A stretch of 64,000 nucleotides of DNA from Roseithermus sacchariphilus (GTDB lineage Bacteria; Bacteroidota; Rhodothermia; Rhodothermales; MEBIC09517), in assembly GCA_003285105.1 (NCBI GenBank), contig CP030158.1, forward strand, positions 1,898,501 through 1,962,500. Direction: 5' to 3'. The notes below the pieces were generated by a model. That model worked only from the letters and a program-made list of their open reading frames with translations. It made no database searches and was not told the DNA's origin. Below, one piece after another: positions 1-64,000 of this stretch. The translations under genes and the position numbers were made by a program. Position 1 is the stretch's first letter, and every line of letters begins with the position of its first letter.

Positions 1-1
1 G

Positions 2-1045
<1,044 letters not shown>

Positions 1046-1083
1046 CCCCGACGGCCCCGGCAACGCATCTTTCGGGATGCCTG

Positions 1084-1112
1084 TTCGTTACAGGGTGTCG
1101 ATTACTATATTG
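1084..1112 (+). promoter_or_regulatory. Candidate Bacteroidota-type promoter for the pspA cluster
   Basis: TTCG at 1084-1087, an 18-nt spacer and TATATTG at 1106-1112 fit the -33 TTTG / -7 TAnnTTTG pattern of primary-sigma promoters in Bacteroidota relatives. The box is about 43 nt upstream of the pspA start. The -33 half is imperfect. Confidence 0.4.
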
Positions 1113-1154
1113 ACGAGACACCACATCGTCGCTTCCAACCAAGGCTCCAGCATC

Positions 1155-1925
1155 ATGTCCATCTGGTCACGCTTTACACGCTGGATCCGCTCGATCTTCG
1201 GGGGTGCCATTTCGGCCCTGGAAGACCCCAAGCTGATCCTCGAACAGAACATCCGGGAACTGAACGATCAGGTCCCGAAGATGAACGAGAACATCGCCAC
1301 GGTCAAGGCGAACGTGATGCTGCTCCAGAAGGAAGTGCGGCGCTCCGAGCAGGCCGTGCAGGATCTGACCTCCAAGATCAAGGCGGCCATCCAGGCCGGG
1401 CGGGACGACATCGCGCAGCAGTACGCGATGCAGCTCGAGCAACAGCGCGATACGTTGCAGCGCTCCCGGGAGCAACTGAAGTACGCCTCGGCCGCCTACG
1501 ACAAAGCCCTGCAGGTCAAGAAGGCGTTCATGCGGGAGAAGGAGCGCAAGATCCAGGAAGCGAAGGAGGCGCTGCGCGCGCACGAACGGGCCAAGTGGCA
1601 GGCGCGTGTGGCCGATGCGCTGGAGCAGTTCGAGGTCGCCGGCATCGACCAGACGCACGACGAGATGATCACCCGCATCTCGGAGGAGACGGCCCGGAAC
1701 GAAGCCCGCATGGAGCTGGCGCTGGACTCCATCGACACGCAGGCCCTGCAGATCGAGGAAGACGCACAGGCCATCCGGGCCTCGGAGATCGTCAAACAGT
1801 TCAAGCTGGAGATGGGCCTGAACGAGGAAGCGGCCCGGCCGGAGGCGCCGCGCCTCGAAGTCCCCGAGCAGGAGGCCGACTCCGGCGGCAAGACCATCGG
1901 CAAGCAACGCACCCAGACCGAATGA
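1155..1925 (+). CDS. pspA: PspA/IM30 (Vipp1) family envelope-stress protein
   Basis: The 256-residue protein begins with the amphipathic helix MSIWSRFTRWIRSIFGGAI and continues as long coiled-coil helices (ALEDPKLILEQNIREL and onward), the ESCRT-III-like PspA fold. The length fits the family. PspA proteins bind stressed inner membranes as oligomers and limit ion leakage. The ATG at 1155 is chosen because the amphipathic helix starts there; an in-frame start 78 nt upstream would add an unrelated sequence. It heads a same-strand group with two other coiled-coil genes. The C-terminus ends in a KTIGK motif that recurs, as KTIGR, in the next gene. No PspF-type regulator is nearby. Confidence 0.93.
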   Translation: MSIWSRFTRWIRSIFGGAISALEDPKLILEQNIRELNDQVPKMNENIATVKANVMLLQKEVRRSEQAVQDLTSKIKAAIQAGRDDIAQQYAMQLEQQRDTLQRSREQLKYASAAYDKALQVKKAFMREKERKIQEAKEALRAHERAKWQARVADALEQFEVAGIDQTHDEMITRISEETARNEARMELALDSIDTQALQIEEDAQAIRASEIVKQFKLEMGLNEEAARPEAPRLEVPEQEADSGGKTIGKQRTQTE

Positions 1926-2011
1926 CCCGCGCCGAATGCCGATTTACGATGGATGAGCAGTCCTCACCAATCTCATTCGCAGATCGACATTCGACATTCG
2001 ACACGCCGTTT

Positions 2012-2491
2012 ATGTCGCCTGAAGAATACAAGCGGATCAAGGAGGCCGAGAAGGCCCATCTGCGCCGGCTCAAGAAGCTGAAGGACGCCGTGCGCCGGCT
2101 GGAGCAGAAGCGCCGGGTGTCCGGCGCCGTGGCCGACATGGCGACGGCGGCGTCCGAGACGCTGGAGGCCCAGCAGGAGATGGTCGACCGGCTGGCGCTG
2201 GAGACGGTGCGCAACGAGGCGCGTCTGGAATGGGCCCTCGAAGCGGCCGAGGGCCGTGCCGAAGCGGCCGAAGCCCGGGCGCGCCTGGACGAGGAGATGC
2301 AGCAGATCCGTGCCCGCGAGCTCGTCCGTCGCCTCCGGCAGCAGATGGCGGCGGGCGAGGCGCCGGCATCCGCCGAGGCGGCGGCCCCCGAGGCCGCCCC
2401 GGCCGGACCGGAGACGGCCGCGCCCGAGACGGGCGCCGACGTGCCGCCGCTGCCCGAGAAAACGATCGGGCGCATGCGGAAGGACCGCTAG
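2012..2491 (+). CDS. Short coiled-coil protein, truncated PspA paralogue
   Basis: This 159-residue charged helical protein aligns by eye with the C-terminal part of the upstream PspA. Both share a T.RNEAR.E.AL segment, a following run rich in Glu and Ala, an IRA.E.V...K/R..M segment and the terminal KTIG motif. It lacks the N-terminal amphipathic helix, so it probably does not bind membranes itself and may instead cap or regulate PspA oligomers; that role is inference. The ATG at 2012 is preferred over one at 1949, whose extra residues look like translated untranslated region. It starts 86 nt after pspA and ends 48 nt before the membrane protein, consistent with one transcript. Confidence 0.7.
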   Translation: MSPEEYKRIKEAEKAHLRRLKKLKDAVRRLEQKRRVSGAVADMATAASETLEAQQEMVDRLALETVRNEARLEWALEAAEGRAEAAEARARLDEEMQQIRARELVRRLRQQMAAGEAPASAEAAAPEAAPAGPETAAPETGADVPPLPEKTIGRMRKDR

Positions 2492-2539
2492 GCCCGCGTC
2501 GGCCCGGCCCGGACGCGCGAATCTGTTGTGCAGGAGCCC

Positions 2540-3397
2540 ATGAGCGACCGCGAGATCAACTACACCAAGGAAGCCTTCCTGAACCCGTGGAACCTCGGGT
2601 TCCTGATCATGGCGATGCTCACGGCCTTCTTCCTGAGCGGGACGGAGCCGTGGTTCAACATCGTGCTGATCCTGGCCGCCGCCGCCGAGTTGATGTACCT
2701 CGGCATCGTCCCCCGGCAGGAGCGCTTCCAGCGGCACGTGCGCGCCCAGCGCGCCGCCGAACACCGCCGGCCGCCCTCGCAGAAGGAGATCTTCGGGCTG
2801 CTCAGCCGACCCAATCAGCGCCGCTACGCCCGGCTGCGCAAGCTGGAGCGGGAGATCGAGGCTAACTACCGCAAGCTCAGCTATGCCTCCCAGGGGTTAC
2901 TGGACAGCCACCTCAAGAAGATCAACGGTCTGCTGGACTCTTACCTCAATCTGCTCTATCAGAAAGAACGCTACGAGCAGTTTGCCGCGACGACGACCGA
3001 GAGCGAGGTCGTGCGGGCCATCCAGGCCCTGAAGCAGGACATGACGGACGACTCGCCCCGCGTCCGGGCCATCAAGCAGCGACGCCTCCGCATCCTGGAA
3101 CAGCGCCTGGAGCGGTTCAAGCGCAGCAGCGAGAACCTGGAGATCATCGAGGCACAGCTGGAGACCATCGAGGACGTCACGAAGTACATCCACGAGCAGT
3201 CCATCACCCTGCGCAACCCCGAGGAAATCACCTTCCAGCTCGACACGCTGCTCAGCGAGGTCGAGGAGACGGAAGCCTCGGTCGAAGAGCTCGAAGAAGT
3301 CTTCGGCCGCTCCGCCGATCTGCTGGGCGAGATGGACCGCTATGCCCTCGACGAGCCGGAGCAGACGCCGCCGGAGCGTAACCGCCTGCAGCATTGA
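2540..3397 (+). CDS. Membrane-anchored coiled-coil protein of the PspA cluster
   Basis: The 285-residue protein has two hydrophobic segments near the N-terminus (about residues 16-31 and 38-54), then about 220 residues of highly charged helix with heptad character. The ATG at 2540 is preceded by AGGAG three bases upstream; a GTG at 2528 is an alternative start. I do not recognise a named family. Its place directly after pspA and its paralogue suggests a membrane partner or anchor for PspA-type filaments, comparable in position to PspB/PspC but unlike them in sequence. The role is inferred from context only. Confidence 0.65.
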   Translation: MSDREINYTKEAFLNPWNLGFLIMAMLTAFFLSGTEPWFNIVLILAAAAELMYLGIVPRQERFQRHVRAQRAAEHRRPPSQKEIFGLLSRPNQRRYARLRKLEREIEANYRKLSYASQGLLDSHLKKINGLLDSYLNLLYQKERYEQFAATTTESEVVRAIQALKQDMTDDSPRVRAIKQRRLRILEQRLERFKRSSENLEIIEAQLETIEDVTKYIHEQSITLRNPEEITFQLDTLLSEVEETEASVEELEEVFGRSADLLGEMDRYALDEPEQTPPERNRLQH

Positions 3398-3444
3398 GGC
3401 CGCCCGCCCCCGCTCGCGATTCCCCCATTCATCCCTTTGCTCCC

Positions 3445-4227
3445 ATGGACCTGCAACTCGTGCGCTACGACGTCGACGAGGACGGCGTGGCCGTGCTGAC
3501 CATCGACCGGCCCGACAAGCTCAACGCGCTCAACCAGCAGGTGCTCGGCGAGCTGGATCATGCCGTCCGTCAGGCCCGCAGCGACGACGCCGTCCGCGGC
3601 ATCGTGTTGACCGGCAGCGGGGACAAAGCCTTCGTTGCCGGGGCGGACATCGCTCAGTTCCAGACGCTGGACGCGTTGCAGGGCACGCGGTTCGCGCTCC
3701 AGGGGCAGGCCGTCTTCAACCGGATCGAGGAAATGCCCAAGCCCGTCGTGGCGGCCGTCAACGGGTATGCGCTGGGGGGAGGATGCGAGCTGGCGATGGC
3801 CTGCCATCTGCGCATTGCGGCGGAGACGGCGAGCTTCGGGCAGCCGGAGGTCAACCTCGGCATCCTGCCCGGCTACGGCGGCACGCAGCGGCTGCCCCGC
3901 CTCGTCGGGCGCGGCATCGCCACCGAGCTGATCCTGACGGGCGAGCGCATCTCGGCGCAACGAGCCTACGAGATCGGCCTCGTCAACCGCGTCGTCCCGG
4001 CCGCCGAACTCATCGCAACGGCGAAGCAATACATCCTCACGATCGCCAGCAAAGCCCCCCTCGCCGTCAGCATGAGCCTGGACGCGCTCCGCGCCAGCGA
4101 CCTGCCGCTGCGGCAGGGCCTCCGCTACGAAGCGGCCCTCTTCGGCCAGGCCTGCGGCACGGAAGACTTCAAGGAAGGCGTCCGCGCCTTTCTCGAGCGG
4201 CGTCCGGCAACCTTCAAGGGCCTGTGA
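3445..4227 (+). CDS. Enoyl-CoA hydratase/isomerase (crotonase) family
   Basis: The 260-residue protein has crotonase landmarks: IDRPDKLNALN near the N-terminus, the oxyanion-hole segment AFVAGADIAQF, and the second active-site region with Gly-rich GYALGGGCELA and QPEVNLGILPGYGGTQRL. Both catalytic-site glutamates of hydratases appear to be present, so it probably hydrates trans-2-enoyl-CoA in fatty-acid beta-oxidation. The ATG at 3445 matches the usual family N-terminus. It follows the PspA cluster by 47 nt but looks functionally unrelated. Exact chain-length preference is unknown. Confidence 0.9.
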   Translation: MDLQLVRYDVDEDGVAVLTIDRPDKLNALNQQVLGELDHAVRQARSDDAVRGIVLTGSGDKAFVAGADIAQFQTLDALQGTRFALQGQAVFNRIEEMPKPVVAAVNGYALGGGCELAMACHLRIAAETASFGQPEVNLGILPGYGGTQRLPRLVGRGIATELILTGERISAQRAYEIGLVNRVVPAAELIATAKQYILTIASKAPLAVSMSLDALRASDLPLRQGLRYEAALFGQACGTEDFKEGVRAFLERRPATFKGL

Positions 4228-4266
4228 CCCTCCCGCACGCCCCCGGCTCCCCGCCTGGCCCGGTTC

Positions 4267-4830
4267 TCACATACTCCCCTTGCGGGCGAAGGCGAGGACG
4301 AGCTTCAGGTGCGTCAGCAGCGTCGGGACGAGGTCCAGCCGGTGCAGGCGCTCGGTGGGCGACTCGGGCAGCTTCGGCGGGCTGATGCGGCCCATCCAGA
4401 GCGCCATCTTGTCGTAGAGCACCCGCTCGCCGGGAAACTGGTCGGCCGGGAGGTGGACGGCGTAGAACTCCTGCTTGCGCTGAAGCCGCCGGTACACCGC
4501 TTCGTTGGCATCCAGCAGCGACGGGTCCTGTTGCGTGATGACGGCACCGCCGACGAGGTAATCCCGGTAGGTGAACGGGAGGTCGTAGAGCGAAGGCACG
4601 GCGGCAGCGGCCATCTCCGGTGCTTCCCGCAGGCCGACCTGTGCGGCGCGGGCCGTCGCCGTGGAGACCAGGCAGAGCGTTTCCTCGGCCACCAGCTCCG
4701 GGTCGGCGTCGTCGATGCTCCCCAGCGTGATGCGCGCCAGGTCTTGCGTGGTGCCCAGCGTGCCCAGCGTGGCGAAGGCGATGAAGCGCGCGACGCGCTC
4801 CGGCGTCGAGGACGAGACGGGTTCAGCCAT
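4267..4830 (-). CDS. Unrecognised 187-residue protein beside floA
   Basis: I do not recognise a family. The protein is soluble, mostly helical and begins MAEPVSSSTPERVARF. It has no signal peptide or obvious membrane segment. It lies downstream of floA on the same strand with a 34-nt gap, so it is probably co-transcribed with it. It converges on the enoyl-CoA hydratase gene with only 39 nt between stop codons and no strong terminator hairpin. Confidence 0.6.
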   Translation of the reverse strand: MAEPVSSSTPERVARFIAFATLGTLGTTQDLARITLGSIDDADPELVAEETLCLVSTATARAAQVGLREAPEMAAAAVPSLYDLPFTYRDYLVGGAVITQQDPSLLDANEAVYRRLQRKQEFYAVHLPADQFPGERVLYDKMALWMGRISPPKLPESPTERLHRLDLVPTLLTHLKLVLAFARKGSM

Positions 4831-4864
4831 GGGGATACGAAAGGCCGTCGGTGGAGCGGAGCGA

Positions 4865-5854
4865 TCAGACGTCGGAGGGCGGCTCTTCCTCGCCGCCGCC
4901 GATGGCGTTGCGCATACGCGTGTCCGCCTCGATGTTGCGCAGGTTGTAGTAGTCCATGACCCCGAGCCGGCCGTTTCGGAAGGCCTCGGCAATGGCCAGC
5001 GGGATTTCCGCCTCGGCCGCGACCACTTTGGCACGTTGCTCCTGTACAGCGGCCCGCATCTCCTGCTCGCGGGCGACGGCCGCGGCGCGGCGTTCCTCGG
5101 CCTTGGCCCGGGCCACTCGCAGGTCCGCCTCCGCCTGATCCGTTTGCAGCTTCGCCCCGATGTTTTCGCCGACGTCCACGTCCGCAATGTCGATCGAGAG
5201 GATCTCGAAGGCCGTCCCGGAGTCGAGCCCTTTGGACAGCACCACCTTCGAGATGCTGTCCGGGTTTTCCAGGACCTTCTTGTGCGTCTCTGAGGAGCCG
5301 ATGGTCGTCACGATGCCCTCACCGACGCGTGCGAGGATCGTTTCCTCTCCGGCCCCGCCGACGAGCCGCTCGATGTTGGCGCGGACCGTCACGCGGGCCA
5401 CGGCGCGGACCTGGATGCCGTCCTTGGCCATGGCCGTCACCGGCGGCGTCTCGATGACCTTCGGGTTGACCGACACCTGCACCGCCTCGAACACGTCCCG
5501 CCCGGCCAGGTCGATGGCCGTCGCCCGCTCGAAGCTCAGGTCGATGTTGGCCTTGTCCGCCGAGATCAGGGCGTTGACGACCTTGTTGACGTCCCCCCCG
5601 GCCAGGTAATGGGCTTCGAGCTGCGGCGTATCGACGTAGATGCCGGCCTTGTGGGCCGTGATGAGCGGCTTGACGATGTGGGCGGGCGGCACCTTTCGCA
5701 GCCGCATCCCCACCAGGTCGCGCACCAGCTTCAGGCGCACCCCCGAGAAATAGGCCGTGATCCACAGCCCCAGCGGGATGAAGTAGAGAAAGAGGATGAG
5801 GCCAAAAATGACCGCCAGGATGACGAGCATCCCGGCTACGCTGAAGAGGTCCAT
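4865..5854 (-). CDS. floA: Flotillin-like protein FloA (SPFH family)
   Basis: The 329-residue protein has an N-terminal hydrophobic hairpin (about residues 5-34), the conserved [15 protein letters not shown] segment, an SPFH domain and a C-terminal Ala/Glu/Arg-rich coiled coil ending in an acidic tail. Length and order of parts match FloA (YqfA). FloA oligomerises at the inner membrane and organises fluid microdomains. Its presence a few kilobases from a PspA cluster puts two membrane-integrity systems side by side, though on opposite strands. The downstream minus-strand gene may belong to the same transcript. Confidence 0.93.
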
Positions 5855-5870
5855 GGATCGAAGGGTCCGG

Positions 5871-6365
5871 TTAGTCGGGTTGGCCTTTCCGGTAGTCGCC
5901 GCTCTGGCCGCCGGTTTTGGCGAGGAGGTGGATGTCCGTGATGACGATCTCCTTCGAGACCGACTTGCACATGTCGTAGATGGTCAGCCCGGCGATGGAG
6001 ACGGCCGTGAGCGCCTCCATCTCGACGCCCGTCGGGCCGGTCGTTTTGGCGTAGGCGCGGATGTCGATGGCCTGATCGGCCTCGTTGAGCACGAGTTCGA
6101 CGTCCACGCCTTTGACCTGGACGTCGTGGCAGAGCGGGATCAGCTTGCTCGTCTGCTTGGCGCCCATGATGCCGGCGATCTGGGCCACGGTGAGCACGTC
6201 GCCTTTGCGAACCTTGTTTTCCTGTACCAGCTGGAAGGCTTGCGAACCCAGCAGGACGCGGCCGGCGGCGACCGCCGTGCGCACCGTGTCGGGCTTTGCG
6301 CCCACGTCTACCATGCGAACGCCGCCCTGCGGGTTCACGTGCGTCAGCGTAGGGGAATCCGTCAT
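5871..6365 (-). CDS. moaC: Cyclic pyranopterin monophosphate synthase MoaC
   Basis: The 164-residue protein has the MoaC signature segments [28 protein letters not shown] (substrate-binding Lys/His region) and [16 protein letters not shown]. MoaC converts the 3',8-cyclo-GTP made by MoaA into cyclic pyranopterin monophosphate in molybdenum-cofactor synthesis. The ATG at 6365 gives the usual family N-terminus; another in-frame ATG lies at 6389. No other moa or mob gene is in the window. It lies 16 nt upstream of floA on the same strand. Confidence 0.95.
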
Positions 6366-6504
6366 GAAGATGTGCGGACTGAAGGTCATGGAAGTTGGCG
6401 TGTAGACGAGGGTGGTACGAAAGATAGAGGTAGGGTGTTCGAACGGCAAGCACGTCCCCGGTCGGGAACAGACCAACCCGTTACGATTGCCTCGTCGCCG
6501 GGGG

Positions 6505-6945
6505 TCATTGCTCCAGCCAGAGGGTGACGGGGCCGTCGTTGATGAGGTGTACCTGCATCATCGCCCCGAAGACGCCCGTGGCGACCGGTTGGCCCAGATG
6601 CCCGGCCAGGGCTTCGACGAACCGCTCGTAGAGGGCTTCGGCCTGCTCGGGAGGGGCGGCGTTGGCATAGGAGGGCCGGTGGCCGCGCGAGGTGTCCCCG
6701 CAGAGGGTGAATTGCGAGACGACGAGCGCCTGCCCGCCCACGTCCAGCACGGACCGGTTCATCTTGCCCTCGGCGTCGGGAAAGATGCGCAGGTGGGCGC
6801 ACTTGCGGGCCAGGCGCGTGAGGTTGGCCTCGGTGTCCTCGCGGCGCACGCCCAGCAGGATCAGCAGGCCGGGCCCGATGGCCCCGACGCAGGCGCCATC
6901 GACGGTGACGGAGGCTTCACGGACACGTTGGACGAGGGCGATCAT
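6505..6945 (-). CDS. dtd: D-aminoacyl-tRNA deacylase
   Basis: The 146-residue protein starts MIALVQRV and has the DTD hallmarks: the SQFTL motif around residue 76 and the NDGPVT motif near the C-terminus, where the Gly-Pro pair makes the chiral filter. It removes D-amino acids and glycine mischarged on tRNA. Length is as expected. It is the middle gene of a minus-strand group (rdgB, dtd, moaC) with short gaps. Confidence 0.96.
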
Positions 6946-6976
6946 GGGGGCAGAGGGGGGACGGTCAAGGATGGGG

Positions 6977-7579
6977 TCAGGGCGAGGGGGGCGCGGAGAG
7001 GCGCCGGCGCAGGTAGGCGACGAAGGCGCGGAGGGCGTGCCCCCGGTGGCTGAGGCGGTTTTTCTCCTCCGGGCTCAGCTCGGCGAAGGTGCGGGTTTCC
7101 CCGTCGGGGACGAACAGCGGGTCGTACCCGAAGCCGCCGTGGCCGCGCTCCTCCGTCAGTAGCCGGCCGGTGCAGAGGCCCTCGAAGAGCTGCGTCTCCC
7201 CGCCGTCGATGAAGGCCAGCACCGTTCGGAAACGCGCCGTGCGGTCCGGCTGGTCCTGCATGAGCCGGCGAAGGTGGGCCCGGTTGGCGGCGTCGTCCGC
7301 CTGAGGTCCGGCAAAGCGGGCGGAGTGGACCCCCGGACGCCCGCCCAGCGCGGGGACCTCCAGGCCGGTATCGTCGGCCAGGGTGGGGAGGCCGGTGTGG
7401 GCGTGCAGCGCGGCCGCCTTCTTCCGCGCATTGCCCTCCAGCGTGGGCGCGTCTTCCTCGACGTCCGGAGCGTCGGGAAAATCGGCCGCCGAGTGCAGGC
7501 GGACGGGCAGGTCGTGCAGCAGGGCACGCATCTCGCGCACCTTGCCGGGGTTGCGGGTGGCCAGGACGAGGTCGAGCAT
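6977..7579 (-). CDS. rdgB: XTP/dITP (non-canonical purine NTP) pyrophosphatase
   Basis: The 200-residue HAM1-family enzyme begins [17 protein letters not shown], with the conserved (S/T)xNxxK region, and has the [21 protein letters not shown] and [10 protein letters not shown] motifs. It hydrolyses dITP, XTP and ITP to the monophosphate, keeping deaminated purines out of nucleic acids. The ATG at 7579 is chosen because the motif begins within ten residues; upstream in-frame sequence is not conserved in the family. It lies 31 nt upstream of dtd. Confidence 0.95.
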
Positions 7580-7713
7580 GGGGCGGATGCGATCAGGGCG
7601 GGGTGTGAAAAATATCGGGCCCCGGCGTAACACGAGATCCGCAGACCCGTAGGGCTCAGATGAATTCGGGGAGGAATTCACCGTAACACGTTCATCAAGA
7701 GGGAGGGACCATC

Positions 7714-8154
7714 ATGAAACGCTCAACCGGATACACGCTGATCGCCGCGCTGTTGCTGGCGCTGGGCATGGCCTCGACGCTACAGGCGCAGGACCGTCCG
7801 TATGAGGACAAGGACGACGCCTGGTGGGGACGCCTGGAGATGCAGTTCGCCTCGGCGCTCGAGTCGCCGATTCCGCAGGTGAAGGTACAGACCATGCGGC
7901 ACATCATCTTTTTCGCCGCGAACTACCCCGACAAGGTGGACATGGGCCTGTCGGTTCCGACGCTGCTGGACATCTACGACTACGCGGCCCGGGAAGACCT
8001 GCGGGTGCTGGCGCTGGCCGCCATCGATGCGGTGGGGGATGAGTACGCCATGCAGCACCTGACCGCCCGCGTCGAGCGCGAGACGTCTGCGCGGGTCCAC
8101 CGGCTCACCATGGCCGTGCTGGCCGGCTACTACGGCGCACGCGATACCGGCTGA
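7714..8154 (+). CDS. Exported 146-residue protein with HEAT-like helices
   Basis: A clear Sec signal peptide (MKRSTGYTLIAALLLALGMA, cleavage near AQA) leads to about 120 helical residues resembling HEAT-repeat helical pairs (LRVLALAAIDAVGDEYAMQHL). GGGAGGG at 7701-7707 gives a good ribosome-binding site seven bases ahead of the ATG. It is a single-gene unit closed by the hairpin at 8203-8235. Function is unknown; a periplasmic scaffold is possible. Confidence 0.75.
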   Translation: MKRSTGYTLIAALLLALGMASTLQAQDRPYEDKDDAWWGRLEMQFASALESPIPQVKVQTMRHIIFFAANYPDKVDMGLSVPTLLDIYDYAAREDLRVLALAAIDAVGDEYAMQHLTARVERETSARVHRLTMAVLAGYYGARDTG

Positions 8155-8202
8155 GCGCAGACACCCGCGGGATGTAGCGCGGACCTCCGTGGAACCAGGA
8201 AC

Positions 8203-8235
8203 AAGGCCCGTGTGCCCTCGTGGCGCACGGGCCTT
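8203..8235 (+). terminator. Hairpin terminator after the exported-protein gene
   Basis: A 14-bp stem (AAGGCCCGTGTGCC with GGCGCACGGGCCTT, one G-T wobble) and a 5-nt loop are followed by a T/G-rich stretch. It separates this gene from the rpsU promoter. Confidence 0.75.
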
Positions 8236-8275
8236 CTGGTGGGGTTGCTTCTGACGAAACCTTCACGGGGAGGCC

Positions 8276-8306
8276 TTGTTCTACTCGCCCGGGCCTCGTA
8301 CCTTTG
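8276..8306 (+). promoter_or_regulatory. Promoter of rpsU, full Bacteroidota consensus
   Basis: TTG at 8276-8278, a 20-nt spacer and TACCTTTG at 8299-8306 match the -33 / -7 (TAnnTTTG) consensus. This is the best promoter match noticed in the window. It predicts a 5' leader of about 45-50 nt. Confidence 0.65.
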
Positions 8307-8346
8307 AAGGCTTCGCAATCCACTGTTCACCAGCCAGAACAAACGC

Positions 8347-8362
8347 AGGAGGGATCGACTTG
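8347..8362 (+). promoter_or_regulatory. Extended Shine-Dalgarno and TTG start of rpsU
   Basis: AGGAGGGATC at 8347-8356 is an almost complete anti-SD complement, six bases ahead of a TTG start codon at 8360. It decides the rpsU start and stands out because most genes here lack a clear Shine-Dalgarno. See the finding on bS21 autoregulation. Confidence 0.7.
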
Positions 8363-8554
8363 TCTAACCACACAGGCGTGGGCGTCAAAGTCCGTGACAA
8401 CGAATCCATCGACCGGGCGCTGCGGCGGTTCAAGCGCGCCGTAAACCGCAGCCGGGTGCTTCGCATCTATCGTTCCAACATGGCCTACACGAAGCCGTCG
8501 GAAGAGCGTCGGCTGGCCCGTCAGAAAGCGTCGCGCACGCGCCGCCGGCGCTAA
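8360..8554 (+). CDS. rpsU: Ribosomal protein bS21
   Basis: The 64-residue basic protein contains VGVKVRDNESIDRALRRFKR, the bS21 N-terminal signature, and ends in an Arg/Lys-rich tail. bS21 sits on the 30S platform near the 3' end of 16S rRNA. The TTG at 8360 is chosen because the strong Shine-Dalgarno is correctly spaced from it; a GTG at 8378, which would give MGVKVRDN, is the alternative. It is monocistronic, with its own consensus promoter and a terminator at 8638-8669. Confidence 0.93.
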   Translation: MSNHTGVGVKVRDNESIDRALRRFKRAVNRSRVLRIYRSNMAYTKPSEERRLARQKASRTRRRR

Positions 8555-8637
8555 AAGCCTGGCGATTAGCCTGTTGGCCTCCTGAGGCCGGGCCCGTTGC
8601 CTGGCGCGCCCCTTCGTCGTTACCGGCTCGGCCGGAG

Positions 8638-8669
8638 AAGGCTGTTCTGCCCCGCAGGACGGCCTTTTT
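8638..8669 (+). terminator. Intrinsic terminator of rpsU
   Basis: A 13-bp stem (AAGGCTGTTCTGC with GCAGGACGGCCTT, two G-T wobbles) and a CCC loop run directly into TTTTT. This is the most canonical rho-independent terminator of the window. Confidence 0.85.
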
Positions 8670-8930
8670 GTTTGGCCCGACGATACGCCCCTACGGCTTC
8701 GAGGCCGGACCTGAACCCCCATGGCCGGGGGCTGAAGGGGCGGAGCGGGATCTGCGTCTCCCGGTGTTCGCCCTTGTTGCCTTCGCGCTCCTTTTTTTCG
8801 TGACCCGTTCTTTAGGAAATCCCGGAACGGGCCGATGCATCAGGCGGACAGGCGTGTCCCGTCAGCCTATCCCGCTGGCGTATCTGACACCGGTCGAATG
8901 TTCGCACCATCGTAAACTGAAGAAGGTGTT
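8670..8930. other. Intergenic region upstream of the chemotaxis gene
   Basis: No gene seen. It contains a T-run at 8792-8798 and an inverted repeat CCCGTTC (8804-8810) with GAACGGG (8825-8831) separated by 14 nt, which could be an operator or a weak hairpin for the transducer gene. Confidence 0.4.
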
Positions 8931-11564
8931 ATGCTGCTCCGCCTGACGTCCTTCATCCGCTCCATGAGCTTTCGTCAGAAGCTCGTGGTCTACACGGCGC
9001 TGGTCTTTGTCCTCGTCTTTCTCCTTACCGGCTGGCTGGGTCTTCGGCACACGAACGGCGTGCTCGAAGAGCAGGTCCGGCAGCGGCTCGTGGCGCAGGA
9101 GACGGCCGCCGAGCACCGCCTGCAGGATTTTTACGCGGACCTCCACCGGAGCGCGGAGGCGCTCGCGGCGTCGGACGCCCTGCACGCATTCCTGACGCGG
9201 GGCCGGCGCGCGGAGGAAGCCGCCCGGGCCCTCCATGCCTATCAGGAAGCCTTCTGGGGGCCACTCCATCACATCATGCTGACCGACGCCGAAGGCCGGA
9301 TCGTGCTCAGCCCCGATCGAAGCGACCCGCAGGTCCCCAGCGGGCATGCCGGACACGATCTCTCGGGCAACCCCTTCTTCGCGAAAGCCCGTGAGCACGC
9401 GCTCGTGACGGACTACTTCGGCTTCGAGGAGAAAGACCATTATCACCAGCTCCTGATGCAGCCGGTGGTGGTGGACGGCGCGTTCCGGGGCATGCTCGTC
9501 CTGGAAGTCACCATCGACTACCTGCAGCAACTGCTCAACGCCGGCGCGTTCGACGAGGCCTACCGCATCTTCCTCACGACGCTGGAGGGGCGGGAAATCC
9601 GCGGCGCGAAGGCCGAGCCGGTGGTGTGGTCGGTCGGCGTGCCGGAGGCGGTGCGGGACGGCGTGGCCGAGGGCATCTTCACGCTGGAGGACGGCCACGA
9701 GGTCTACGGCTATTTCAAACGCTCGGAGGCGAACCCCTGGGTCATCGGGCTCGCGGTGGACCGGGCGGCGATGCTGGCGCCGGCACGGGCCTATGCCCGG
9801 TGGTATGTCCTGGTCCTGCTGGTGGTCCTGCCGCTGATGCTGCTCGTCATGGTCCGGGTGGTGCATCACCTGCTGCGCCCCCTGCGGCACGTCACGAAGG
9901 TGGCCGAAAAGGTTGCCAGCGGGGAACAGTTCACGTATGTGGAGTCCCGGGAGCGGGGTGAAATCGGGCGTCTGGTGGGGAGCTTCAACCAGATGATCGA
10001 CCGGATGAAACGGCGGATGACGGCGCTGGAGGCCGTGATCGAGGCCACCCGGGCCTTCCGAGACCTGGAGAGCCGCGAGGGGCATCAGATCATCCTGCGG
10101 GGGGCCCGGACCATCACCGGGGCGAAATACGCGGCCTTCACGGTGGTGGATGACGAGGGGCAGCTCATCGATTTCCTGCACGAAGGGATGAGCGAAGAGC
10201 AGGTGGCCCGCATCGGCCGGTATCCCGAGGGCAAAGGGCTGCTCGGCCACATCCGGGAGCAGGCGCTGCGCCTGGACGACATGCACAAACACCCCGCCTC
10301 GGTGGGCTTCCCCGAGGGGCATCCGCCGATGACGTCGCTGCTGGGCGTGCCCATCCGGCACGAGGGCCGCGCGCTGGGTACCCTCTACCTCGCCGACAAA
10401 GAGACGGGCGACGGGACCTTCACCGAGGACGACGAGGAGATGGTGAAGCTGCTGGCAGATATGGCGTCTGTGAGCATCGCCACGCGCCGGCTTCGCAAAG
10501 CACAGCACCGGCAGGAGGAGACGATGCGCGAGGGGGTGGCGCAGATGCTTGGCGCCATGGAGCGGTTCGCCGAGGGGGACCTGGGCGTGCAACTGCCCGA
10601 GACGACCCTGCCCACGTTCGACCGGCTCTTCGCAGGCTTCAACCGGGCCGTCCGGCAGATCCGGCACCTCGTGGAAGGCGTGATGCGTTCCGTGGTCGAC
10701 ACGTCGCACGCCATCGAGGAGATCAGCGGGTCGAGCGAGCGGCTCGTGGGGACGGCCGGCAGCCAGGAGCAGCAGACGCACGAGGTGGCCGCTGCCATCG
10801 AGGAGATGACGCAGACGATTGCCGAGAGCGCGCGCATGGCCACGCAGACGGCCGAGGCGGCCGGGCAGAGCGGCGAGCTGGCCGCGCAGGGCCGCGCCAT
10901 CGTGCAGGAGACGGTGGCGCTGATCGAGGAGATCGTGGCGTTCGTCAACGACTCGGCCCGCGTCGTCGAGGGGCTGGGCGACTCCGGGCAGCGCATCGGC
11001 GAGATCACGGCCGTCATCGAGGAGATCGCCGAGCAGACGAACCTGCTGGCGCTCAACGCCGCCATCGAGGCGGCCCGCGCCGGCGAGCACGGCCGCGGCT
11101 TCGCCGTCGTGGCCGACGAGGTGCGCAAGCTGGCCGAGCGCACGACCGAGGCCACGCGCCAGATCAACGACATGATCACGCAGGTTCAGCAGGAGACGCG
11201 CACGGCCGTGGACACGATGCGGTCGGGCAACGAGAAGGTGCGGCGGGGCCGTGAGCAGGCCGGCCAGGCCGGCCAGGCGCTGGACGCCATCGTGGCCCAG
11301 GTCGAGCAGGTGAAAGACTGGGTCAGCCAGATGGCGGCCGCCACCGAGGAGCAGTCCGCCACCAGCCATCAGATGGCCCGGAGCGTGGAGAGCATCGCCG
11401 ATGGGGCGGGGCACGTGGCCGGGGAAGCCGGGCAGATCGACCGCTCCACGTCCGAGTTGATGCGCCTGATGGACGAGGTGATGGCGGCCCTGCAGCGCTT
11501 CAAGACCGAGCAGGAGCAGGCCGAGATTCGGCGCGGGTCCCGTGAAGCGGCCCACGCCGGATGA
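8931..11564 (+). CDS. Methyl-accepting chemotaxis protein with extracellular sensor and GAF domain
   Basis: The 877-residue protein has one TM helix (about 18-40), an extracellular sensor domain of about 250 residues resembling a Cache domain, a second TM (about 291-313), a HAMP domain (about 314-366), a GAF domain (about 375-520), a linker, and a C-terminal signalling domain whose hairpin tip carries [20 protein letters not shown] (about 698). Such transducers control a CheA/CheW kinase. No che gene is in the window, so its pathway is encoded elsewhere. The added cytoplasmic GAF suggests it also reads an internal ligand. Start ATG 8931 has an AAGGTG-like site six bases upstream. Confidence 0.9.
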
Positions 11565-11596
11565 AGAGCGAGGCGCGCGGGGGGAGGTGAATGAGA

Positions 11597-11658
11597 ACCG
11601 GGCCGGGCGAAGGGTCGGGGGCTGCGGAAGGCCCTTCAGACCCTTCGCCCGGCCCGGT
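11597..11658. terminator. Bidirectional terminator between the chemotaxis gene and kgd
   Basis: A perfect 20-bp inverted repeat (11597-11616 with 11639-11658; ACCGGGCCGGGCGAAGGGTC and its complement) encloses a 22-nt loop. It lies between convergent genes and probably ends both transcripts. Confidence 0.75.
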
Positions 11659-11733
11659 CTGGCCGATCAGAGGGAAGCCCCGGGGGCGGCGCTCCGCCCC
11701 GTGGCCCACGCCCCGGTTTCAGCGGCCCCTGTT

Positions 11734-15414
<3,681 letters not shown>

Positions 15415-15661
15415 GGGATAGCCTGGGTTGAAACGCGATCTGCGGAAGCCTGGGGCGTGGTAGCCGTAACGACGCGGGGAAGGTAAGGATTCCACGGGTC
15501 CCGGTTCACCCCGGAGGCCTTCCATCGCCCCCCGGATTTCGAGGGAAGTTCACCCGTCCGGCATCCCGTCCGGCATCCCGTCGCCGGCCCTTCCGGGCGC
15601 GGATGCGATGGGGCGGTTTTCGTATCTTGCGCGCCGCTGCCGTCGTCCGTCTCACCGTTCC

Positions 15662-16534
15662 GTGCTTCCCGTGTTCGACGAAACCACCGCGCGCCTGCTC
15701 ATCACCTGCCCGGACCAGACGGGCATCGTGGCCGCCGTCTCCAGCTTTCTGTACAACCACGGGGCCAACATCACCGCCCTCGATCAGCACGCGACCGAGC
15801 GGGAGGGAGGGACGTTCTTCATGCGCCTCGAATTCCAGACGCCGCATCTGGATCTCTCCCGCGGGGTGCTGGAGCAGGCCTTCGCCGAGGCGGTGGCCCG
15901 GCGCTACCAGATGGACTGGCGCATCAGCTACGCCGCCGAGCGCAAAAAGGTGGCGATCCTCGTCTCGAAGCACGATCACGCGCTGCTGGAGCTGCTGGCC
16001 CGCTGGGCGCGCGGCGAGCTGGCCGGCGAGGTGACGATGGTCATCAGCAACCATCCCGACCTGCAGGAGGCGGTCGAGCGCTTCGGGGTGCCCTACCACC
16101 ACGTGCCGGTCACGAAGGAGACCAAACCCGAGGCCGAAGCCCGGATGCTGGACCTGCTGGACGGACAGGCGGATCTCATCGTGCTGGCGCGCTACATGCA
16201 GATCCTCACGGCCGACTTCGTGCATCGGTATCCGCATCGCATCATCAACATCCATCACTCGTTCCTGCCCGCCTTCATCGGGGCCGATCCCTACCGGCAG
16301 GCCTACGACCGGGGGGTGAAGCTCATCGGCGCCACGGCGCACTACGTCACCGAAGAACTGGACCAGGGGCCGATCATCGACCAGGACGTGGCGCGCGTCT
16401 CGCACCGCCTGACGGTGCCGGAGCTGAAGGAGCTGGGCCGGGACATCGAGCGCACCGTGCTGGCCCGCGCCGTCAAGTGGCACCTGGAAGACCGCATCCT
16501 GGTCCACGCGGCCAAGACGGTGGTGTTCGTGTGA
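15662..16534 (+). CDS. purU: Formyltetrahydrofolate deformylase
   Basis: An N-terminal ACT domain ([21 protein letters not shown]) is followed by a formyltransferase-fold domain with [20 protein letters not shown] and the catalytic IHHSFLPAF region. PurU hydrolyses 10-formyl-THF to formate and THF, balancing one-carbon pools. No ATG lies near the conserved N-terminus, so a GTG start at 15662 (or 15671) is assigned; an ATG at 15608 would add 18 Arg-rich residues. A TATCTTG box at 15623-15629 lies inside that extension and supports the later start. It diverges from kgd. Confidence 0.9.
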
Positions 16535-16610
16535 AGCGGGCAGGGCGAGCGCCGGAGAGGAAACCGTCGGAGAGGGGAACGGGGCCTTTGCCCGTGCTGC
16601 CCGCGCGCGC

Positions 16611-17477
16611 TCACCGCCGCCAGCCTTCGGGCTGGTAGACGCGGACGTAGTCGACCTCCATGCGTTGCGGCCAGATGGCTTCGTCGACGCCCTGCGCGCC
16701 GCCCCACGATCCCCCGACGGCGATGTTCAGGAGCAGGTGGAACGGGTGGTCGAAGGGCCATTCCGCGTAGCCGGCGTCCGGGTTCGTGAGGCGCTCGTTC
16801 TCGAAGGTGAAGTAGAGCGAGTCGTTGACGAAGGCCCGGATGGCCCGGGGCGTCCATTCGACGGCGTACACGTTGAAGTCGGTGCGGGCCGTCGGTACGT
16901 GGATCTGCGCGCCGCGCTGGGTGCCGATGCTGTGGTGGTAGGCGCGGGTGTGTACGGTGGCGTGGACGACGTCGGGGTTGTAGCCGACGTGCTCCATGAT
17001 GTCGATCTCGCCGTTGTCGGGCCAGTAGCTATCGCCGTAGGTGTGCCCGGAGGCGAGCATCCAGATGGCGGGCCAGGTGCCGCGGCCGGAAGGGAGCCGG
17101 GCCCGCACCTCGAAGCGGCCGTACGTCCAGTCCCCCTTGCCGCGGGTGACCAGCCGGGCCGAGGTGTAGTCGCGGCCCTGCCAGGGCTCCCGGCGGGCCT
17201 CGATGACGAGCCGCCCGTCCTCGACGCGGGCGTTCTCGGGGCGTCGCTCCGTGTAGTACTGGAGCTCCTGGTTGCCCCAGCCGTGCCCGCCCACGTCGTA
17301 GCTCCACCGGGTGGCGTCCGGCAGGCCCTCGTAGTCGAACTCATCGGCCCAGACGAGCTCCCAGGGCGCCTCGTAGGGGAACGGGTCGGCCGGGGCCTCG
17401 GTGTCCGTCTCGGAGGGGTTCGAGCAGGTCGCGCCACCGAGCAGCAACGCGGCGATCAGCGGGAGGAAGCGGGGCAT
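16611..17477 (-). CDS. Glycoside hydrolase family 16 (beta-1,3-glucanase-like), exported
   Basis: The 288-residue protein has an N-terminal signal segment (MPRFLPLIAALLLGG, then a Cys at about residue 21 in a poor lipobox) and a GH16 jelly-roll domain. The catalytic motif EIDIMEHVG contains the nucleophile and acid/base glutamates, and WELVWADEFDYEGLP and GTWPAIWML are typical of laminarinases. It probably cuts beta-1,3- or mixed-linked glucans in the periplasm or at the cell surface. A weak inverted repeat at 16536-16604 lies between its stop and that of purU. The epimerase gene is directly upstream on the same strand. Confidence 0.88.
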   Translation of the reverse strand: MPRFLPLIAALLLGGATCSNPSETDTEAPADPFPYEAPWELVWADEFDYEGLPDATRWSYDVGGHGWGNQELQYYTERRPENARVEDGRLVIEARREPWQGRDYTSARLVTRGKGDWTYGRFEVRARLPSGRGTWPAIWMLASGHTYGDSYWPDNGEIDIMEHVGYNPDVVHATVHTRAYHHSIGTQRGAQIHVPTARTDFNVYAVEWTPRAIRAFVNDSLYFTFENERLTNPDAGYAEWPFDHPFHLLLNIAVGGSWGGAQGVDEAIWPQRMEVDYVRVYQPEGWRR

Positions 17478-17505
17478 GACGGAGTGGAAGGCAGAGGGAG
17501 GAGAG

Positions 17506-18519
17506 CTAGAGCCAGCCGTGCCGGCGGTACCAGGCGATGGTTTCCCGGATGCCGTCGTCCAGCGGGATCTGTTGCGTATAGCCGAAGTCGCGGCGGGCCT
17601 TGTCCACCGAGCACATCTTGCAGGCGTCCCGGATCTCACGGGCTTTTTCGCGATTGAGGGGCGGGTAGCGTCCGGTCAGCCGGCCCGTCCACTCCGCCAC
17701 GGCGCCGATGGGGCCGACGAGCGCGGGGGGGATGGGCAGGGTGAGGGCCCGGCGGCCCAGCGCGGCCAGCGTGGCATCCCGGATCTCGCGCCAGGCATAC
17801 GGCCGTTCGCTGCCGATGAAGTAGGTCTGCCCGGTGGTCTGTTCGGCTTCGGCGGCGGCGATCATGCCCCGGGCGAGATCGCGGGCGTGGACGAGGCTCA
17901 ACTCCGGCGTCGTGCCGCGCCCGACGATCGGGCAGAGGCCCCGGTTGACGGTCTGAAAGAACGTGAAGATGTCCGCCTCCCGCGGGCCATAGACCGCCGG
18001 GGGGCGCACGATCGTCAGCGGCAGCGCCTCCAGGTAGATCGTGCCGTCCTGCACGGGCGCCGCGAGGGCCTGCTCCATGGCGGCCTTGCTCCGCCCGTAG
18101 GCGCTGATCGGGCGCAGCGGGACGTCCTCGGTGGCGATGGGGACGTCGCAGCGCCCCACGGCGGCGAGGCTGCTGGTGACGAGCACCTTACGGACGCCGG
18201 GGTTGGCCACGCGGACGGCGCCGAGGAGGTTGAGCGTGCCCTGTACGTTGGCGCGGAACAGCGTCGCCTCATCCCGCGCCCGCGTCAGGCCGGCGACGTG
18301 GTAGACGTAGTCGACGCCGCGAAGGCCGTCATAGAGCGCTTCGATGCTGGAGAGGTCGCCGCGGACGGGGACGACGTCGAGGCCTTCGAGCCACTTCAGG
18401 TCCTGGCGGACGAGGCAGCGGACCTCGCCGTAGCCGTGCGCCAGCAGCGCTTCGACGAGGTGGCTTCCGACGAAGCCGGTGCCGCCGGTGACGAAGGCGG
18501 TGGGGGAGGCGGAGGGCAT
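17506..18519 (-). CDS. NAD(P)-dependent epimerase/dehydratase (extended SDR)
   Basis: The 337-residue extended short-chain dehydrogenase has the TGGTGFVG nucleotide-binding loop at residues 9-16, a serine-containing VTSSLAAVG segment and the YGRSK active-site Tyr/Lys pair. The family acts on sugar nucleotides, steroids or lipid-linked precursors; the substrate here is unclear, and the sequence also resembles hopanoid-associated and 3-beta-HSD-like SDRs. It lies 28 nt upstream of the GH16 gene on the same strand. Confidence 0.85.
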   Translation of the reverse strand: MPSASPTAFVTGGTGFVGSHLVEALLAHGYGEVRCLVRQDLKWLEGLDVVPVRGDLSSIEALYDGLRGVDYVYHVAGLTRARDEATLFRANVQGTLNLLGAVRVANPGVRKVLVTSSLAAVGRCDVPIATEDVPLRPISAYGRSKAAMEQALAAPVQDGTIYLEALPLTIVRPPAVYGPREADIFTFFQTVNRGLCPIVGRGTTPELSLVHARDLARGMIAAAEAEQTTGQTYFIGSERPYAWREIRDATLAALGRRALTLPIPPALVGPIGAVAEWTGRLTGRYPPLNREKAREIRDACKMCSVDKARRDFGYTQQIPLDDGIRETIAWYRRHGWL

Positions 18520-18597
18520 GAGGCAGGCGGGGGTTGGACCGGGGCGCAAACGCACCGGCCCCGTGCTTTGTGCCCGCCGCTGGCGGCGCGTGGCCGG

Positions 18598-19275
18598 CTA
18601 TGCCGGATCGGTCGTGGTGCTGCCGTAGGCGACGTGCATGGCGGCGTAGAGCAGGGCGCCTCGGGTGTGAAGCCCCAGCTTGTCCCGAATCCGCCGTTGC
18701 GCGCGCTTCACGGTCTTGAGGCTCACGTTGAGGTGCCGGCTGATCTCGGCCGGGGTGTTCCCGTGGCCCAGCAGGTGCAGCACCGCCAGTTCCCGGTTGG
18801 ACAGCGTCGCCAGGGGCGAGGGCGGAGCGGCGGCGGGGGCCGTGCAGGAGCGGAGCATGCGCCGGGCGACGGCCGGGGGCAGGTACATCTCGCCCCGCAG
18901 CACGGTGTGCAGCGCATCGAGCACGTCGCGGATCGGCGCATCCTTGCACACATAGCCAGCGGCGCCCGCCCGGATGGCCCGCTCGGCGTAGAGCCGAGGA
19001 TCCCCCATGGAGTACACCAGCACCGGAAGGTGCCGGTGCAGCGCCCGGAGCAGCGGCAACAGCTCCAGGCCGTTGCCGTCGGCCATCGACAGGTCGAGCA
19101 TCAGCAGGTCGGGGTGTTGATGCGCCAGGAGGTGATGCATCTCCGGCACGGTCGTCGCCTGGCCGATGAAGAGCAGGCGAGGCTCGTCGGCCAGTACCGA
19201 CGCCAGGGCGACGCCCATGACGGGGTGATCGTCGACGAGGGCTATGCGGGCTGATGAAGGAGCAGGGGGCATCAT
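18598..19275 (-). CDS. NarL/LuxR-type response regulator
   Basis: The 225-residue protein has a receiver domain with the acidic pair DD (about 15-16), phospho-acceptor Asp at about 61 in LLMLDLSMADGNG and the conserved Lys in GYVCKDAP, then a C-terminal LuxR HTH (about 155-215; NTPAEISRHLNVSLKTVKRA). Start choice is between two adjacent ATG codons at 19275 and 19272. No cognate kinase is adjacent; the kinase at 22.6 kb is on the other strand and paired with another regulator. Its targets are unknown. Confidence 0.9.
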   Translation of the reverse strand: MMPPAPSSARIALVDDHPVMGVALASVLADEPRLLFIGQATTVPEMHHLLAHQHPDLLMLDLSMADGNGLELLPLLRALHRHLPVLVYSMGDPRLYAERAIRAGAAGYVCKDAPIRDVLDALHTVLRGEMYLPPAVARRMLRSCTAPAAAPPSPLATLSNRELAVLHLLGHGNTPAEISRHLNVSLKTVKRAQRRIRDKLGLHTRGALLYAAMHVAYGSTTTDPA

Positions 19276-19658
19276 GGAGGAGCCGGTCGGGCAGGCCCGG
19301 CGGGGCAGGCCCGGTGGGGCAGGCCACGGTCGTGGGCGTTGGCGGGGAGATCGTCGGGAGGAGGGCCGGGCGCCGCTGCGGCTCGCCCGCCGGACGCGGG
19401 TGGAAGGACCGGCGAGCGAGCCCCGTGCAGCGTGCGGTGGGGGAGGATCCCATCCGCCGTGCGGCCCCGGGCTATGCTCCTGCCAAAGAGCATACCAGAC
19501 GGCGCGGAGGCGCCCTGCCCGAGGCCTCAGGCGGGTTTCCGGGCGGACGGTGCGATTCTGCGTCCTTTTTTGCGACCAATCTCCTATTATGACACGGCGT
19601 GCCGGGTGCGTCCGGATTCCATGCGTTTCCATCCATCTACACCATTGCAGGATCCATC
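19276..19658. other. Divergent intergenic region with short GC-rich repeats
   Basis: Three near-identical GGGCAGGCC(C/A) units occur at about 19288-19325. A T-run TTTTTTG at 19566-19572 followed by TATTATG at 19585-19591 may be part of a promoter for the coiled-coil gene at 19659, but the 12-nt spacing is short. No gene seen. Confidence 0.35.
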
Positions 19659-20249
19659 ATGGCCAGAACCAAAAGCCCTGCATCGCCTTCGCCCGAGCCC
19701 GAACGTCCCGAGGAGGCGCTTCCGGAGAGCGATCCCGGGTCGAACGTCGACAAGATCCGCGACATTCTGTTCGGCTCCCAGATGCGGGATTACGAGCAGC
19801 GATTCGTCCGGCTGGAGGAGCGGCTGCTGAAGGAGTCCCGTGAGCTGCGGGACGAGATGAAGCGTCGCTTCGACGCGCTGGAGACGTACGTCCGGCAGGA
19901 GGTCGAGACGCAGACGAAGCATCTGCGGGAAGAGCGCCGCGAGCGCACCGAGGCCATCGACGAACTCACCGACGAAGTGCGCGGCACGCGAACGGCGCTG
20001 GAGCGGCGCCTGGGGCGGCTGCAGGAGGAGTGGACGCAGAGCGAGAGCGCCCTGCGCCAGACCATCCTGGATCAGGCCAAGGCCATGACGGACGATCTGC
20101 AGCAGCAGAACGCCGCGCTGACGGAAGCCCTGGAGCGTGCCGTCGCCGAGTTGCGGGAGCGCAAGACGGACCGGGCGGCCCTGGCCGGGCTGCTGCAGGA
20201 GATGGCGCTGCGGCTTACCGATGAGCTGCACCTGCCCGGAAGCGACTGA
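19659..20249 (+). CDS. Cytoplasmic coiled-coil protein of the GTPase signalling block
   Basis: The 196-residue protein has a Pro/Glu-rich N-terminus and then an almost continuous charged helix with heptad spacing (about residues 45-190). No catalytic motif, signal or TM segment is seen. The segment SNVDKIRDILFGSQMRDYEQRF resembles a conserved head found before coiled coils in proteins encoded beside bacterial small-GTPase/OmpA genes; that is memory-based and tentative. It lies 26 nt upstream of the OmpA-domain gene, so the two are probably co-transcribed and may act as effector or scaffold for the GTPase. Confidence 0.7.
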   Translation: MARTKSPASPSPEPERPEEALPESDPGSNVDKIRDILFGSQMRDYEQRFVRLEERLLKESRELRDEMKRRFDALETYVRQEVETQTKHLREERRERTEAIDELTDEVRGTRTALERRLGRLQEEWTQSESALRQTILDQAKAMTDDLQQQNAALTEALERAVAELRERKTDRAALAGLLQEMALRLTDELHLPGSD

Positions 20250-20275
20250 CCTCCCCGCGCGCAGCCGGTGCGATC

Positions 20276-22045
20276 ATGGATGCCGACGACCGTACTCGGG
20301 AGGCTGAAGACCGGGCGGCCCGGGAGGCCGCCATGGCCGAGTTGCGCAGCCTGTTGCTGGGGCCGGAGCAGCAAACGCTGGACGATCTCCGCCGCCGCCT
20401 CGACGACCCCGCCCTCCGGGCCGAGGACGTGGGCGCGGTGCTGGCCGAAGCCTTCGCCATCGCACAGCGCGACGTGCACCTGGCAGAGGCTCTGGCCCCG
20501 ACCGTCGAACAGGCCCTGCACCGGTCCGTGCAGCGCGATCCAGAGCCCGTGGCCGATGCGCTTTTCCCGGTCATGGGACCGGCCATCCGCCGTGCCATTA
20601 CCCATGCCCTGAAAGGGGTCATGCAATCCTTCAACCAGGCCCTCGAGCACAGCCTGTCGTGGCGGAGCCTGCGCTGGCGTCTGGAAGCCTGGCGCACCGG
20701 CCGCCCCTTCGCCGAAGTCGTCCTCCAGCACACGCTGGCTTACCGCGTCGAGCAAGTCTTCCTGATTCACCGGGAGACGGGCCTGCCGCTGCAGCACGTC
20801 GTGGCGGCGGAGGTGCCCACGCAGGATGCGGATTTGGTGTCCGGTATGCTCAGCGCCATCCAGCGCTTTCTGCAGGATTCGTTTCGGATGGAGGAGGACG
20901 ACCGCCTGGAGAGCCTGGAGATGGGCGACCTGACCGTCTGGATAGAGCCGGGGCCGCAGGCCGTGCTGGCCTGTGTCATCCGCGGCCTGCCGCCCTCGGA
21001 GCTGCGCGAGACGATGCAGGAGATCGTCGAGGCCGTGCACCGGCAATACGGCCGGGTGCTGGCGGGGTTCGATGGGGATGAGGAGACGATGGCCGGCAGC
21101 CGGCCCCTGCTGGAGCGTGCCCTGCTGGTACAGTACACCGAGGCGCCCCGCTCCGGGCGGTGGGCCTGGGGCGTGCTCCTGCTGCTGCTCCTGGCCGGCG
21201 CGGTGTGGATCACGCAAGCCGTCCGGCAGCACCAGCGCTGGGACGCCTTCCGCGCGGCCGTCGCCGCAGAGCCCGGCCTAGTGCTGCTCCGGGCCGAGCC
21301 GTCCGGCCGCCCGCCGCACGTGGAGGGGCTGCGCGATCCGCTGGCCCGGGACCCGGCGCAGCTGCTGCAGGCTGCCGGCGTGTCGCCGGATGGCGTCGTG
21401 ATGCGCTGGGTCCCCTTCCAGTCCGCCGACTCCGCGCTCGTGCTGCGGCGGGCCGTGCAGGTGCTCCAGCCGCCGCCGGACGTGACGCTGCGCCTGCGGG
21501 GGACGACGCTCTATGCCGAGGGCGAAGCCCCGCCCGGCTGGATGGCCTCGGCCCGGATGCTCGCCCGGGTGCTGCCCGGGGTGTCGACCCTGGATACCAC
21601 CGGCCTGACGACGCCCGCCGAGCGCCGCCTGCGCGAACTCCAGGCGCGCATCGAAGCCGTCCAGGTGCGTTTCTCCGGACGCACGACCCGCCTGGCGCCC
21701 GGGCAAGACGCCGTGCTGCGTGATCTGGCCGAGGCGCTCACGGCGCTCGACGCCACCGCGCGGGAGGCCGGCCGGGGCGTCGTCGTGACGGTGACGGGCC
21801 ATACCGATGCCACGGCCTCGGCCGAGGTCAACCGGCAGGTGAGCCGGCAACGCGCCGAGCGGGTCGTGGCCGCCCTGCGCCGCGCCGGGCTCCGCGTGTC
21901 GAACACGACGCCGGGCCTGCGGATCGAGGTCCAGGGCGTGGGGGCCGACCATCCGGCCCGCCCCGAACGCACGCCGGACGATCAGGCCGCCAACCGCCGC
22001 GTCTCATTCGACGTCCGGTTTTCAGACACGTCCATCCCGCATTGA
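20276..22045 (+). CDS. Inner-membrane protein with C-terminal OmpA domain
   Basis: The 589-residue protein has about 290 residues of soluble, helix-rich sequence, a single TM helix at about 300-320 (WGVLLLLLLAGAVWI), a BON-like alpha/beta stretch, and an OmpA/MotB peptidoglycan-binding domain at about 460-585 (VTVTGHTDATAS and NRRVSFDVRF). The topology places the N-terminal domain in the cytoplasm and the OmpA domain in the periplasm. It follows the coiled-coil gene and precedes a Rab-like GTPase, so the cytoplasmic part may be read by that GTPase, linking cell-wall contact to signalling. That role is inferred. Confidence 0.8.
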   Translation: MDADDRTREAEDRAAREAAMAELRSLLLGPEQQTLDDLRRRLDDPALRAEDVGAVLAEAFAIAQRDVHLAEALAPTVEQALHRSVQRDPEPVADALFPVMGPAIRRAITHALKGVMQSFNQALEHSLSWRSLRWRLEAWRTGRPFAEVVLQHTLAYRVEQVFLIHRETGLPLQHVVAAEVPTQDADLVSGMLSAIQRFLQDSFRMEEDDRLESLEMGDLTVWIEPGPQAVLACVIRGLPPSELRETMQEIVEAVHRQYGRVLAGFDGDEETMAGSRPLLERALLVQYTEAPRSGRWAWGVLLLLLLAGAVWITQAVRQHQRWDAFRAAVAAEPGLVLLRAEPSGRPPHVEGLRDPLARDPAQLLQAAGVSPDGVVMRWVPFQSADSALVLRRAVQVLQPPPDVTLRLRGTTLYAEGEAPPGWMASARMLARVLPGVSTLDTTGLTTPAERRLRELQARIEAVQVRFSGRTTRLAPGQDAVLRDLAEALTALDATAREAGRGVVVTVTGHTDATASAEVNRQVSRQRAERVVAALRRAGLRVSNTTPGLRIEVQGVGADHPARPERTPDDQAANRRVSFDVRFSDTSIPH

Positions 22046-22126
22046 ACATCCCTCCCGTGCTGTCGACAGCCCCCCGGACCGCCTCGTCCTTCCTTACCAC
22101 GCTGTTGAGATGATCGAGCCGTTGAG

Positions 22127-22624
22127 ATGATCAAAAAGAAGATCTGTATGCTCGGCACGTCGGCCGTGGGCAAAACCAGCCTCGTGCGCCGGTACGTGCA
22201 GGGGTTCTTCTCTGAGCAGTACCTGACGACCATCGGCGTCAAGATCGACAAGAAAACGGTCGATCTCGACGGGCAGGCGCTCACGCTCGTCCTCTGGGAT
22301 CTGAACGGGGAAGACCCGTTTCAGCGGGTGGCCGCCTCGTATCTGCGCGGCGCCGCCGGCTTCCTGCTGGTGGCGGACGGCACCCGGCGGCTGACCCTGG
22401 AAGGGGCCCTGCGCCTCCACGAACGGTTGCACGACGCCCTCGAAGGGGTGCCCGGCGTCCTGGTGCTCAACAAGGCCGACCTCACGGCATCCTGGGCCAT
22501 CGAGCCGGCTCGCATCGAGGCGCTGCAGCGGGAGGGATGGACGGTGCGGCGCACGAGTGCGAAGACAGGCATGGGAGTTGAGGAAGCCTTCGAGCACCTT
22601 GCCCGACGTCTCCTTGCTCCCTAG
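22127..22624 (+). CDS. Rab/Ras-like small GTPase
   Basis: The 165-residue protein has all the G-motifs of small GTPases: P-loop GTSAVGKT (10-17), switch I Thr in TTIGVKID, G3 WDLNGED (57-63), G4 NKAD (115-118) and G5 TSAK (143-146). In eukaryotic Rab/Ras the G3 motif is WDxxGQE; here the catalytic Gln is replaced by Glu62, which predicts altered or slow intrinsic hydrolysis. There is no C-terminal Cys for prenylation. A direct repeat (CCGTTGAGATGATC) just upstream places two ATG codons 16 nt apart; the second begins the conserved MIKKKICMLG and is chosen. It lies between the OmpA-domain and kinase genes. Confidence 0.9.
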   Translation: MIKKKICMLGTSAVGKTSLVRRYVQGFFSEQYLTTIGVKIDKKTVDLDGQALTLVLWDLNGEDPFQRVAASYLRGAAGFLLVADGTRRLTLEGALRLHERLHDALEGVPGVLVLNKADLTASWAIEPARIEALQREGWTVRRTSAKTGMGVEEAFEHLARRLLAP

Positions 22625-22647
22625 CCCGCGCTCCACCGAGGTTCACG

Positions 22648-23784
22648 ATGGATCATCCCCCCCTGCCCGCCTCCTGGTCGGAACGTGTGCTGGCCGCGCT
22701 CGACTATGCCGTCCTCGAACCCCGGCCGGACGGCACGTTCCGGTTGTGCGGCAGGATGCCGGACTGGCTACGGGCGTTTCTCCCCGACTCGGCGGCGGCG
22801 GGCCCGCTGGACCTGGCGGCGGCGTCCCTGTTCCTGGAGCACTTCCTGGTCGATGCCCGGGCGTTCTGGGCGAGCGGGGCGCCGGGGCCTCTGGGCTCCG
22901 GGCCCTGGACCGAAACGGACCGCCGGGGCCGTGAATGGGTGCTCGAAGCCACCGCGCTCTCGGTCGACGGCCGGGCGCTCCTGCTCGTCGGCTTTCCTCA
23001 GGTGGACTTCCATCGCACGCAGCAGCTCGTCCAGGCGGCTCGTGTGCAGGCCGTGCAGTACCACCGCACGCTGGAGGAGATCGCCCGGCGGGATGTGTTG
23101 CTCCATTGCATCGTGCACGATCTGAAAAACCCGCTGGCCGGCCTCAAAGGCAGCCTCGATCTGCTCCGGGCCGGGCTGGAGGGCGAGACGCGGCTGCAGG
23201 AGCCGGCCGCCCTGGAACTGGTTGCGATCGGATTGCGCCAGGCCGAGAAGATGCAGGCGCTGATCGAGACGATCCAGGAGGCCTTTGCCGGTGAGATCGA
23301 CGGCCTCGTCCCCTCGGCCCAGTCGCCCGAACAGGCTCCCGATGCCGCCGCGGTGGTGCGGGACGTGGTGGCGGGGCTCCTGCCGGAAGCGCGCCTGAAA
23401 GCGCTGACCGTGGACACCCGCCTGCCGCCCGGGCCGGTCCCCGTCGTCGGCGACGCCGCGCGGCTGGAGCGGATGCTGTACAACCTGCTGACCAACGCGC
23501 TGCGGTTTGCGCCGGCCGGCTCGACCGTGACGGTCGGGGTGCGGGGGGAGGCGGAGGCGGCGACGCTCTATGTGGAGGACGAAGGCCCCGGGGTGCCGCC
23601 GGAGCAGCAGCCGCGCCTCTTCCGTAAATTTGCCCGCGGTAACGAACAGCCGGGCCACGTGGGGCTGGGGCTGTACTTCTGCCGCATCACCGCCGAAAAC
23701 TGGGGCGGGCAGATCGGCTACGAAGACCGGCCCGGCGGCGGTGCGCGCTTCTGGGTGCGGCTGCCGCGCCCCACGCCCCGCTGA
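22648..23784 (+). CDS. Soluble sensor histidine kinase
   Basis: The 378-residue protein has a PAS-like N-terminal half with no TM segment, then a dimerisation domain with the phospho-acceptor His157 in HDLKNPLAGLKGS, and an HATPase domain with N-box NLLTNALRFAPAG, G1 DEGPGVPP and G2 GHVGLGLYF. It lies 23 nt after the GTPase and 64 nt before an NtrC-type regulator, so a GTPase-kinase-regulator pathway is likely. Having no membrane sensor of its own, it may receive input from the GTPase or OmpA-domain protein (inference). Confidence 0.9.
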   Translation: MDHPPLPASWSERVLAALDYAVLEPRPDGTFRLCGRMPDWLRAFLPDSAAAGPLDLAAASLFLEHFLVDARAFWASGAPGPLGSGPWTETDRRGREWVLEATALSVDGRALLLVGFPQVDFHRTQQLVQAARVQAVQYHRTLEEIARRDVLLHCIVHDLKNPLAGLKGSLDLLRAGLEGETRLQEPAALELVAIGLRQAEKMQALIETIQEAFAGEIDGLVPSAQSPEQAPDAAAVVRDVVAGLLPEARLKALTVDTRLPPGPVPVVGDAARLERMLYNLLTNALRFAPAGSTVTVGVRGEAEAATLYVEDEGPGVPPEQQPRLFRKFARGNEQPGHVGLGLYFCRITAENWGGQIGYEDRPGGGARFWVRLPRPTPR

Positions 23785-23820
23785 TGCCCCGCTGATGCGC
23801 CCGGGTCTTCCTCCTTCATC

Positions 23821-23844
23821 CTCTGCCTCTGCCTCTGCCTCTGC
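23821..23844 (+). repeat. Hexanucleotide repeat (CTCTGC)x4
   Basis: Four perfect CTCTGC units sit between the kinase stop and the ATG at 23849. If the regulator used the in-frame ATG at 23794 they would encode Ser-Ala repeats; copy-number change would then alter the leader without shifting the frame. Confidence 0.8.
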
Positions 23845-23848
23845 CGCC

Positions 23849-25294
23849 ATGCAGCTACGCGTCTTCATCGTCGACGACGAGGCCGACTATGCACGCCTGT
23901 TGCAGCTTCGCCTGCGCTCGCGTGCCGATCTCGATATTCAGATCTACGGTTCGGGGGAGGCGGCGCTGGCCCATCTCGACGAAGACCCCGATCTCGTGCT
24001 TCTGGACGTCGTCATGCCCGGCATGGGTGGGCTGGAAACCCTGCGCGAGCTGAAGGCCCGCCGCCCGCACCTGCCGGTGGTGATGGTGTCGGCGCAGTCG
24101 GTGGTGCGGGTGGCGCTCGAAGCCATGCAACTGGGCGCGACCGATTACCTGACGAAAGGGCACGACGACCTGGTCAAGCTCGATGCCGTCGTCGAGCAGG
24201 TGGCCGAGCGTGCCCGGCTGGCCCGGGAGCTGGAGCGGCTGCACCGCGAGGTGGGCGCCATGAAGGGGCTGGATCGCCTCATCGGCGAGAGCCCGGCGAT
24301 GGTGCAGGTGCTTCGCATGATCGAAAAGGCGCTGCGTGGCGACCTGGCCGTGGTTATCCAGGGCGAGAGCGGCACCGGCAAAGAGCTCGTGGCCGAGGCG
24401 ATCCACTACAACTCGTCCCGCCGGCGTGGGCCGTTCGTCGTGGTCAACTGCGCCGCCGTCCCGCGCGAGTTGATGGAGAGCGAGTTCTTCGGCCACGAGA
24501 AGGGCTCGTTCACCGGAGCCTACGCCCGTAAGATCGGCAAATTCGAACAGGCCGACGGAGGGACCATCTTCCTCGATGAGATCGGGGAGCTGGACCTGGA
24601 TCTGCAGGCCAAGCTGCTACGGGTGTTGCAGAACCAGGAGATCCAGCGCGTCGGAGGGTCGAAGACGGTGAAGGTCGACGCCCGTGTGCTCTCGGCCACG
24701 AACCGCGACATCCCGGCCATGGTGCGTGCAGGGACCTTCCGCGAGGACCTCTATTACCGCCTGTACCAGTTTCCCATCCACCTGCCGCCGCTACGCGAGC
24801 GCGGACAGGACGTGTTGCTGCTGGCCGATCATTTCATGAAGACCTACCTCGCCGCGCACCCGCAGTTTGCCGGCAAGCGCCTCGGGGCGGAGGCGCGCCG
24901 TGCGCTGCTGCGGTACGCCTGGCCCGGCAACGTGCGCGAGTTGAAGAGCGCCATCGAGCGCGCCATCCTCATTGCCGACCTGCCCGAGATCCAGCCGGAC
25001 GACCTCATGCTCGGCGAGGGGGCGCTGCAGACCGCGCCGGCCATGCCTCCGGCGGTGGGGCCGGCCGTGCCTCCGGCGCCGGACGTCTCCCCGGGCCCGA
25101 TGCATTGGGTGCGGCAGGGCTGGCAGCGGGAGGACGACATCGTGCCGCTGGAGGACCTCAAGCGGATGGCGTTGGAGCACGCCTACGCGCTCTGCGGAGG
25201 TAACGTCGACCGCACGGCGTTGCGGCTGGGGGTCACCCGGTCGACGGTCTATCGGCTGCTGAAGAAGTACGGCATCGCCCGCGACGAGGGCTGA
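23849..25294 (+). CDS. NtrC-family sigma-54-dependent response regulator
   Basis: The 481-residue protein has a receiver domain (phospho-acceptor Asp53 in [10 protein letters not shown]), an AAA+ domain with Walker A GESGTGKE, the sigma-54 contact loop as GSFTGA (Ser instead of the usual Ala), Walker [11 protein letters not shown], and a C-terminal Fis-type HTH ([20 protein letters not shown]). It should activate RpoN promoters when phosphorylated by the adjacent kinase. ATG 23849 starts directly at the receiver domain. The gene block 19659-25294 runs on one strand with short gaps. Confidence 0.93.
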
Positions 25295-25309
25295 GAGGAG
25301 CGGCCCGCG

Positions 25310-25759
25310 TCAGCGCAGGAGGTCAGCCAGGTTGCTTTCAGCCAGGTTGCTATGATGCCGGATCTCTCCCCCGAGGTGTTCCAGCAGGTAGCACAGGGTG
25401 GTGATGATGGCGCGCACGGTGGTGGCCTTGTCCAGGCCCACCGGAGCGGCCAGGCGGCGGGCCAGCGGGGCCAGATGGGTGCCCATCAGCATCGTGATGA
25501 CGTGCATCTGCGACGGGGACGGGTAGCCCGTGTAGGATTCCGGGATCGCGGATTCCTCCGGCAGGAGCTGCAGAGACGACAGCAGGCGGGCGCGACGGGT
25601 CGGCTCGTCGAATCGCTCCCGGAGCTCCTGGACCAGCACCGGCGTGACGGTCTTCAAGAGTTCGACGGCTTCGTCCGGGGTGAGGTCGTACTGCTCATGC
25701 AGGGCATGGATGATGCGCGCACCGATGGCGGCATACATGCGGGACAGGATGGGTGTCAT
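25310..25759 (-). CDS. Unrecognised 149-residue helical protein
   Basis: No family recognised. The protein is soluble and helix-rich (MTPILSRMYAAIGARIIHAL; LDKATTVRAIITTLCYLLEHL) with no signal peptide. It lies 11 nt downstream of another small unknown gene on the same strand and probably shares its transcript. It converges on the NtrC-type regulator with a 15-nt gap. Confidence 0.6.
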   Translation of the reverse strand: MTPILSRMYAAIGARIIHALHEQYDLTPDEAVELLKTVTPVLVQELRERFDEPTRRARLLSSLQLLPEESAIPESYTGYPSPSQMHVITMLMGTHLAPLARRLAAPVGLDKATTVRAIITTLCYLLEHLGGEIRHHSNLAESNLADLLR

Positions 25760-25770
25760 GGGTAGCGGGG

Positions 25771-26088
25771 TCAAACATCCAGCGTGGACAGCACGGGGAT
25801 GAGGTCCTCTTCGCGCTGGAAGCAATGAAGGAAGGTGGCCGGGCCCAGCTTGAGGCTGAAGACATACCCGAACGCCGCCAGAGCGCCCCGGCGCAGGTCG
25901 GCTTCGGTGAGCAGACCGCGTTCCAGGACGGCCCAGCGCAGGGCATAGTGGCCCAGCAGGCGATGCTCGTCGAGCGGTTCCAGCACGTAGGCCTGCCCGT
26001 CCAGGTGACGGATGGCGTCGGCCAGCAGGCCGGCGTCGTCGAGAGGGCGGCGGGGGCGGCCGTGTGGAGCTGCTTCGGAAACGGGCAT
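25771..26088 (-). CDS. Unrecognised 105-residue protein
   Basis: No family recognised. From the ATG at 26088 it encodes a mixed alpha/beta protein (LLADAIRHLDGQAYVLEPLD) without signal or TM segments. An in-frame upstream ATG at 26160 would add Pro/Ser-rich residues that look non-coding. It is the first gene of a two-gene unit with 25310-25759. Confidence 0.55.
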   Translation of the reverse strand: MPVSEAAPHGRPRRPLDDAGLLADAIRHLDGQAYVLEPLDEHRLLGHYALRWAVLERGLLTEADLRRGALAAFGYVFSLKLGPATFLHCFQREEDLIPVLSTLDV

Positions 26089-26401
26089 GGATACGCCGGT
26101 TGGATAGGTTGAGGCGGGGTGGGGTGTGCTGCCCGGCCGTGCAGGCGAAAAGGGTGCCATCCTGTCCGAAGCCGGCCTGGCAGGGGTGTAGGGGGGGCTC
26201 CCGCGTCCTGTGTCGCACCTTGCAACCCATGTTGCGACGCCGCGTGAGACGGTCCGGCATCGGCCGGGCTATGGGCGGCCCAACGGGGCAATGGGGCGTG
26301 CTGGCACCATCTTTGGGAAGCCGGGGTGCGCTTTCCTGCGTGGTTTACTACCTTGACCCGGGAAGGCACCCCGTTCATTCCTAACCCATCCCGACATCAC
26401 C
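26089..26401. promoter_or_regulatory. Divergent intergenic region
   Basis: 313 bp between the two-gene unit and the DUF4332 gene. A TACCTTG box at 26349-26355 lies 46 nt before the ATG at 26402 and is a candidate -7 element; no well-spaced -33 box is evident. No gene seen. Confidence 0.35.
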
Positions 26402-26803
26402 ATGGCACTCACCGACATCGAAGGCATCGGCCCGGCGCTGGCCGAAAAGCTCAAGTCCGCCGGCGTTGGCAGCATCGCCCGGCTGCTGGAGAAAGGCGCG
26501 ACCAAAAAAGGGCGCCAGGAGCTGGCCGCCGCCAGCGGAATCGGAGAATCGCTCCTCCTGAAGTTCGTCAACCACGCCGACCTGATGCGCATCAAAGGCA
26601 TCGGGGGCGAATACGCGGAGTTGCTCGAAGCATCCGGCGTCGACACGGTGCCCGCGCTGGCTCGCCGTAACCCCGAGAACCTGCACGCCCGGATGGCCGA
26701 GGTCAACGCCGAGAAGAAGCTCGTGCGCTCCCTGCCCTCGGTCGGTCAGGTGACCCGGTGGGTGGAGCAGGCCAAAGCGCTCGACCGCGTGGTCGAGTAC
26801 TGA
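26402..26803 (+). CDS. Helix-hairpin-helix protein, DUF4332 family
   Basis: The 133-residue protein consists of tandem helix-hairpin-helix units: ADIEGIGP-type LTDIEGIGPALAEKLKSAGV at the start, GIGESLLLKFVN, and RIKGIGGEYAELLEASGV. This is the pattern of DUF4332 proteins, usually taken as DNA-binding or structural. It is monocistronic, followed by a hairpin. No enzymatic motif is present. Confidence 0.82.
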   Translation: MALTDIEGIGPALAEKLKSAGVGSIARLLEKGATKKGRQELAAASGIGESLLLKFVNHADLMRIKGIGGEYAELLEASGVDTVPALARRNPENLHARMAEVNAEKKLVRSLPSVGQVTRWVEQAKALDRVVEY

Positions 26804-26820
26804 CCCGACGCGTGGATGAC

Positions 26821-26864
26821 GCCCGCGTGCCCCGGGCCGTGTGAGTCCGGGGCACGCAGCGGGC
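26821..26864 (+). terminator. Hairpin after the DUF4332 gene
   Basis: Core stem CGTGCCCCGG (26826-26835) with CCGGGGCACG (26847-26856), extended by GCCCG/CGGGC outside. No clear T-tract follows. Confidence 0.55.
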
Positions 26865-27175
26865 GCGTGCTCCCGGGAAGGTCGTGGCATTTTTCAAATT
26901 TTAAATGTAAATACCCTTCTCAGGGGCTCATTTGCTTGCGAAAGCAGGGCGCTCACTCTAACATTCGATGCTGATCGCTCAACGGGCTGCACACGGCAGC
27001 CGGACGCGTCGAGACCAGCCCCGGGCTGCTTCCATTCCCCCACAGGCAGCCGACCCTGGCCCCTGTTGCCAGACCGATGCCCCGCCCCTGCACTCGGCGC
27101 TCGTGACCGGATCCGGTCTTTCAGGTCGGATGCGTTTCCTCTCTATCACATGCTCCATCCCACAGGTGCATACGT
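26865..27175. other. Intergenic region with an AT-rich patch
   Basis: A conspicuous AT-rich stretch at about 26888-26912 (CATTTTTCAAATTTTAAATG) interrupts otherwise GC-rich sequence. It may be a promoter or UP-type element for the AP2-like gene, but lies far (about 265 nt) from its start. No gene seen. Confidence 0.35.
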
Positions 27176-27739
27176 ATGAGTTCTCCCCGAAACATCGCGC
27201 GCATCGACATCGATAGCCGCAACACGCATGGCTGGCAGGTGCGCATCACGCGGCACCGGGTGCGCCACACCAAGTTCTTTTCCGACTCGCGCTACGGCGG
27301 GTCCGAGGGCGCCCTGGAGGCGGCCATCGCCTATCGCGACGAGCAGATCAAGCTCCTCCCGGACCCCCTGCCCGGTGCCAAGCTGGCGGCCCAGGCCCGT
27401 TCTACCAGCGGCGTGCCCGGCATCCGGCTGACCCTGGATCGCGGCATCGCACGGGTGGAGGCCGATGCCGTCACCTCCGAAGGCAAGCGCCAGGTGCGCA
27501 CCTTCTCGCTGCGGCGCTGGGGCTTGCGCAAGGCGCTGTGGAAAGCCTGTACCTGGAAAGCCTCGATCATTGCGCCCGTGGTGCAGTCGAGCGAGGTGAA
27601 CCGGATGTACGAAACGGCCTACCCGCGCATGCGCAAGCAGCTCGACGACATGAAGGTGACGGAGTCCGGCGAGCCGTTCTCGGAGGCCGAAGCGGCCGAG
27701 CAGCCCGCCGAGTCCGTCTCCGCCGAAGGGAAAGACTGA
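27176..27739 (+). CDS. AP2-like DNA-binding protein
   Basis: The 187-residue protein starts with a three-strand-plus-helix segment (NTHGWQVRITRHRVRHTKFF then SEGALEAAIAYRDEQIKLL) that fits the bacterial AP2/ERF-like fold otherwise known from HNH homing endonucleases and phage proteins. A second AP2-like unit may run from GVPGIRLTLDRGIARVEA. No nuclease motif is present and the C-terminus is acidic. It could be a regulator or a remnant of a mobile element. The gene stands alone, 34 nt from the convergent uvrB. Confidence 0.6.
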   Translation: MSSPRNIARIDIDSRNTHGWQVRITRHRVRHTKFFSDSRYGGSEGALEAAIAYRDEQIKLLPDPLPGAKLAAQARSTSGVPGIRLTLDRGIARVEADAVTSEGKRQVRTFSLRRWGLRKALWKACTWKASIIAPVVQSSEVNRMYETAYPRMRKQLDDMKVTESGEPFSEAEAAEQPAESVSAEGKD

Positions 27740-27773
27740 CGCGGCGCCGGACGGCCGGAGGCAGGGCGGCGGC

Positions 27774-29837
27774 TCAGGAGGCCTTCAACTCCTCCTCCAG
27801 CCGGGCGATGGTGTCCCGCAGCTCGGCCGCCCGCTCGAAGGCCAGGTTCTCGGCCGCCTCCAGCATCTCGCGCTGCATCTGCGCGATGAGGTCGCGCTTC
27901 TGATCCGGCGTCAGGTACCGGAGGACCGGGTCGGCCACGACCGCGGCGGCGTCCGCGCCGGCGTAGTAGTGCCTCGACGCGCCCTCGCCCGTGTCGGCTT
28001 TCTTCTCCTCGGCGATGACCGTCCCGCGCATGATCTGGTCGTGGCTCTTGCGGACGGTCCGGGGGGTGATGCCGTGCTCCTCGTTGTAGGCGAGCTGGAT
28101 CTCGCGCCGGCGGTTCGTCTCGTCGATCATGCGCTGCATCGAACCGGTGACGGTGTCGGCATACATGATGATCTTGCCGTTGGCATTGCGCGCGGCGCGG
28201 CCGGCCGTCTGGATCAGCGAGCGGTCGGAGCGGAGGAAGCCCTCCTTGTCGGCGTCGAGGATGACCACGAGCGCGACCTCGGGCAGGTCGAGCCCCTCGC
28301 GGAGCAGGTTTACCCCGATGAGCACGTCGAAGGCCCCGAGGCGCAGGTCCCGCAGGATTTCCACACGGGCGAGGGCGTCGATGTCCGAATGGAGGTAGCG
28401 CACCTTCACCCCGAACGAGTCCAGGTAATCCGTCAGGTCCTCGGCCATGCGCTTGGTGAGCGTGGTGACCAGCACCCGCTCCTGGCGGGCGACGACCTGC
28501 CGGACTTCCTCGAGGAGGTCGTCGATCTGGCCTTTCGTGGGGCGGACCTCCACCTCGGGATCGGGGATGCCGGTGGGGCGGATGATCTGCTCGACGAACA
28601 CGCCGCCGGACTTCTCCAGCTCATAGTCACCGGGGGTGGCGCTGACGAAGATCACCTGGTCATGCCGTTGTTCGAACTCCTCGAAGGTCATCGGGCGGTT
28701 GTCCAGCGCCGAGGGCAGGCGGAAGCCGTGCTCGACGAGCGTCAGCTTGCGGGCGCGGTCGCCGTTGTACATGGCGCGCACCTGCGGGATGGTGACGTGG
28801 CTCTCGTCGATGACGAGCAGGAAGTCGTCCGGGAAGTAGTCGAACAGGCAGTAGGGGCGTTCGCCCGGGGCGCGGCCGGTCAGGTGGCGGCTGTAGTTTT
28901 CGATGCCGGAGCAGTAGCCGACCTCCTTCATCATCTCCAGGTCGAAGCGCGTCCGCTGTTCCAGGCGCTGCGCTTCCAGCAGCTTGCCCTCCTCACGCAG
29001 CACCGCCAGGCGCCAGCGTAGCTCCTCCTCGATGGAGGCGATGGCGCGTTCCATCTGGTCGGCGGGGGTGACGAAGATCTTGGCGGGGTAGATCGTCAGG
29101 AAGGCTTCCTCGCGCAGTTCTTTGCCGGTTTCCGGCTCGAAGACGCTGATTCGGTCGATCTCGTCGCCCCAGAAGGCGATGCGGTAGGCGACGTCTTCGA
29201 GGTAGGCGGGGAAGAGGTCCACCACATCGCCCCGCACGCGGAAGGTGCCGGGCTGGAAGTCGACGTCGTTGCGGGCGTAGAAGATGTCGATGAACCGCCG
29301 CAGGAGTTCGTTGCGCTCGATCGTCTGCCCCGGCTGGAGCTGCACGATCTGGCTCCTGTACTCCTCCGGCGAGCCCAGGCCGTAGATGCACGAGACGGAG
29401 GCCACCACGATCACGTCCCGCCGCCCCGAGACCAGCGCCGACGTGGCCCGCAGCCGCAGCCGGTCGATCCTGTCGTTGATCGCCATGTCCTTCTCGATGT
29501 AGGTGTCGGACTGGACGATGTAGGCCTCGGGCTGGTAGTAGTCGTAGTAGGAGATGAAGAACTCGACGGCGTTGTTCGGGAAGAACTGCTTGAACTCCGC
29601 GTAGAGCTGGGCCGCCAGCGTCTTGTTGTGGCTCATCACCAGCGTGGGCTTGCCGGCGTTGGCGATGACGTGGGATACGGTGTAGGTCTTACCGGTGCCC
29701 GTCGCACCCAGGAGGGTCTGGTATTTGTCGCCGCGCCTGAGGCCCTCGGTGAGCTCGGCGATGGCGCGAGGCTGGTCCCCCGTCGGCGTGAAGTCGGAGA
29801 TCAGGTCGAAGGCGTGGGTGTCGTGCGGAGCGGCCAT
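27774..29837 (-). CDS. uvrB: Excinuclease ABC subunit B
   Basis: The 687-residue protein has Walker A GATGTGKT, the DNA-gripping beta-hairpin region with [21 protein letters not shown], a Walker B-like [11 protein letters not shown], helicase motif [11 protein letters not shown] and a C-terminal UVR domain ([18 protein letters not shown]) that binds UvrC. UvrB verifies damage and loads UvrC in nucleotide excision repair. Length and all motifs are normal. Single gene, no uvrA or uvrC nearby. Confidence 0.98.
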
Positions 29838-30039
29838 GCCGGGCAGGTCGGGCGGGTGGGAGCGCGTGCGGATGAACGAAGCAGCCTACGAACAGGTTGC
29901 GACACCCCGGTGTCACCGGTCCGGCGCGTCACCGGTCCGGCGAACGCCGTGATCCCGGCTCGTGGCTGCATCGGGGCGGCCGGTGTGGTATCTTGGAGGC
30001 GTTCGCCCCCTCGATGTTTCGTCCGTTCTCGCGTTCCCC

Positions 30040-31437
30040 ATGGTTCGTCTCCTCCGGCTCGTTCGGTGTGTCTCCGGTCTGGCCGTCTGCGCCATGCTGC
30101 TCGTCTGCGCCGCAGTCGCCCAGCCTTCGGCCCCGCCCTCGGCCCCGCCGGCCGTCGACCTGCGCATGTACGACCTCGTCGAGGCCGTCTCGGCCGCGCG
30201 CATTGAGGCGGACATCCGCACCCTCGCCGGCTTCGGCACGCGGCACACGCTCTCCGATACGGTGTCCGAGACGCGTGGCATCGGGGCGGCGCGGCGATGG
30301 ATCAAGGCCGAGTTCGACCGCATCTCGGCCGGCTGCGGCGGCTGCCTGGAGGTCTTCTACCAGCGCGACCGCGTCGAGCCCGGCGAGAGCCGGCGCATCC
30401 CCGACGGCGTCGACGTCGTCAACGTCGTCGCCATCCAGCGCGGCTCGCGCTACCCGAACCGCTACGTCATCATGAGCGGCGACATCGACTCGCGGGCGTC
30501 GGACGTGCTCGACGGGACGATCGACGCGCCCGGCGCCAACGACAATGCCTCGGGCATGGCCGGCACGCTGGAGGCCGCGCGCGTGCTGACGTCGTACACC
30601 TTCCCCACCAGCATCGTCTACGTGGGCCTCTCCGGCGAGGAACAGGGGCTCCTCGGCGGGCGCCACATGGCGGAGGTCGCCCGGGAAGAAGGCTGGGACA
30701 TCGTCGGCGTGCTCAACAACGACATGATCGGCAACATCCGGGGCATCGACGGGGTGGTGGACAACACCACCTTCCGCGTCTTCTCGGAGCCGACGCCGGC
30801 CACCGATTCGCTGCGCGACCATCGGATGCGGCGGTTCTACGGCGGGGAGGTCGACGGCCCCTCGCGCCAGCTCGCCCGGTACGTCGACCGCATGGTCGAT
30901 CTGTACATGCCCCATCTGGACGCGGTGATGATCTACCGGCTCGACCGCTTCGGGCGCGGCGGGCACCACCGGCCGTTCAACGACCTGGGCTTCCCCGGGG
31001 TGCGCATCATGGAGACGCACGAGAACTACACGCAGCAGCATCAGGACGTCCGCGTCGAGGACGGCATCCAGTACGGCGATCTGGTCCGGTTCGTGGATTT
31101 CGACTATGCCGCGAAGCTGACCGCGGCCAACGTGCTCACCCTGGCCGGGCTGGCCTGGGCCCCGCCGGCCCCCGAGAACGTCCGCATCGGCGGGGCCGTG
31201 CAGCCGTCGACCACGCTGGCCTGGGATCCGGTGGACGACCCGGATCTGGCCGGGTACAGGCTCTACTGGCGGGATACGACCGCGCCGCAATGGCAGTACA
31301 GCCGCTTCGTCGGGCCGGACGTGACGCGGTTCACGCTGGAGAACATCGTCATCGACAACTACCTCTTCGGCGTGGCCGCCGTCGGCCGGGACGGCAACGA
31401 GAGCGTGGTGGTGTTCCCGAGCGGGCTGCTGCGGTAA
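30040..31437 (+). CDS. Exported M28-family metallopeptidase with C-terminal fibronectin-like domain
   Basis: The 465-residue protein has a Sec signal (VRLLRLVRCVSGLAVCAMLL), an M28 domain with the bridging Asp in GANDNASGMAG, catalytic Glu pair in SGEEQGLLGG, ligand Asp in NNDMIGN and a His-containing ENYTQQHQ region, then a fibronectin type III-like domain from about 370. The position of the first zinc-ligand His (HxD in the family) reads GDIDS, so that ligand appears changed to Asp. It is probably a periplasmic aminopeptidase. A TATCTTG box at 29989-29995 is a candidate -7 element. Confidence 0.85.
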   Translation: MVRLLRLVRCVSGLAVCAMLLVCAAVAQPSAPPSAPPAVDLRMYDLVEAVSAARIEADIRTLAGFGTRHTLSDTVSETRGIGAARRWIKAEFDRISAGCGGCLEVFYQRDRVEPGESRRIPDGVDVVNVVAIQRGSRYPNRYVIMSGDIDSRASDVLDGTIDAPGANDNASGMAGTLEAARVLTSYTFPTSIVYVGLSGEEQGLLGGRHMAEVAREEGWDIVGVLNNDMIGNIRGIDGVVDNTTFRVFSEPTPATDSLRDHRMRRFYGGEVDGPSRQLARYVDRMVDLYMPHLDAVMIYRLDRFGRGGHHRPFNDLGFPGVRIMETHENYTQQHQDVRVEDGIQYGDLVRFVDFDYAAKLTAANVLTLAGLAWAPPAPENVRIGGAVQPSTTLAWDPVDDPDLAGYRLYWRDTTAPQWQYSRFVGPDVTRFTLENIVIDNYLFGVAAVGRDGNESVVVFPSGLLR

Positions 31438-31478
31438 GGCGAGAGCCGCGGCCGACGCCCCGTTTCCGTCCGGTGCCC

Positions 31479-32138
31479 CTACACCTCCAGGTAGTGCAGG
31501 AAGGCGGCGACGCGGAAGTCCAGCTCCTCGTCGGTCATGTCCTCGTTGTAATAGGCCGTGACGCGGTAGCCGTGGTGTTCCAGCACGTGACGGAGGCGGG
31601 CCGTGTCGGTCACGTTCAGCTTGACCGTCAGGCGGATCGGGCCGTCGAGCCGGCCGGGGGCTTCGGAGGCGATGGAGCGGATGCGGACGCCCTGTGACTC
31701 GAAGATGTAGGCGAGGTGGCTCATCGAGAGGTCGTGCGGGGCCATCTCGATGACGAGGATGGCGCCGGGCTCCTGGGTGGCCAGCAGGGCGGTGAACACG
31801 GTGAACAGATCCGTCTGGAGGACGAGGCCTTCGTAGCGGTCGTCGTCCACCACGGGCAGGAGCGGCAGGCGGGCTTCGGCCATGAGGCGGGCGGCCTCGA
31901 AGGGATGCAGGTCGGGCGGGATGGTGAGCGGGCGTCCCGTACACAGGGAAGCGACGGGGGCGTGCTCGTCCGGCGCGTCCAGGAGGCATTCCTCGGAGAC
32001 GAGGCCGACGAGGGTGTGGGTCTGCACCACGGGCAGATAGGGCAGCCGGTGGGCGAGGCAGCACTCGAGCGCGTCCTCGATGCAGGCATCGGGGGGGAGG
32101 GCCGGGATGGAGCGGGTGATGAGGCGGCGGATCGTCAT
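31479..32138 (-). CDS. CBS-domain pair with C-terminal ACT domain
   Basis: The 219-residue protein has two CBS motifs (LPYLPVVQTHTLVGLVSEE and LPLLPVVDDDRYEGLVLQTD, about 30-125) followed by an ACT-like domain (about 135-215). This architecture is that of small AcuB-like regulatory proteins that bind adenine nucleotides and a small metabolite. The partner is unknown. It converges on the M28 peptidase. Confidence 0.82.
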   Translation of the reverse strand: MTIRRLITRSIPALPPDACIEDALECCLAHRLPYLPVVQTHTLVGLVSEECLLDAPDEHAPVASLCTGRPLTIPPDLHPFEAARLMAEARLPLLPVVDDDRYEGLVLQTDLFTVFTALLATQEPGAILVIEMAPHDLSMSHLAYIFESQGVRIRSIASEAPGRLDGPIRLTVKLNVTDTARLRHVLEHHGYRVTAYYNEDMTDEELDFRVAAFLHYLEV

Positions 32139-32461
32139 GGGTGCACCTCCACGCTGTGGGCGCGGGCCACGAGGCGGCGCACAGGACTTCCTCCCCGTGG
32201 GCCCCCGCCCGGCCGGATCGTCATGCCGGGCACTACCTGGGAAGTCCATGCCTCCATACGTCAAAAACCGGTCCATCCCGCCGGAACGGGGGCCGGCGCC
32301 GGGCCGGCCCCGTCCGCGCACGGCGGCGACGGAAAAAAATGCTGGCGAGCACGGGCCGAACGCGGGGCGTATTGCCGCGTTCGAAGCGAAAAGCGAGTGA
32401 TGGAGGGGTGCGGTGCCAGTCCGGGCCGGTCCCTGCCCTGTCCGGCGAGGGGAGAAATCCG
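32139..32461. other. Divergent intergenic region
   Basis: 323 bp between the CBS-ACT gene and a small membrane protein. It contains an A-run (GGAAAAAAATG, about 32330-32341) but no convincing promoter pair, RNA structure or gene that I can see. Confidence 0.3.
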
Positions 32462-32797
32462 ATGGAGGCACTCTACACATGGACGCTGCTGGGCGCGCTG
32501 GCGGCCGGCGGTCTGGCGATGGCGGCCGTGGTGCTGGGCCTGATCCGCCTGCAAGACCTGTCTCGCCGCGGCGGATGGCGTCAGGTGATGCGGCTACGCG
32601 CCCTGGCCACGCTGTTCGCGGCGGCGACGGTCATCGCGCTGGCCGTGTCCATCGGCGTGCATGCGGTGTACGACCACGGCCCGACCTCCCGCGATCCGAT
32701 GTCCCCGCTCACTTTCGTGCTCGAGCATCCCCAGTTTCTGTTCCCCCTGGCCCTGGCCATCCTGGCGCTGCTGTTCCTGCCGGAGAGGCTGGACTGA
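32462..32797 (+). CDS. Small membrane protein, three TM segments
   Basis: The 111-residue protein has hydrophobic helices at about 6-28, 44-64 and 88-106, separated by an Arg-rich loop. No family is recognised. A GGGGAG-like site lies upstream of the ATG. It converges on the aldehyde dehydrogenase gene. Confidence 0.55.
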   Translation: MEALYTWTLLGALAAGGLAMAAVVLGLIRLQDLSRRGGWRQVMRLRALATLFAAATVIALAVSIGVHAVYDHGPTSRDPMSPLTFVLEHPQFLFPLALAILALLFLPERLD

Positions 32798-32833
32798 GGA
32801 GCGGCCGGCAACCGGGCTGCAGACGCCGGCTCC

Positions 32834-35272
32834 CTACACGCCCGACGGGATCCAGACGTTCTTGACCTGCACGGCCTGACGGAGAAACACCTCTCCCTCG
32901 CCCTGAGCCGGGTCGAACCAGTCGCGCGCCTGGCCATAGCTGACCCACGTCCGTTTCATGTTGCCGGTCGAGCGGGCTTCGACCTCGCGGCTGCCGGTGG
33001 CGTCGCCGAAGTACCACATGGCGTCCACGTCGTCGTGCTCTACGAGCGTCCTGGTCAGGTGGTCGCGGGCGCCGGTGACGATGTTGACGACGCCGCCGGG
33101 GAGGTCGGAGGTGTCGAACACCTGGTAGAGGTCCGTGGCTGCCAGCGGATGGGATTCGGAGGGGATGACGACGACCGTGTTGCCGCGCGCGATGGCGGGG
33201 GCGACGAGCGAGACGAAGGCCAGCAGCGGCGCCTCGTCCGGGCAGGCGATGCCGATGACGCCGAGGTCGTCGTGATAGGCCACGACGAAGCCGTGCAGCG
33301 TCGTCTCCTGCACCGTCCCGCCGAACTTGTCGGCCCAGGCGGCATAGGTGAACAGCCGCCGGATGCCGGCCTCGACCTCACGGTCGGCGGCTTTTTTCGA
33401 GACCCCCGTCATGGCGCGGAGGCGGCCGGCGAACTCGTCGGCCCGGGCGGCGAGGTTCTCGGCGATGTAGTAGAGGATCTGGGCGCGGTGGTGGGGCGTA
33501 CGGTCGGCCCAGCCGCGGGCCTTGTGGGCGGCCTCGACGGCATTGCGGATGTCCTTGCGGTTGCCGTCGCCCACGTAGCCCACGATCTGCCCCTTCGGCC
33601 CGAGCACGGCCCGGCTGTAGTTGCCGTCGGGCCGTACCTGCTTGCCGCCGATGTAGAGCTTGGCGGTCCGGTCGATGGCCGGTGCCGGTGTGGGCCGGGC
33701 ACCGTTCGGCGGCGCGGGGCGGGGCGGGACGTGCGCGCCCCACGTGGCCGTGGCATCCTGGCCGTCGCCGCCGGGGGCCGGCGGCGCGGGGCGGGGGCGC
33801 GGCTCCCAGGCGGGGCGGACGTATTCGTAGAGGCCTTCCCGGCCGCCCTCGCGGCCGTAGCCGCTCTCGCGGTAGCCGCCGAAGCCACTGGCGGCGTCGA
33901 AGAAGTTGGTGCCGTTGATCCACACCGTCCCGGCTTTGAGGCGGTGGGCGACGTCCAGCGCCAGGTTGATGTTCTCGCTCCAGACCGTGGCTGCGAGGCC
34001 GTAGCGGGTGTTGTTCGCCAGTTCGATGGCCTCCTCCGGCGTGCGGAACGTCATGGCGACCAGCACCGGCCCGAAGATCTCCTCCTGCGCCACCGTCGAG
34101 GCCGGGGCCACGTTCGTCAGCAACGTGGGCGGGTAGAAGCAGCCGCCCGAAGGCCGCGGGAGATCCGGCTGGAAAAGGTCGGCCCCCTCGGCCACGCCGC
34201 GCTGCACCCAGCGGTTGATGGTTTCGACCTGGACCGGATCGACGACGGCTCCGAGGTCGATGCCCTTGTCGAGCGAGTCCCCAATGCGGAGCTTCGCCAT
34301 GCGGTCGCGCAGACGCGCCAGAAACGCGTCGGCGATGTTCTCCTGGACGAGCAGCCGGCTGCCGGCGCAGCAGACCTGCCCCTGGTTGAACCAGATGGCA
34401 TCGACGAGGCCCTCGATGGCGCCGTCCGGGTCGGCATCGTCGAAGACGAGATAGGGCGACTTCCCGCCGAGTTCGAGGGAGAGGCGCTTGCCCGAGCCGG
34501 CCGTGGCTTTGCGGATCAGGCGGCCGACCTCGGTGGAGCCGGTGAAGGCGATTTTATCGAGGTCCGGGTGGGCGACGACGGCCCGGCCGGCGTCGTCGCC
34601 GCCGGTGACGATGTTCAGCACGCCCGGCGGCAGCCCGGCCCCGGCGGCGATCTCGGCGAAGAGCAGGGCCGTCAGCGGGGTGTACGGGGCGGGCTTGAGG
34701 ACGACCGTGTTGCCCATCGCCAGGGCCGGCGCCACCTTCCAGGCCAGCATCAGCAGCGGGAAGTTCCACGGGATCACCTGCCCGACGACGCCCAGGGGCC
34801 GGTAGCCGGGCAACGCGGTGTCCATGAGCTGCGCCCAGCCGGCATGGTGATAGAAATGGCGTGTGACGAGCGGGACGTCGAGGTCGCGGCTCTCCCGGAT
34901 GGGCTTGCCGTTGTCCAGGGATTCCAGCACGGCGAAGAGCCGGGCGTGCTTCTGGACGGCCCGTGCCAGGGCGTAGAGGTGCCGGGCACGCGTGTGGCCG
35001 TCCGTGGCGCTCCAGCGCTTGAAGGCCTTGCGGGCGGCCCGGACGGCAGCGTCCACGTCGGCCGCGCCGGCGTCGGCGACCTCGGCCAGCACCTCGCCCG
35101 TGGCCGGGCGGCGGACCTCCAGGTAGGTGCCGTCGGCCGGTGCCTGCCAGGTGTTGTCGATGAACAGGTCGAAGCGGCGGCCGTGGTCGTCCAGCCACGC
35201 CAGCGCCGCATCCGGCGCCTCCGGGGCCGGTCCGTAGGTCATGGCGTCGAACAGGTCGGGGATGGAAGGCAT
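32834..35272 (-). CDS. Two-domain aldehyde dehydrogenase, ALDH16-like
   Basis: The 812-residue protein is two ALDH domains in tandem. The first (about 30-490) has the full active site: IPWNFPLLML, FTGSTEVGR, the Glu motif LELGGKSP and the catalytic Cys in NQGQVCCAGSR. After a Pro-rich linker the second (about 550-812) keeps the Rossmann-like part but shows no catalytic Cys motif. This is the ALDH16 arrangement. It lies 109 nt downstream of deoC on the same strand; DeoC releases acetaldehyde, so oxidation of acetaldehyde to acetate is a plausible role (inference). Confidence 0.88.
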   Translation of the reverse strand: MPSIPDLFDAMTYGPAPEAPDAALAWLDDHGRRFDLFIDNTWQAPADGTYLEVRRPATGEVLAEVADAGAADVDAAVRAARKAFKRWSATDGHTRARHLYALARAVQKHARLFAVLESLDNGKPIRESRDLDVPLVTRHFYHHAGWAQLMDTALPGYRPLGVVGQVIPWNFPLLMLAWKVAPALAMGNTVVLKPAPYTPLTALLFAEIAAGAGLPPGVLNIVTGGDDAGRAVVAHPDLDKIAFTGSTEVGRLIRKATAGSGKRLSLELGGKSPYLVFDDADPDGAIEGLVDAIWFNQGQVCCAGSRLLVQENIADAFLARLRDRMAKLRIGDSLDKGIDLGAVVDPVQVETINRWVQRGVAEGADLFQPDLPRPSGGCFYPPTLLTNVAPASTVAQEEIFGPVLVAMTFRTPEEAIELANNTRYGLAATVWSENINLALDVAHRLKAGTVWINGTNFFDAASGFGGYRESGYGREGGREGLYEYVRPAWEPRPRPAPPAPGGDGQDATATWGAHVPPRPAPPNGARPTPAPAIDRTAKLYIGGKQVRPDGNYSRAVLGPKGQIVGYVGDGNRKDIRNAVEAAHKARGWADRTPHHRAQILYYIAENLAARADEFAGRLRAMTGVSKKAADREVEAGIRRLFTYAAWADKFGGTVQETTLHGFVVAYHDDLGVIGIACPDEAPLLAFVSLVAPAIARGNTVVVIPSESHPLAATDLYQVFDTSDLPGGVVNIVTGARDHLTRTLVEHDDVDAMWYFGDATGSREVEARSTGNMKRTWVSYGQARDWFDPAQGEGEVFLRQAVQVKNVWIPSGV

Positions 35273-35381
35273 GGGGAGGGTAGAGCGGGGAGAAGAGGAG
35301 AGCGGGGCGATGGCGCGGAACGGGCGAAGGTCGAAGGGCGGTCTGACGGCCTGTTTCCCCTTCCGATCTTCGTCCAGTACG

Positions 35382-36386
35382 TCATCCCATGGGCAGGTGA
35401 TGGCGGGCGGCGTAGCGGCCGGTGGCGTGGTGCGAGAGCTGCCGCTCGATGTCGGCCAGGAGGCTGCTCGCGCCCAGCCGGAACAGCGTGTTCGAGAGCC
35501 AGGCGTCGCCCAGTTCTTCCTTCATCAGGATCAGGTAGTTGAGGGCTTCCTTTGCCGTGCGGATGCCGCCGGCCGGCTTGAAGCCCACCTTGAAGCCCGT
35601 GCGGGCCTCGTACTCGCGGATCGTGCGCACCATGACCAGGCTCACGGGCAGCGTGGCGTTGACGGGTTCCTTGCCCGTGGACGTCTTGATGAAGTCGGCG
35701 CCGGCCATCATGCACACCTTGCTGGCCATGGCCACGTGCCAGAGCGGGCCCAGCTCGCCCGTGGCCAGGATGGCCTTCATGTGGGCGGGGCCACAGGCTT
35801 CCCGCATGGCGCGGACCTCGTCGTAGAGCGCCTGCCAGCGGCCGCACAGCACGTGCTCGCGGGTGATGACGATGTCGATCTCCCGGGCGCCGGCGTCCAC
35901 CGAGGCTTCGATCTCGGCCAGGCGGGTGGATAGCGGGCTGAGGCCGGCCGGGAAGCCGGCGGAGACGGCCGCCACGGGGATGCCGCTGCCCTCCAGCGCC
36001 GCCAGGGCATCCGGGATGCGCCGGTGGTAGACGCACACGGCGCCGACGGTCAGGGGGCGCTCGCCCATGCCCAGCGCGTCGAGCAGGTCGCGCCGGATCG
36101 GCTGGCGCGCCTTGGCGCAGAGGCGGCGGACGTTGCCGGGCGTGTCGTCGCCCGCCAGGGTGGTCAGGTCGATGCAGGTGACGGCACGGAGCAGCCAGGC
36201 CGCCTGCCAGGCTTTCTTGACGGAGCGACGCGTGCCCAGCGTGGCCGCCCGGCGCTGTGTAGCGCTCGGATTGACCCGCGTGGCCCGCACCCAGTCCAGG
36301 TCGAGCGGGGTGCCGGGGTTGTGCGGCAGGACGGGAGCCGCCGGTGACGCCGTCCGGGACGCCGTCGGCGAAGCGAGTGCAGCCAT
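35382..36386 (-). CDS. deoC: Deoxyribose-phosphate aldolase
   Basis: The 334-residue protein has the DERA motifs: the first active-site Lys in the GPAHMKAILATGEL region and the Schiff-base Lys in ADFIKTSTGK, plus VGFKPAGGIRT. It splits 2-deoxyribose 5-phosphate to glyceraldehyde 3-phosphate and acetaldehyde. At 334 residues it belongs to the longer DeoC type, not the 220-residue bacterial type. Together with the nucleoside phosphorylase at the window start and the adjacent ALDH it fits deoxynucleoside catabolism. Confidence 0.94.
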   Translation of the reverse strand: MAALASPTASRTASPAAPVLPHNPGTPLDLDWVRATRVNPSATQRRAATLGTRRSVKKAWQAAWLLRAVTCIDLTTLAGDDTPGNVRRLCAKARQPIRRDLLDALGMGERPLTVGAVCVYHRRIPDALAALEGSGIPVAAVSAGFPAGLSPLSTRLAEIEASVDAGAREIDIVITREHVLCGRWQALYDEVRAMREACGPAHMKAILATGELGPLWHVAMASKVCMMAGADFIKTSTGKEPVNATLPVSLVMVRTIREYEARTGFKVGFKPAGGIRTAKEALNYLILMKEELGDAWLSNTLFRLGASSLLADIERQLSHHATGRYAARHHLPMG

Positions 36387-36466
36387 GAGCGGAGGAGGAA
36401 ATAGCGACAGAGACAGGGCCGAAGGCCGGAAACGGAGAAGGGGGCAGACTTGTTCGCAGCCGCGCG

Positions 36467-36573
36467 GCCGTCAGCCGTCAGCTTTCAGCCGTCAGCCGTC
36501 AGATCCTCCCCTTGCGAAGGGGCGGTGTCGCGCGGCGACGGAGGGGTCGTTCTGCCGTCGCATCGGTCTCCAC
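36467..36573 (+). repeat. Partial copy of the heptad/hairpin composite repeat
   Basis: Heptads (GCCGTCA, GCTTTCA) lead into hairpin CTCCCCTTGCGAAGGGG and a second hairpin GTCGC-GCG-GCGAC, then GGAGGGGT. It matches the start of the copy at 63719 in the same orientation but stops after about 105 bp. The rest of the 36387-36624 gap shows no gene. Confidence 0.8.
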
Positions 36574-36624
36574 TGCGTAACATCAGGGACTGAGGAGGCG
36601 CAGCGGATATTCCAAGCGGATAGT

Positions 36625-37155
36625 TCAGAGGATGCGCAGCGAGTACCCGCGCTCGCCCAGCTCTGCGAACTCGAGCGTCTCGCCCCGCTCCAGCGCCTCC
36701 CGGATGGCGTCCAGGTCGGCGCTGACCTTCACCCGGCGAAACGGCTCCGGCAAGGCCTCCGGGTCGACGTGCAGGTCCACCGGGGCGCGGCCGCCGCGGC
36801 GGGCCACCGTCAGCCGGTAGCGGCGCGTCTCGACGGATTTCAGGCCGTGTTGCTGGAAGAACAGGACCAGCCGGTTCTTGAGGTAGGCGGCCTGGTCCTC
36901 GTCGCGGCGGGCGCGGTCGGTGAGGCGGCGGGCTTCCTCGCGCCGCGCCGCCGCCCGCGCCTCCAGCTCTCGGATGAGCGCAGCGTAGTTGTCGAGCTTG
37001 ACGTCTCGTTCCTCGATCAGATCCTCGAACCAGGCATCGAGGGTCGCCTCAACCTCGGGGTCCGTCACGTCGCCGCCCAGCGCCTCCAGGCGGTCGTAGA
37101 GCGCCTGCAGGTCCTCGGAGATGGCGAACAGCGTGCGATGGGAAGAATCGGGCAT
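36625..37155 (-). CDS. Siphovirus Gp157-like protein
   Basis: The 176-residue protein has a long charged N-terminal coiled coil (LYALSEDL-like start, here LFAISEDLQALYDRLEAL) followed by a short beta domain (VETRRYRLTVARRG). This is the layout of Gp157 proteins, which were described in streptococcal phages and often sit beside recombination genes. No other phage gene is near, so it is either a domesticated gene or a chromosomal member of the family. It lies 26 nt downstream of a lipoprotein gene. Confidence 0.72.
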   Translation of the reverse strand: MPDSSHRTLFAISEDLQALYDRLEALGGDVTDPEVEATLDAWFEDLIEERDVKLDNYAALIRELEARAAARREEARRLTDRARRDEDQAAYLKNRLVLFFQQHGLKSVETRRYRLTVARRGGRAPVDLHVDPEALPEPFRRVKVSADLDAIREALERGETLEFAELGERGYSLRIL

Positions 37156-37181
37156 GGGACAGGGGGGATCGGAAAAAGGGC

Positions 37182-37712
37182 TCAATCGATGTAAAACAGC
37201 CATTCCAGCGCTTCCGCGGTGTCTTCCCGAAACCGGATGCGCAGCAGATGCGGGATGGCCTCCTCGCGTTCGTAGACGAAGGTGTCGCCCTCGTGCCGGT
37301 CGGGCGGCCCGAGGCGCGCCTCGACGTCCCGGCGGGATTGCCCCACCTGCAGCCCCTCCGGCGAGGTGTAGGCCGGGCCGGTCACGCGGACGTCGCGCAT
37401 GAGCATCTTCTCCGGCGTCACGTACACGGTGAACGCCAGTCCGTCATACTGATACGTGCGCAGGGTGTCGATCTGAGACGGAACGTGGAGGTTCCGGATC
37501 GTGTCCCGGTGCACCCGGTCGGGGGGTGGCAGGCGGTCCAGGATGGGCAGGGTCGCGGCCTCGGGCGGGCGGGTGAACACCGCCTGGATGAGCGCGGCGA
37601 GGTCCGGGCGGGCCGGAGAGGACGGGGCGGGTCCGGGCGGGGCGGCGGAGCGGTTGGCGGCGCAGCCACTCCCCAGCAGGCCCAGGAGGACGACGAGCAG
37701 ACAGCGGTGCAT
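37182..37712 (-). CDS. Lipoprotein with BamE-like domain
   Basis: The 176-residue protein has a clear lipobox (LLGSGC, Cys17) after a short hydrophobic signal, a Pro/Ala-rich linker and a C-terminal region (GLQVGQSRRDVEARLGPPD then FVYERE) that resembles the BamE/SmpA fold. That points to an envelope-assembly accessory role, but no BAM gene is adjacent. Confidence 0.7.
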   Translation of the reverse strand: MHRCLLVVLLGLLGSGCAANRSAAPPGPAPSSPARPDLAALIQAVFTRPPEAATLPILDRLPPPDRVHRDTIRNLHVPSQIDTLRTYQYDGLAFTVYVTPEKMLMRDVRVTGPAYTSPEGLQVGQSRRDVEARLGPPDRHEGDTFVYEREEAIPHLLRIRFREDTAEALEWLFYID

Positions 37713-37861
37713 GAGGGGGTGGGATGGACGAAGGGGGATGGCCGCTGGCTACGAGGCGGGAGGGAATCAGGATCCCCGGAACGATGAACGAGGCGCCGCC
37801 TCAAAAACCCTCCGGCCCGGCTTGATCCGGGAGGCCGGGACCCGCACCTTCCCTGCGATGT

Positions 37862-39640
37862 ATGCGCCATCCGTTGCCGCCGCTCATGCCTGAGACCCCG
37901 ACCGACGCCCCCACCCGGTCCGCCGGCCGCCGCCCGTCCCGGAGCTGGCTCTGGGCGATGCCGCCGGACAACTACGCGATCTACTGCAAGACGAATACCT
38001 TTGCGATCCGGAAGGTGGGCCGGGCGGCGCTGGCACGGATCCGTCCGGGAGATCGGATCTTCGCCTACCTCTCCGGGTCCCGCGTGATCGCCGGGCTGTT
38101 CGAGGCGACGAGTGCCGCGTTCGAGGACACCACCCCGCTCGTGCCCGGCGAGCACTACCCGCACCGCGTGCGGGTGCGCCCGGTCGTCCAGCTCTCGAAG
38201 GAAGCCTGGGTGCCCTACGAGGCCTTCAGCGATCAGCTCGACGTGGTCCGGGAGTATGCCGACTTCCGCAGCGTCGTGCAGCAGGTGCTGCATCCGCTGC
38301 CGGCGGTCGATGAAAAGGTGCTGACCTTCCTCGTGCGGGCGCGGTCCGCGGACATGGAGCAGGCCATGGCGGCCCTGGAGGCGTGGAAGCAATTGCGCCA
38401 GGCGGCGCCCCGGGCGGCCTCTCCGGCGCCCCGGCCCGCGCCGGCCGTGCACGAGCCGCCGGCCGCCTACGCGCCCCCGCCGGACGTCGACCGCGCGCAG
38501 GCGATGGCGGCCTTGCTGGCCTACCTGGATGCTCGCGGCTTCGTCTACGAGCCATGGCAGGTGGCCGCGTTCGTGGCGGCGCTGCGGACCAAGCCCTTCG
38601 TCATCCTGGCCGGCGTGACGGGCACCGGCAAGTCGAAGCTGCCCGTCCTCGTGGCCGAGGCCACGGGGGCCGACGCCGCGCTCGTGCCGGTGCGGCCGGA
38701 CTGGACGGACAGCAGCGATGTGCTCGGCTACGTCGACCTCCAGGGGCGCTTCCGGCCGGGGGTGTTGTTGCAGCAGGCCCGCGCGGCCGCCGAAGCGCCC
38801 CACCGGTATCACCTGGCCGTGCTGGACGAGATGAACGTGGCGCGGGTGGAACACTACTTCGCGGAGGTGCTGAGCCGCATCGAGGCGCGGCGACCCGCCG
38901 GCGGCGGGTATGCCAGCCCACCCCTGCTGGCGCTGGATCTGCCGCCGGAAGCCGCGGCGTGGGGGCGGGTCGGGCTGCCGCCCAACCTGGCTCTCGTCGG
39001 CACGGTCAACATGGACGAGAGCGCCCACGCGTTCAGCCGCAAGGTGCTCGACCGCGCCTTCACGCTCGAACTCGCCGAGGTCGACCTCACCCGCTGGCAG
39101 GCCCGGAGCGAGCGGCCGGTGCCAGAGCCGGGGTGCTGGCCGGCCGGCGTGTGGCAGCCGCGGGGGCTGCGGCTGAGCGAGGTGGCGCTGACCGAGGCCG
39201 AGCGGGAGCGGGTGGAGGCGGTCGTGGCGGAGCTGGAGGCCGCCAACGTCTTTCTGGCGCCGGCCCAGCTGCACGTCGCCTATCGCACCCGCGACGAGGC
39301 GGCCCTGTTCGTGCTTCACGCCACCGAGATCGCCGATGCCTTTCGGACCCGGACCGGCGCGCCCGTCGACCCGCTCGATCTGGCGCTGCACATGAAGGTG
39401 CTGCCCCGGTTGATGGGCGGCAGCCGGCCGGTGTGGCAGGCCGTGCAGGGGCTGCTCGGCCGGGCCGTCACCGGGGCGGGCATCCGCACCGACGACGAGG
39501 CCCGGGCCGTGCTCGACGTCTGGGACGAGGCCGGGCAGCCCGCCGCGCTCCCCGAAGCCCGCTTCCCCCGCACCGCCGCCCGCCTCTGCCTGATGATGAG
39601 CCGCCTGCTGGCCGACGGCTTCACCTCCTACTGGGTCTGA
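37862..39640 (+). CDS. EVE-domain/McrB-type AAA+ fusion (modified-DNA restriction ATPase)
   Basis: The 592-residue protein starts with an EVE (PUA-like) domain at about 25-150 (SWLWAMPPDNYAIYCKTN; GDRIFAYLSGS), a Pro/Ala linker, and a McrB-like AAA+ domain with Walker A GVTGTGKS, Walker B HLAVLDEMN and sensor GTVNMDES. EVE domains bind modified bases and McrB motors drive modification-dependent restriction. No McrC-type nuclease is adjacent; a DUF2357 nuclease lies at 51119. An in-frame ATG at 37886 is an equally possible start. The integron array begins 210 nt downstream, after a heptad-repeat tract. Confidence 0.85.
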   Translation: MRHPLPPLMPETPTDAPTRSAGRRPSRSWLWAMPPDNYAIYCKTNTFAIRKVGRAALARIRPGDRIFAYLSGSRVIAGLFEATSAAFEDTTPLVPGEHYPHRVRVRPVVQLSKEAWVPYEAFSDQLDVVREYADFRSVVQQVLHPLPAVDEKVLTFLVRARSADMEQAMAALEAWKQLRQAAPRAASPAPRPAPAVHEPPAAYAPPPDVDRAQAMAALLAYLDARGFVYEPWQVAAFVAALRTKPFVILAGVTGTGKSKLPVLVAEATGADAALVPVRPDWTDSSDVLGYVDLQGRFRPGVLLQQARAAAEAPHRYHLAVLDEMNVARVEHYFAEVLSRIEARRPAGGGYASPPLLALDLPPEAAAWGRVGLPPNLALVGTVNMDESAHAFSRKVLDRAFTLELAEVDLTRWQARSERPVPEPGCWPAGVWQPRGLRLSEVALTEAERERVEAVVAELEAANVFLAPAQLHVAYRTRDEAALFVLHATEIADAFRTRTGAPVDPLDLALHMKVLPRLMGGSRPVWQAVQGLLGRAVTGAGIRTDDEARAVLDVWDEAGQPAALPEARFPRTAARLCLMMSRLLADGFTSYWV

Positions 39641-39642
39641 TT

Positions 39643-39775
39643 TCAGCGGTCAGCGATCAGGGTGCTGGCCTGGCACGATGGTGCTTGCCGTGCGGCTGCG
39701 GGCTACTCGCTGACGGCTGTGGGCTGCGGGCTACTCGCTGAAGGCTGTGGGCTGACCGCTGACGGCTTCCGGGCT
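39643..39775 (-). repeat. Heptad-repeat tract after the EVE-McrB gene
   Basis: Degenerate 7-bp units (GGCTGCG, GGCTACT, CGCTGAC, GGCTGTG) run through this gap. They match the heptad arms of the composite repeat in the orientation opposite to the copies at 51007 and 63719. The internal hairpins are absent. Confidence 0.7.
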
Positions 39776-39849
39776 TTTGCATCATGGTAGGATGTTGCAA
39801 TTCGGGGAAAAAGGGTGTAGGATAGAATGCGTCGTGTTGGATAATGTGT

Positions 39850-39856
39850 GTTATAC
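39850..39856 (+). other. Orphan integron core site (GTTATAC)
   Basis: GTTATAC is the exact complement of the GTATAAC box at 40479, as expected for the 5' end of cassette 1. No partner box lies upstream, so this could be an attI remnant or the right half of a lost attC. Confidence 0.55.
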
Positions 39857-39884
39857 AGCCCTGCCACCGTAGCACAATTCGAGC

Positions 39885-40466
39885 TTGGAGCAGTTGTCCG
39901 AAATCCTGACTCCGGCAGTCGTTAGCACAGCCGTCACTGCTGTCCTTGCGCCTCTCCTTTTCTTCTGGCTCAAGCGCCGTGACGAGAAGAGGAAGCGCAA
40001 CTTCGAGGTCCGGTACGCTGAGTACAAGCACTACCTCCGCACGCTAGACGAGATTGCTTCGGCTTCGCGCGTCGAGACCGAGCGCTTCTTTTCTGAGACC
40101 ATCGCAACCACGTTCAAAACGATCTTGACCGAGCCGGAAGGCAGCGACGACGCCCTCCTCAGTATGAACGACGCTCTGCTCGGCCTCACGTCACGGCTCG
40201 GCCAGACGATTACGAAGGCAGAGGGCGAGTTGCACGGCCTACGTCTCGTCTGTAGTGAGAAGCTGCTCGTCATGATTGACGAGTACGTTCAGCTTCAGCG
40301 CGACCTAATGAGCGCCACCTCTGATATGATGGCGAACTGGAAGCAGATCGACATCAACAACCCCACGGCTTCGATGCCGGGCGATGTCCAAGAGAAAGGT
40401 GAGCAAGCCCAACGCCTGTACCGAGACATAGTAGACCAAATGAGGAAGGAGCTTGATATCAGCTAG
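39885..40466 (+). CDS. Cassette 1: membrane-anchored protein of unknown function
   Basis: The 193-residue protein from a TTG start has one N-terminal TM helix (about 8-29; VVSTAVTAVLAPLLFFWL) followed by a basic stop-transfer (KRRDEKRKR) and a helix-rich cytoplasmic domain. No family is recognised. It is the only ORF of a 751-bp cassette whose stop codon lies 13 nt before its attC. The type I membrane plus helical-domain layout recalls some small defence effectors, but nothing specific supports that. Confidence 0.65.
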   Translation: MEQLSEILTPAVVSTAVTAVLAPLLFFWLKRRDEKRKRNFEVRYAEYKHYLRTLDEIASASRVETERFFSETIATTFKTILTEPEGSDDALLSMNDALLGLTSRLGQTITKAEGELHGLRLVCSEKLLVMIDEYVQLQRDLMSATSDMMANWKQIDINNPTASMPGDVQEKGEQAQRLYRDIVDQMRKELDIS

Positions 40467-40478
40467 AACCACCGGGCT

Positions 40479-40607
40479 GTATAACCCGCGGCTGCAGGCC
40501 GACAACGGGCTCCAGCGCTCTTGCTTCGTCCGGGCCTCGGCGTCTACGTTGCCATTCCCACCGTCCACGGTCGCTGCCCGTTGCGGCTGAGCCGCAATCT
40601 GTTATAC
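40479..40607 (+). other. attC site of cassette 1
   Basis: R'' GTATAAC (40479-40485) and R' GTTATAC (40601-40607) are perfect complements. Inside them, GCGGCTGCAGGCCGACAACG pairs with the GTTGCGGCTGAGCCGC region near 40580, leaving a few bulged bases, as in functional attC hairpins. 129 bp. Confidence 0.8.
40521..40551 (+). promoter_or_regulatory. Promoter-like pair inside attC 1
   Basis: TTG at 40521-40523, 21-nt spacer, TACGTTG at 40545-40551. It fits the -33/-7 pattern and would transcribe cassette 2 and beyond. Confidence 0.4.
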
Positions 40608-40733
40608 CGCGCTCCCTCATTCTGAAGCGATGGAAAGCAGCCTCGGCCCGTGCTCGTCTCGGCCCCTCTCGCCTACCGGCGGCGGCCGTCCCCGGCGCGG
40701 GCGTGGGGGCGCTTCGGCCTCCGGTCGGTCGCC
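40608..40733 (+). other. Cassette 2 body: no credible gene
   Basis: The 252-bp cassette holds 126 bp before its attC. The sequence is GC-rich, and the open frames that cross it run through the attC into the next cassette. It is best read as a non-coding cassette; a small RNA or spacer function is possible. Confidence 0.5.
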
Positions 40734-40859
40734 GGGTAACAAGGCGCTTCAGCCGACCAACGGGCGTGCGGGTTTTGCCTTGTTCGGGCGTCGCGTCTAC
40801 ATTGTTATGAATCATCGTTGTGCCTTCAGCCCATTGCGGCTGAGCTTCAACCGTTATGC
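40734..40859 (+). other. attC site of cassette 2
   Basis: R'' GGGTAAC (40734-40740), R' GTTATGC (40853-40859). GCGCTTCAGCCGACCAACG pairs with the ATTGCGGCTGAGC region near 40834. The outer boxes match only in the TAAC/GTTA core, so this hairpin is weaker than its neighbours. 126 bp. Confidence 0.75.
40774..40804 (+). promoter_or_regulatory. Promoter-like pair inside attC 2, upstream of the CBASS operon
   Basis: TTTG at 40774-40777, 20-nt spacer, TACATTG at 40798-40804: a near-consensus Bacteroidota promoter, 86 nt upstream of the first CBASS gene. It occupies the same place in the attC as the pair at 40521-40551. Confidence 0.5.
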
Positions 40860-40889
40860 AGCAGATCGGAGCCAAGGTGGAATAGCGAG

Positions 40890-41471
40890 ATGTCTAACAT
40901 CGGACTGCCCACTGACTACACAGGTCGCACCGATGACCGTGATGAGTCCCAAGAGTGGTCTTGCCACCGGGTGTGTGTCCTGCTGAGCGGAGGTGTCGAT
41001 TCCTCTGCCTGCGTGGGATACTACGTATCGAAGGGGTACGACGTAGGTGCCCTGTTCATTGACTATGGTCAGCCTCATGCGGACAAGGAGGCTGCCGCTG
41101 CTACGGCTATCTCAGAGCACTACGGTATTGCACTGAAAAAGCTCACCGTCCAAGGCTATGCACCACCGGATGGTTACGTCCCCGGTAGGAACGCTGTCCT
41201 ATTGAGCCTGGCCCTCATGGCCACAACGTTCACCTGTGGCCTGATCGGGCTCGGCATCCATAGCGGAACTCCGTACGCTGACTGCACTTCCGACTTTTGC
41301 GGCAAGATGCAGAAGGTGTGTGACCTGTACACGGGCGGACAGGTGCAGATCGACGCGCCGTTCGCGGAGTGGACGAAAAGCGAGATCTGGGACTACGCCC
41401 GTGCGCATGGCGTCCCGCTCGACGTGACTCACACTTCGAACCCCGACGACCTGGTTGCCCACTACGAGTAG
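40890..41471 (+). CDS. cap9: Type IV CBASS QueC-like enzyme (Cap9)
   Basis: The 193-residue protein has the N-type ATP pyrophosphatase loop SGGVDS (33-38), FIDYGQPHADKEAAAA and the QueC-like YADCTSDFCGKMQ segment. QueC makes 7-cyano-7-deazaguanine (preQ0). This copy is shorter than QueC (about 225) and lacks the C-terminal four-Cys zinc cluster, ending THTSNPDDL...HYE. It begins 36 nt after the cassette boundary and is followed 11 nt later by a TGT-like gene. Operon content marks it as the type IV CBASS homologue, not part of tRNA queuosine synthesis. The cap9 name follows CBASS usage as I recall it. Confidence 0.8.
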   Translation: MSNIGLPTDYTGRTDDRDESQEWSCHRVCVLLSGGVDSSACVGYYVSKGYDVGALFIDYGQPHADKEAAAATAISEHYGIALKKLTVQGYAPPDGYVPGRNAVLLSLALMATTFTCGLIGLGIHSGTPYADCTSDFCGKMQKVCDLYTGGQVQIDAPFAEWTKSEIWDYARAHGVPLDVTHTSNPDDLVAHYE

Positions 41472-41482
41472 CTACAGACCGA

Positions 41483-42502
41483 ATGCTCATGCTGGCGAGA
41501 AGCAGTAGCCTTCACCACCCATCGGGTGTAACCATCCAGACGCCACTCCTGGTGCCGTCCTTTTCGAGCAGAGGCTTCGGCTTCAGGCAGGATGGGAGTG
41601 CTGAGATCAAGACGATATACGAGGTAGCAAGCGAGTTTCTCGCCGACACCATGCTCGTTAGCGCCTACGATCTGCACCAAGGCCACCTGGGACCAGTAGA
41701 GCACGCTATCGTTGACCTCACGTTCGTAGACAGTGGCGGGTACGAGACGTCCGATGAACCGGACCTTTCGAGCATCTACGACCAGCCCGTCGAGGCAAAG
41801 CCGTGGTCGGTAGCCGCCTTGAAGGAGGTGCTCGATGGTTGGTCTGAGCACGTGCCGGCGGTGTTCGTCAGCTTCGACAGCCCTGACATGCGGCAGCCTC
41901 TCGCCGATCAGGTAAAGGCTGCCAAGTTACTTCTGGACGCTTACCCAGACCAGTTCCACGCGCTCCTGGTCAAGCCCGAGACCGAGAGCCAGCGGTACGT
42001 TCAGGTCAAGCTCGTCGAGGAGCAGACGAAGCTTCTCGACGGGTTCCACATCGTAGGCTTTACCGAGAAGGAGTTGGGTGGGTCGATTATCAAACGGATG
42101 GAAGCGCTGGCCACGATCCGCGAGGCCATGGATGAGGCGGGCGTCACAGCGCCCATCCACGTATACGGCAGTTTGGATCCCATTACCTCAGCACTGTACT
42201 TCCTGTCCGGGGCAGAAATCTTCGACGGGCTGGCGTGGCTGCGCTACGGTTTTGTAGACGGCGTGGCGTGCTACTACCACAACTTTGCCGCTCTCAAGGA
42301 AGACATTGGGATCGATAAGGACGACGACTTCATCAGAGGCAAGATGATGCAGGACAACCTGGGATACCTCACACGACTTCGAAATCAGATGGCAGAGTTC
42401 CTTCGATCTGGCGGGACTGACTTCGAGATCTTCGAACACAACGCAGGCCTTTTACGGACAAGCTACGAGCGGTTTTGTGAGAAGATCGGGAGGGTAGCGT
42501 AA
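41483..42502 (+). CDS. cap10: Type IV CBASS TGT-like protein (Cap10)
   Basis: The 339-residue protein has a tRNA-guanine transglycosylase-like barrel: TPLLVPSFSSRGFG, the base-binding motif DSGGY at 83-87 (DSGGFQ in TGT), FVSFDSPD and IHVYGSLDPITSALYFLSGA near the C-terminal barrel strands. The TGT zinc motif (CxCxxC...H) is absent. In type IV CBASS this protein works with the QueC-like enzyme, reportedly to attach a deazaguanine base to the CD-NTase protein (recalled, not checkable here). ATG 41483 or 41489. Its stop TAA overlaps the CD-NTase ATG (TAATG). Confidence 0.8.
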   Translation: MLMLARSSSLHHPSGVTIQTPLLVPSFSSRGFGFRQDGSAEIKTIYEVASEFLADTMLVSAYDLHQGHLGPVEHAIVDLTFVDSGGYETSDEPDLSSIYDQPVEAKPWSVAALKEVLDGWSEHVPAVFVSFDSPDMRQPLADQVKAAKLLLDAYPDQFHALLVKPETESQRYVQVKLVEEQTKLLDGFHIVGFTEKELGGSIIKRMEALATIREAMDEAGVTAPIHVYGSLDPITSALYFLSGAEIFDGLAWLRYGFVDGVACYYHNFAALKEDIGIDKDDDFIRGKMMQDNLGYLTRLRNQMAEFLRSGGTDFEIFEHNAGLLRTSYERFCEKIGRVA

Positions 42503-43425
42503 TGGGTGGCGGCGGAGGGGGCGGTGGCTACATCCGGTCGGAGCCCGAAAAACTGTTACGCAAGATCCGTCAGTCCGATGAACGGACGAAGGACAAGGAG
42601 TACGAAGCGGAAGTCGAGCACCACTTGAACTCCCTTTTGAAGGACTACAACGATCGCAACACGGAGGCAATCAAGCGTCACCTGGAGGAAATCAGGAAAG
42701 CACTGGAGAAGGATCTCGAAGGGACGTTAGACCTCCTGTACGGCGGTTCGGTCGCCAAGCACACCTACGTTGAAGGCCTGAGCGATGTGGACTCTCTCGC
42801 CGTGCTGGATAGCTGCGAACTGGCTAACGGCTCCCCGCAGGCTGCCAAGGAGTATTTTGCCCAGAGGCTCCGCGAGCGCTTTCCCAAGACCGAAATCGAC
42901 GTAGGCAAGCTGGCTGTGACCGTGCGCTTCTCCGACGTGGAGGTACAGTTGCTTCCGGCAGTGAGCTGCAAAAGCAACGTCCAGATACCTGATGCGTCGG
43001 GAAAGAAGTGGTCTGAGATCAACCCTGAGGGGTTCAGGAAGGCACTAACTCAGACTAACCAGGCGAATGGAAATAAGGTGGTCCCGGTGATCAAGCTGGC
43101 GAAAGCTATCATCAACAACCTGCCGGAAAAGCAGCGCATCTCTGGGTACCACGCCGAGTCTCTGGCGGTGGAGGCCTTCAAGAACTACAAAGGTGAGCAG
43201 CGCCTCAAGCCCATGTTGCAGCACTACTTTCGAACTGCCGCCAACCTGGTGCGCCAGCCCATCCGCGACCGCACGGGGCAGTCCGTCCACGTCGATGACT
43301 ATCTCGGTGCCCCGAACAGCCTCGGCAGGCGAATTGTCTCCGATGCGATGGGGCGGATTAGCCGGCGCATGAGCAATGCCGACAACGCCGGCTCCGTGGA
43401 CGAATGGCGCAAGATGTCCGACTGA
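42502..43425 (+). CDS. CD-NTase (cyclic-oligonucleotide synthase) of type IV CBASS
   Basis: The 307-residue nucleotidyltransferase has the GGS loop at 81-83 and the DVD metal-binding pair at Asp95 and Asp97, with a third acidic residue at about 145-147 (SDVEVQLLPA). The C-terminal helical domain (about 180-300) is typical of CD-NTases, which make cyclic di- or trinucleotide alarm signals on phage infection. The N-terminus is Met followed by eight Gly and a Tyr, then a charged helix. The product nucleotide cannot be predicted. Start ATG overlaps the upstream stop. Confidence 0.87.
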   Translation: MGGGGGGGGYIRSEPEKLLRKIRQSDERTKDKEYEAEVEHHLNSLLKDYNDRNTEAIKRHLEEIRKALEKDLEGTLDLLYGGSVAKHTYVEGLSDVDSLAVLDSCELANGSPQAAKEYFAQRLRERFPKTEIDVGKLAVTVRFSDVEVQLLPAVSCKSNVQIPDASGKKWSEINPEGFRKALTQTNQANGNKVVPVIKLAKAIINNLPEKQRISGYHAESLAVEAFKNYKGEQRLKPMLQHYFRTAANLVRQPIRDRTGQSVHVDDYLGAPNSLGRRIVSDAMGRISRRMSNADNAGSVDEWRKMSD

Positions 43426-43434
43426 CAGTAGTAC

Positions 43435-44037
43435 ATGGAACGAGCCGACCTAAAGAAACAAGCGAAGGTCGTGGACATGATGCTGACTGGCCATTCGATC
43501 CTGGCGCGTCAGTACAAGTTCAAAGCCATGGCCTTGGAGATCCTCCTAGCCGCCGCTTCTACCGTCCTGGTGGCACTGACCTTCGCTGATGCCGGCGTAC
43601 TTGCATTCTTCGGAATGAGCGCCGAGGCTGGCAGGATCGCGCTGGGGGTGTGCTCAATCCTGGTCTTCTTCCTATCCATCGTCTCGCTGATCGTGGACTG
43701 GGAGGGGAAGGCTGGTAAGCACAAGGAGGCGTTCGATACGCTGGTGCGGCAGAAGGCAGAGTGGCGCGACATGCTGACCAACTACGACACCTACGATGCA
43801 CGGGAGAGGGCGGAGTTCTCCAAGAGGTCATCCCTTGTGCTGGGCAATCTCATCCCGATCCCGGACGCGAAGTTCAACTACCTCAAGGCACGCCATCACA
43901 GAAAGCTTCTGCTGAGCAAGACGGTTAGTGCGAATCCGGGCGTATCATACTTTGCCCTACGGTGCCGCGTGTTCTTCCGGGGGATCAGGAAAGCCTTTCA
44001 GGCCCAACTTCCAGATGACAGAGGTTCCCAGAAATGA
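43435..44037 (+). CDS. Two-TM SLATT-like CBASS effector
   Basis: The 200-residue protein has a short charged N-terminal helix, two TM helices (about 33-53 and 66-88; LEILLAAASTVLVALTF and GVCSILVFFLSIVSLIV) and a cytoplasmic helical domain beginning DWEGKAGKHKEAFDTL. This is the SLATT/2TM pattern of membrane-disrupting effectors encoded beside CD-NTases. On binding the cyclic nucleotide it would permeabilise the inner membrane. It starts 9 nt after the CD-NTase stop and overlaps the next gene by 4 bp (ATGA). Confidence 0.78.
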   Translation: MERADLKKQAKVVDMMLTGHSILARQYKFKAMALEILLAAASTVLVALTFADAGVLAFFGMSAEAGRIALGVCSILVFFLSIVSLIVDWEGKAGKHKEAFDTLVRQKAEWRDMLTNYDTYDARERAEFSKRSSLVLGNLIPIPDAKFNYLKARHHRKLLLSKTVSANPGVSYFALRCRVFFRGIRKAFQAQLPDDRGSQK

Positions 44038-44720
44038 AGCTGCACATATACGAATCACCTGTCCACCTGTACGCCAAGGCCTACTACATCGCCAAGAGGG
44101 CGGTCCTGGACGAGGGCTATGCCGACGAGGTTGATTGGCAGTACTCGACCTCGCTCGACACCCTTGACGAGCCCACGTTTCTCCGTGAGGCGGCCTGGGT
44201 AATCTTGTGTAGCGGGATGCGCGAAAAGGTAGTCAGCGATAAGTTCCAGGCCATCAGCAAGGCCTTTCTGCACTGGACCTCGGCACGTGACATCGTGGAG
44301 AACGCCGCATCCTGCGAGCGTGAGGCACTTCTCCACTTCAATAACGTCCGCAAGATCGGCGCGATCACGCAGGTCGCCGACATGGTCTGCCACCTGGGGG
44401 TGGCCGAGATCGTCCGCAACCTCCGTTCATGTGGGGTGCCCTACCTGGAACGGTTCCCCTTCATTGGCACCGTCACGGCCTTCCACCTGGCTAAGAACAT
44501 CGGGCTACCGTGCGCAAAGCCCGACCGACACCTTGCCAGCATCGCTAACCGCCTGGGGTTCACCGACGCTCACGCCCTGTGCTCCGAAATCGCAGGAGTA
44601 ACGGACGAGCCAATCCCGGTTGTGGACATTGTGCTCTGGAGGTTTGCGACGCTTCACCGTACCTACCTCGACCGTTTCTTGGCCGCTTTCACCAGAGGGG
44701 AGGTGGAGTGGGAAGCATGA
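44034..44720 (+). CDS. cap11: Type IV CBASS OGG-like helix-hairpin-helix glycosylase (Cap11)
   Basis: The 228-residue protein carries an HhH-GPD domain: hairpin at about 134-158 (GVPYLERFPFIGTVTAFHLA) and the catalytic Asp164 in KPDRHL, as in thermostable 8-oxoguanine glycosylases. The Lys that gives OGG enzymes their lyase activity is not obvious in the hairpin, so it may be a monofunctional or non-DNA enzyme. An OGG-like gene is the third ancillary component of type IV CBASS along with QueC- and TGT-like genes. ATGA overlap with the effector gene implies coupled translation. The name follows CBASS usage from memory. Confidence 0.78.
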   Translation: MKLHIYESPVHLYAKAYYIAKRAVLDEGYADEVDWQYSTSLDTLDEPTFLREAAWVILCSGMREKVVSDKFQAISKAFLHWTSARDIVENAASCEREALLHFNNVRKIGAITQVADMVCHLGVAEIVRNLRSCGVPYLERFPFIGTVTAFHLAKNIGLPCAKPDRHLASIANRLGFTDAHALCSEIAGVTDEPIPVVDIVLWRFATLHRTYLDRFLAAFTRGEVEWEA

Positions 44721-44773
44721 CTCAGAACCTTCTGCGCTTGCATTCTCCGTTCTGCCGGTGCAAAGATGTGTAG
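44717..44773 (+). CDS. Possible 18-residue micro-ORF overlapping cap11
   Basis: An ATG overlaps the cap11 stop (ATGA), the same coupling seen upstream. It reads MTQNLLRLHSPFCRCKDV and stops at the end of the first 36-bp repeat. The second repeat copy can encode the same LHSPFCRCKDV ending. It may be chance. Confidence 0.2.
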   Translation: MTQNLLRLHSPFCRCKDV

Positions 44774-44844
44774 GCAATAGCCCTTGCCAAATCATCAGGC
44801 AGAAAGAGTTGCATTCTCCGTTCTGCCGGTGCAAAGATGTGTAG
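44738..44844 (+). repeat. Two perfect 36-bp direct repeats with a 35-bp spacer
   Basis: Copies at 44738-44773 and 44809-44844 (TTGCATTCTCCG ... GATGTGTAG) are identical, separated by 44774-44808. Each has TTGCA/TGCAA able to pair. A 12-bp inverted repeat (GTAGGCAATAGC at 44770-44781 with its complement at 44868-44879) brackets the second copy. It lies between cap11 and the cassette's attC. The geometry resembles a minimal CRISPR but no cas gene is present. Confidence 0.85.
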
Positions 44845-44883
44845 TGGAATACATCACAAGCCCGTTTGCTATTGCCTACTGCT

Positions 44884-45005
44884 GCATAACAAGCCACTCC
44901 GGCGGACAAAGGGCTGGACAGGCCTGCCTGTTACCTCCGCTGGCGATTCCATAGCTTCACTGAAACGATCACTGGTCCTTCGCCGCTGATCGGCGGACCG
45001 TAGCC
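44884..45005 (+). other. attC site of the CBASS cassette
   Basis: R'' GCATAAC (44884-44890) is the exact complement of the cassette's 5' core GTTATGC at 40853. GCCACTCCGGCGGACAAAGG pairs partly with CCTTCGCCGCTGATCGG. The right core reads CGTAGCC where GTTAGCC is expected, as if one T were lost. 122 bp. Confidence 0.7.
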
Positions 45006-45022
45006 GGACGGACACGAAACAT

Positions 45023-45448
45023 ATGCTCAAGCAGAGGCCGAACGATGAGGAGACCATTCAGAGCGCCGTGCGCGAGATCAACGAGCACTGGCGAACAGGG
45101 GAATACGACCGCATTGGTGCACGGCTGGCGGGCGATGTGATCATCGCTCCCCCGGGGTTTGATGGGCGGGTTCGCGGCCGTGACGCCTATGTCCAGTCTT
45201 ATCGGGACTACGACCAGGGTGTAAGGACGCTGGACTTTGCGGCCGGCGATCCGCAGGTTGACCTAATCGGGGATGTGGCGGTGGCCGTCACGCCGTTCCG
45301 GGTCGTATATGAAGTCCACGGTACCCGACATCAGGAGAGCGGGCACGACATTCTCGTGTTCTCGCGCTTACACGGGGAATGGATGGTGGTGTGGCGAACG
45401 ATGCAGGTTGCCGCTGCGGGAACAACGCCGGTTGACGATACCGGCTAA
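45023..45448 (+). CDS. Cassette 4: SnoaL/DUF4440-like (NTF2-fold) protein
   Basis: The 141-residue protein has the cone-shaped NTF2-like pattern: an N-terminal helix pair (ETIQSAVREINEHWRTGEYD), GRVRGRDAYVQSYRDY, and a closing strand set ending GEWMVVWRTMQ. Such proteins are common integron cargo and act as hydrolases, isomerases or binding proteins; activity here is unknown. The TAA stop lies within the R'' box of its own attC, a typical compact cassette arrangement. Confidence 0.78.
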   Translation: MLKQRPNDEETIQSAVREINEHWRTGEYDRIGARLAGDVIIAPPGFDGRVRGRDAYVQSYRDYDQGVRTLDFAAGDPQVDLIGDVAVAVTPFRVVYEVHGTRHQESGHDILVFSRLHGEWMVVWRTMQVAAAGTTPVDDTG

Positions 45449-45503
45449 CGACAGTATGTGGCGAACGGCACTACGCGCCCGCCGCTGATGCTGAGCGTTA
45501 TGC
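45443..45503 (+). other. attC site of cassette 4
   Basis: R'' GGCTAAC (45443-45449), R' GTTATGC (45497-45503). GGCTAACGACAGTATGTGGCG pairs with CGCCGCTGATGCTGAGCGTTA with small bulges. At 61 bp it is the shortest and cleanest attC of the array. Confidence 0.85.
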
Positions 45504-45521
45504 AGCATAGATGCTTCCGAT

Positions 45522-45590
45522 GTAGAACAATCTGCCGCTCAGGCGTAAAAATCTGAAAATGAAAAACGTACTCTGCTTGGACAGTTATGC
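45522..45590 (+). other. Degenerate attC-like segment before the antitoxin
   Basis: GTAGAAC (45522-45528) and GTTATGC (45584-45590) could be R'' and R' boxes of a decayed site; the arms pair poorly. The GTTATGC overlaps the antitoxin ATG. No gene lies in 45449-45586. Confidence 0.3.
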
Positions 45591-45781
45591 CTGCCACGCT
45601 TTCAGCTAAACAAGCCTCACTGCGCCTGATCGAGCGCCTCGATGAGGATGTCACATTCGAGGACATCATCTATGAGCTTTATTTTCTTCAGAAGGTTGAG
45701 CGCGGGTTAGAGGACGTCAAGGAAGGACGAACCCTCTCGCACGAGGAGGTGCGCAAGGAGTTTGAGAAATGGCTCTCGTAA
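45587..45781 (+). CDS. Cassette 5: antitoxin of a RelE/ParE-type pair
   Basis: The 64-residue protein (MPATLSAKQASLRLIERLDE ... LSHEEVRKEFEKWL) fits small antitoxins with an acidic C-terminal wrapping helix. It overlaps the toxin gene by 13 bp. The pair should stabilise the array against loss, a common job of such cassettes. Confidence 0.8.
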   Translation: MPATLSAKQASLRLIERLDEDVTFEDIIYELYFLQKVERGLEDVKEGRTLSHEEVRKEFEKWLS

Positions 45782-46083
45782 GGTGGTCATCGGCAGCAAA
45801 GCAGGATCTGGCCGCCATCCGAGATTACTACGAGAGCAGTTCGCCCAGCTATGCGCGTACCGTCATCAGCAAGCTCTTTGGCTCTGTTACGAACTTGAAG
45901 CAGTTTCCGCGCATGGGGCGAGAAGTGCCAGAGATCGAGGACGAAGCGTTCAGGGAGTTGATCGTGGAGGGCTACCGAATCGTGTATTTGGTAGCAGGAG
46001 AAGAGGAAGAAACGGAGGTAGAGGTGCTAACGATAGCGCATGGTAGGCAAGACCTGTTGAAGAAGCTATCTCGGCGTAGCTGA
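45769..46083 (+). CDS. Cassette 5: RelE/ParE-family toxin
   Basis: The 104-residue protein has the ParE/RelE fold signature: VRWSSAAKQDLAAIRDYYES, SVTNLKQFPRMGREVPE, then FRELIVEGYRIVYLV and the terminal VLTIAHGRQDL. The family either cleaves ribosome-bound mRNA (RelE) or poisons gyrase (ParE); the sequence looks nearer ParE. No recognisable attC follows, so this is the truncated or terminal end of the array. Confidence 0.85.
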   Translation: MALVRWSSAAKQDLAAIRDYYESSSPSYARTVISKLFGSVTNLKQFPRMGREVPEIEDEAFRELIVEGYRIVYLVAGEEEETEVEVLTIAHGRQDLLKKLSRRS

Positions 46084-46132
46084 AGATGCTGCCCAGCCCC
46101 TGTATTCCCTCCAGCCCTTCCCCTTACCCCCC

Positions 46133-46444
46133 ATGCTCCGCTACCGAAAGCGCCTCGCCAGAATCATCGCCGCCGTGGCCCTCGGGGTTGCCGTCGTGGT
46201 GGGGGCGGTGTACTGGAACGAGGCGCGCAAGGAGGTGGTGTTCCTGTGCGGCAACTTCGGGCCGGGCGTCGCAGAGGCGAGCGTGCGGCGGCAACTCGAC
46301 ACGGGCCATTTCCTGCGCTACCGCACCGAGGACGGCCCGGCGGGCCGGCGCATCGTGGCGGACAGCCCGCTGACGCTCGGGCTCTACCGGTGCGTCGTCG
46401 AACTGGAGGCGGACGGGACGGTGCGGGCGGCGCGGGTGGAGTAG
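46133..46444 (+). CDS. Small single-pass membrane protein
   Basis: The 103-residue protein has a TM helix at about 10-28 after a basic N-terminus (MLRYRKRLAR), followed by a periplasmic domain with two Cys (FLCGNFGPG, LYRCVVEL). No family recognised. Its base composition matches the chromosome rather than the island, so the island ends before it. Its stop is 17 nt from that of dapD. Confidence 0.55.
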   Translation: MLRYRKRLARIIAAVALGVAVVVGAVYWNEARKEVVFLCGNFGPGVAEASVRRQLDTGHFLRYRTEDGPAGRRIVADSPLTLGLYRCVVELEADGTVRAARVE

Positions 46445-46460
46445 CGCCGGGGGGAGCGGC

Positions 46461-47312
46461 TCAGGCGGGGCCGGTCCGCAGCGCGCTCTCCAGGGTCGTG
46501 GCCGCGTCGGTGCGGGCATCGCGGTATTTGACGATGACCGGCGTATAGAGCGCCAGCCCGTGCTGCCGGGCAAAGGCCGAGTCCGCCGGTCGGCTGCCGG
46601 GCACCACCACGGCCCCGGCCGGGACCTCCAGCGTGCCGGTTTCGTCCGCCGTGTACACACGCTCGTGGACGAGGTCGTAGAGCCGCGTCGAGCGCGTCAG
46701 GATGACGCCGGGGGCCAGCACGGCCCGCTCGCGGATGAGGCAGCCCTCGTAGATCCCACAGCCGCCCCCGATGAAGGCGTCGTCTTCCACGATCACCGGC
46801 AGCGCACCGGCCGGCTCCAGCACCCCGCCGATCTGAACGGCCGCCGAGAGATGCACCCGCTGCCCGATCTGGGCACAGCTCCCCACCAGCGCGTGCGAGT
46901 CGATCATCGTCCCCGTATCCACGTAGGCGCCGACGTTCACGTACATCGGCGGCATGCAGACGACGCCGGGCGCCACGTAGGCGCCGCTGCGGATGGCCGA
47001 CCCTCCCGGGACGATGCGGACGCCATCCTCCAGACGCATCGCGCGGGGAGGATAGGTGTGTTTGTCGAAGAAGGCGAACGGCCCCGTGCTGAAGTCCGTC
47101 AGCCTGCCGAGCCGGAAGCCGAGGAGGATGCCCTGCTTGATCCAGGCGTGCGTCGTCCACGAGCCGTCCGAGGTGCGCGTTGCTGCTCGCAGGGTACCCC
47201 GGTTCAGGCTGTCGATCAACGCCGACACGGCGGCCTCGGCCTCGGGCCGGTCCAGCGCATCGGCGGGCTGGGACGTCAGCGCCTCGATGCGCCGGCGCAG
47301 GTCGTCGGTCAT
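46461..47312 (-). CDS. dapD: Tetrahydrodipicolinate N-succinyltransferase
   Basis: The 283-residue protein has a helical N-terminal domain (TDDLRRRIEALTSQPAD) and a left-handed beta-helix with hexapeptide repeats, including VNVGAYVDTGTMIDSHALVG and GGVLEPAGALPVIVEDDAFIG, typical of DapD. It transfers succinyl from succinyl-CoA to tetrahydrodipicolinate, so this organism uses the succinylase route to meso-diaminopimelate and lysine. It is the last gene of dapB-dapA-dapD on this strand. Confidence 0.96.
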   Translation of the reverse strand: MTDDLRRRIEALTSQPADALDRPEAEAAVSALIDSLNRGTLRAATRTSDGSWTTHAWIKQGILLGFRLGRLTDFSTGPFAFFDKHTYPPRAMRLEDGVRIVPGGSAIRSGAYVAPGVVCMPPMYVNVGAYVDTGTMIDSHALVGSCAQIGQRVHLSAAVQIGGVLEPAGALPVIVEDDAFIGGGCGIYEGCLIRERAVLAPGVILTRSTRLYDLVHERVYTADETGTLEVPAGAVVVPGSRPADSAFARQHGLALYTPVIVKYRDARTDAATTLESALRTGPA

Positions 47313-47391
47313 GGGGAGGGGGGAAGGTCGATGGAAACGGTCGAAGGGGCGCGGCGAGGAGGCGTCCGTTGCTCCGGCGCCCGGCCGGGGT

Positions 47392-48291
47392 CTACGCCGC
47401 AACGCTGATGAGCGTTTCGAAGGCTTCGAGGACCCGGCGGCGGGTGGTGTCCGGCATGGGGACGAGCGGCAGGCGCAACGTGGGTTCGATCAGCCCCATC
47501 TCGGCGAGGACCGCTTTGATCGGGATCGGGTTGGTGTCGAAGAAGCACGCCCGCATGGCCGGGAGCAGGTCCATGTGCAGCCGCCGCGCCTCGGTCACGT
47601 CGCCGGCCAGGGCCGTCCGCACCAGCGTGCTGAAGCGATGCGGCAGGGCGTTGCTGATGACCGAGATCACCCCGTCGCCCCCGAGCAGCACGAGCGGCAA
47701 CGTCCACTCGTCATCGCCGGCATAGACGGCCAGGTGGGCCGGTCGGTGCCGCAGGATGTCGCTGATCTGAGCCAGGTTGCCGGAGGCTTCCTTGATGCCC
47801 ACCACGCTCGGGACCTCCTCGGCCAGGCGCAGGACGGTGTCCGCCTGCAGGTTGAAGCTCGTCCGCCCCGGGACGTTGTAGAGGATGATGGGCAGGTCGG
47901 TGGCGTCGGCGATGGCGGCGACGTGGGCGCGGAAGCCCTCCTGCGAGGGCTTGTTGTAGTAGGGACCCACGACGAGCTGCCCGTCGGCGCCGGCGGCGGT
48001 GGCCTGACGGGCGAAGGTGACGCTCTCGGCGGTGGCGTTGCTGCCGGTGCCGACGATCACCGGCACCCGGCCGGCCGTGTGCGTGACGGCCGTCTCGACC
48101 AGGCGCACGCGCTCGTCGAACGTGATGGTGGGGTTCTCGCCCGTCGTGCCCAGCACGACGAGCGCCTCCACGCCGCCCTCGATCTGGTAGTCGATCAGCC
48201 GGCGAAACGCGGCTTCGTCGAGCGCGCCGTCTGCCGTGAACGGAGTGACGAGTGCCGGGGCGGTTCCGGTGAACAGGGGCGTGCGGCTCAT
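47392..48291 (-). CDS. dapA: 4-hydroxy-tetrahydrodipicolinate synthase
   Basis: The 299-residue aldolase-fold enzyme has LGTTGENPTI (GTTGE pyruvate-binding motif), the Tyr in YYNKPSQEG and PIILYNVPGRTS, and the Schiff-base Lys in VGIKEASG. It condenses pyruvate with aspartate semialdehyde, the committed step of the lysine/DAP pathway. It follows dapB by 10 nt and precedes dapD by 79 nt. Residues that bind feedback lysine in some DapA proteins cannot be judged by eye. Confidence 0.97.
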   Translation of the reverse strand: MSRTPLFTGTAPALVTPFTADGALDEAAFRRLIDYQIEGGVEALVVLGTTGENPTITFDERVRLVETAVTHTAGRVPVIVGTGSNATAESVTFARQATAAGADGQLVVGPYYNKPSQEGFRAHVAAIADATDLPIILYNVPGRTSFNLQADTVLRLAEEVPSVVGIKEASGNLAQISDILRHRPAHLAVYAGDDEWTLPLVLLGGDGVISVISNALPHRFSTLVRTALAGDVTEARRLHMDLLPAMRACFFDTNPIPIKAVLAEMGLIEPTLRLPLVPMPDTTRRRVLEAFETLISVAA

Positions 48292-48301
48292 GGGTTCGGG
48301 C

Positions 48302-49072
48302 TCAGCTTGCGGTGGTCAGAGAGAGGGTGGGGGCGGGCAACCCGTCTTGCAGGGCATCCTCCAGCGTGAACAGCCCGCGTCGCCCGGGCAGCCAGGCGGC
48401 GGCCTGGAGCATCCCCGCGGCAAAGCCGTCCCGGCTGGTGGCCTCGTGGGTGAGCAGAAGCCGGTCGTGCGGGCCTTCCACGGCGACGGTGTGTGTGCCG
48501 ATGACGTGCCCGGTGCGGGTGGACGTCACGTGCAGCGCGTCCGGGTCGATGCGCTGGTGCTGTGTCTCCGTGGCCAGGTGGGTCTTCCGGCCGAGGCCGT
48601 CGAGCAGGATGCGGGCCAGCATCAGGGCCGTGCCGCTGGGGCTGTCCGCCTTGCGGGTGTGGTGGACCTCGTGGAGCGCCACGTCGTAGTCCGGCAGCCG
48701 GTCCAGCAGCGGCGTCAGGTGCCGCAGCACCTGCGTCAGCAGGGCGATGCCAAGGGAGAAGTTGGCGGCGTAGAGCACCGCCGCGTCGTGGGCCTCCACC
48801 CACTGCCGGACGCGCGGCAGGGCGTCGTACCAGCCGGTCGTGCCCACGACGAGCGGCATCCCCCAGCGGCAGCACCGCTCGATGTGATCGAGGACGACGC
48901 CCGGCAACGACACGTCGATGGCGACGTCGGCTCCGTTGAAGGCCGCCAGGCCCTCGGCCTGCGACAGCGGCCGGCTCGTGTTGAACCGCGCCACCACCTC
49001 GTCGCCGCGCTGACGGGCCAGGTGCTCGACGGCCGTGCCCATCTGGCCGGTTCCGATCAGGGCGATGCGCAT
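48302..49072 (-). CDS. dapB: 4-hydroxy-tetrahydrodipicolinate reductase
   Basis: The 256-residue protein begins MRIALIGTGQMGTAV (nucleotide-binding loop; Gly-rich motif at 7-12) and has VVGTTGWY, AANFSLGIALL and the catalytic EVHHTRKADSPSGTA segment. It reduces the DapA product to tetrahydrodipicolinate. The ATG at 49072 gives the family N-terminus; upstream in-frame residues from 49144 are not conserved. First gene of the dap operon, facing the palindrome at 49177-49196. Confidence 0.96.
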   Translation of the reverse strand: MRIALIGTGQMGTAVEHLARQRGDEVVARFNTSRPLSQAEGLAAFNGADVAIDVSLPGVVLDHIERCCRWGMPLVVGTTGWYDALPRVRQWVEAHDAAVLYAANFSLGIALLTQVLRHLTPLLDRLPDYDVALHEVHHTRKADSPSGTALMLARILLDGLGRKTHLATETQHQRIDPDALHVTSTRTGHVIGTHTVAVEGPHDRLLLTHEATSRDGFAAGMLQAAAWLPGRRGLFTLEDALQDGLPAPTLSLTTAS

Positions 49073-49176
49073 GGAGACAACAGGCGTTCGTGGGAGGACG
49101 ATGCGGTCGTCCCCCAGGATAACAGCCCGCTCGCGCGGCCCCAAAAAAATGGACGAATCGAACGGTTATAACAAAA

Positions 49177-49196
49177 AATGTTGTATATACAACATT
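49177..49196. promoter_or_regulatory. Perfect 20-bp palindrome between dapB and the ACT protein: likely operator
   Basis: AATGTTGTATATACAACATT is its own reverse complement. A second small palindrome, GTTATAAC, lies at 49165-49172. The site is 33 nt ahead of the ACT-protein start and 105 nt ahead of dapB, where it would overlap both promoters. The surrounding 49073-49228 gap is strikingly AT-rich. Confidence 0.75.
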
Positions 49197-49228
49197 CGAT
49201 CCCGTGTATTCCCTGACTCCGCCGCCCT

Positions 49229-49900
49229 ATGCGCACGATATCCGAGGCCGTCCGTGATCTGGTGGCGGCCAACCCCTGGCTTCAGTTCGGGCTGCATCAC
49301 CGGTTGTTGAACCTCAGCCAGACGGCCCGCTTCCTGCAGCCGCTCGTCGAGGCACGGACGCAGAAGGCCGTCCGGCCGTCGGCCATCCTGATGAGCCTGT
49401 CCCGCCAGCAGCAGCACGTGACGTTGCCCGAGGTGGATCGGGTGGTGGAGTTCTACGTGGAGCGGATTCACGTGCATCACGGCCTCTGCTCGCTGACGGT
49501 GCCCCGAAGCCGCCGCACGCAGCAGGAGATCGACGAGTTGATCCGCCGGATCCGGCAGGAAGAGGGGTACCTGACGCTGACGGAGGGGCACACGGAGATC
49601 ACCGTGATCCTGGAAGGGGCGCAATGGGGCCACGTGCAGGCGGTGCTGACGGTCCCTCCGAAGCAGGTACAGCGACGTATGGCCGGGCTGGGGGTGACGT
49701 TCAAGGAGCAGTACCTCGACGTGCCCGGGTTGCTGTATCAGTTGTTGCAGCAGCTGGCGCTGCAGCAGATCAACGTGGTCGAGATTGCTTCGACGATGAC
49801 GGAGTTCAACATCTACCTGCACGAGGACGACCTCATGCCGGCCTTCGACGCGATCTATCGCAAGTTCGCCCGGGAGCGGACGGGCGGCTTGCCTCGCTGA
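49229..49900 (+). CDS. ACT-domain protein diverging from the dap operon, candidate lysine/DAP regulator
   Basis: The 223-residue protein has an N-terminal helical region (about 1-62; LHHRLLNLSQTARFLQPLVE) that could be a winged helix, and two ACT-like alpha/beta units at about 85-140 (HGLCSLTVPRSRR) and 155-215. The second is the clearer one (DVPGLLYQLLQQLALQQINV then STMTEFNIYLHEDD). ACT domains bind amino acids. Divergent position across a palindrome suggests an amino-acid-responsive repressor of dapBAD and itself. It does not match a classical regulator family I know, so the DNA-binding role is inference. Confidence 0.65.
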   Translation: MRTISEAVRDLVAANPWLQFGLHHRLLNLSQTARFLQPLVEARTQKAVRPSAILMSLSRQQQHVTLPEVDRVVEFYVERIHVHHGLCSLTVPRSRRTQQEIDELIRRIRQEEGYLTLTEGHTEITVILEGAQWGHVQAVLTVPPKQVQRRMAGLGVTFKEQYLDVPGLLYQLLQQLALQQINVVEIASTMTEFNIYLHEDDLMPAFDAIYRKFARERTGGLPR

Positions 49901-49944
49901 GGGGAAGGGCCTCGGCAGCGGAGGCCGGCTCGTGCGCCGCCAGA

Positions 49945-49975
49945 GGCCGGAGGGACCGTAGCGGCCCCTCCGGCC
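49945..49975. terminator. Convergent terminator hairpin
   Basis: Perfect 10-bp stem GGCCGGAGGG (49945-49954) with CCCTCCGGCC (49966-49975) and an 11-nt loop, between the ACT-protein and VOC genes. No T-tract. Confidence 0.6.
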
Positions 49976-50009
49976 GGGGTACGGCGGGGGCCCGGGGCAG
50001 GGCGGGGGC

Positions 50010-50780
50010 TCAGAAGGCCAGCACGGCCACCATCGCGCCGGCGGGGTCCTCCAGTATGGCGAAGCGGCCGACGTCGGGGATGTCCCGGGGCGCCACCCGG
50101 ATCCGGCCTCCCAGCGCCGCGGCCCGGTCCACAGTGGCATCGGCATCGGCCACGGCGATGTAGCACAGCCAGCCGGCGGGGGTGTCCGGCAGGTTCATCA
50201 TGCCCGCGGCATCCCGCTCGCCCTGCCGGAACAGCCAGTACGTTCCGTCGGCACCCATGTCGACGGTTCGCGTCGTCCAGCCCAGCAGCGGGCCGTAGAA
50301 CGCCGCGGCACGGGCCGGGTGAGGCGTCAGCAACTCGTGCCAGCATACGGTGCCGACGACGGGCGGACCGTCCGGGGTCGGCACCTCGGGCTGGCCCTGG
50401 AACAGGCCAATGACGGCGCCGGTGGGGTCAGCGATCAGCGCGAAGCGGCCGTCCGGGATGGGGGTGGGCGGCACGTGGACGTGGATGTCGTCCTGCTGCA
50501 CGGCCGCGTCGAGGTCCATCACGGCGGTGTAGGAGATCCAGGCCGCAGGGGTCCCGGCATCCCCTCGCGCCTGCGTGAGCCCGGCGATGGCCGTCTCGTT
50601 CTGGACGAACGTGGTGTACAACCCGGCGTCGCCCATGTCGGCTACGTTGACGTCCCACCCGAACAGCTCGGTGTAGAACGTTCGGGACGCCGCAACGTCC
50701 GGTGTGTTGATCTCATGCCAGACAAACGTGCCGGGGAGGGTGATCGGGGCATTCTGGTGTGCGGTTCGGGGTTCGTTCAT
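50010..50780 (-). CDS. VOC (glyoxalase-fold) protein, two modules
   Basis: The 256-residue protein is a tandem of two glyoxalase/VOC modules: FVWHEINTPDVAASRTFYTELFGW at about 20 and VCWHELLTPHPARAAAFYGPLLGW at about 145, each ending in a FALIADPTGAVIGLF-like strand. The His and Glu metal ligands are partly retained. This arrangement is common in proteins related to antibiotic-resistance or hydroxylase-like VOC members; substrate unknown. The region upstream (50781-50999) shows no other gene. Confidence 0.85.
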   Translation of the reverse strand: MNEPRTAHQNAPITLPGTFVWHEINTPDVAASRTFYTELFGWDVNVADMGDAGLYTTFVQNETAIAGLTQARGDAGTPAAWISYTAVMDLDAAVQQDDIHVHVPPTPIPDGRFALIADPTGAVIGLFQGQPEVPTPDGPPVVGTVCWHELLTPHPARAAAFYGPLLGWTTRTVDMGADGTYWLFRQGERDAAGMMNLPDTPAGWLCYIAVADADATVDRAAALGGRIRVAPRDIPDVGRFAILEDPAGAMVAVLAF

Positions 50781-51006
50781 GGCGGAATCCTCCGTCGATG
50801 GGTGTGGTAAGGAAGGAGCGGTCAGGACGGGGGATAACCTACGTCGTCGTGCTGACACCCCTGTGTCTTATATGTGCGCCCCGCCGTTTTTTTTGACCGG
50901 CGTTACGCCGCAGGCGACGACGGGGCCTCTGTTCTCCGCTTTCGCTTCGTGGCAGGTCCCCGACCCCGGAGAGGGCAACCGATAGAGCTCCTCCCCATGC
51001 GGATGG

Positions 51007-51118
51007 GCGGTCGTCAGCCGTCAGCGGTCAGTCGTCAGCTTTCAGCCAGCAGCCCTCCACCAGCAGCCAGCAGCCCTCCACCAGCAGCCCGAAGCCCGCC
51101 GCCAGCAGCCCACAGCCC
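51007..51118 (+). repeat. Heptad-repeat tract upstream of the DUF2357 gene
   Basis: About fifteen 7-bp units (TCGTCAG, CCGTCAG, CGGTCAG, CTTTCAG, CCAGCAG, CCCTCCA and variants) run to the ATG at 51119. The orientation is the same as in the copies at 36467 and 63719. There are no internal hairpins. Confidence 0.8.
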
Positions 51119-52813
51119 ATGACGCCGTTATTTACGCTCGATACGCCGCAGGTGCATCTGACGTGGAGCTTCCGGGCGGACCGGGTGCCGCCGGCCCTGC
51201 CGGGGGGGCATCCCCGGCCCGAAGCCGGGTGGTCGGTGCCGGTCGAGCCGCTGGACGGGACGGCGGGGCCGGACGCCGTGGCGGCTCCGCCGTTGTGGGA
51301 GCAGACCGACTACCTGGTGTTCGTGCAGAGCCGCTGCGGGCAGCCGGTGCGTCTGCGCCACCGTGATCCGGTGCTAACGGCCGGCCTGCATACGACCCCC
51401 GACGGCCGGGTGCAGCACGGGACGATCAACTTCGGCAGCCAGGTGGGGCAGAGCCGGTTCGTGGTGGAGGTCGGCGGGCGGCCGCACGTGGCGTTCACGG
51501 TGGAGGTGATCCCCTCGAAGCTGGATTATCGGTCGGACTACGCGGCGTTGCGGGACGAGGTGCAGGCTCTTGCGCGCTCGCTGGTGCTGGCGTACCTGCG
51601 GGCCACCGGCCGGCCGGCGCGCCCGGTCCCGGACGCCGCCGACGACGAACTGGCCTGGGCGCTGCTGCTCCGGGCCACGCTGGACGACCTGGAGGCGGCG
51701 CTGGGCTATCTCGCCCGGCATCCGCTCTGGGGCACGGCCCGGCAGGTCGAGCTCGCTCGGCCCGAGCGCATCCGGCGGCCCGACCCCGCGGTGCGGCGGG
51801 CGATGCAGCGTGCCCCGGCTCACCGGGCGGACGGTGGGGCCGGCGTGCACGGCGGCCGCGCCCGATGGCCGGCGGCCCGCCATGCGTACACGCTGGACAC
51901 GCCGGAGCATCGCTGGCTGGCGGCGCGCCTGCACGGCCTGCGGCGGCGTCTGGTCGCCCTGGCGGAGGGCGAGCGCCGGCGTCCGGGGCGGCGGGCGTCG
52001 GCGGTGCACGGCGAACTCGTGGCCCTGGCCGACCGGCTCGACCGGCTCACCCGGCTCGACGTGCTCCGTGCCGCTTCGCTGGAGGATCGGCCGGCGGCTC
52101 CGTCGCTGCGGCTGATGGCGGCCCCGGGCTATCGCGAGGCCTACCAGGCCTGCCTCCGCCTGCAACGCGGGCTGGCGCTCCACGGCGACGTGCTGGACGT
52201 CAGCCTGAAGGACCTGCACGTCCTGTACGAATACTGGTGCTTCCTCACGCTCGTGCGGGCAACGGCCGACGTGCTCGGCACATCGCTGCCGTGGGCCGAT
52301 CTGCTCGCGGTAGAGGCCGACGGCCTGCGCGTGCGGCTGCGCCGGGGGCGCCGGCAGACGGTCGTGGTGTCCGGGGCCGGCGGCGTGCGCGGGGCGATCA
52401 CCTACAACCCCCGGTTCGGCGGGCCGGGCTACCTCGTGCCGCAGCAGCCCGACCTGATGCTGACCCTCACCGCCCCGGGCCGGTCGCCCCGCCGCTGCAT
52501 CCTCGACGCCAAGTACCGCCTCGACGCCTCGCCCGCCTACGTGGCCCGCTACGGCCTGCCCGGCCCGCCTGCCGACGCACTCAACACGCTGCATCGCTAC
52601 CGTGACGCCATCGTCGATGCCGAAGGGCGGCGCACGGTCACGCAGGCCGTGGCGCTGTTTCCCTACCGGGAAGCCGTTCCCGGCACCTACGCCGCGGGCC
52701 GCCACGCCCGCGCGCTGGCCGAGGTGGGCGTCGGCGCGATCCCGCTGCTGCCGGGCGCCACGCAGCACCTGACCGCCTGGCTGGCCGGCCTGCTCACACC
52801 CGGCGGCGGATGA
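51119..52813 (+). CDS. DUF2357 protein with PD-(D/E)XK nuclease domain, McrC-like
   Basis: The 564-residue protein has an N-terminal beta-rich DUF2357 region (about 1-150; GTINFGSQVGQSRF), a helical middle and a C-terminal restriction-endonuclease-fold domain with the motif QQPDLMLTL followed by CILDAKYRL (PD...D-x-K). DUF2357/DUF524 proteins usually pair with McrB-like ATPases as the nuclease arm of modification-dependent restriction. The only McrB-like gene in view is the EVE fusion at 37862, about 11.5 kb away. The gene's coding start abuts the heptad tract, so an alternative later start is possible. Confidence 0.8.
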   Translation: MTPLFTLDTPQVHLTWSFRADRVPPALPGGHPRPEAGWSVPVEPLDGTAGPDAVAAPPLWEQTDYLVFVQSRCGQPVRLRHRDPVLTAGLHTTPDGRVQHGTINFGSQVGQSRFVVEVGGRPHVAFTVEVIPSKLDYRSDYAALRDEVQALARSLVLAYLRATGRPARPVPDAADDELAWALLLRATLDDLEAALGYLARHPLWGTARQVELARPERIRRPDPAVRRAMQRAPAHRADGGAGVHGGRARWPAARHAYTLDTPEHRWLAARLHGLRRRLVALAEGERRRPGRRASAVHGELVALADRLDRLTRLDVLRAASLEDRPAAPSLRLMAAPGYREAYQACLRLQRGLALHGDVLDVSLKDLHVLYEYWCFLTLVRATADVLGTSLPWADLLAVEADGLRVRLRRGRRQTVVVSGAGGVRGAITYNPRFGGPGYLVPQQPDLMLTLTAPGRSPRRCILDAKYRLDASPAYVARYGLPGPPADALNTLHRYRDAIVDAEGRRTVTQAVALFPYREAVPGTYAAGRHARALAEVGVGAIPLLPGATQHLTAWLAGLLTPGGG

Positions 52814-52843
52814 GGACGCAGCGGCGTGAGGCGGTGCCCTGCG

Positions 52844-53440
52844 TCAGCCGCCCGCAGCCGCGATCATCCCCAGGATGCCGGCCCGGATCATCGCCACGGC
52901 GATGGCGGCCAGAAACAGGCTCGCCACCTTGGCGATGGCCTTCGACGTGGCCGAGCCCAGCTTCTGCAGGAGCTGCGGGCCGTAGAACAACACCACCAGC
53001 ACCAGCCCCAGGTTCACCAGCAGCGATACGAGCGTGGCCGGATAGCCGAAGCTCTGCTGCGCCACGAGGATCGTGGTGATGGCCGCCGGGCCGACGATCA
53101 GCGGGATGCCCAGCGGAACCACCCCGAGGCTGCTGTCCCCGTTCTCCGGGGACCGGCGCTTGTAGTCGCCAAACAGCAGATCGGAAATGCTGAGCACCAG
53201 CAGGATCAGCCCGCCGCCCACGCGCAGATCATTCACCGTGATGCCCAGCACGCGGAAGATGATCTGCCCCGCAAAGAGAATCAGCACCGAGACGACGAAC
53301 GCCGTCGTGACGGCCTGCACCACGAGCCGCCGCCGCGCCGACACCGACAGCCCCTCCGTCAACCCGATGAAGAGCGGGAGAATTCCCGGCAGGTTGATGG
53401 CGACGAACAGGGGGAGGAACGCTTCGAGGTAGATGTTCAC
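52844..53440 (-). CDS. marC: MarC family integral membrane protein
   Basis: The 198-residue protein has six hydrophobic segments and the MarC/NAAT signatures FVAINLPGILPLFIGLT and GIPLIVGPAAITTILV. MarC proteins are inner-membrane proteins of unclear transport function (the early antibiotic-resistance link was not upheld). Length is normal. It converges on the DUF2357 gene and has no operon partner. Confidence 0.93.
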   Translation of the reverse strand: MNIYLEAFLPLFVAINLPGILPLFIGLTEGLSVSARRRLVVQAVTTAFVVSVLILFAGQIIFRVLGITVNDLRVGGGLILLVLSISDLLFGDYKRRSPENGDSSLGVVPLGIPLIVGPAAITTILVAQQSFGYPATLVSLLVNLGLVLVVLFYGPQLLQKLGSATSKAIAKVASLFLAAIAVAMIRAGILGMIAAAGG

Positions 53441-53557
53441 GGAAACCGGGGTCCGGGAGTTCAGGTTGAGCAGGGCGGGATGCGCGGGGCGGCACGGGAT
53501 TCCCGGCGGAACGCGTCATCCGGGCTCCTTCCTTCTTCGATCTCGATCCCCTTCGAC

Positions 53558-54067
53558 ATGTCCCATCCGGCTGACGGCGCCGTTTTTCGCAGCGGTCTTG
53601 CGCTTTGTTCCCTGCTTTTCCTGGGCGTCCTGGCCCTCGGCTGCGAGGATCCGCCGCCGCCGCCCGAGGACGACCCCGGCGGCGAGGTGCTCTACTTCGA
53701 GCCGATCGGCTTCGGCACGCGTGCCCGGCTCCGCGACACCACCGAGGTCGTCATCCGCGACAGCACCACCTGGGCCGCCTACCGCGATTCGCTGACGGCC
53801 ACCGGCCCGTTCCGCCCCGTCGACTTCAGCCAGGCCGTCGTGCTCCTGGCGGCCGTCCCGGCGCCCAGCGGGGGGCACCTGGTCGAGTTCGAAGCCGTCG
53901 AACTCGTCGGAGACACCCTGGTCGCGCAGTACGTCCTCAGCGTTCCGGGGGCGGACTGCATCACGGCGATGGGGCTCACCACCCCCTTTCAGGCCGTCCT
54001 CGCCCGGCGCACCGAGGCCCCGGCGCGGTTCGTCCGCCGCACCGAGGCGTATTCGTGCGAGCTGTGA
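53558..54067 (+). CDS. Lipoprotein with PrcB-like C-terminal domain
   Basis: The 169-residue protein has a lipobox (VLALGC) at about residue 25, a Pro-rich linker, and a domain with VVLLAAVPAPSGGHLVEFEAV then YVLSVPGADC that resembles the PrcB C-terminal domain, first seen in a protease-complex component of Treponema. No protease partner is adjacent. Outer-membrane or periplasmic location is expected. Confidence 0.7.
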   Translation: MSHPADGAVFRSGLALCSLLFLGVLALGCEDPPPPPEDDPGGEVLYFEPIGFGTRARLRDTTEVVIRDSTTWAAYRDSLTATGPFRPVDFSQAVVLLAAVPAPSGGHLVEFEAVELVGDTLVAQYVLSVPGADCITAMGLTTPFQAVLARRTEAPARFVRRTEAYSCEL

Positions 54068-54077
54068 CGCGCCCGGC

Positions 54078-55298
54078 TCAGCCCGCCACCAGCCGCTGGT
54101 AGAAAGCCAGGGTCTGGCGGGCGACGCTGGCCCAGCTGAACCGCTCCAGGACGCGCCGGCGGGCGGCCGTGCCCATGCGCTCCCGCAGCGCCGCGTCGCC
54201 CAGCAGCCGGTTGATGGCCGCCGCCAGGTCGCGGCTGAACCGCTCCGGGTCCTTCGGCTCGAAGTCCGTCGCGCCGCGGGCCTCCAGCTCGACGAGCAGC
54301 CCCGTCTCGCCGGGCACGACGATCTCGGGGATGCCGCCGACGGCCGAGGCCACCACCGGCGTCTCGCACGCCATCGCCTCCAGGTTGATGATGCCGAAGG
54401 GCTCGTAGACGGAGGGGCACACGAACACGGCGGCATGGCTGTAGAGCGGGATGATGTGCTCGCGCGGCATCATCTTAGGGATCCACACGATCCGGTGCTG
54501 CCCCTCGGCCCGGGCTTCCTCGACGAGCGCCGTCATCTCCCGGGCGATCTCCTCGGTGTCCGGGGCGCCGGCGGCCAGGACGACCTGCACGCCCGGCTCC
54601 AGATGCCGGATCGCCCGGACGAGATGCAGGATGCCCTTCTGCCGCGTGATGCGCCCGACGAACAGGACGTACGGCGTCTCCGGGTCGATGTCATACTGCC
54701 GCAGCACCTCGGGCGCCGGCGTCGGCCGGTACTCGTCCGGGTCGATGCCGTTGGGGATGATCTGGATGCGCTCGAACGGGACGCCGTAGAGGTCGTGCAC
54801 GTCCTGCCGCATGGCGCGGGAGACGGCCACGACGCCGTCGGCATTCTGGTAGGCGGTCTTCTCGATCCACGAGCTGGCATGGTACGCCGTGCCGAGTTGC
54901 TCGACCTTCCACGGACGGTGCGGCTCGAGCGAGTGGGTCGTCAGCACGAGCTTGCTGCCGGCGAGCTGCTTGACGAGGCATCCGGCGAAGTGGCTGTACC
55001 AGGTGTGGCAGTGCACGACGTCCGCCTCCGCGACCCGGCCCGCCATCTGGAGGTCCCGCGCCATGGTGTCCAGGAAGCGCGTGTGGCGGGGGTCCTGGGC
55101 GGGGATGTCCACCCCCGCCTCGACGCCGTGGACGGTCAGGTTGCCCTGCTGCACACGCTGCTCGCCGAAGCAGAAGACGTGGATCCGGTGCGCGCCGTCG
55201 TTCAGCTTCGCCAGTTCGCGGGTCAGGTACTCGACGTGGACGCCGGCGCCGCCGTAGACGTTCGGCGGGTATTCGTTGGTCAGGATGGCAATGTTCAT
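54078..55298 (-). CDS. glgA: Glycogen synthase, GT4 (actinobacterial GlgA/GlgM type)
   Basis: The 406-residue GT-B enzyme begins MNIAILTNEYPPNVYGGAG, has VLFVGRITRQKG at the domain boundary and the nucleotide-sugar motif PSVYEPFGIINLEAMACETP. This short form, about 400 residues, resembles the actinobacterial enzymes that make glycogen or maltose 1-phosphate from (ADP-)glucose. The ATG at 55298 is chosen for the family N-terminus. No glgB, glgC or glgE is adjacent, so the exact product is uncertain. Confidence 0.9.
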   Translation of the reverse strand: MNIAILTNEYPPNVYGGAGVHVEYLTRELAKLNDGAHRIHVFCFGEQRVQQGNLTVHGVEAGVDIPAQDPRHTRFLDTMARDLQMAGRVAEADVVHCHTWYSHFAGCLVKQLAGSKLVLTTHSLEPHRPWKVEQLGTAYHASSWIEKTAYQNADGVVAVSRAMRQDVHDLYGVPFERIQIIPNGIDPDEYRPTPAPEVLRQYDIDPETPYVLFVGRITRQKGILHLVRAIRHLEPGVQVVLAAGAPDTEEIAREMTALVEEARAEGQHRIVWIPKMMPREHIIPLYSHAAVFVCPSVYEPFGIINLEAMACETPVVASAVGGIPEIVVPGETGLLVELEARGATDFEPKDPERFSRDLAAAINRLLGDAALRERMGTAARRRVLERFSWASVARQTLAFYQRLVAG

Positions 55299-55370
55299 GG
55301 GGACGGAATCGGATGACACGTGGGCGAAGGGCCGGCGCCGCCCGGTACGGATACGCCGCGGCGGTCCGGC

Positions 55371-56447
55371 TCAGAACCCGTTGCCGACGGTGTTCGTGCG
55401 GATGCGCATGAGCTTGTCGTTGGCCGTCATGTAGAGCGTCCGGCCGTCGTCGCCGAAGGCACAGTTGGCCGTGGGCTCGCCGGTGAGGATAGTGCCGAGG
55501 TGCGTGCCGTCGGGGGCGATGACCAGCACGCCGCCCGGGCCGGTGGCGAACAGCGTGCCGTCGCGGGCGAGCTTCAGCCCGTCGGGCAGGCCCCGGCGTC
55601 CCTGCGCGGCCAGCGGGGCGGCATCGAAGAACACCCGTCCGTTGGCGATCGTGCCGTCCGGCTGCACGTCGTAGGCCATGATCACCGGCCGGTTCGGGTC
55701 CGACTGAGCCACGTAGAGGGTGCGCTCGTCGGGCGAGAAGGCAAGGCCGTTGGGGAAAGAGAGCGCATCGGTCAGCAGCGTCACGGTGCCGTCGGGGGCG
55801 AGGCGGTAGACGCCGTTGTAGGGCAGCTCTTTCAGCGGCGAGTCGTTCAGCCCCTCCAGGCCGTAGGGCGGATCGGTGAAATAGAGGGCCCCGCTGCGGT
55901 GATAGACCAGGTCGTTCGGGCTGTTGAAGCGCCGGCCCTGGTAGCCGGTGGCCAGCGCGACCTTGGTGAAGTTGGACGAGTTGAGGCGGCTGATCTGGCG
56001 CAGGCCGTGGTCACACAGCACGAGCCGCCCCTGCGCGTCGAGGGTCAGCCCGTTGGCGCCCAGCTCGCGTCCGGGCGGGGCCTCGCCCACCCCGTAGCCG
56101 GCCGGACGCAGGTAGACGCCGAGGCCGTCCGCCTCACTCCACCGGTGGACGGTGTTGTTCGGGATGTCGGTGAAGAGCAGGTAGCCCCCGTCCGGGACCC
56201 AGACGGGCCCTTCCGACCAGGCGAAGCCCTCGGCCAGGACTTCGATCACCGCCTCGGGGGGGATGAGCGCATCCAGCCGGGCGTCCAGGCGCTCGACGGA
56301 TCCGGTGGTGGGGTACGCGACGTCAGGCATGGCGGCGTCGGGGCGCGGGGATTCGGTGGCACAGCCGGCGAGCAACAGCACCAGACCCAGGGTCGGCAGC
56401 CGGCGAGTCCGGCCGGTTGCGGGGGGCATCGAGGAAGGGCAGCGCAT
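55371..56447 (-). CDS. SMP-30/gluconolactonase-like lipoprotein
   Basis: The 358-residue protein has a lipobox (LLLAGC, about residue 29) and a six-bladed beta-propeller with the SMP-30 metal-site motifs EGPVWVPDGGYLLFTDI, RFNSPNDLVYH and FPNGLAFSPDERTLYV. It probably hydrolyses sugar lactones at the periplasmic side of a membrane. An internal ATG at 56429 is an alternative start. Confidence 0.9.
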   Translation of the reverse strand: MRCPSSMPPATGRTRRLPTLGLVLLLAGCATESPRPDAAMPDVAYPTTGSVERLDARLDALIPPEAVIEVLAEGFAWSEGPVWVPDGGYLLFTDIPNNTVHRWSEADGLGVYLRPAGYGVGEAPPGRELGANGLTLDAQGRLVLCDHGLRQISRLNSSNFTKVALATGYQGRRFNSPNDLVYHRSGALYFTDPPYGLEGLNDSPLKELPYNGVYRLAPDGTVTLLTDALSFPNGLAFSPDERTLYVAQSDPNRPVIMAYDVQPDGTIANGRVFFDAAPLAAQGRRGLPDGLKLARDGTLFATGPGGVLVIAPDGTHLGTILTGEPTANCAFGDDGRTLYMTANDKLMRIRTNTVGNGF

Positions 56448-56574
56448 GGAACATGGAGTGGATGAACGCAGCGGGGCGATCGGGCGACTCCCGCAAGAAC
56501 GCCACCCCGCCTCGCCCTGTCAACCGGGCCGCGCCGGGAGGAAGGCGAAGACCGATAGAGGTCCGAAGCCTACC

Positions 56575-56682
56575 CTGTTCAGGACGAAGCCGTTAGCTGT
56601 TCAGGACGAAGCCGTTAGCTGTTCAGGACGAAGCCGTTAGCTGTTCAGGACGAAGCCGTTAGCTGTTCAGGACGAAGCCGTC
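56575..56682. repeat. 22-bp tandem repeat, 4.9 copies
   Basis: Units of CTGTTCAGGACGAAGCCGTT plus AG repeat four times perfectly from 56575 and a fifth time partly. The last partial copy overlaps the final codons and stop of the minus-strand Dabb gene, so the array appears to have grown outward from the gene's 3' end. Confidence 0.95.
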
Positions 56683-56978
56683 ACCGTCGTGTCGTAGATC
56701 TGCACCTTCGTCCACAGCGGCGCCAGTTCCCGGAAGGCATCGTGGACGGGGTCGACCTGATAGGCGTCGTGGGCGGCCAGGTCGTCGAAGACGGTGACGA
56801 GGGCGTAGTCGTAGCTGCTGTCGATGATGGGGCGCGGCGGCGTCTCGGCGGGCGTGCCGACGTAGCCGTGCCGGACGGTGTCGATGGTCAGCAGCGAGGC
56901 CAGGCCGTCGGTGAACTGCCGGCGCTGCGCCTCGGTCAGGTCGTCGCGCAGCCAGAAGTAGACGCTATGGATCATCAT
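56667..56978 (-). CDS. Dabb-family (stress-responsive A/B barrel) protein
   Basis: The 103-residue protein starts MMIHSVYFWLRDDLTEAQRR and has the ferredoxin-like barrel pattern of Dabb proteins, with YDYALVTVFDDLAAHDAYQ. Family members form dimeric barrels, and some act in stress or aromatic metabolism. Its last residues are encoded within a tandem repeat unit. Confidence 0.85.
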   Translation of the reverse strand: MMIHSVYFWLRDDLTEAQRRQFTDGLASLLTIDTVRHGYVGTPAETPPRPIIDSSYDYALVTVFDDLAAHDAYQVDPVHDAFRELAPLWTKVQIYDTTVTASS

Positions 56979-57080
56979 GGGGGGTATCGGGGCTCGGGGG
57001 GATGGACGATGGCGTGCGCCACGGGGGCGCCTGCCGGAACTTCGAACATCTCCGAACGAACCTCAAGCCACGGCCCGTGG

Positions 57081-57119
57081 GGACCCGGCTCGCGGACCCG
57101 GCTCGGGGACCCGGCTCAG
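57081..57119. repeat. 13-bp tandem repeat, three copies
   Basis: GGACCCGGCTCGC, GGACCCGGCTCGG and GGACCCGGCTCAG follow without gaps. The last copy contains the stop codon of the minus-strand lipoprotein gene, a second case of a short array grown at a gene's 3' end. Confidence 0.9.
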
Positions 57120-57553
57120 TGGATCGGCGAACCGAGCACCCGCGTCAGCGCCCGGTCGACGCGCGGATCGTCGCCGGAGAAGACGACGACCAGCTTTTCG
57201 CGACGCCAGAGCTTGGCTTCGTTGCGCCCGCCGGTGGTGGACTGGAACATGTCCATGTCCGTGATGGCATCGCCGCCGGAGGCGTATTCGAAGATGAACA
57301 GCTGCCCGCCGCTGGTGACGGTGAACACCTGCCCGGTCGCCGTGGCCTCGGTGCCCGAGTACGGGCCGTCGTACTGCATGGCGATGCCCCGGTCGTGGAG
57401 GTATTCGACGAGGCCGTTCACGTCCTGGATCGGGGCGGCCTTCTCGTCGGTCGACTTCGTGAAGGACGAGCAGCCGACCAGCGCGACGAGCAGCAGCACG
57501 ATCCCGGCGTGGGGCGCGGGGTGGGGCTGCGAGAGCATCGAAGGCATCACCAT
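57116..57553 (-). CDS. Small lipoprotein of unknown function
   Basis: The 145-residue protein has a lipobox (LVALVGC) after a hydrophobic signal, then an alpha/beta domain (PIQDVNGLVEYLHDRGIAM). No family is recognised with certainty. Start candidates are ATG codons at 57553, 57547 and 57538. It diverges from the 5'-nucleotidase pair across 253 bp that hold a weak TACATTAC box at 57765. Confidence 0.65.
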   Translation of the reverse strand: MVMPSMLSQPHPAPHAGIVLLLVALVGCSSFTKSTDEKAAPIQDVNGLVEYLHDRGIAMQYDGPYSGTEATATGQVFTVTSGGQLFIFEYASGGDAITDMDMFQSTTGGRNEAKLWRREKLVVVFSGDDPRVDRALTRVLGSPIH

Positions 57554-57806
57554 AGAGGGCACCTGCGGTTCTGTGTGAAGGGAGGCGGGCCGTCCGGTCG
57601 GCGGCCGCGTGCATCCCGGGGAGGCCCGCCCGCCGTCGTGGGCGTCGCATCCGGCAGGGGGAGCGGGCCGGGAGGGGCGGAGCCGGACGGGGCGTAGTGC
57701 AACGTAGCCAAAAACCCGCCGCCGGGCAACCGTCGCCGGGGTCGCTCCGGTGCCGCCGGGCTCGTACATTACGGCCGATTCGTCCTCCTCCGAACCCGCC
57801 TTTCGC

Positions 57807-58601
57807 GTGCCTGTGCGTTTGCATCGAACCTGGCCCGTCGCGCTGGTCGTCGTCGGGTTGCTCTTCGGCGGCTGTGCCCGCACCGCCCCGGTCGCCGTCG
57901 ATGGGCCGTCGCCCCGCGCCACCGTCGGCTTCACCACGATCAGCGACTCGCTCGTGCCCGATCCGGCGGTGGAGCGCCTCATCCAGCCGTACCGTACGCA
58001 GCTGGCGGCCGTCACCGCCGAGGTGATCGGCACGGCCGCCGTGGCGCTGACGAAGGGCGAGCCGGAGAGCCCGCTGGGCAACCTCGCGGCCGACGCGCTG
58101 CTGGCCGCCGCGCAGACGGCCACCGGCACCCCGGCCGACCTCGCCGTGACCAACAACGGCGGCCTGCGCGTGAGCCTCCCCGCCGGCCCGATCACCGTGG
58201 GGCAGATCTACGAGCTGATGCCCTTCGAAAACACCGTCGTGGTGCTGACGCTGACCGGGGCCGAGGTGGATTCCCTGGCCCGGCAGATCGCCCGGCTGGG
58301 AGGCGAGCCCATCGCCGGATGGTCCTTCCGCATCACGCCCGACGAGCAGGCGGCGGACGTCCGCGTGGACGGCCGGCCGCTGGACCCGAACCGCACCTAC
58401 CGGGTGGCGACCATCGACTACCTGGCCGACGGCGGCGGGGGGATGCCCGCGCTCTGGTCGCCGCAGGCGCGGCAGAACACCCGCCTGCTCTTCCGGGACG
58501 CCATCGCCGCGTACGTCCGGGCGCAGACCGCCGCCGGGGAAGCCCTCGCGCCCCGGCTCGAAGGACGCATCACCCGGACCGACGGGAGCAACGAGCCCTG
58601 A
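57807..58601 (+). CDS. 5'-nucleotidase C-terminal domain protein, lipoprotein
   Basis: The 264-residue protein from a GTG start has a lipobox (LLFGGC) and only the C-terminal, substrate-binding domain of UshA-type 5'-nucleotidases (SPLGNLAADALL, NNGGLRVSL, MPFENTVVVLTLTG, YLADGGGGM). The metal-binding catalytic half is encoded by the next gene, 55 nt downstream. An ATG at 57750 is possible but would put the signal peptide 40 residues in. Confidence 0.85.
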   Translation: MPVRLHRTWPVALVVVGLLFGGCARTAPVAVDGPSPRATVGFTTISDSLVPDPAVERLIQPYRTQLAAVTAEVIGTAAVALTKGEPESPLGNLAADALLAAAQTATGTPADLAVTNNGGLRVSLPAGPITVGQIYELMPFENTVVVLTLTGAEVDSLARQIARLGGEPIAGWSFRITPDEQAADVRVDGRPLDPNRTYRVATIDYLADGGGGMPALWSPQARQNTRLLFRDAIAAYVRAQTAAGEALAPRLEGRITRTDGSNEP

Positions 58602-58656
58602 GGGCTACGCTCCCCCGCGCTTCCCGACTCCTTTCCGGCCGTTGCCCTTTTCCGCC

Positions 58657-59583
58657 ATGCCCCTGACCCGACGCACCTTCCTCCGCCGCGGCGCCCTGGC
58701 CGCCACCGGCAGCCTCTTCCTCCCTGGCCTCGCCTGGGCCGACGACGAGCGGCACCTCGTCATCCTGCACACGAACGATACCCATTCGCGCATCGACCCC
58801 TTCCCGATGGACGGCGGGCGCAACCAGGGCCTCGGCGGTGCCGCGCGGCGTGCCACCCTCATCCAGCGGATCCGCGCCCGCCACCCGAACGTGCTCCTGC
58901 TCGACAGCGGCGACATCTTCCAGGGGACGCCCTACTTCAACCTGTTCAAGGGCGAAGTCGAGTTTCGGACGATGACCGCCATGGGCTACGACGTGGCCAC
59001 GCTGGGCAATCACGACTTCGACAACGGCGTCGAGGGCCTGGCGGCCATGCTGCCGCACGCCGGCTTCGACCTCGTCTCGGCCAACTACGACGTCAGCGCC
59101 TCCCCGCTGCAGGCGCGCGTGCGCCCCTGGACGATCCGCGAGGTCGGTGGCATCCGCGTCGGGATCTTCGGCCTCGGCATCCGCTTCGAGCGGCTCGTGC
59201 TGCCGGAACTGCACGAGGGCGTCGTCTACCACGACCCCGTCGCCGTGGCGCGGGACACGGTGCAGACGCTGCAACGCCAGGGATGCCACCTCATCGTCTG
59301 CCTCTCGCACCTCGGCTATCGTTACCGGGACGACCGCGTCAGCGACGTCGAAATCGCCCGGCTCGTGCCCGGCATCCACCTGATCCTGGGCGGCCACACC
59401 CACACGTTCATGGACGCCCCCGACGTCTTCCCGCATCCGCACGACCCCGCCACGGTGGTGCATCAGGTCGGCTTCGCCGGCATCCGCCTCGGCCGCGTCG
59501 ACGTCTTCATCGGCCCCGACGGTACCCTCCGCCGCTGGCTGGCCCACAGCCTGCCGGTGGACGCCCGCTGGGATGTGGCCTGA
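58657..59583 (+). CDS. 5'-nucleotidase N-terminal metallophosphatase, Tat-exported
   Basis: The 308-residue protein begins with a twin-arginine signal (TRRTFLRRGALAATGSLF) and has the calcineurin-like motifs HTNDTHSR, LLLDSGDIFQG, LGNHDFDN and GGHTHT. It is the catalytic half of a UshA-like nucleotidase lacking the C-terminal domain, which is made by the upstream gene as a lipoprotein. The two halves use different export routes (Tat and Sec/Lol) and presumably meet in the periplasm. Confidence 0.88.
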   Translation: MPLTRRTFLRRGALAATGSLFLPGLAWADDERHLVILHTNDTHSRIDPFPMDGGRNQGLGGAARRATLIQRIRARHPNVLLLDSGDIFQGTPYFNLFKGEVEFRTMTAMGYDVATLGNHDFDNGVEGLAAMLPHAGFDLVSANYDVSASPLQARVRPWTIREVGGIRVGIFGLGIRFERLVLPELHEGVVYHDPVAVARDTVQTLQRQGCHLIVCLSHLGYRYRDDRVSDVEIARLVPGIHLILGGHTHTFMDAPDVFPHPHDPATVVHQVGFAGIRLGRVDVFIGPDGTLRRWLAHSLPVDARWDVA

Positions 59584-59872
59584 GGCTGCTGGCTACGGGC
59601 TGCTGGCTGATCGCTACGGGCTGCTGGCTACGGGCTGCTGGCTTCGTGTGACGCAGGCTCTTCCCCCTGGCCGCAGGCCATACAGGGGGAAGTCCCCGCA
59701 AGGGGGAAGGGGGTCAGACCCGTCGCTGCGCTGCCATCGTCCGGAGGCTACCCCTCCGTCGCTCCGCGACACCTCCCCTTCGCAAGGGGAGGATCTGGCT
59801 GGCTTCGGGCTGCTGGCGGCGGGCTGTGGGCTGACGGCTGAAAGCTGACGGCTGACGGCTGACCGCTCTTGA
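59582..59872 (-). repeat. Full copy of the heptad/hairpin composite repeat, inverted
   Basis: About 290 bp: heptads (GGCTGCT, GGCTACG), hairpin CTTCCCCCTG...CAGGGGGAAG, a TCAGACCC core, hairpin GTCGC/GCGAC, hairpin CTCCCCTTCGCAAGGGGAG, then more heptads (ACGGCTG). It is the reverse complement in layout of the copy at 63719. No gene lies in it. Confidence 0.85.
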
Positions 59873-59949
59873 ATCTGCCGTCCGGGCTGCCGAGTTTCCC
59901 CGCTGATCTTTCCCGTCGTTACGATTCACCTTCTTACATTGCTCACCTT

Positions 59950-61194
59950 ATGGCCTCGTACAACCGCATCGGAGTCGGCTTCGTCGGCAGCGGATTCATC
60001 ACCAAGTTTCACATTCAGTCCTGGCAGGCCGTACGCGAGGCGGACGTGCTGGGCGTCTGGAGTCCCAACCGGGCGCATGCGGAGGAGGCGGCCGCGCTGG
60101 CCCGGACGCTGCGCGTCGGGGAGGCGAAGGCGTATGCGTCCATCACCGACATGGTGGCCGACCCGGCCATCGACGCGATCTGGATCTGTGGACCGAACCA
60201 CAAGCGCATCGAGAACATGGAGGAGATCGTGGACGCGATCAAGTCCGGCAAGGGGTCGCTCGTCGGGATTGCCTGCGAGAAGCCGCTGGCGCGCAACGTG
60301 GCCGAAGCCCGGCGGATGGTGGAGCTGGTCGAGGAGGCCGGGGTCCTGCACGGCTATCTGGAGGACCAGCTCTTCACGCCGACGCTGGTCAAGGGGCGCA
60401 GCCTGGCCTGGAAGCGCGGCGCTTCGATCAGCGGGCGGCCGTACCTGGCGCGCGCGGCGGAGGAGCATAGCGGGCCGCACATGCCGTGGTTCTGGCAGGG
60501 CCACCTGCAGGGCGGTGGCGTGCTCAACGACATGATGTGCCACAGCGTGGAGGTGGCCCGCTTCCTGCTGACCGAGCCGGGCAAGCCCCGCCACAGCATC
60601 CGCCCGGTCAAGGTCACCGCGCAGATCGCCAGCCTCAAGTGGTCGCGCGATGTGTATGCGGACTGGCTGCGCGAGCACATGGGGCCGGAGGTGGATTACC
60701 GCAAGCGGCCCTCGGAGGACTTCGCCCGGGCCACGATCCAGTACGAGGACGAAGAGGGCCGGACCCTCATCGGCGAGGTGACGACCTCGTGGAGCTACGT
60801 CGGTGCCGGGCTACGGCTGAGCTCGGAGCTGCTGGGGCCGGAGTACTCCTTTGCCCACAACTCGCTGGAGAGCGGCGGCAAGCTGTTCCTGAGCCGCCGC
60901 GTCGTCGGTGAGGAAGGCGAGGACCTGGTCGAGAAGCAGAACGCCGAGCAGGGGCTGATGCCGATCGTCGGCAACGAGGCGGCGGAGTACGGCTACGAGG
61001 ACGAGAACCGGCACTTCGCCCGCTGCTTCCTCGATGGCCGGCAGCCGGAGCTGAACTTCCACGACGGCCTGGAGGTGGTGGAGCTGCTGATGACGGCCTA
61101 CATGAGCGCCGAGCAGGAGCGTACCATCGCCTGGAAGCCCGAAGGGCTGGAGACGTATCGCCCCGCCGTGGCCCGCGGGGAATGGACGCCGTAG
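59950..61194 (+). CDS. Gfo/Idh/MocA-family oxidoreductase
   Basis: The 414-residue cytoplasmic protein has the N-terminal Rossmann motif GVGFVGSGFITKFH, the CEKPLARN motif (EKP lysine) and a C-terminal domain with GGGVLNDMMCHSVEV. It likely oxidises or reduces a sugar or inositol with NAD(P). A TACATTG box at 59935-59941 is only 9 nt before the ATG, so if it is the -7 element the mRNA would be nearly leaderless. Confidence 0.88.
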   Translation: MASYNRIGVGFVGSGFITKFHIQSWQAVREADVLGVWSPNRAHAEEAAALARTLRVGEAKAYASITDMVADPAIDAIWICGPNHKRIENMEEIVDAIKSGKGSLVGIACEKPLARNVAEARRMVELVEEAGVLHGYLEDQLFTPTLVKGRSLAWKRGASISGRPYLARAAEEHSGPHMPWFWQGHLQGGGVLNDMMCHSVEVARFLLTEPGKPRHSIRPVKVTAQIASLKWSRDVYADWLREHMGPEVDYRKRPSEDFARATIQYEDEEGRTLIGEVTTSWSYVGAGLRLSSELLGPEYSFAHNSLESGGKLFLSRRVVGEEGEDLVEKQNAEQGLMPIVGNEAAEYGYEDENRHFARCFLDGRQPELNFHDGLEVVELLMTAYMSAEQERTIAWKPEGLETYRPAVARGEWTP

Positions 61195-61212
61195 GCGATC
61201 CGGACCGGGTAG

Positions 61213-61247
61213 CCGCGGGCCGTGGGCTTGGCACCCACGGCCCGCGG
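61213..61247. terminator. Convergent terminator hairpin between two oxidoreductase genes
   Basis: A perfect 14-bp stem CCGCGGGCCGTGGG (61213-61226) pairs with CCCACGGCCCGCGG (61234-61247) around a 7-nt loop. It serves both strands; no T-tract. Confidence 0.7.
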
Positions 61248-61255
61248 ACCACCGC

Positions 61256-62695
61256 CTACAGCGCGTAGCCTTCCCGGTATTCGCGGTGCAGGTACTGGTT
61301 GGCTTCTTCGTTGTTGGTGATGCGCCCGGCCAGGCCGTCCCACATCAGCTTCTCGCCATAGCCGGTGCGGAGCGCCACCACGCCGAGGAGCATCGTCTCG
61401 GTGAGCGGCCCGGCATACTCGAAGGGGCACGTCGGCTCGCCGAGGCCTTTGCAGGCATTCGCCCAGGCCATCTGGTGGCCTTCCGGGACGCGCGGCAGCA
61501 TCTGCGGTGCGTCCCGGTACGCCTCCTCCAGCTCCTGCGGGTAGAGGCGCGGGTTGTAGCCATACGTGTCGTAGACCAGCACGCCCTTCTCGCCGATGAG
61601 CATTCCGCCGCCGCCCCGGTCGATGGGGGCGTCGGCCGGCATGACGGCAGGGCGGGCCGGCAGCAGGCCGCCGTCGTACCACGTCAGCCGCACCGGATCG
61701 CGGCCGCCGCGGGCGAATTCGTAGTGCACGATCGTCGCCAGCGGGTAGGAATCGACCCGGCCGCGAGGGCCACCGAAGGGGCTGCCGGCGGCTTCGACGG
61801 AGGTGGGATAGCCCAGGTCGAGCGCCCAGTAGGCATGGTCAATGAGGTGGGCGCCCATGTCCCCCAGCGCGCCGGTGCCGAAGTGGACCCAGCCGCGCCA
61901 GGCAAAGGGGTGGATGCCCTCGTGATAGGGGATGGAGGTAGCCGGGCCGAGGTAGAGATCCCAGTCGAAGCCCGGCGGCGGCGTCTCCGGCCGGTCCGGG
62001 TAGGCAATGCCCTGCGGCCAGATGGGCCGGTTCGTCCAGATGTGGGCTTCGTGCACCGGCCCGATGGCGCCTGCCCAGACCCATTCCAGCAGCCGCCGGC
62101 CGTCGTCGCCGGAGTGGCCCTGGTTGCCCATCTGCGTGACGACGTTCATCTCGGCGGCGATCTCGCGCAACCGGCGCGCCTCGTGGACGGAGTAGGTCAG
62201 CGGCTTCTCGCAGTAGACGTGCTTGCCCATGCGCATCGCCATGGCCGCCGCCACGGCGTGTACGTGGTCCGGCGTGGCCACGACCACGGCGTCGATGGTA
62301 CGGCCTTCGCGGTCGAGCATCTCCCGGAAATCCGCGTAGCGCGTGGCCCCGTCGTAGGCGTCCTTCAGGGCGACGTACTCGGGGCGGGGGGTGCCCTGCT
62401 GATCCGTCATCCGCCCTTCGACGGTCCGCTGCACGTAGCCGAAGTCGACGTCGCACAGCGCCACGATGTTTTCGCTGGTCAGCGCGGACATGACGCTGGC
62501 GCCGCGCCCGCCGGCACCGACGACGGCGATGTTGAGGGTGTCGCTCGGGGCCTGGAAGCCCGGCCCGCCCAGCACGTGGCGCGGCAGGACGGTCGCCGCA
62601 AACGCACCGGCGGCGGCCCGGCCCAGGAAGGTCCGGCGAGAGATCGAACGAGGCGTGGAGGGGGAGGGAGAGGAGGCGGGGAGCGGCGTGTGCAT
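61256..62695 (-). CDS. Tat-exported Gfo/Idh/MocA-family oxidoreductase
   Basis: The 479-residue protein begins with a twin-arginine signal ([17 protein letters not shown]), then a Rossmann fold ([13 protein letters not shown]), [10 protein letters not shown] and YCEKPLTY, and a long C-terminal domain with [13 protein letters not shown]. Exported members of this family are frequent in Planctomycetes and Rhodothermota and carry their nucleotide through Tat; many act on glycans. It faces the cytoplasmic homologue across a shared terminator. Confidence 0.9.
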
Positions 62696-62866
62696 GACGG
62701 GTCGTGAAGTGCGGAGGGGGATGAAGAAAAGGCGTGCATATCTTTTTGCATCGCCTTATGATGGTACACGATGAGCCCGTGACCTGCAAGCGCTTCCGCC
62801 GGCCGTTTCGCGGTACGGCGGGATGCGCCGGGTGCGGCGCGTTTTTCTCCCTGTCTGCTTTCCCCG

Positions 62867-63718
62867 ATGCGTTGCCTGCTGTTTCCGATGGTGTTGCTCC
62901 TGGGTGCCTGTGCGGCGGCGCCGCCCGCCCCCGCGCCCATGATCGTCATGACCTACAACATCCGCTACGACAATCCGGGCGACGGCCCGCATGCCTGGCC
63001 CCACCGCCGGGATCAGGTGGCCTCCCTGATCCGGTTCCACGGGGCGGATCTGATCGGGGTGCAGGAGGCGCTGCGGGGGCAGATGGACGACCTGGCGGCG
63101 CGCCTGCCGGATCACGCCTGGCTCGGCGTCGGGCGCGACGACGGCCGCGACGCCGGCGAGTTCTCGGCCATCTTCTACCGGGCGGACCGCTTCGAGGTGC
63201 TCGACCACGGCACGTTCTGGCTCTCCGAGACGCCGGAGGTCGTCGCCAGCAAGAGCTGGGATGCCGCCATCACCCGGATCGTCACCTGGGCGCGGTTCCG
63301 TGATGGGGCTACGGGGGCCGTCTTCTATCACGTCAACACCCACTTCGACCATCGCGGCGCGCAGGCTCGCCTGGAAAGCGCCCGGCTGCTGACGGCGTGG
63401 ATCGCCGAGACGGCCGGCGACCTGCCCGTCCTCGTCACCGGCGATTTCAACCTGACGCCGGACGACCCGCCCTACCCGGTGCTGACGCAGACGCTGACGG
63501 ATGCCTACCACGCTTCGGTGTTGCCGCATCACGGCCCGGACGGTACCTTTTCGGGGTTCGAGGTGCGTCCCGTCGACGACGGCCGCCGCATCGATTACAT
63601 CTTCACGCGGGGGCCCGTGCGCGTCCTGCGTCACGGCACCCTCTCCGATCACTACCCGCGCGGCTTCCCGTCGGATCACCTCCCGGTGCTGGCCGAGGTG
63701 GTGCCGGGAGGGGAGTAG
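62867..63718 (+). CDS. Endonuclease/exonuclease/phosphatase-family lipoprotein
   Basis: The 283-residue protein has a lipobox (LLLGAC, about residue 15) and the EEP-fold motifs TYNIRYDNPGDG, GVQEALRGQ (metal-binding Glu), VNTHFDHRG, LVTGDFNLTPDD and SDHLPV. Members include phosphodiesterases acting on phospholipids, nucleic acids or sugar phosphates. Envelope location argues against chromosomal DNA as substrate. Confidence 0.88.
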   Translation: MRCLLFPMVLLLGACAAAPPAPAPMIVMTYNIRYDNPGDGPHAWPHRRDQVASLIRFHGADLIGVQEALRGQMDDLAARLPDHAWLGVGRDDGRDAGEFSAIFYRADRFEVLDHGTFWLSETPEVVASKSWDAAITRIVTWARFRDGATGAVFYHVNTHFDHRGAQARLESARLLTAWIAETAGDLPVLVTGDFNLTPDDPPYPVLTQTLTDAYHASVLPHHGPDGTFSGFEVRPVDDGRRIDYIFTRGPVRVLRHGTLSDHYPRGFPSDHLPVLAEVVPGGE

Positions 63719-64000
63719 CCGTCAGCGGTCAGCCGTCAGCCGTCAGCGGTCAGGTGTCAGCCAGCAGCCCGTAGCCCGTAGCCCGCAGCCAGCCGCCCGA
63801 AGCCAGCCGTCAGATCCTCCCCTTGCGAAGGGGAGGTGGCCCGCAGGGCCGGAGGGGTAGCCCCCGGCGTCGACGGCGATGCGACGGGTCTGACCCCCTT
63901 CCCCCCTCCGGGGACCTTCCCCCTGCCTGGCCTGCGGCCAGGGGGGAAGAACCTGGGGTCACACGAAACCAGCAGCCAGAAGCCAGCAGCCAGAAGCCCG
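63719..64000 (+). repeat. Full copy of the heptad/hairpin composite repeat, runs past window end
   Basis: Heptads (GCCGTCA, GCGGTCA, GCCCGTA) start one base after the EEP stop codon. Then come hairpin CTCCCCTTGCGAAGGGGAG, hairpin GGCCC-GCA-GGGCC, GGAGGGGT, GGGTCTGACCC, hairpin CTTCCCCCTGCC...GGGGGGAAG and further heptads (GCCAGAA). Inverted relative to the copy at 59582. Confidence 0.85.

What the first reader, a model, noticed from the sequence alone, without database searches (positions are those of the whole stretch)
42502..42531. CD-NTase starts with Met plus eight glycines: a likely N-terminal modification tail
Seen: residues 2-9 of the CD-NTase are all Gly, encoded by varied Gly codons (GGT, GGC, GGA, GGG), so this is not a simple nucleotide repeat. 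Known: Met before Gly is normally removed, leaving an N-terminal Gly; I recall recent work reporting that type IV CBASS Cap9/Cap10 conjugate a 7-deazaguanine base to the CD-NTase protein (citation not verifiable here). Inference: the flexible Gly tail is the acceptor presented to the TGT-like active site.
Basis: partly seen in the sequence, partly recalled or inferred. Interest (0 to 1): 0.78.

Follow-up and report, generated by a model that had tools for sequence, protein, structure and literature searches.

The report
Acceptor tail on a CBASS enzyme
A bacterial anti-phage enzyme begins with a run of eight glycines, which matches a recently published site where a modified guanine-like base is attached to the protein; the same kind of tail turns out to mark unrelated immune proteins in sister gene clusters.

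Summary
In detail: the CD-NTase at 42502-43425 reads Met + 8 Gly with mixed codons, the only ATG followed by six or more Gly codons in the 4.8-Mb genome. It sits in a complete type IV CBASS operon (Cap9/QueC, Cap10/TGT, CD-NTase, 2TM effector, Cap11/OGG).

The idea is published: in type IV CBASS, Cap9 joins 7-carboxy-7-deazaguanine to the CD-NTase's N-terminal Gly. One step is corrected: QueC-like Cap9 is the ligase; TGT-like Cap10 binds the modified tail.

My survey: Gly2 in 24 of 25 type IV CD-NTases. Seven other CD-NTases lack the tail.

Two things are new to me. First, the tail is portable: about 54 CD-NTase-free operons with QueC, TGT-like and usually OGG genes carry it on a ThsB-like TIR (53 of 54 Gly2), and one archaeal operon carries it on a metallo-beta-lactamase; no other protein kind in these operons has it (0 of 266). 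Second, this window's Cap9 lacks the four-cysteine zinc knuckle of its relatives, so modification here may be impaired.

The parts
42502..42531 (+). Met + Gly2-Gly9 + Tyr10: N-terminal acceptor tail of the CD-NTase
   Evidence: Codons read directly; unique in genome; predicted disordered, pLDDT < 50 at residues 1-12
42488..42494 (+). Shine-Dalgarno GGGAGGG, 7 nt before the ATG
   Evidence: Sequence
42502..43425 (+). CD-NTase (CdnD)
   Evidence: PADLOC PDLC00790 E 3e-122; Pfam SMODS 4.5e-13; PDB 9ntn/9nto CdnD 8e-79
40890..41471 (+). Cap9, QueC-like ligase
   Evidence: PADLOC QueC 2e-53; Pfam QueC 1e-26; PDB 9nto Cap9 1e-31
41430..41471 (+). C-terminal end of Cap9, where the four-cysteine zinc knuckle of relatives is missing
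   Evidence: Compared with 24 type IV Cap9 ends; frames read
41483..42502 (+). Cap10, TGT-like protein expected to bind the modified tail (a second in-frame ATG at 41489 fits the relatives' start better)
   Evidence: PADLOC TGT 4e-104; PDB 9ntn Cap10 2e-59
43435..44037 (+). 2TM (SLATT-type) effector
   Evidence: PADLOC 2TM effector 1e-33
44034..44720 (+). Cap11, OGG-like protein
   Evidence: PADLOC OGG 5e-78

Best explanation
The Met-Gly8 start is the acceptor tail of a type IV CBASS CD-NTase. After Met removal (inferred), the disordered tail would reach the active site of the QueC-like Cap9, which would activate 7-carboxy-7-deazaguanine (CDG) with ATP and join it to the N-terminal amine (shown experimentally in a relative, not here). 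Cap10, a TGT-fold protein, would bind the modified end (structure of a relative). The tail belongs to the QueC-TGT module and not to the CD-NTase as such: sister modules carry the same kind of tail on TIR and metallo-beta-lactamase proteins, so it is best read as a portable conjugation tag.
For: Complete operon by profiles, with closest PDB matches to the very CdnD, Cap9 and Cap10 structures of the deazaguanylation work, 9ntn/9nto. Literature: PMC11996544, PMC13279940 (NDG on G2; G2D blocks modification and defence; MGGS consensus), PMC13329287. Gly2 in 24 of 25 type IV CD-NTases including archaeal ones; none of 7 non-type-IV CD-NTases has a GG tail. In the module operons GG at positions 2-3 is 0 of 266 for the other five protein kinds and 0 of 14 for other TIRs, but 53 of 54 module TIRs have Gly2 once an adjacent or upstream Met is discounted. 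Tails of both proteins are predicted disordered. TIR-side QueC keeps SGGxDS, an aromatic-x-Asp motif (FPDQ in 47 of 53) and the Zn cysteines. The host has candidates for the CDG-supply genes: two QueD-like PTPS genes, a QueE-like gene and FolE.
Against: No chemistry was measured here. This window's Cap9 lacks the zinc knuckle. One type IV CD-NTase has Ala2 and one module TIR has Ala2 (L043), so Gly is not strictly needed. The window lacks the usual Ser4. Neither tail length nor purity of the run has a shown role. The TIR and metallo-beta-lactamase steps rest on co-occurrence alone.
Confidence: 0.85

Rival explanations
1. The tail is a relic in this genome: Cap9 has lost its zinc knuckle, no longer conjugates, and the CD-NTase N-terminus stays unmodified.
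For: All 24 other type IV Cap9 proteins end in the four-cysteine knuckle; this one does not in any forward frame. The papers treat the knuckle as part of the QueC fold (PMC13279940, PMC13329287).
Against: All other Cap9 motifs (SGGVDS, DYGQ, PGRN, YADC, PFxxxxK) are intact and align at 47% identity to an intact relative; the other four genes of the operon are full length. Whether the knuckle is essential in Cap9 was not found tested.
Confidence: 0.3
2. The Gly run is only a flexible linker or a translation-start feature without a modification role, lengthened by drift.
For: Run length varies from 0 to 8 among homologues, and Ser, Glu or Ala interrupt it.
Against: Gly2 is nearly invariant while length drifts; the tail is absent from CD-NTases outside the module and appears on unrelated proteins inside it; G2D abolishes modification and defence in a relative (PMC13279940).
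Confidence: 0.05
3. Another N-terminal modification that uses Gly, such as N-myristoylation-like acylation, is made on the tail instead of NDG.
For: An N-terminal Gly is the usual acceptor for acylation in eukaryotes (general knowledge).
Against: The operon encodes the QueC and TGT proteins of the published NDG route, and no acyltransferase was seen among its five genes.
Confidence: 0.02
4. The tail must be glycine, because Cap9 accepts only an N-terminal glycine.
For: 24 of 25 CD-NTases and 53 of 54 module TIRs have Gly2.
Against: Roseivirga (MASSKD) and L043 (MAGSGGGSG) have Ala2 with the module genes present.
Confidence: 0.4

Closest known systems
Type IV CBASS with NDG-modified CdnD (Wassarman et al. 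2025; PDB 9ntn, 9nto)
   Same: Same gene set; CD-NTase, Cap9 and Cap10 have their best sequence matches in the PDB there; N-terminal Gly tail
   Different: Eight uninterrupted Gly instead of MGGS; Cap9 lacks the zinc knuckle
qatABCD (QatB/QatC)
   Same: QueC-family protein paired with a protein whose disordered N-terminus starts Met-Gly (MGTS)
   Different: QatB is not a CD-NTase and no TGT is described; QatC carries large extensions and Thr/Thr in place of Tyr/Asp (PMC13279940)
Thoeris ThsB TIR proteins (for the sister operons)
   Same: Module TIR matches the ThsB_TIR family (E 9e-26) and solved TIR/ThsB folds
   Different: An added ~30-residue N-terminal extension with the MGG tail; encoded with QueC, TGT and OGG; no ThsA seen in the proteins scanned
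QueC cluster 4 with PfkB neighbours (PMC13329287)
   Same: QueC-like protein next to a PfkB-family gene, mainly in Proteobacteria
   Different: Its stated cysteine motif, CH(x)5CxxCxGCxK, does not fit the TIR-side QueC, CH(x)6CxxCxxC; TIR is not mentioned in that paper

Membership tests
Type IV CBASS | CD-NTase gene | tested here: met
   PDLC00790 3e-122; SMODS 4.5e-13
Type IV CBASS | QueC-like Cap9 and TGT-like Cap10 genes adjacent | tested here: met
Type IV CBASS | OGG-like Cap11 and an effector gene | tested here: met
   OGG 5e-78; 2TM 1e-33
Type IV CBASS | Phage defence | not testable with these tools
   Needs plaque assays
NDG acceptor protein | Gly after the initiator Met | tested here: met
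   24 of 25 homologues
NDG acceptor protein | Unstructured N-terminus | tested here: met
   pLDDT < 50 at residues 1-12, AlphaFold2
NDG acceptor protein | Covalent 7-amido-7-deazaguanine on the N-terminal amine | not testable with these tools
   Needs mass spectrometry
Active Cap9 (QueC cluster 9) | SGGxDS, [Y/F]xQ, RN, YxDC and PF(x)4K motifs | tested here: met
   Read in 40890-41471
Active Cap9 (QueC cluster 9) | C-terminal CE(x)6CxxCxxC zinc knuckle | tested here: not met
   Absent from all three forward frames; present in the 24 relatives
qatABCD | QatA, QatB and QatD partners; Thr/Thr in the QueC active site | tested here: not met
   Neighbours are Cap10, a CD-NTase, 2TM and OGG; Cap9 reads YADC
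Thoeris (sister TIR operons) | ThsB-like TIR | tested here: met
Thoeris (sister TIR operons) | ThsA effector | tested here: inconclusive
   Not found among the operon proteins scanned; not every neighbour was scanned

The most novel reading that the evidence does not exclude
N-terminal deazaguanylation is a portable tag that is not confined to CD-NTases: a widespread operon [PfkB kinase]-[TIR-]TGT-OGG-QueC conjugates a deazaguanine to the MGG tail of a ThsB-like TIR, and an archaeal version (OGG-QueC-TGT with a propeller-SIR2 protein) does so to a metallo-beta-lactamase. It would be a nucleobase-conjugation immunity family with interchangeable immune enzymes.
Probability: 0.6. Interest if true: 0.8.

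Novelty: new member of a known kind. Interest (0 to 1): 0.5.

Why it matters
For the window itself it adds one more bearer of a recently discovered protein modification, with an unusual Cap9 that could test whether the zinc site is needed. More widely, the survey shows that the tail follows the QueC-TGT machinery across two unrelated protein families (CD-NTase and TIR) and, in one locus, a third (metallo-beta-lactamase). That makes a direct prediction: TIR immune proteins in Pseudomonas, Rhizobium and others should carry a deazaguanine on their N-terminus, which one mass-spectrometry experiment could show or exclude. It also suggests how to find further acceptors: look for Met-Gly-Gly starts beside non-metabolic QueC genes.

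Tried and rejected
CD-NTase homologues in viral contigs and phage records: none. Type IV or archaeal Cap10 in viral contigs: none; one TIR-type operon was found (L095). More archaeal MBL-type operons: none in 394 and 23 genomes of the two phyla sampled; four archaeal type IV CBASS loci turned up instead. The idea that a canonical host QueC makes the base: the only full QueC-family match is Cap9 itself. Rfam: nothing in 36000-50000. The full text of the Science paper is not held, so statements about it rest on its preprint abstract and two later papers. Literature searches for a TIR-QueC-TGT system found none in the held library; subscription journals were not searchable.

Full report
Observation. 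The sequence at 42502 reads ATG GGT GGC GGC GGA GGG GGC GGT GGC TAC: Met, eight Gly, Tyr. The start is sound: a GGGAGGG ribosome site lies 7 nt upstream, the ATG overlaps the stop of the preceding gene, and the family profile begins at residue 2. A scan of the complete 4.8-Mb genome for ATG followed by six Gly codons finds this place only. All four Gly codons occur, so this is not a slipped nucleotide repeat.

Setting. The five genes 40890-44720 are QueC/Cap9, TGT/Cap10, CD-NTase, 2TM effector and OGG/Cap11: a complete type IV CBASS operon. The best PDB matches of the first three are the Cap9, Cap10 and CdnD chains of entries 9ntn and 9nto.

What is already known. Wassarman et al. (abstract, PMC11996544) report that in type IV CBASS a 7-amido-7-deazaguanine is linked to the N-terminus of the CD-NTase, that the QueC-like Cap9 makes the conjugate, and that the TGT-like Cap10 binds the modified end. 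Gao et al. (PMC13279940) add that the acceptor is Gly2 after Met loss, that the consensus is MGGS, that G2D blocks modification and defence, and that QatB has a similar MGTS tail. The full Science text was not available.

Survey of type IV loci. I scanned one genome for each of 84,980 species with a Cap10/TGT alignment (the best 80 of 116 relatives were kept) and added archaeal loci and a plasmid. Among 25 type IV CD-NTases, start codons chosen by ribosome site and codon type alone gave Gly2 in 23; a GTG start in L074 adds one more, making 24. The exception is Roseivirga thermotolerans (L006; L078 is the same contig): Met-Ala-Ser-Ser-Lys, with Cap9 (YLDC kept) and Cap10 present. Ala also allows Met removal (general knowledge), so a free small residue, not glycine as such, may be the rule. 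Seven CD-NTases from loci where no QueC or TGT homologue was found show no GG tail, although two start Met-Gly. The window's run of eight is the longest among type IV enzymes; others have 0 to 5 leading Gly, mostly MGGSGGG.

The tail follows the module. The same scan returned about 55 loci without a CD-NTase: an operon of PfkB-like kinase (in the larger clade), TGT-like protein (often with an N-terminal TIR), OGG, QueC and a small ThsB-like TIR, in Alpha-, Beta- and Gammaproteobacteria, Nitrospira, Acidobacteria, Planctomycetes, Clostridiales and archaea. The small TIR begins MGGGSSGSW, MGGSSTGGW, MGGGGGGGR and the like. Of 54 such TIRs, some of them near-identical, 45 were called at MGG without looking at Gly; eight more have MGG directly after a tandem or upstream Met; the last, L043, reads MAGSGGGSG. 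A divergent protein at the same place in Mesorhizobium L061 reads MGGGSGGSY and aligns to the TIR profile (hhalign probability 91.5). The Heimdall archaeal locus L079 has MGGGSSGVY. In a euryarchaeal locus (L064) OGG, QueC and TGT are followed by a propeller-SIR2 protein and a defence-type metallo-beta-lactamase starting MGGGSSIGAS. GG at positions 2-3 occurs in none of 266 QueC, TGT, OGG, kinase or 2TM proteins of these operons and in none of 14 other TIRs. One protein per operon carries the tail, and it is the one expected to be the substrate.

Chemistry of the sister QueC. TIR-side QueC keeps the SGGxDS loop, YGQ, RN and the four zinc cysteines, and has Phe-Pro-Asp-Gln in 47 of 53 where Cap9 has Tyr-x-Asp-Cys: the aromatic stacking and the Asp contact are kept, unlike in QatC. 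Cap9 and TIR-side QueC form two well-supported clades, so acceptor type follows QueC ancestry. AlphaFold2 gives a disordered tail on both the window CD-NTase (pLDDT < 50, residues 1-12) and the TIR (residues 3-13); the TIR model matches solved TIR and ThsB structures.

A caveat for this window. All 24 other type IV Cap9 proteins end in a four-cysteine zinc knuckle; the window's Cap9 does not, in any of the three forward frames, although the rest of its motifs are intact. Intact copies exist in the relatives. Cap9 here may be decayed or a zinc-free variant; one genome cannot tell. The host encodes two QueD-like PTPS proteins (one beside FolE), a QueE-like protein and canonical TGT, but no canonical QueC and no QueF above the cut-off, so CDG could be made there and Cap9 would be its only QueC-type ligase.

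Shown and inferred. Shown here: sequence, operon, conservation, co-occurrence, predicted disorder. Shown by others in relatives: conjugation, G2 dependence, Cap10 binding. Inferred: that this CD-NTase is itself modified (about 0.6, lowered by the Cap9 lesion), and that TIR and metallo-beta-lactamase tails are modified (about 0.6). The 0.85 given to the best explanation is for the tail being, by origin and design, the module's acceptor.

Novelty. The feature in the window is a new member of a known kind. The TIR-side OGG and kinase have no PADLOC model match, and the extension to TIR and metallo-beta-lactamase acceptors was not found in the held literature, but papers that are not held may contain it.

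Noticed in passing
window 41430-41471: Cap9 lacks the four-cysteine zinc knuckle found in the 24 other type IV Cap9 proteins; no forward frame carries it.
   Followed up: partly
L004 6291-10653 and L005-L059, L095: CD-NTase-free operon PfkB / (TIR-)TGT / OGG / QueC / MGG-tailed ThsB-like TIR in more than 50 loci, often with DUF4231, TRAFs-binding and further TIR genes nearby.
   Followed up: yes
L064 5501-10806: Archaeal OGG-QueC-TGT operon with a propeller-SIR2 protein and a metallo-beta-lactamase starting MGGGSSIGAS; L063 shows the same order up to the propeller, where its contig ends.
   Followed up: partly
L006 5579-6505: Roseivirga type IV CD-NTase starts Met-Ala-Ser-Ser although Cap9 and Cap10 are present.
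   Followed up: yes
window 40482-40609 and 40829-40869: attC-like inverted structure (GTATAAC...GTTATAC; bottom-strand fold z = -2.6) and a partial second copy before the operon: possible integron cassette context; three other candidate sites did not fold better than shuffles.
   Followed up: partly
window 44738-44773 and 44809-44844: Perfect 36-bp direct repeat just after the OGG gene.
   Followed up: no
own genome, C1:2356013-2357085: The canonical TGT gene appears split over two overlapping frames.
   Followed up: no
own genome G000: QueD-like and QueE-like genes but no canonical QueC or QueF; 16 of the other genomes of the same order searched have a strong canonical QueC match.
   Followed up: partly
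L009 9369-9605: The TIR reading frame of this module operon lacks its start and tail; possibly broken.
   Followed up: no

What the first reader, a model, noticed from the sequence alone, without database searches (positions are those of the whole stretch)
49073..49900. Perfect palindrome and a divergent ACT protein: a new-looking lysine-pathway switch
Seen: AATGTTGTATATACAACATT, a 20-bp perfect palindrome, lies in a short AT-rich gap between dapB (heading dapB-dapA-dapD) and a 223-residue protein with two ACT-like units and an N-terminal helical region. Known: ACT domains bind amino acids; lysine genes are mostly controlled by the lysine riboswitch, LysR or LysG types. No riboswitch is visible here. 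Inference: the ACT protein binds the palindrome and senses lysine or DAP.
Basis: partly seen in the sequence, partly recalled or inferred. Interest (0 to 1): 0.7.

Follow-up and report, generated by a model that had tools for sequence, protein, structure and literature searches.

The report
Lysine regulator and its DNA operator
A small amino-acid-sensing protein and a palindromic DNA site beside a lysine-making operon recur together across a bacterial phylum, next to lysine genes of quite different kinds, so they look like an undescribed on/off switch for lysine metabolism.

Summary
In detail: a perfect 20-bp palindrome (49177-49196) lies between divergent dapB(-dapA-dapD) and a 223-residue ACT protein gene. 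Alone it could be chance (0.27 expected per window); comparison shows it is not. The ACT protein is a single-copy family in parts of Bacteroidota/Rhodothermia, and most relatives carry TGTTA-N6-TAACA upstream of its gene. In seven Rhodothermus-type genomes the only near-perfect copy lies between this gene and lysCA; a relative with unlinked lysCA has one extra copy, upstream of lysCA. Genome-wide scans of Flavobacteriaceae put 18 of 21 and 23 of 26 sites at lysine genes (ACT gene, lysC, lysA, asd, saccharopine dehydrogenases). The saccharopine dehydrogenase gene scores for the site only in genomes with the ACT gene (14/47 versus 0/33). One member faces a LysW/aminoadipate lysine operon, so lysine, not diaminopimelate, is the likely signal. 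Residues 73-217 fold as an aspartokinase ACT pair; residues 1-66 are a confident four-helix domain without a close solved relative, weakly related to archaeal DUF7523. Best reading: a lysine-sensing, autoregulated transcription factor of an undescribed family. DNA binding, ligand and sign of control are inferred, not shown.

The parts
49177..49196 (.). Operator: perfect palindrome AATGTTGTATATACAACATT; half-sites TGTTG 49179-49183 and CAACA 49190-49194, spacer of 6 bp
   Evidence: conserved as TGTTA-N6-TAACA in relatives
49169..49173 (.). Probable third half-site TAACA, 5 bp before the palindrome's first half-site
   Evidence: a YAACA-like element at the same distance in most Rhodothermia sites
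49229..49900 (+). Regulator gene, 223 aa: residues 1-66 four-helix domain (putative DNA binding), about 73-145 ACT 1, about 146-217 ACT 2
48302..49072 (-). dapB, dihydrodipicolinate reductase, divergent from the regulator gene
   Evidence: Pfam DapB_N and DapB_C
47392..48291 (-). dapA, dihydrodipicolinate synthase
   Evidence: Pfam DHDPS 3.1e-94
46461..47402 (-). dapD, tetrahydrodipicolinate succinyltransferase
   Evidence: Pfam THDPS_N_2 and Hexapep

Best explanation
The 223-aa protein is a one-component, lysine-sensing transcription regulator and the palindrome is its operator. A dimer or higher oligomer binds TGTTA-N6-TAACA through the N-terminal four-helix domain. Lysine binds the aspartokinase-like ACT pair and changes DNA affinity. 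In the window one site serves two divergent promoters: the regulator's own (autoregulation) and that of dapB-dapA-dapD. Where the operator overlaps the promoter or start region, the simplest action is repression by occlusion when lysine is plentiful. Shown by computation: the gene family, the conserved operator, its genome-wide location at lysine genes, its co-occurrence with the protein, and the ACT fold. Inferred: that this protein is the binder, that lysine is the ligand, and that control is mainly repression.
For: Gene faces dapB, lysCA, lysC, lysA, dapA or a LysW-type lysine operon in different lineages. Site conserved upstream of the gene: 46/60 Flavobacteriaceae with at most one mismatch against 2.2 in shuffles, and related sites in all Rhodothermia members. 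Only 0-1-mismatch site in seven Rhodothermus-type genomes. G010 has one further site, at unlinked lysCA. 18/21 and 23/26 genome-wide sites lie at lysine genes. Site at the saccharopine dehydrogenase gene in 14/47 genomes with and 0/33 without the regulator, matrix trained on Rhodothermia only. ACT pair matches aspartokinase regulatory domains by profile (2re1, 1.8e-4) and fold (Z 15).
Against: No experiment. The N-terminal domain has no significant solved DNA-binding relative, and its net charge is near zero in some Flavobacteriaceae. In most genomes of the second operator clade the saccharopine gene lacks the site. The window genome's own lysC-like genes show no site. Counts are not corrected for relatedness. 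Saccharopine genes may be catabolic, which would need the opposite sign of control.
Confidence: 0.8

Rival explanations
1. The operator and lysine regulon are real, but the ACT protein is only the lysine sensor or co-regulator; a different DNA-binding protein occupies the palindrome.
For: No recognised DNA-binding fold at residues 1-66; N-terminal charge near neutral in some members.
Against: The site is missing from the saccharopine gene in all 33 genomes that lack the ACT gene, and the ACT gene is the one regulator-like gene that recurs beside it. The protein has a separate conserved N-terminal domain with invariant N28, M55 and R59, which a mere sensor subunit would not need.
Confidence: 0.12
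2. The ACT protein is a detached regulatory subunit of aspartate kinase or another lysine enzyme, and the palindrome belongs to unrelated control.
For: The ACT pair is of aspartokinase type, and lysC is the commonest divergent neighbour in Flavobacteriaceae.
Against: The neighbouring aspartokinases keep their own ACT domains; neighbours also include dapB, dapA, lysA and a LysW operon, without lysC. It does not explain why the gene and the operator co-occur.
Confidence: 0.04
3. The palindrome is simply a core promoter element or an RNA hairpin, not a protein operator.
For: In Rhodothermus the site contains TATATTTG-like sequence (the -7 box TAnnTTTG of Bacteroidota, own knowledge), and the transcript could form an 8-bp hairpin.
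Against: The hairpin is unremarkable (z -0.98); no terminator or sigma-70-like match. The full site is unique in each Rhodothermus genome, so it is not a general promoter, and its distance to start codons ranges from about 16 to 271 bp.
Confidence: 0.03
4. Chance palindrome without function.
For: About 0.27 palindromes this long are expected per window.
Against: Conservation and regulon evidence above.
Confidence: 0.01

Closest known systems
Aspartokinase regulatory domain (tandem ACT, Pfam ACT_9/ACT_7), which binds lysine or threonine
   Same: Tandem ACT fold, Z about 15 over 138 residues; same pathway; profile match to 2re1
   Different: No kinase domain; an N-terminal four-helix domain instead; about 10-15% identity
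DUF7523 (PF24367), uncharacterised archaeal family, found in Haloferax volcanii
   Same: Weak match of the N-terminal region in 9 of 18 members, best E 1e-4
   Different: Below the curated cut-off; the matched model is 158 positions against about 220 here; function unknown
Lrp/AsnC-type amino acid regulators, including LysM of Sulfolobus (own knowledge)
   Same: Small amino-acid-responsive regulator with an alpha-beta ligand domain that controls lysine genes
   Different: No Lrp/AsnC Pfam match in 18 members; the ligand part is an aspartokinase-type ACT pair
BCARR of Lactobacillus helveticus (PMC3795697), an amino-acid-responsive DNA-binding protein (seen in the search list only)
   Same: Amino-acid-responsive regulator; the paper's text mentions ACT domains
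   Different: The abstract reports CBS domains at the N-terminus and a role in the proteolytic system
Lysine riboswitch
   Same: Controls the same pathway genes in other bacteria (own knowledge)
   Different: No Rfam match here; a palindromic DNA site and a protein gene instead

Membership tests
Aspartokinase-type tandem ACT sensor | Two ACT units arranged as in the aspartokinase regulatory domain | tested here: met
   VIA Z 15.3, rmsd 2.3, 138 aligned (3c1n); profile hit 2re1 E 1.8e-4
Aspartokinase | Amino acid kinase catalytic domain (PF00696) | tested here: not met
   No AA_kinase match in the protein or its relatives
One-component transcription regulator | Conserved palindromic operator at its own and target promoters | tested here: met
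One-component transcription regulator | Recognised DNA-binding domain | tested here: inconclusive
   Confident four-helix model, no significant PDB match; DEK C-terminal domain Z 3.8
One-component transcription regulator | Ligand-dependent DNA binding in vitro | not testable with these tools
   needs an experiment
Lrp/AsnC family | Pfam Lrp/AsnC helix-turn-helix and ligand domains | tested here: not met
   No such match in 18 members at E up to 5
LysR/LysG family | Pfam LysR-type helix-turn-helix and substrate-binding domains | tested here: not met
   No such match
DUF7523 (PF24367) | Score over the curated cut-off of 27 bits | tested here: not met
   20.7 bits in the first member scanned, best E among members 1e-4, N-terminal part only; no match in the window genome. 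A distant relation stays possible.
Lysine riboswitch | Rfam covariance match upstream of dapB | tested here: not met

The most novel reading that the evidence does not exclude
The N-terminal four-helix domain is a DNA-binding domain not yet recognised as such. With aspartokinase-like ACT sensors it forms a regulator family that reaches from Bacteroidota to archaea (DUF7523), and it controls whichever lysine pathway the host has: diaminopimelate synthesis, LysW/aminoadipate synthesis, or saccharopine interconversion.
Probability: 0.4. Interest if true: 0.78.

Novelty: new variant of a known kind. Interest (0 to 1): 0.66.

Why it matters
I found no lysine regulator described for this part of Bacteroidota in the papers I could search. 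Here one protein family and one operator account for lysine genes across the phylum, including two unrelated biosynthetic routes. It gives an immediately testable regulon in culturable organisms (Rhodothermus, Flavobacterium), suggests a function for proteins without a curated family, and offers a lead on the archaeal DUF7523 family. A lysine sensor built from aspartokinase-type ACT domains could also serve as a biosensor part.

Tried and rejected
Generic promoter: rejected because the full site is unique in each Rhodothermus genome. RNA hairpin or riboswitch: no Rfam match, unremarkable folding, no terminator. Second protein hits in two Rhodothermus genomes (L013, L014): a LacI-type protein, chance. 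Weak extra sites in the Rhodothermia genomes whose loci were read (L016-L019, L061, L062, L077-L080) are not at lysine genes as far as the reading frames show, and look like chance. Fold searches of the N-terminal domain gave no significant match; a PDB sequence search gave none. Reversed half-sites with an 8-bp spacer turned out not to be an independent control, since they overlap the same palindrome. Literature searches found no description of this regulon or family in the open library; subscription papers and regulon databases were not searchable.

Full report
What is in the window. The palindrome AATGTTGTATATACAACATT is at 49177-49196, in a 156-bp gap between dapB (minus strand, ATG at 49072) and a 223-codon gene (49229-49900). 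dapB, dapA and dapD follow one another on the minus strand. As a palindrome it is only mildly unusual: 0.27 of that length are expected per shuffled window. What makes it matter is conservation.

The protein family. A search of 195 genomes of the class found 11 carriers. A search of 394 genomes of the phylum found 45 with the single sequence (one of them a marginal hit with internal stops) and 44, one copy each, with a profile. Among 120 Flavobacteriaceae-type genomes, one per genus, 79 carry it (the name of this unnamed family is inferred from gene content). Invariant residues include N28, M55 and R59 in the N-terminal domain and G120, E123, Y170, E185, S188, T189 and E192 in the ACT part.

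Neighbours. The gene faces dapB in the window genome and in three other Rhodothermia; a lysC-lysA fusion in Rhodothermus, with dapD and PEP carboxylase downstream; lysC in several Flavobacteriaceae, lysA in others, and dapA in a further family. In one Bacteroidota MAG it faces a small LysW-like protein ending in EDWGE, a homocitrate/isopropylmalate synthase-family gene, lysX (TIGR02144, above its cut-off) and argC/lysY: the LysW-carried aminoadipate route. The two routes share only lysine as end product, so lysine is the likely signal rather than diaminopimelate. In Flavobacterium-type genomes the gene sits beside a yraN-like gene instead (assignment by eye).

The operator in Rhodothermia. All members read have a related site upstream: GTTGTATATACAAC in the window, GTTATATTTATAAC and close variants elsewhere. 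The half-sites TGTTA and TAACA are 6 bp apart. A third half-site lies 5 bp upstream in most. Scanning whole genomes with TTGTTAYATTTRTAACAA, each of the seven Rhodothermus-type genomes has one 0-1-mismatch site, always here. G010, whose lysCA is elsewhere on the chromosome, has exactly two sites within 3 mismatches: the ACT/dapB gap, and one 271 bp upstream of lysCA. The window genome has lysC-like genes elsewhere without such a site.

The operator in Flavobacteriaceae. With up to one mismatch, 12 genomes give 21 distinct sites: 6 at the ACT gene, 6 at a saccharopine dehydrogenase gene (Sacchrp_dh_NADP and Sacchrp_dh_C), 4 at an AlaDh/PNT-type gene that looks like Lys1 (assignment inferred), 1 at lysA, 1 before a GNAT-lysC pair, and 3 elsewhere. 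A second clade uses TGTTAAATAATTAACA, often touching the ATG of the ACT gene. Exact scanning of TGTTAWATAWTTAACA in 14 such genomes gives 26 sites, and none with the reversed pattern: 10 in front of the ACT gene shared with lysC or lysA, 8 at lysA, 1 at an unlinked lysC, 4 at asd, and 3 elsewhere.

Co-occurrence. I fetched regions upstream of the saccharopine dehydrogenase gene from 47 genomes with and 33 without the ACT gene, and upstream of 60 ACT genes. A matrix trained only on Rhodothermia sites, hence independent of these genomes, gives scores of 12 or more in 14/47, 0/33 and 21/60; the reversed matrix gives none. TGTTA-N6-TAACA within -150..+9 occurs with at most one mismatch in 14/47, 1/33 and 46/60, against shuffled means of 1.0, 0.8 and 2.2. 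Relatedness among genomes is not corrected for in these counts.

Fold. The full model (mean pLDDT 83, pTM 0.61, 5 sequences) shows four helices, then two ACT units. Residues 73-217 match aspartokinase regulatory domains at Z 15, rmsd 2.3 over 138 residues, and human CASTOR1 at Z 9.5. The N-terminal domain alone gives pLDDT 90, pTM 0.74, but no significant PDB match; the weak rows include the DEK C-terminal putative DNA-binding domain at Z 3.8. Half of the members match archaeal DUF7523 weakly there.

Mechanism. Shown by computation: a conserved operator, its lysine-gene regulon, its link to this protein, and an amino-acid-sensor fold. Inferred: the N-terminal domain binds the operator; lysine alters binding; because the site overlaps promoter or start regions of biosynthetic genes, the lysine-bound protein represses. 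How the same factor treats the saccharopine genes, which may be catabolic, is open.

Novelty. Ligand-responsive one-component regulators are a known kind, and lysine control by Lrp-type, LysR-type and riboswitch systems is known (own knowledge). This family, its operator and its regulon were not found in the open literature searched, and its putative DNA-binding domain has no assigned family. I rate it a new variant of a known kind, with strong comparative support and no experiment.

Noticed in passing
L056:662-4657 (JAUQWO010000079.1): A Bacteroidota MAG carries an apparent LysW-dependent aminoadipate lysine operon (lysW-like, homocitrate/isopropylmalate synthase-like, lysX, argC/lysY) divergent from the regulator gene.
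   Followed up: yes
L287, L302, L306: In several Flavobacteriaceae asd follows a mscL-like gene and an alanine racemase-like gene, with the operator between mscL and asd.
   Followed up: no
L083, L089, L096, L098, L100, L101: A DUF423 membrane protein gene is regularly next to and divergent from the saccharopine dehydrogenase gene and shares the operator region.
   Followed up: no
G000:C1:3743911-3744810 (L111): The window genome has a short aspartokinase-like gene (match over the kinase part only, about 336 codons); similar short ones occur in G003 and G010. None has the operator nearby in the loci scanned.
   Followed up: partly
window 650-667: Another long perfect palindrome, CGGGTCGTGCACGACCCG (18 bp), GC-rich.
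   Followed up: no
window 51015-51105: Short tandem-like stretches (GTCAGC.. and CCAGCAGCC.. units) just upstream of the gene starting at 51119.
   Followed up: no
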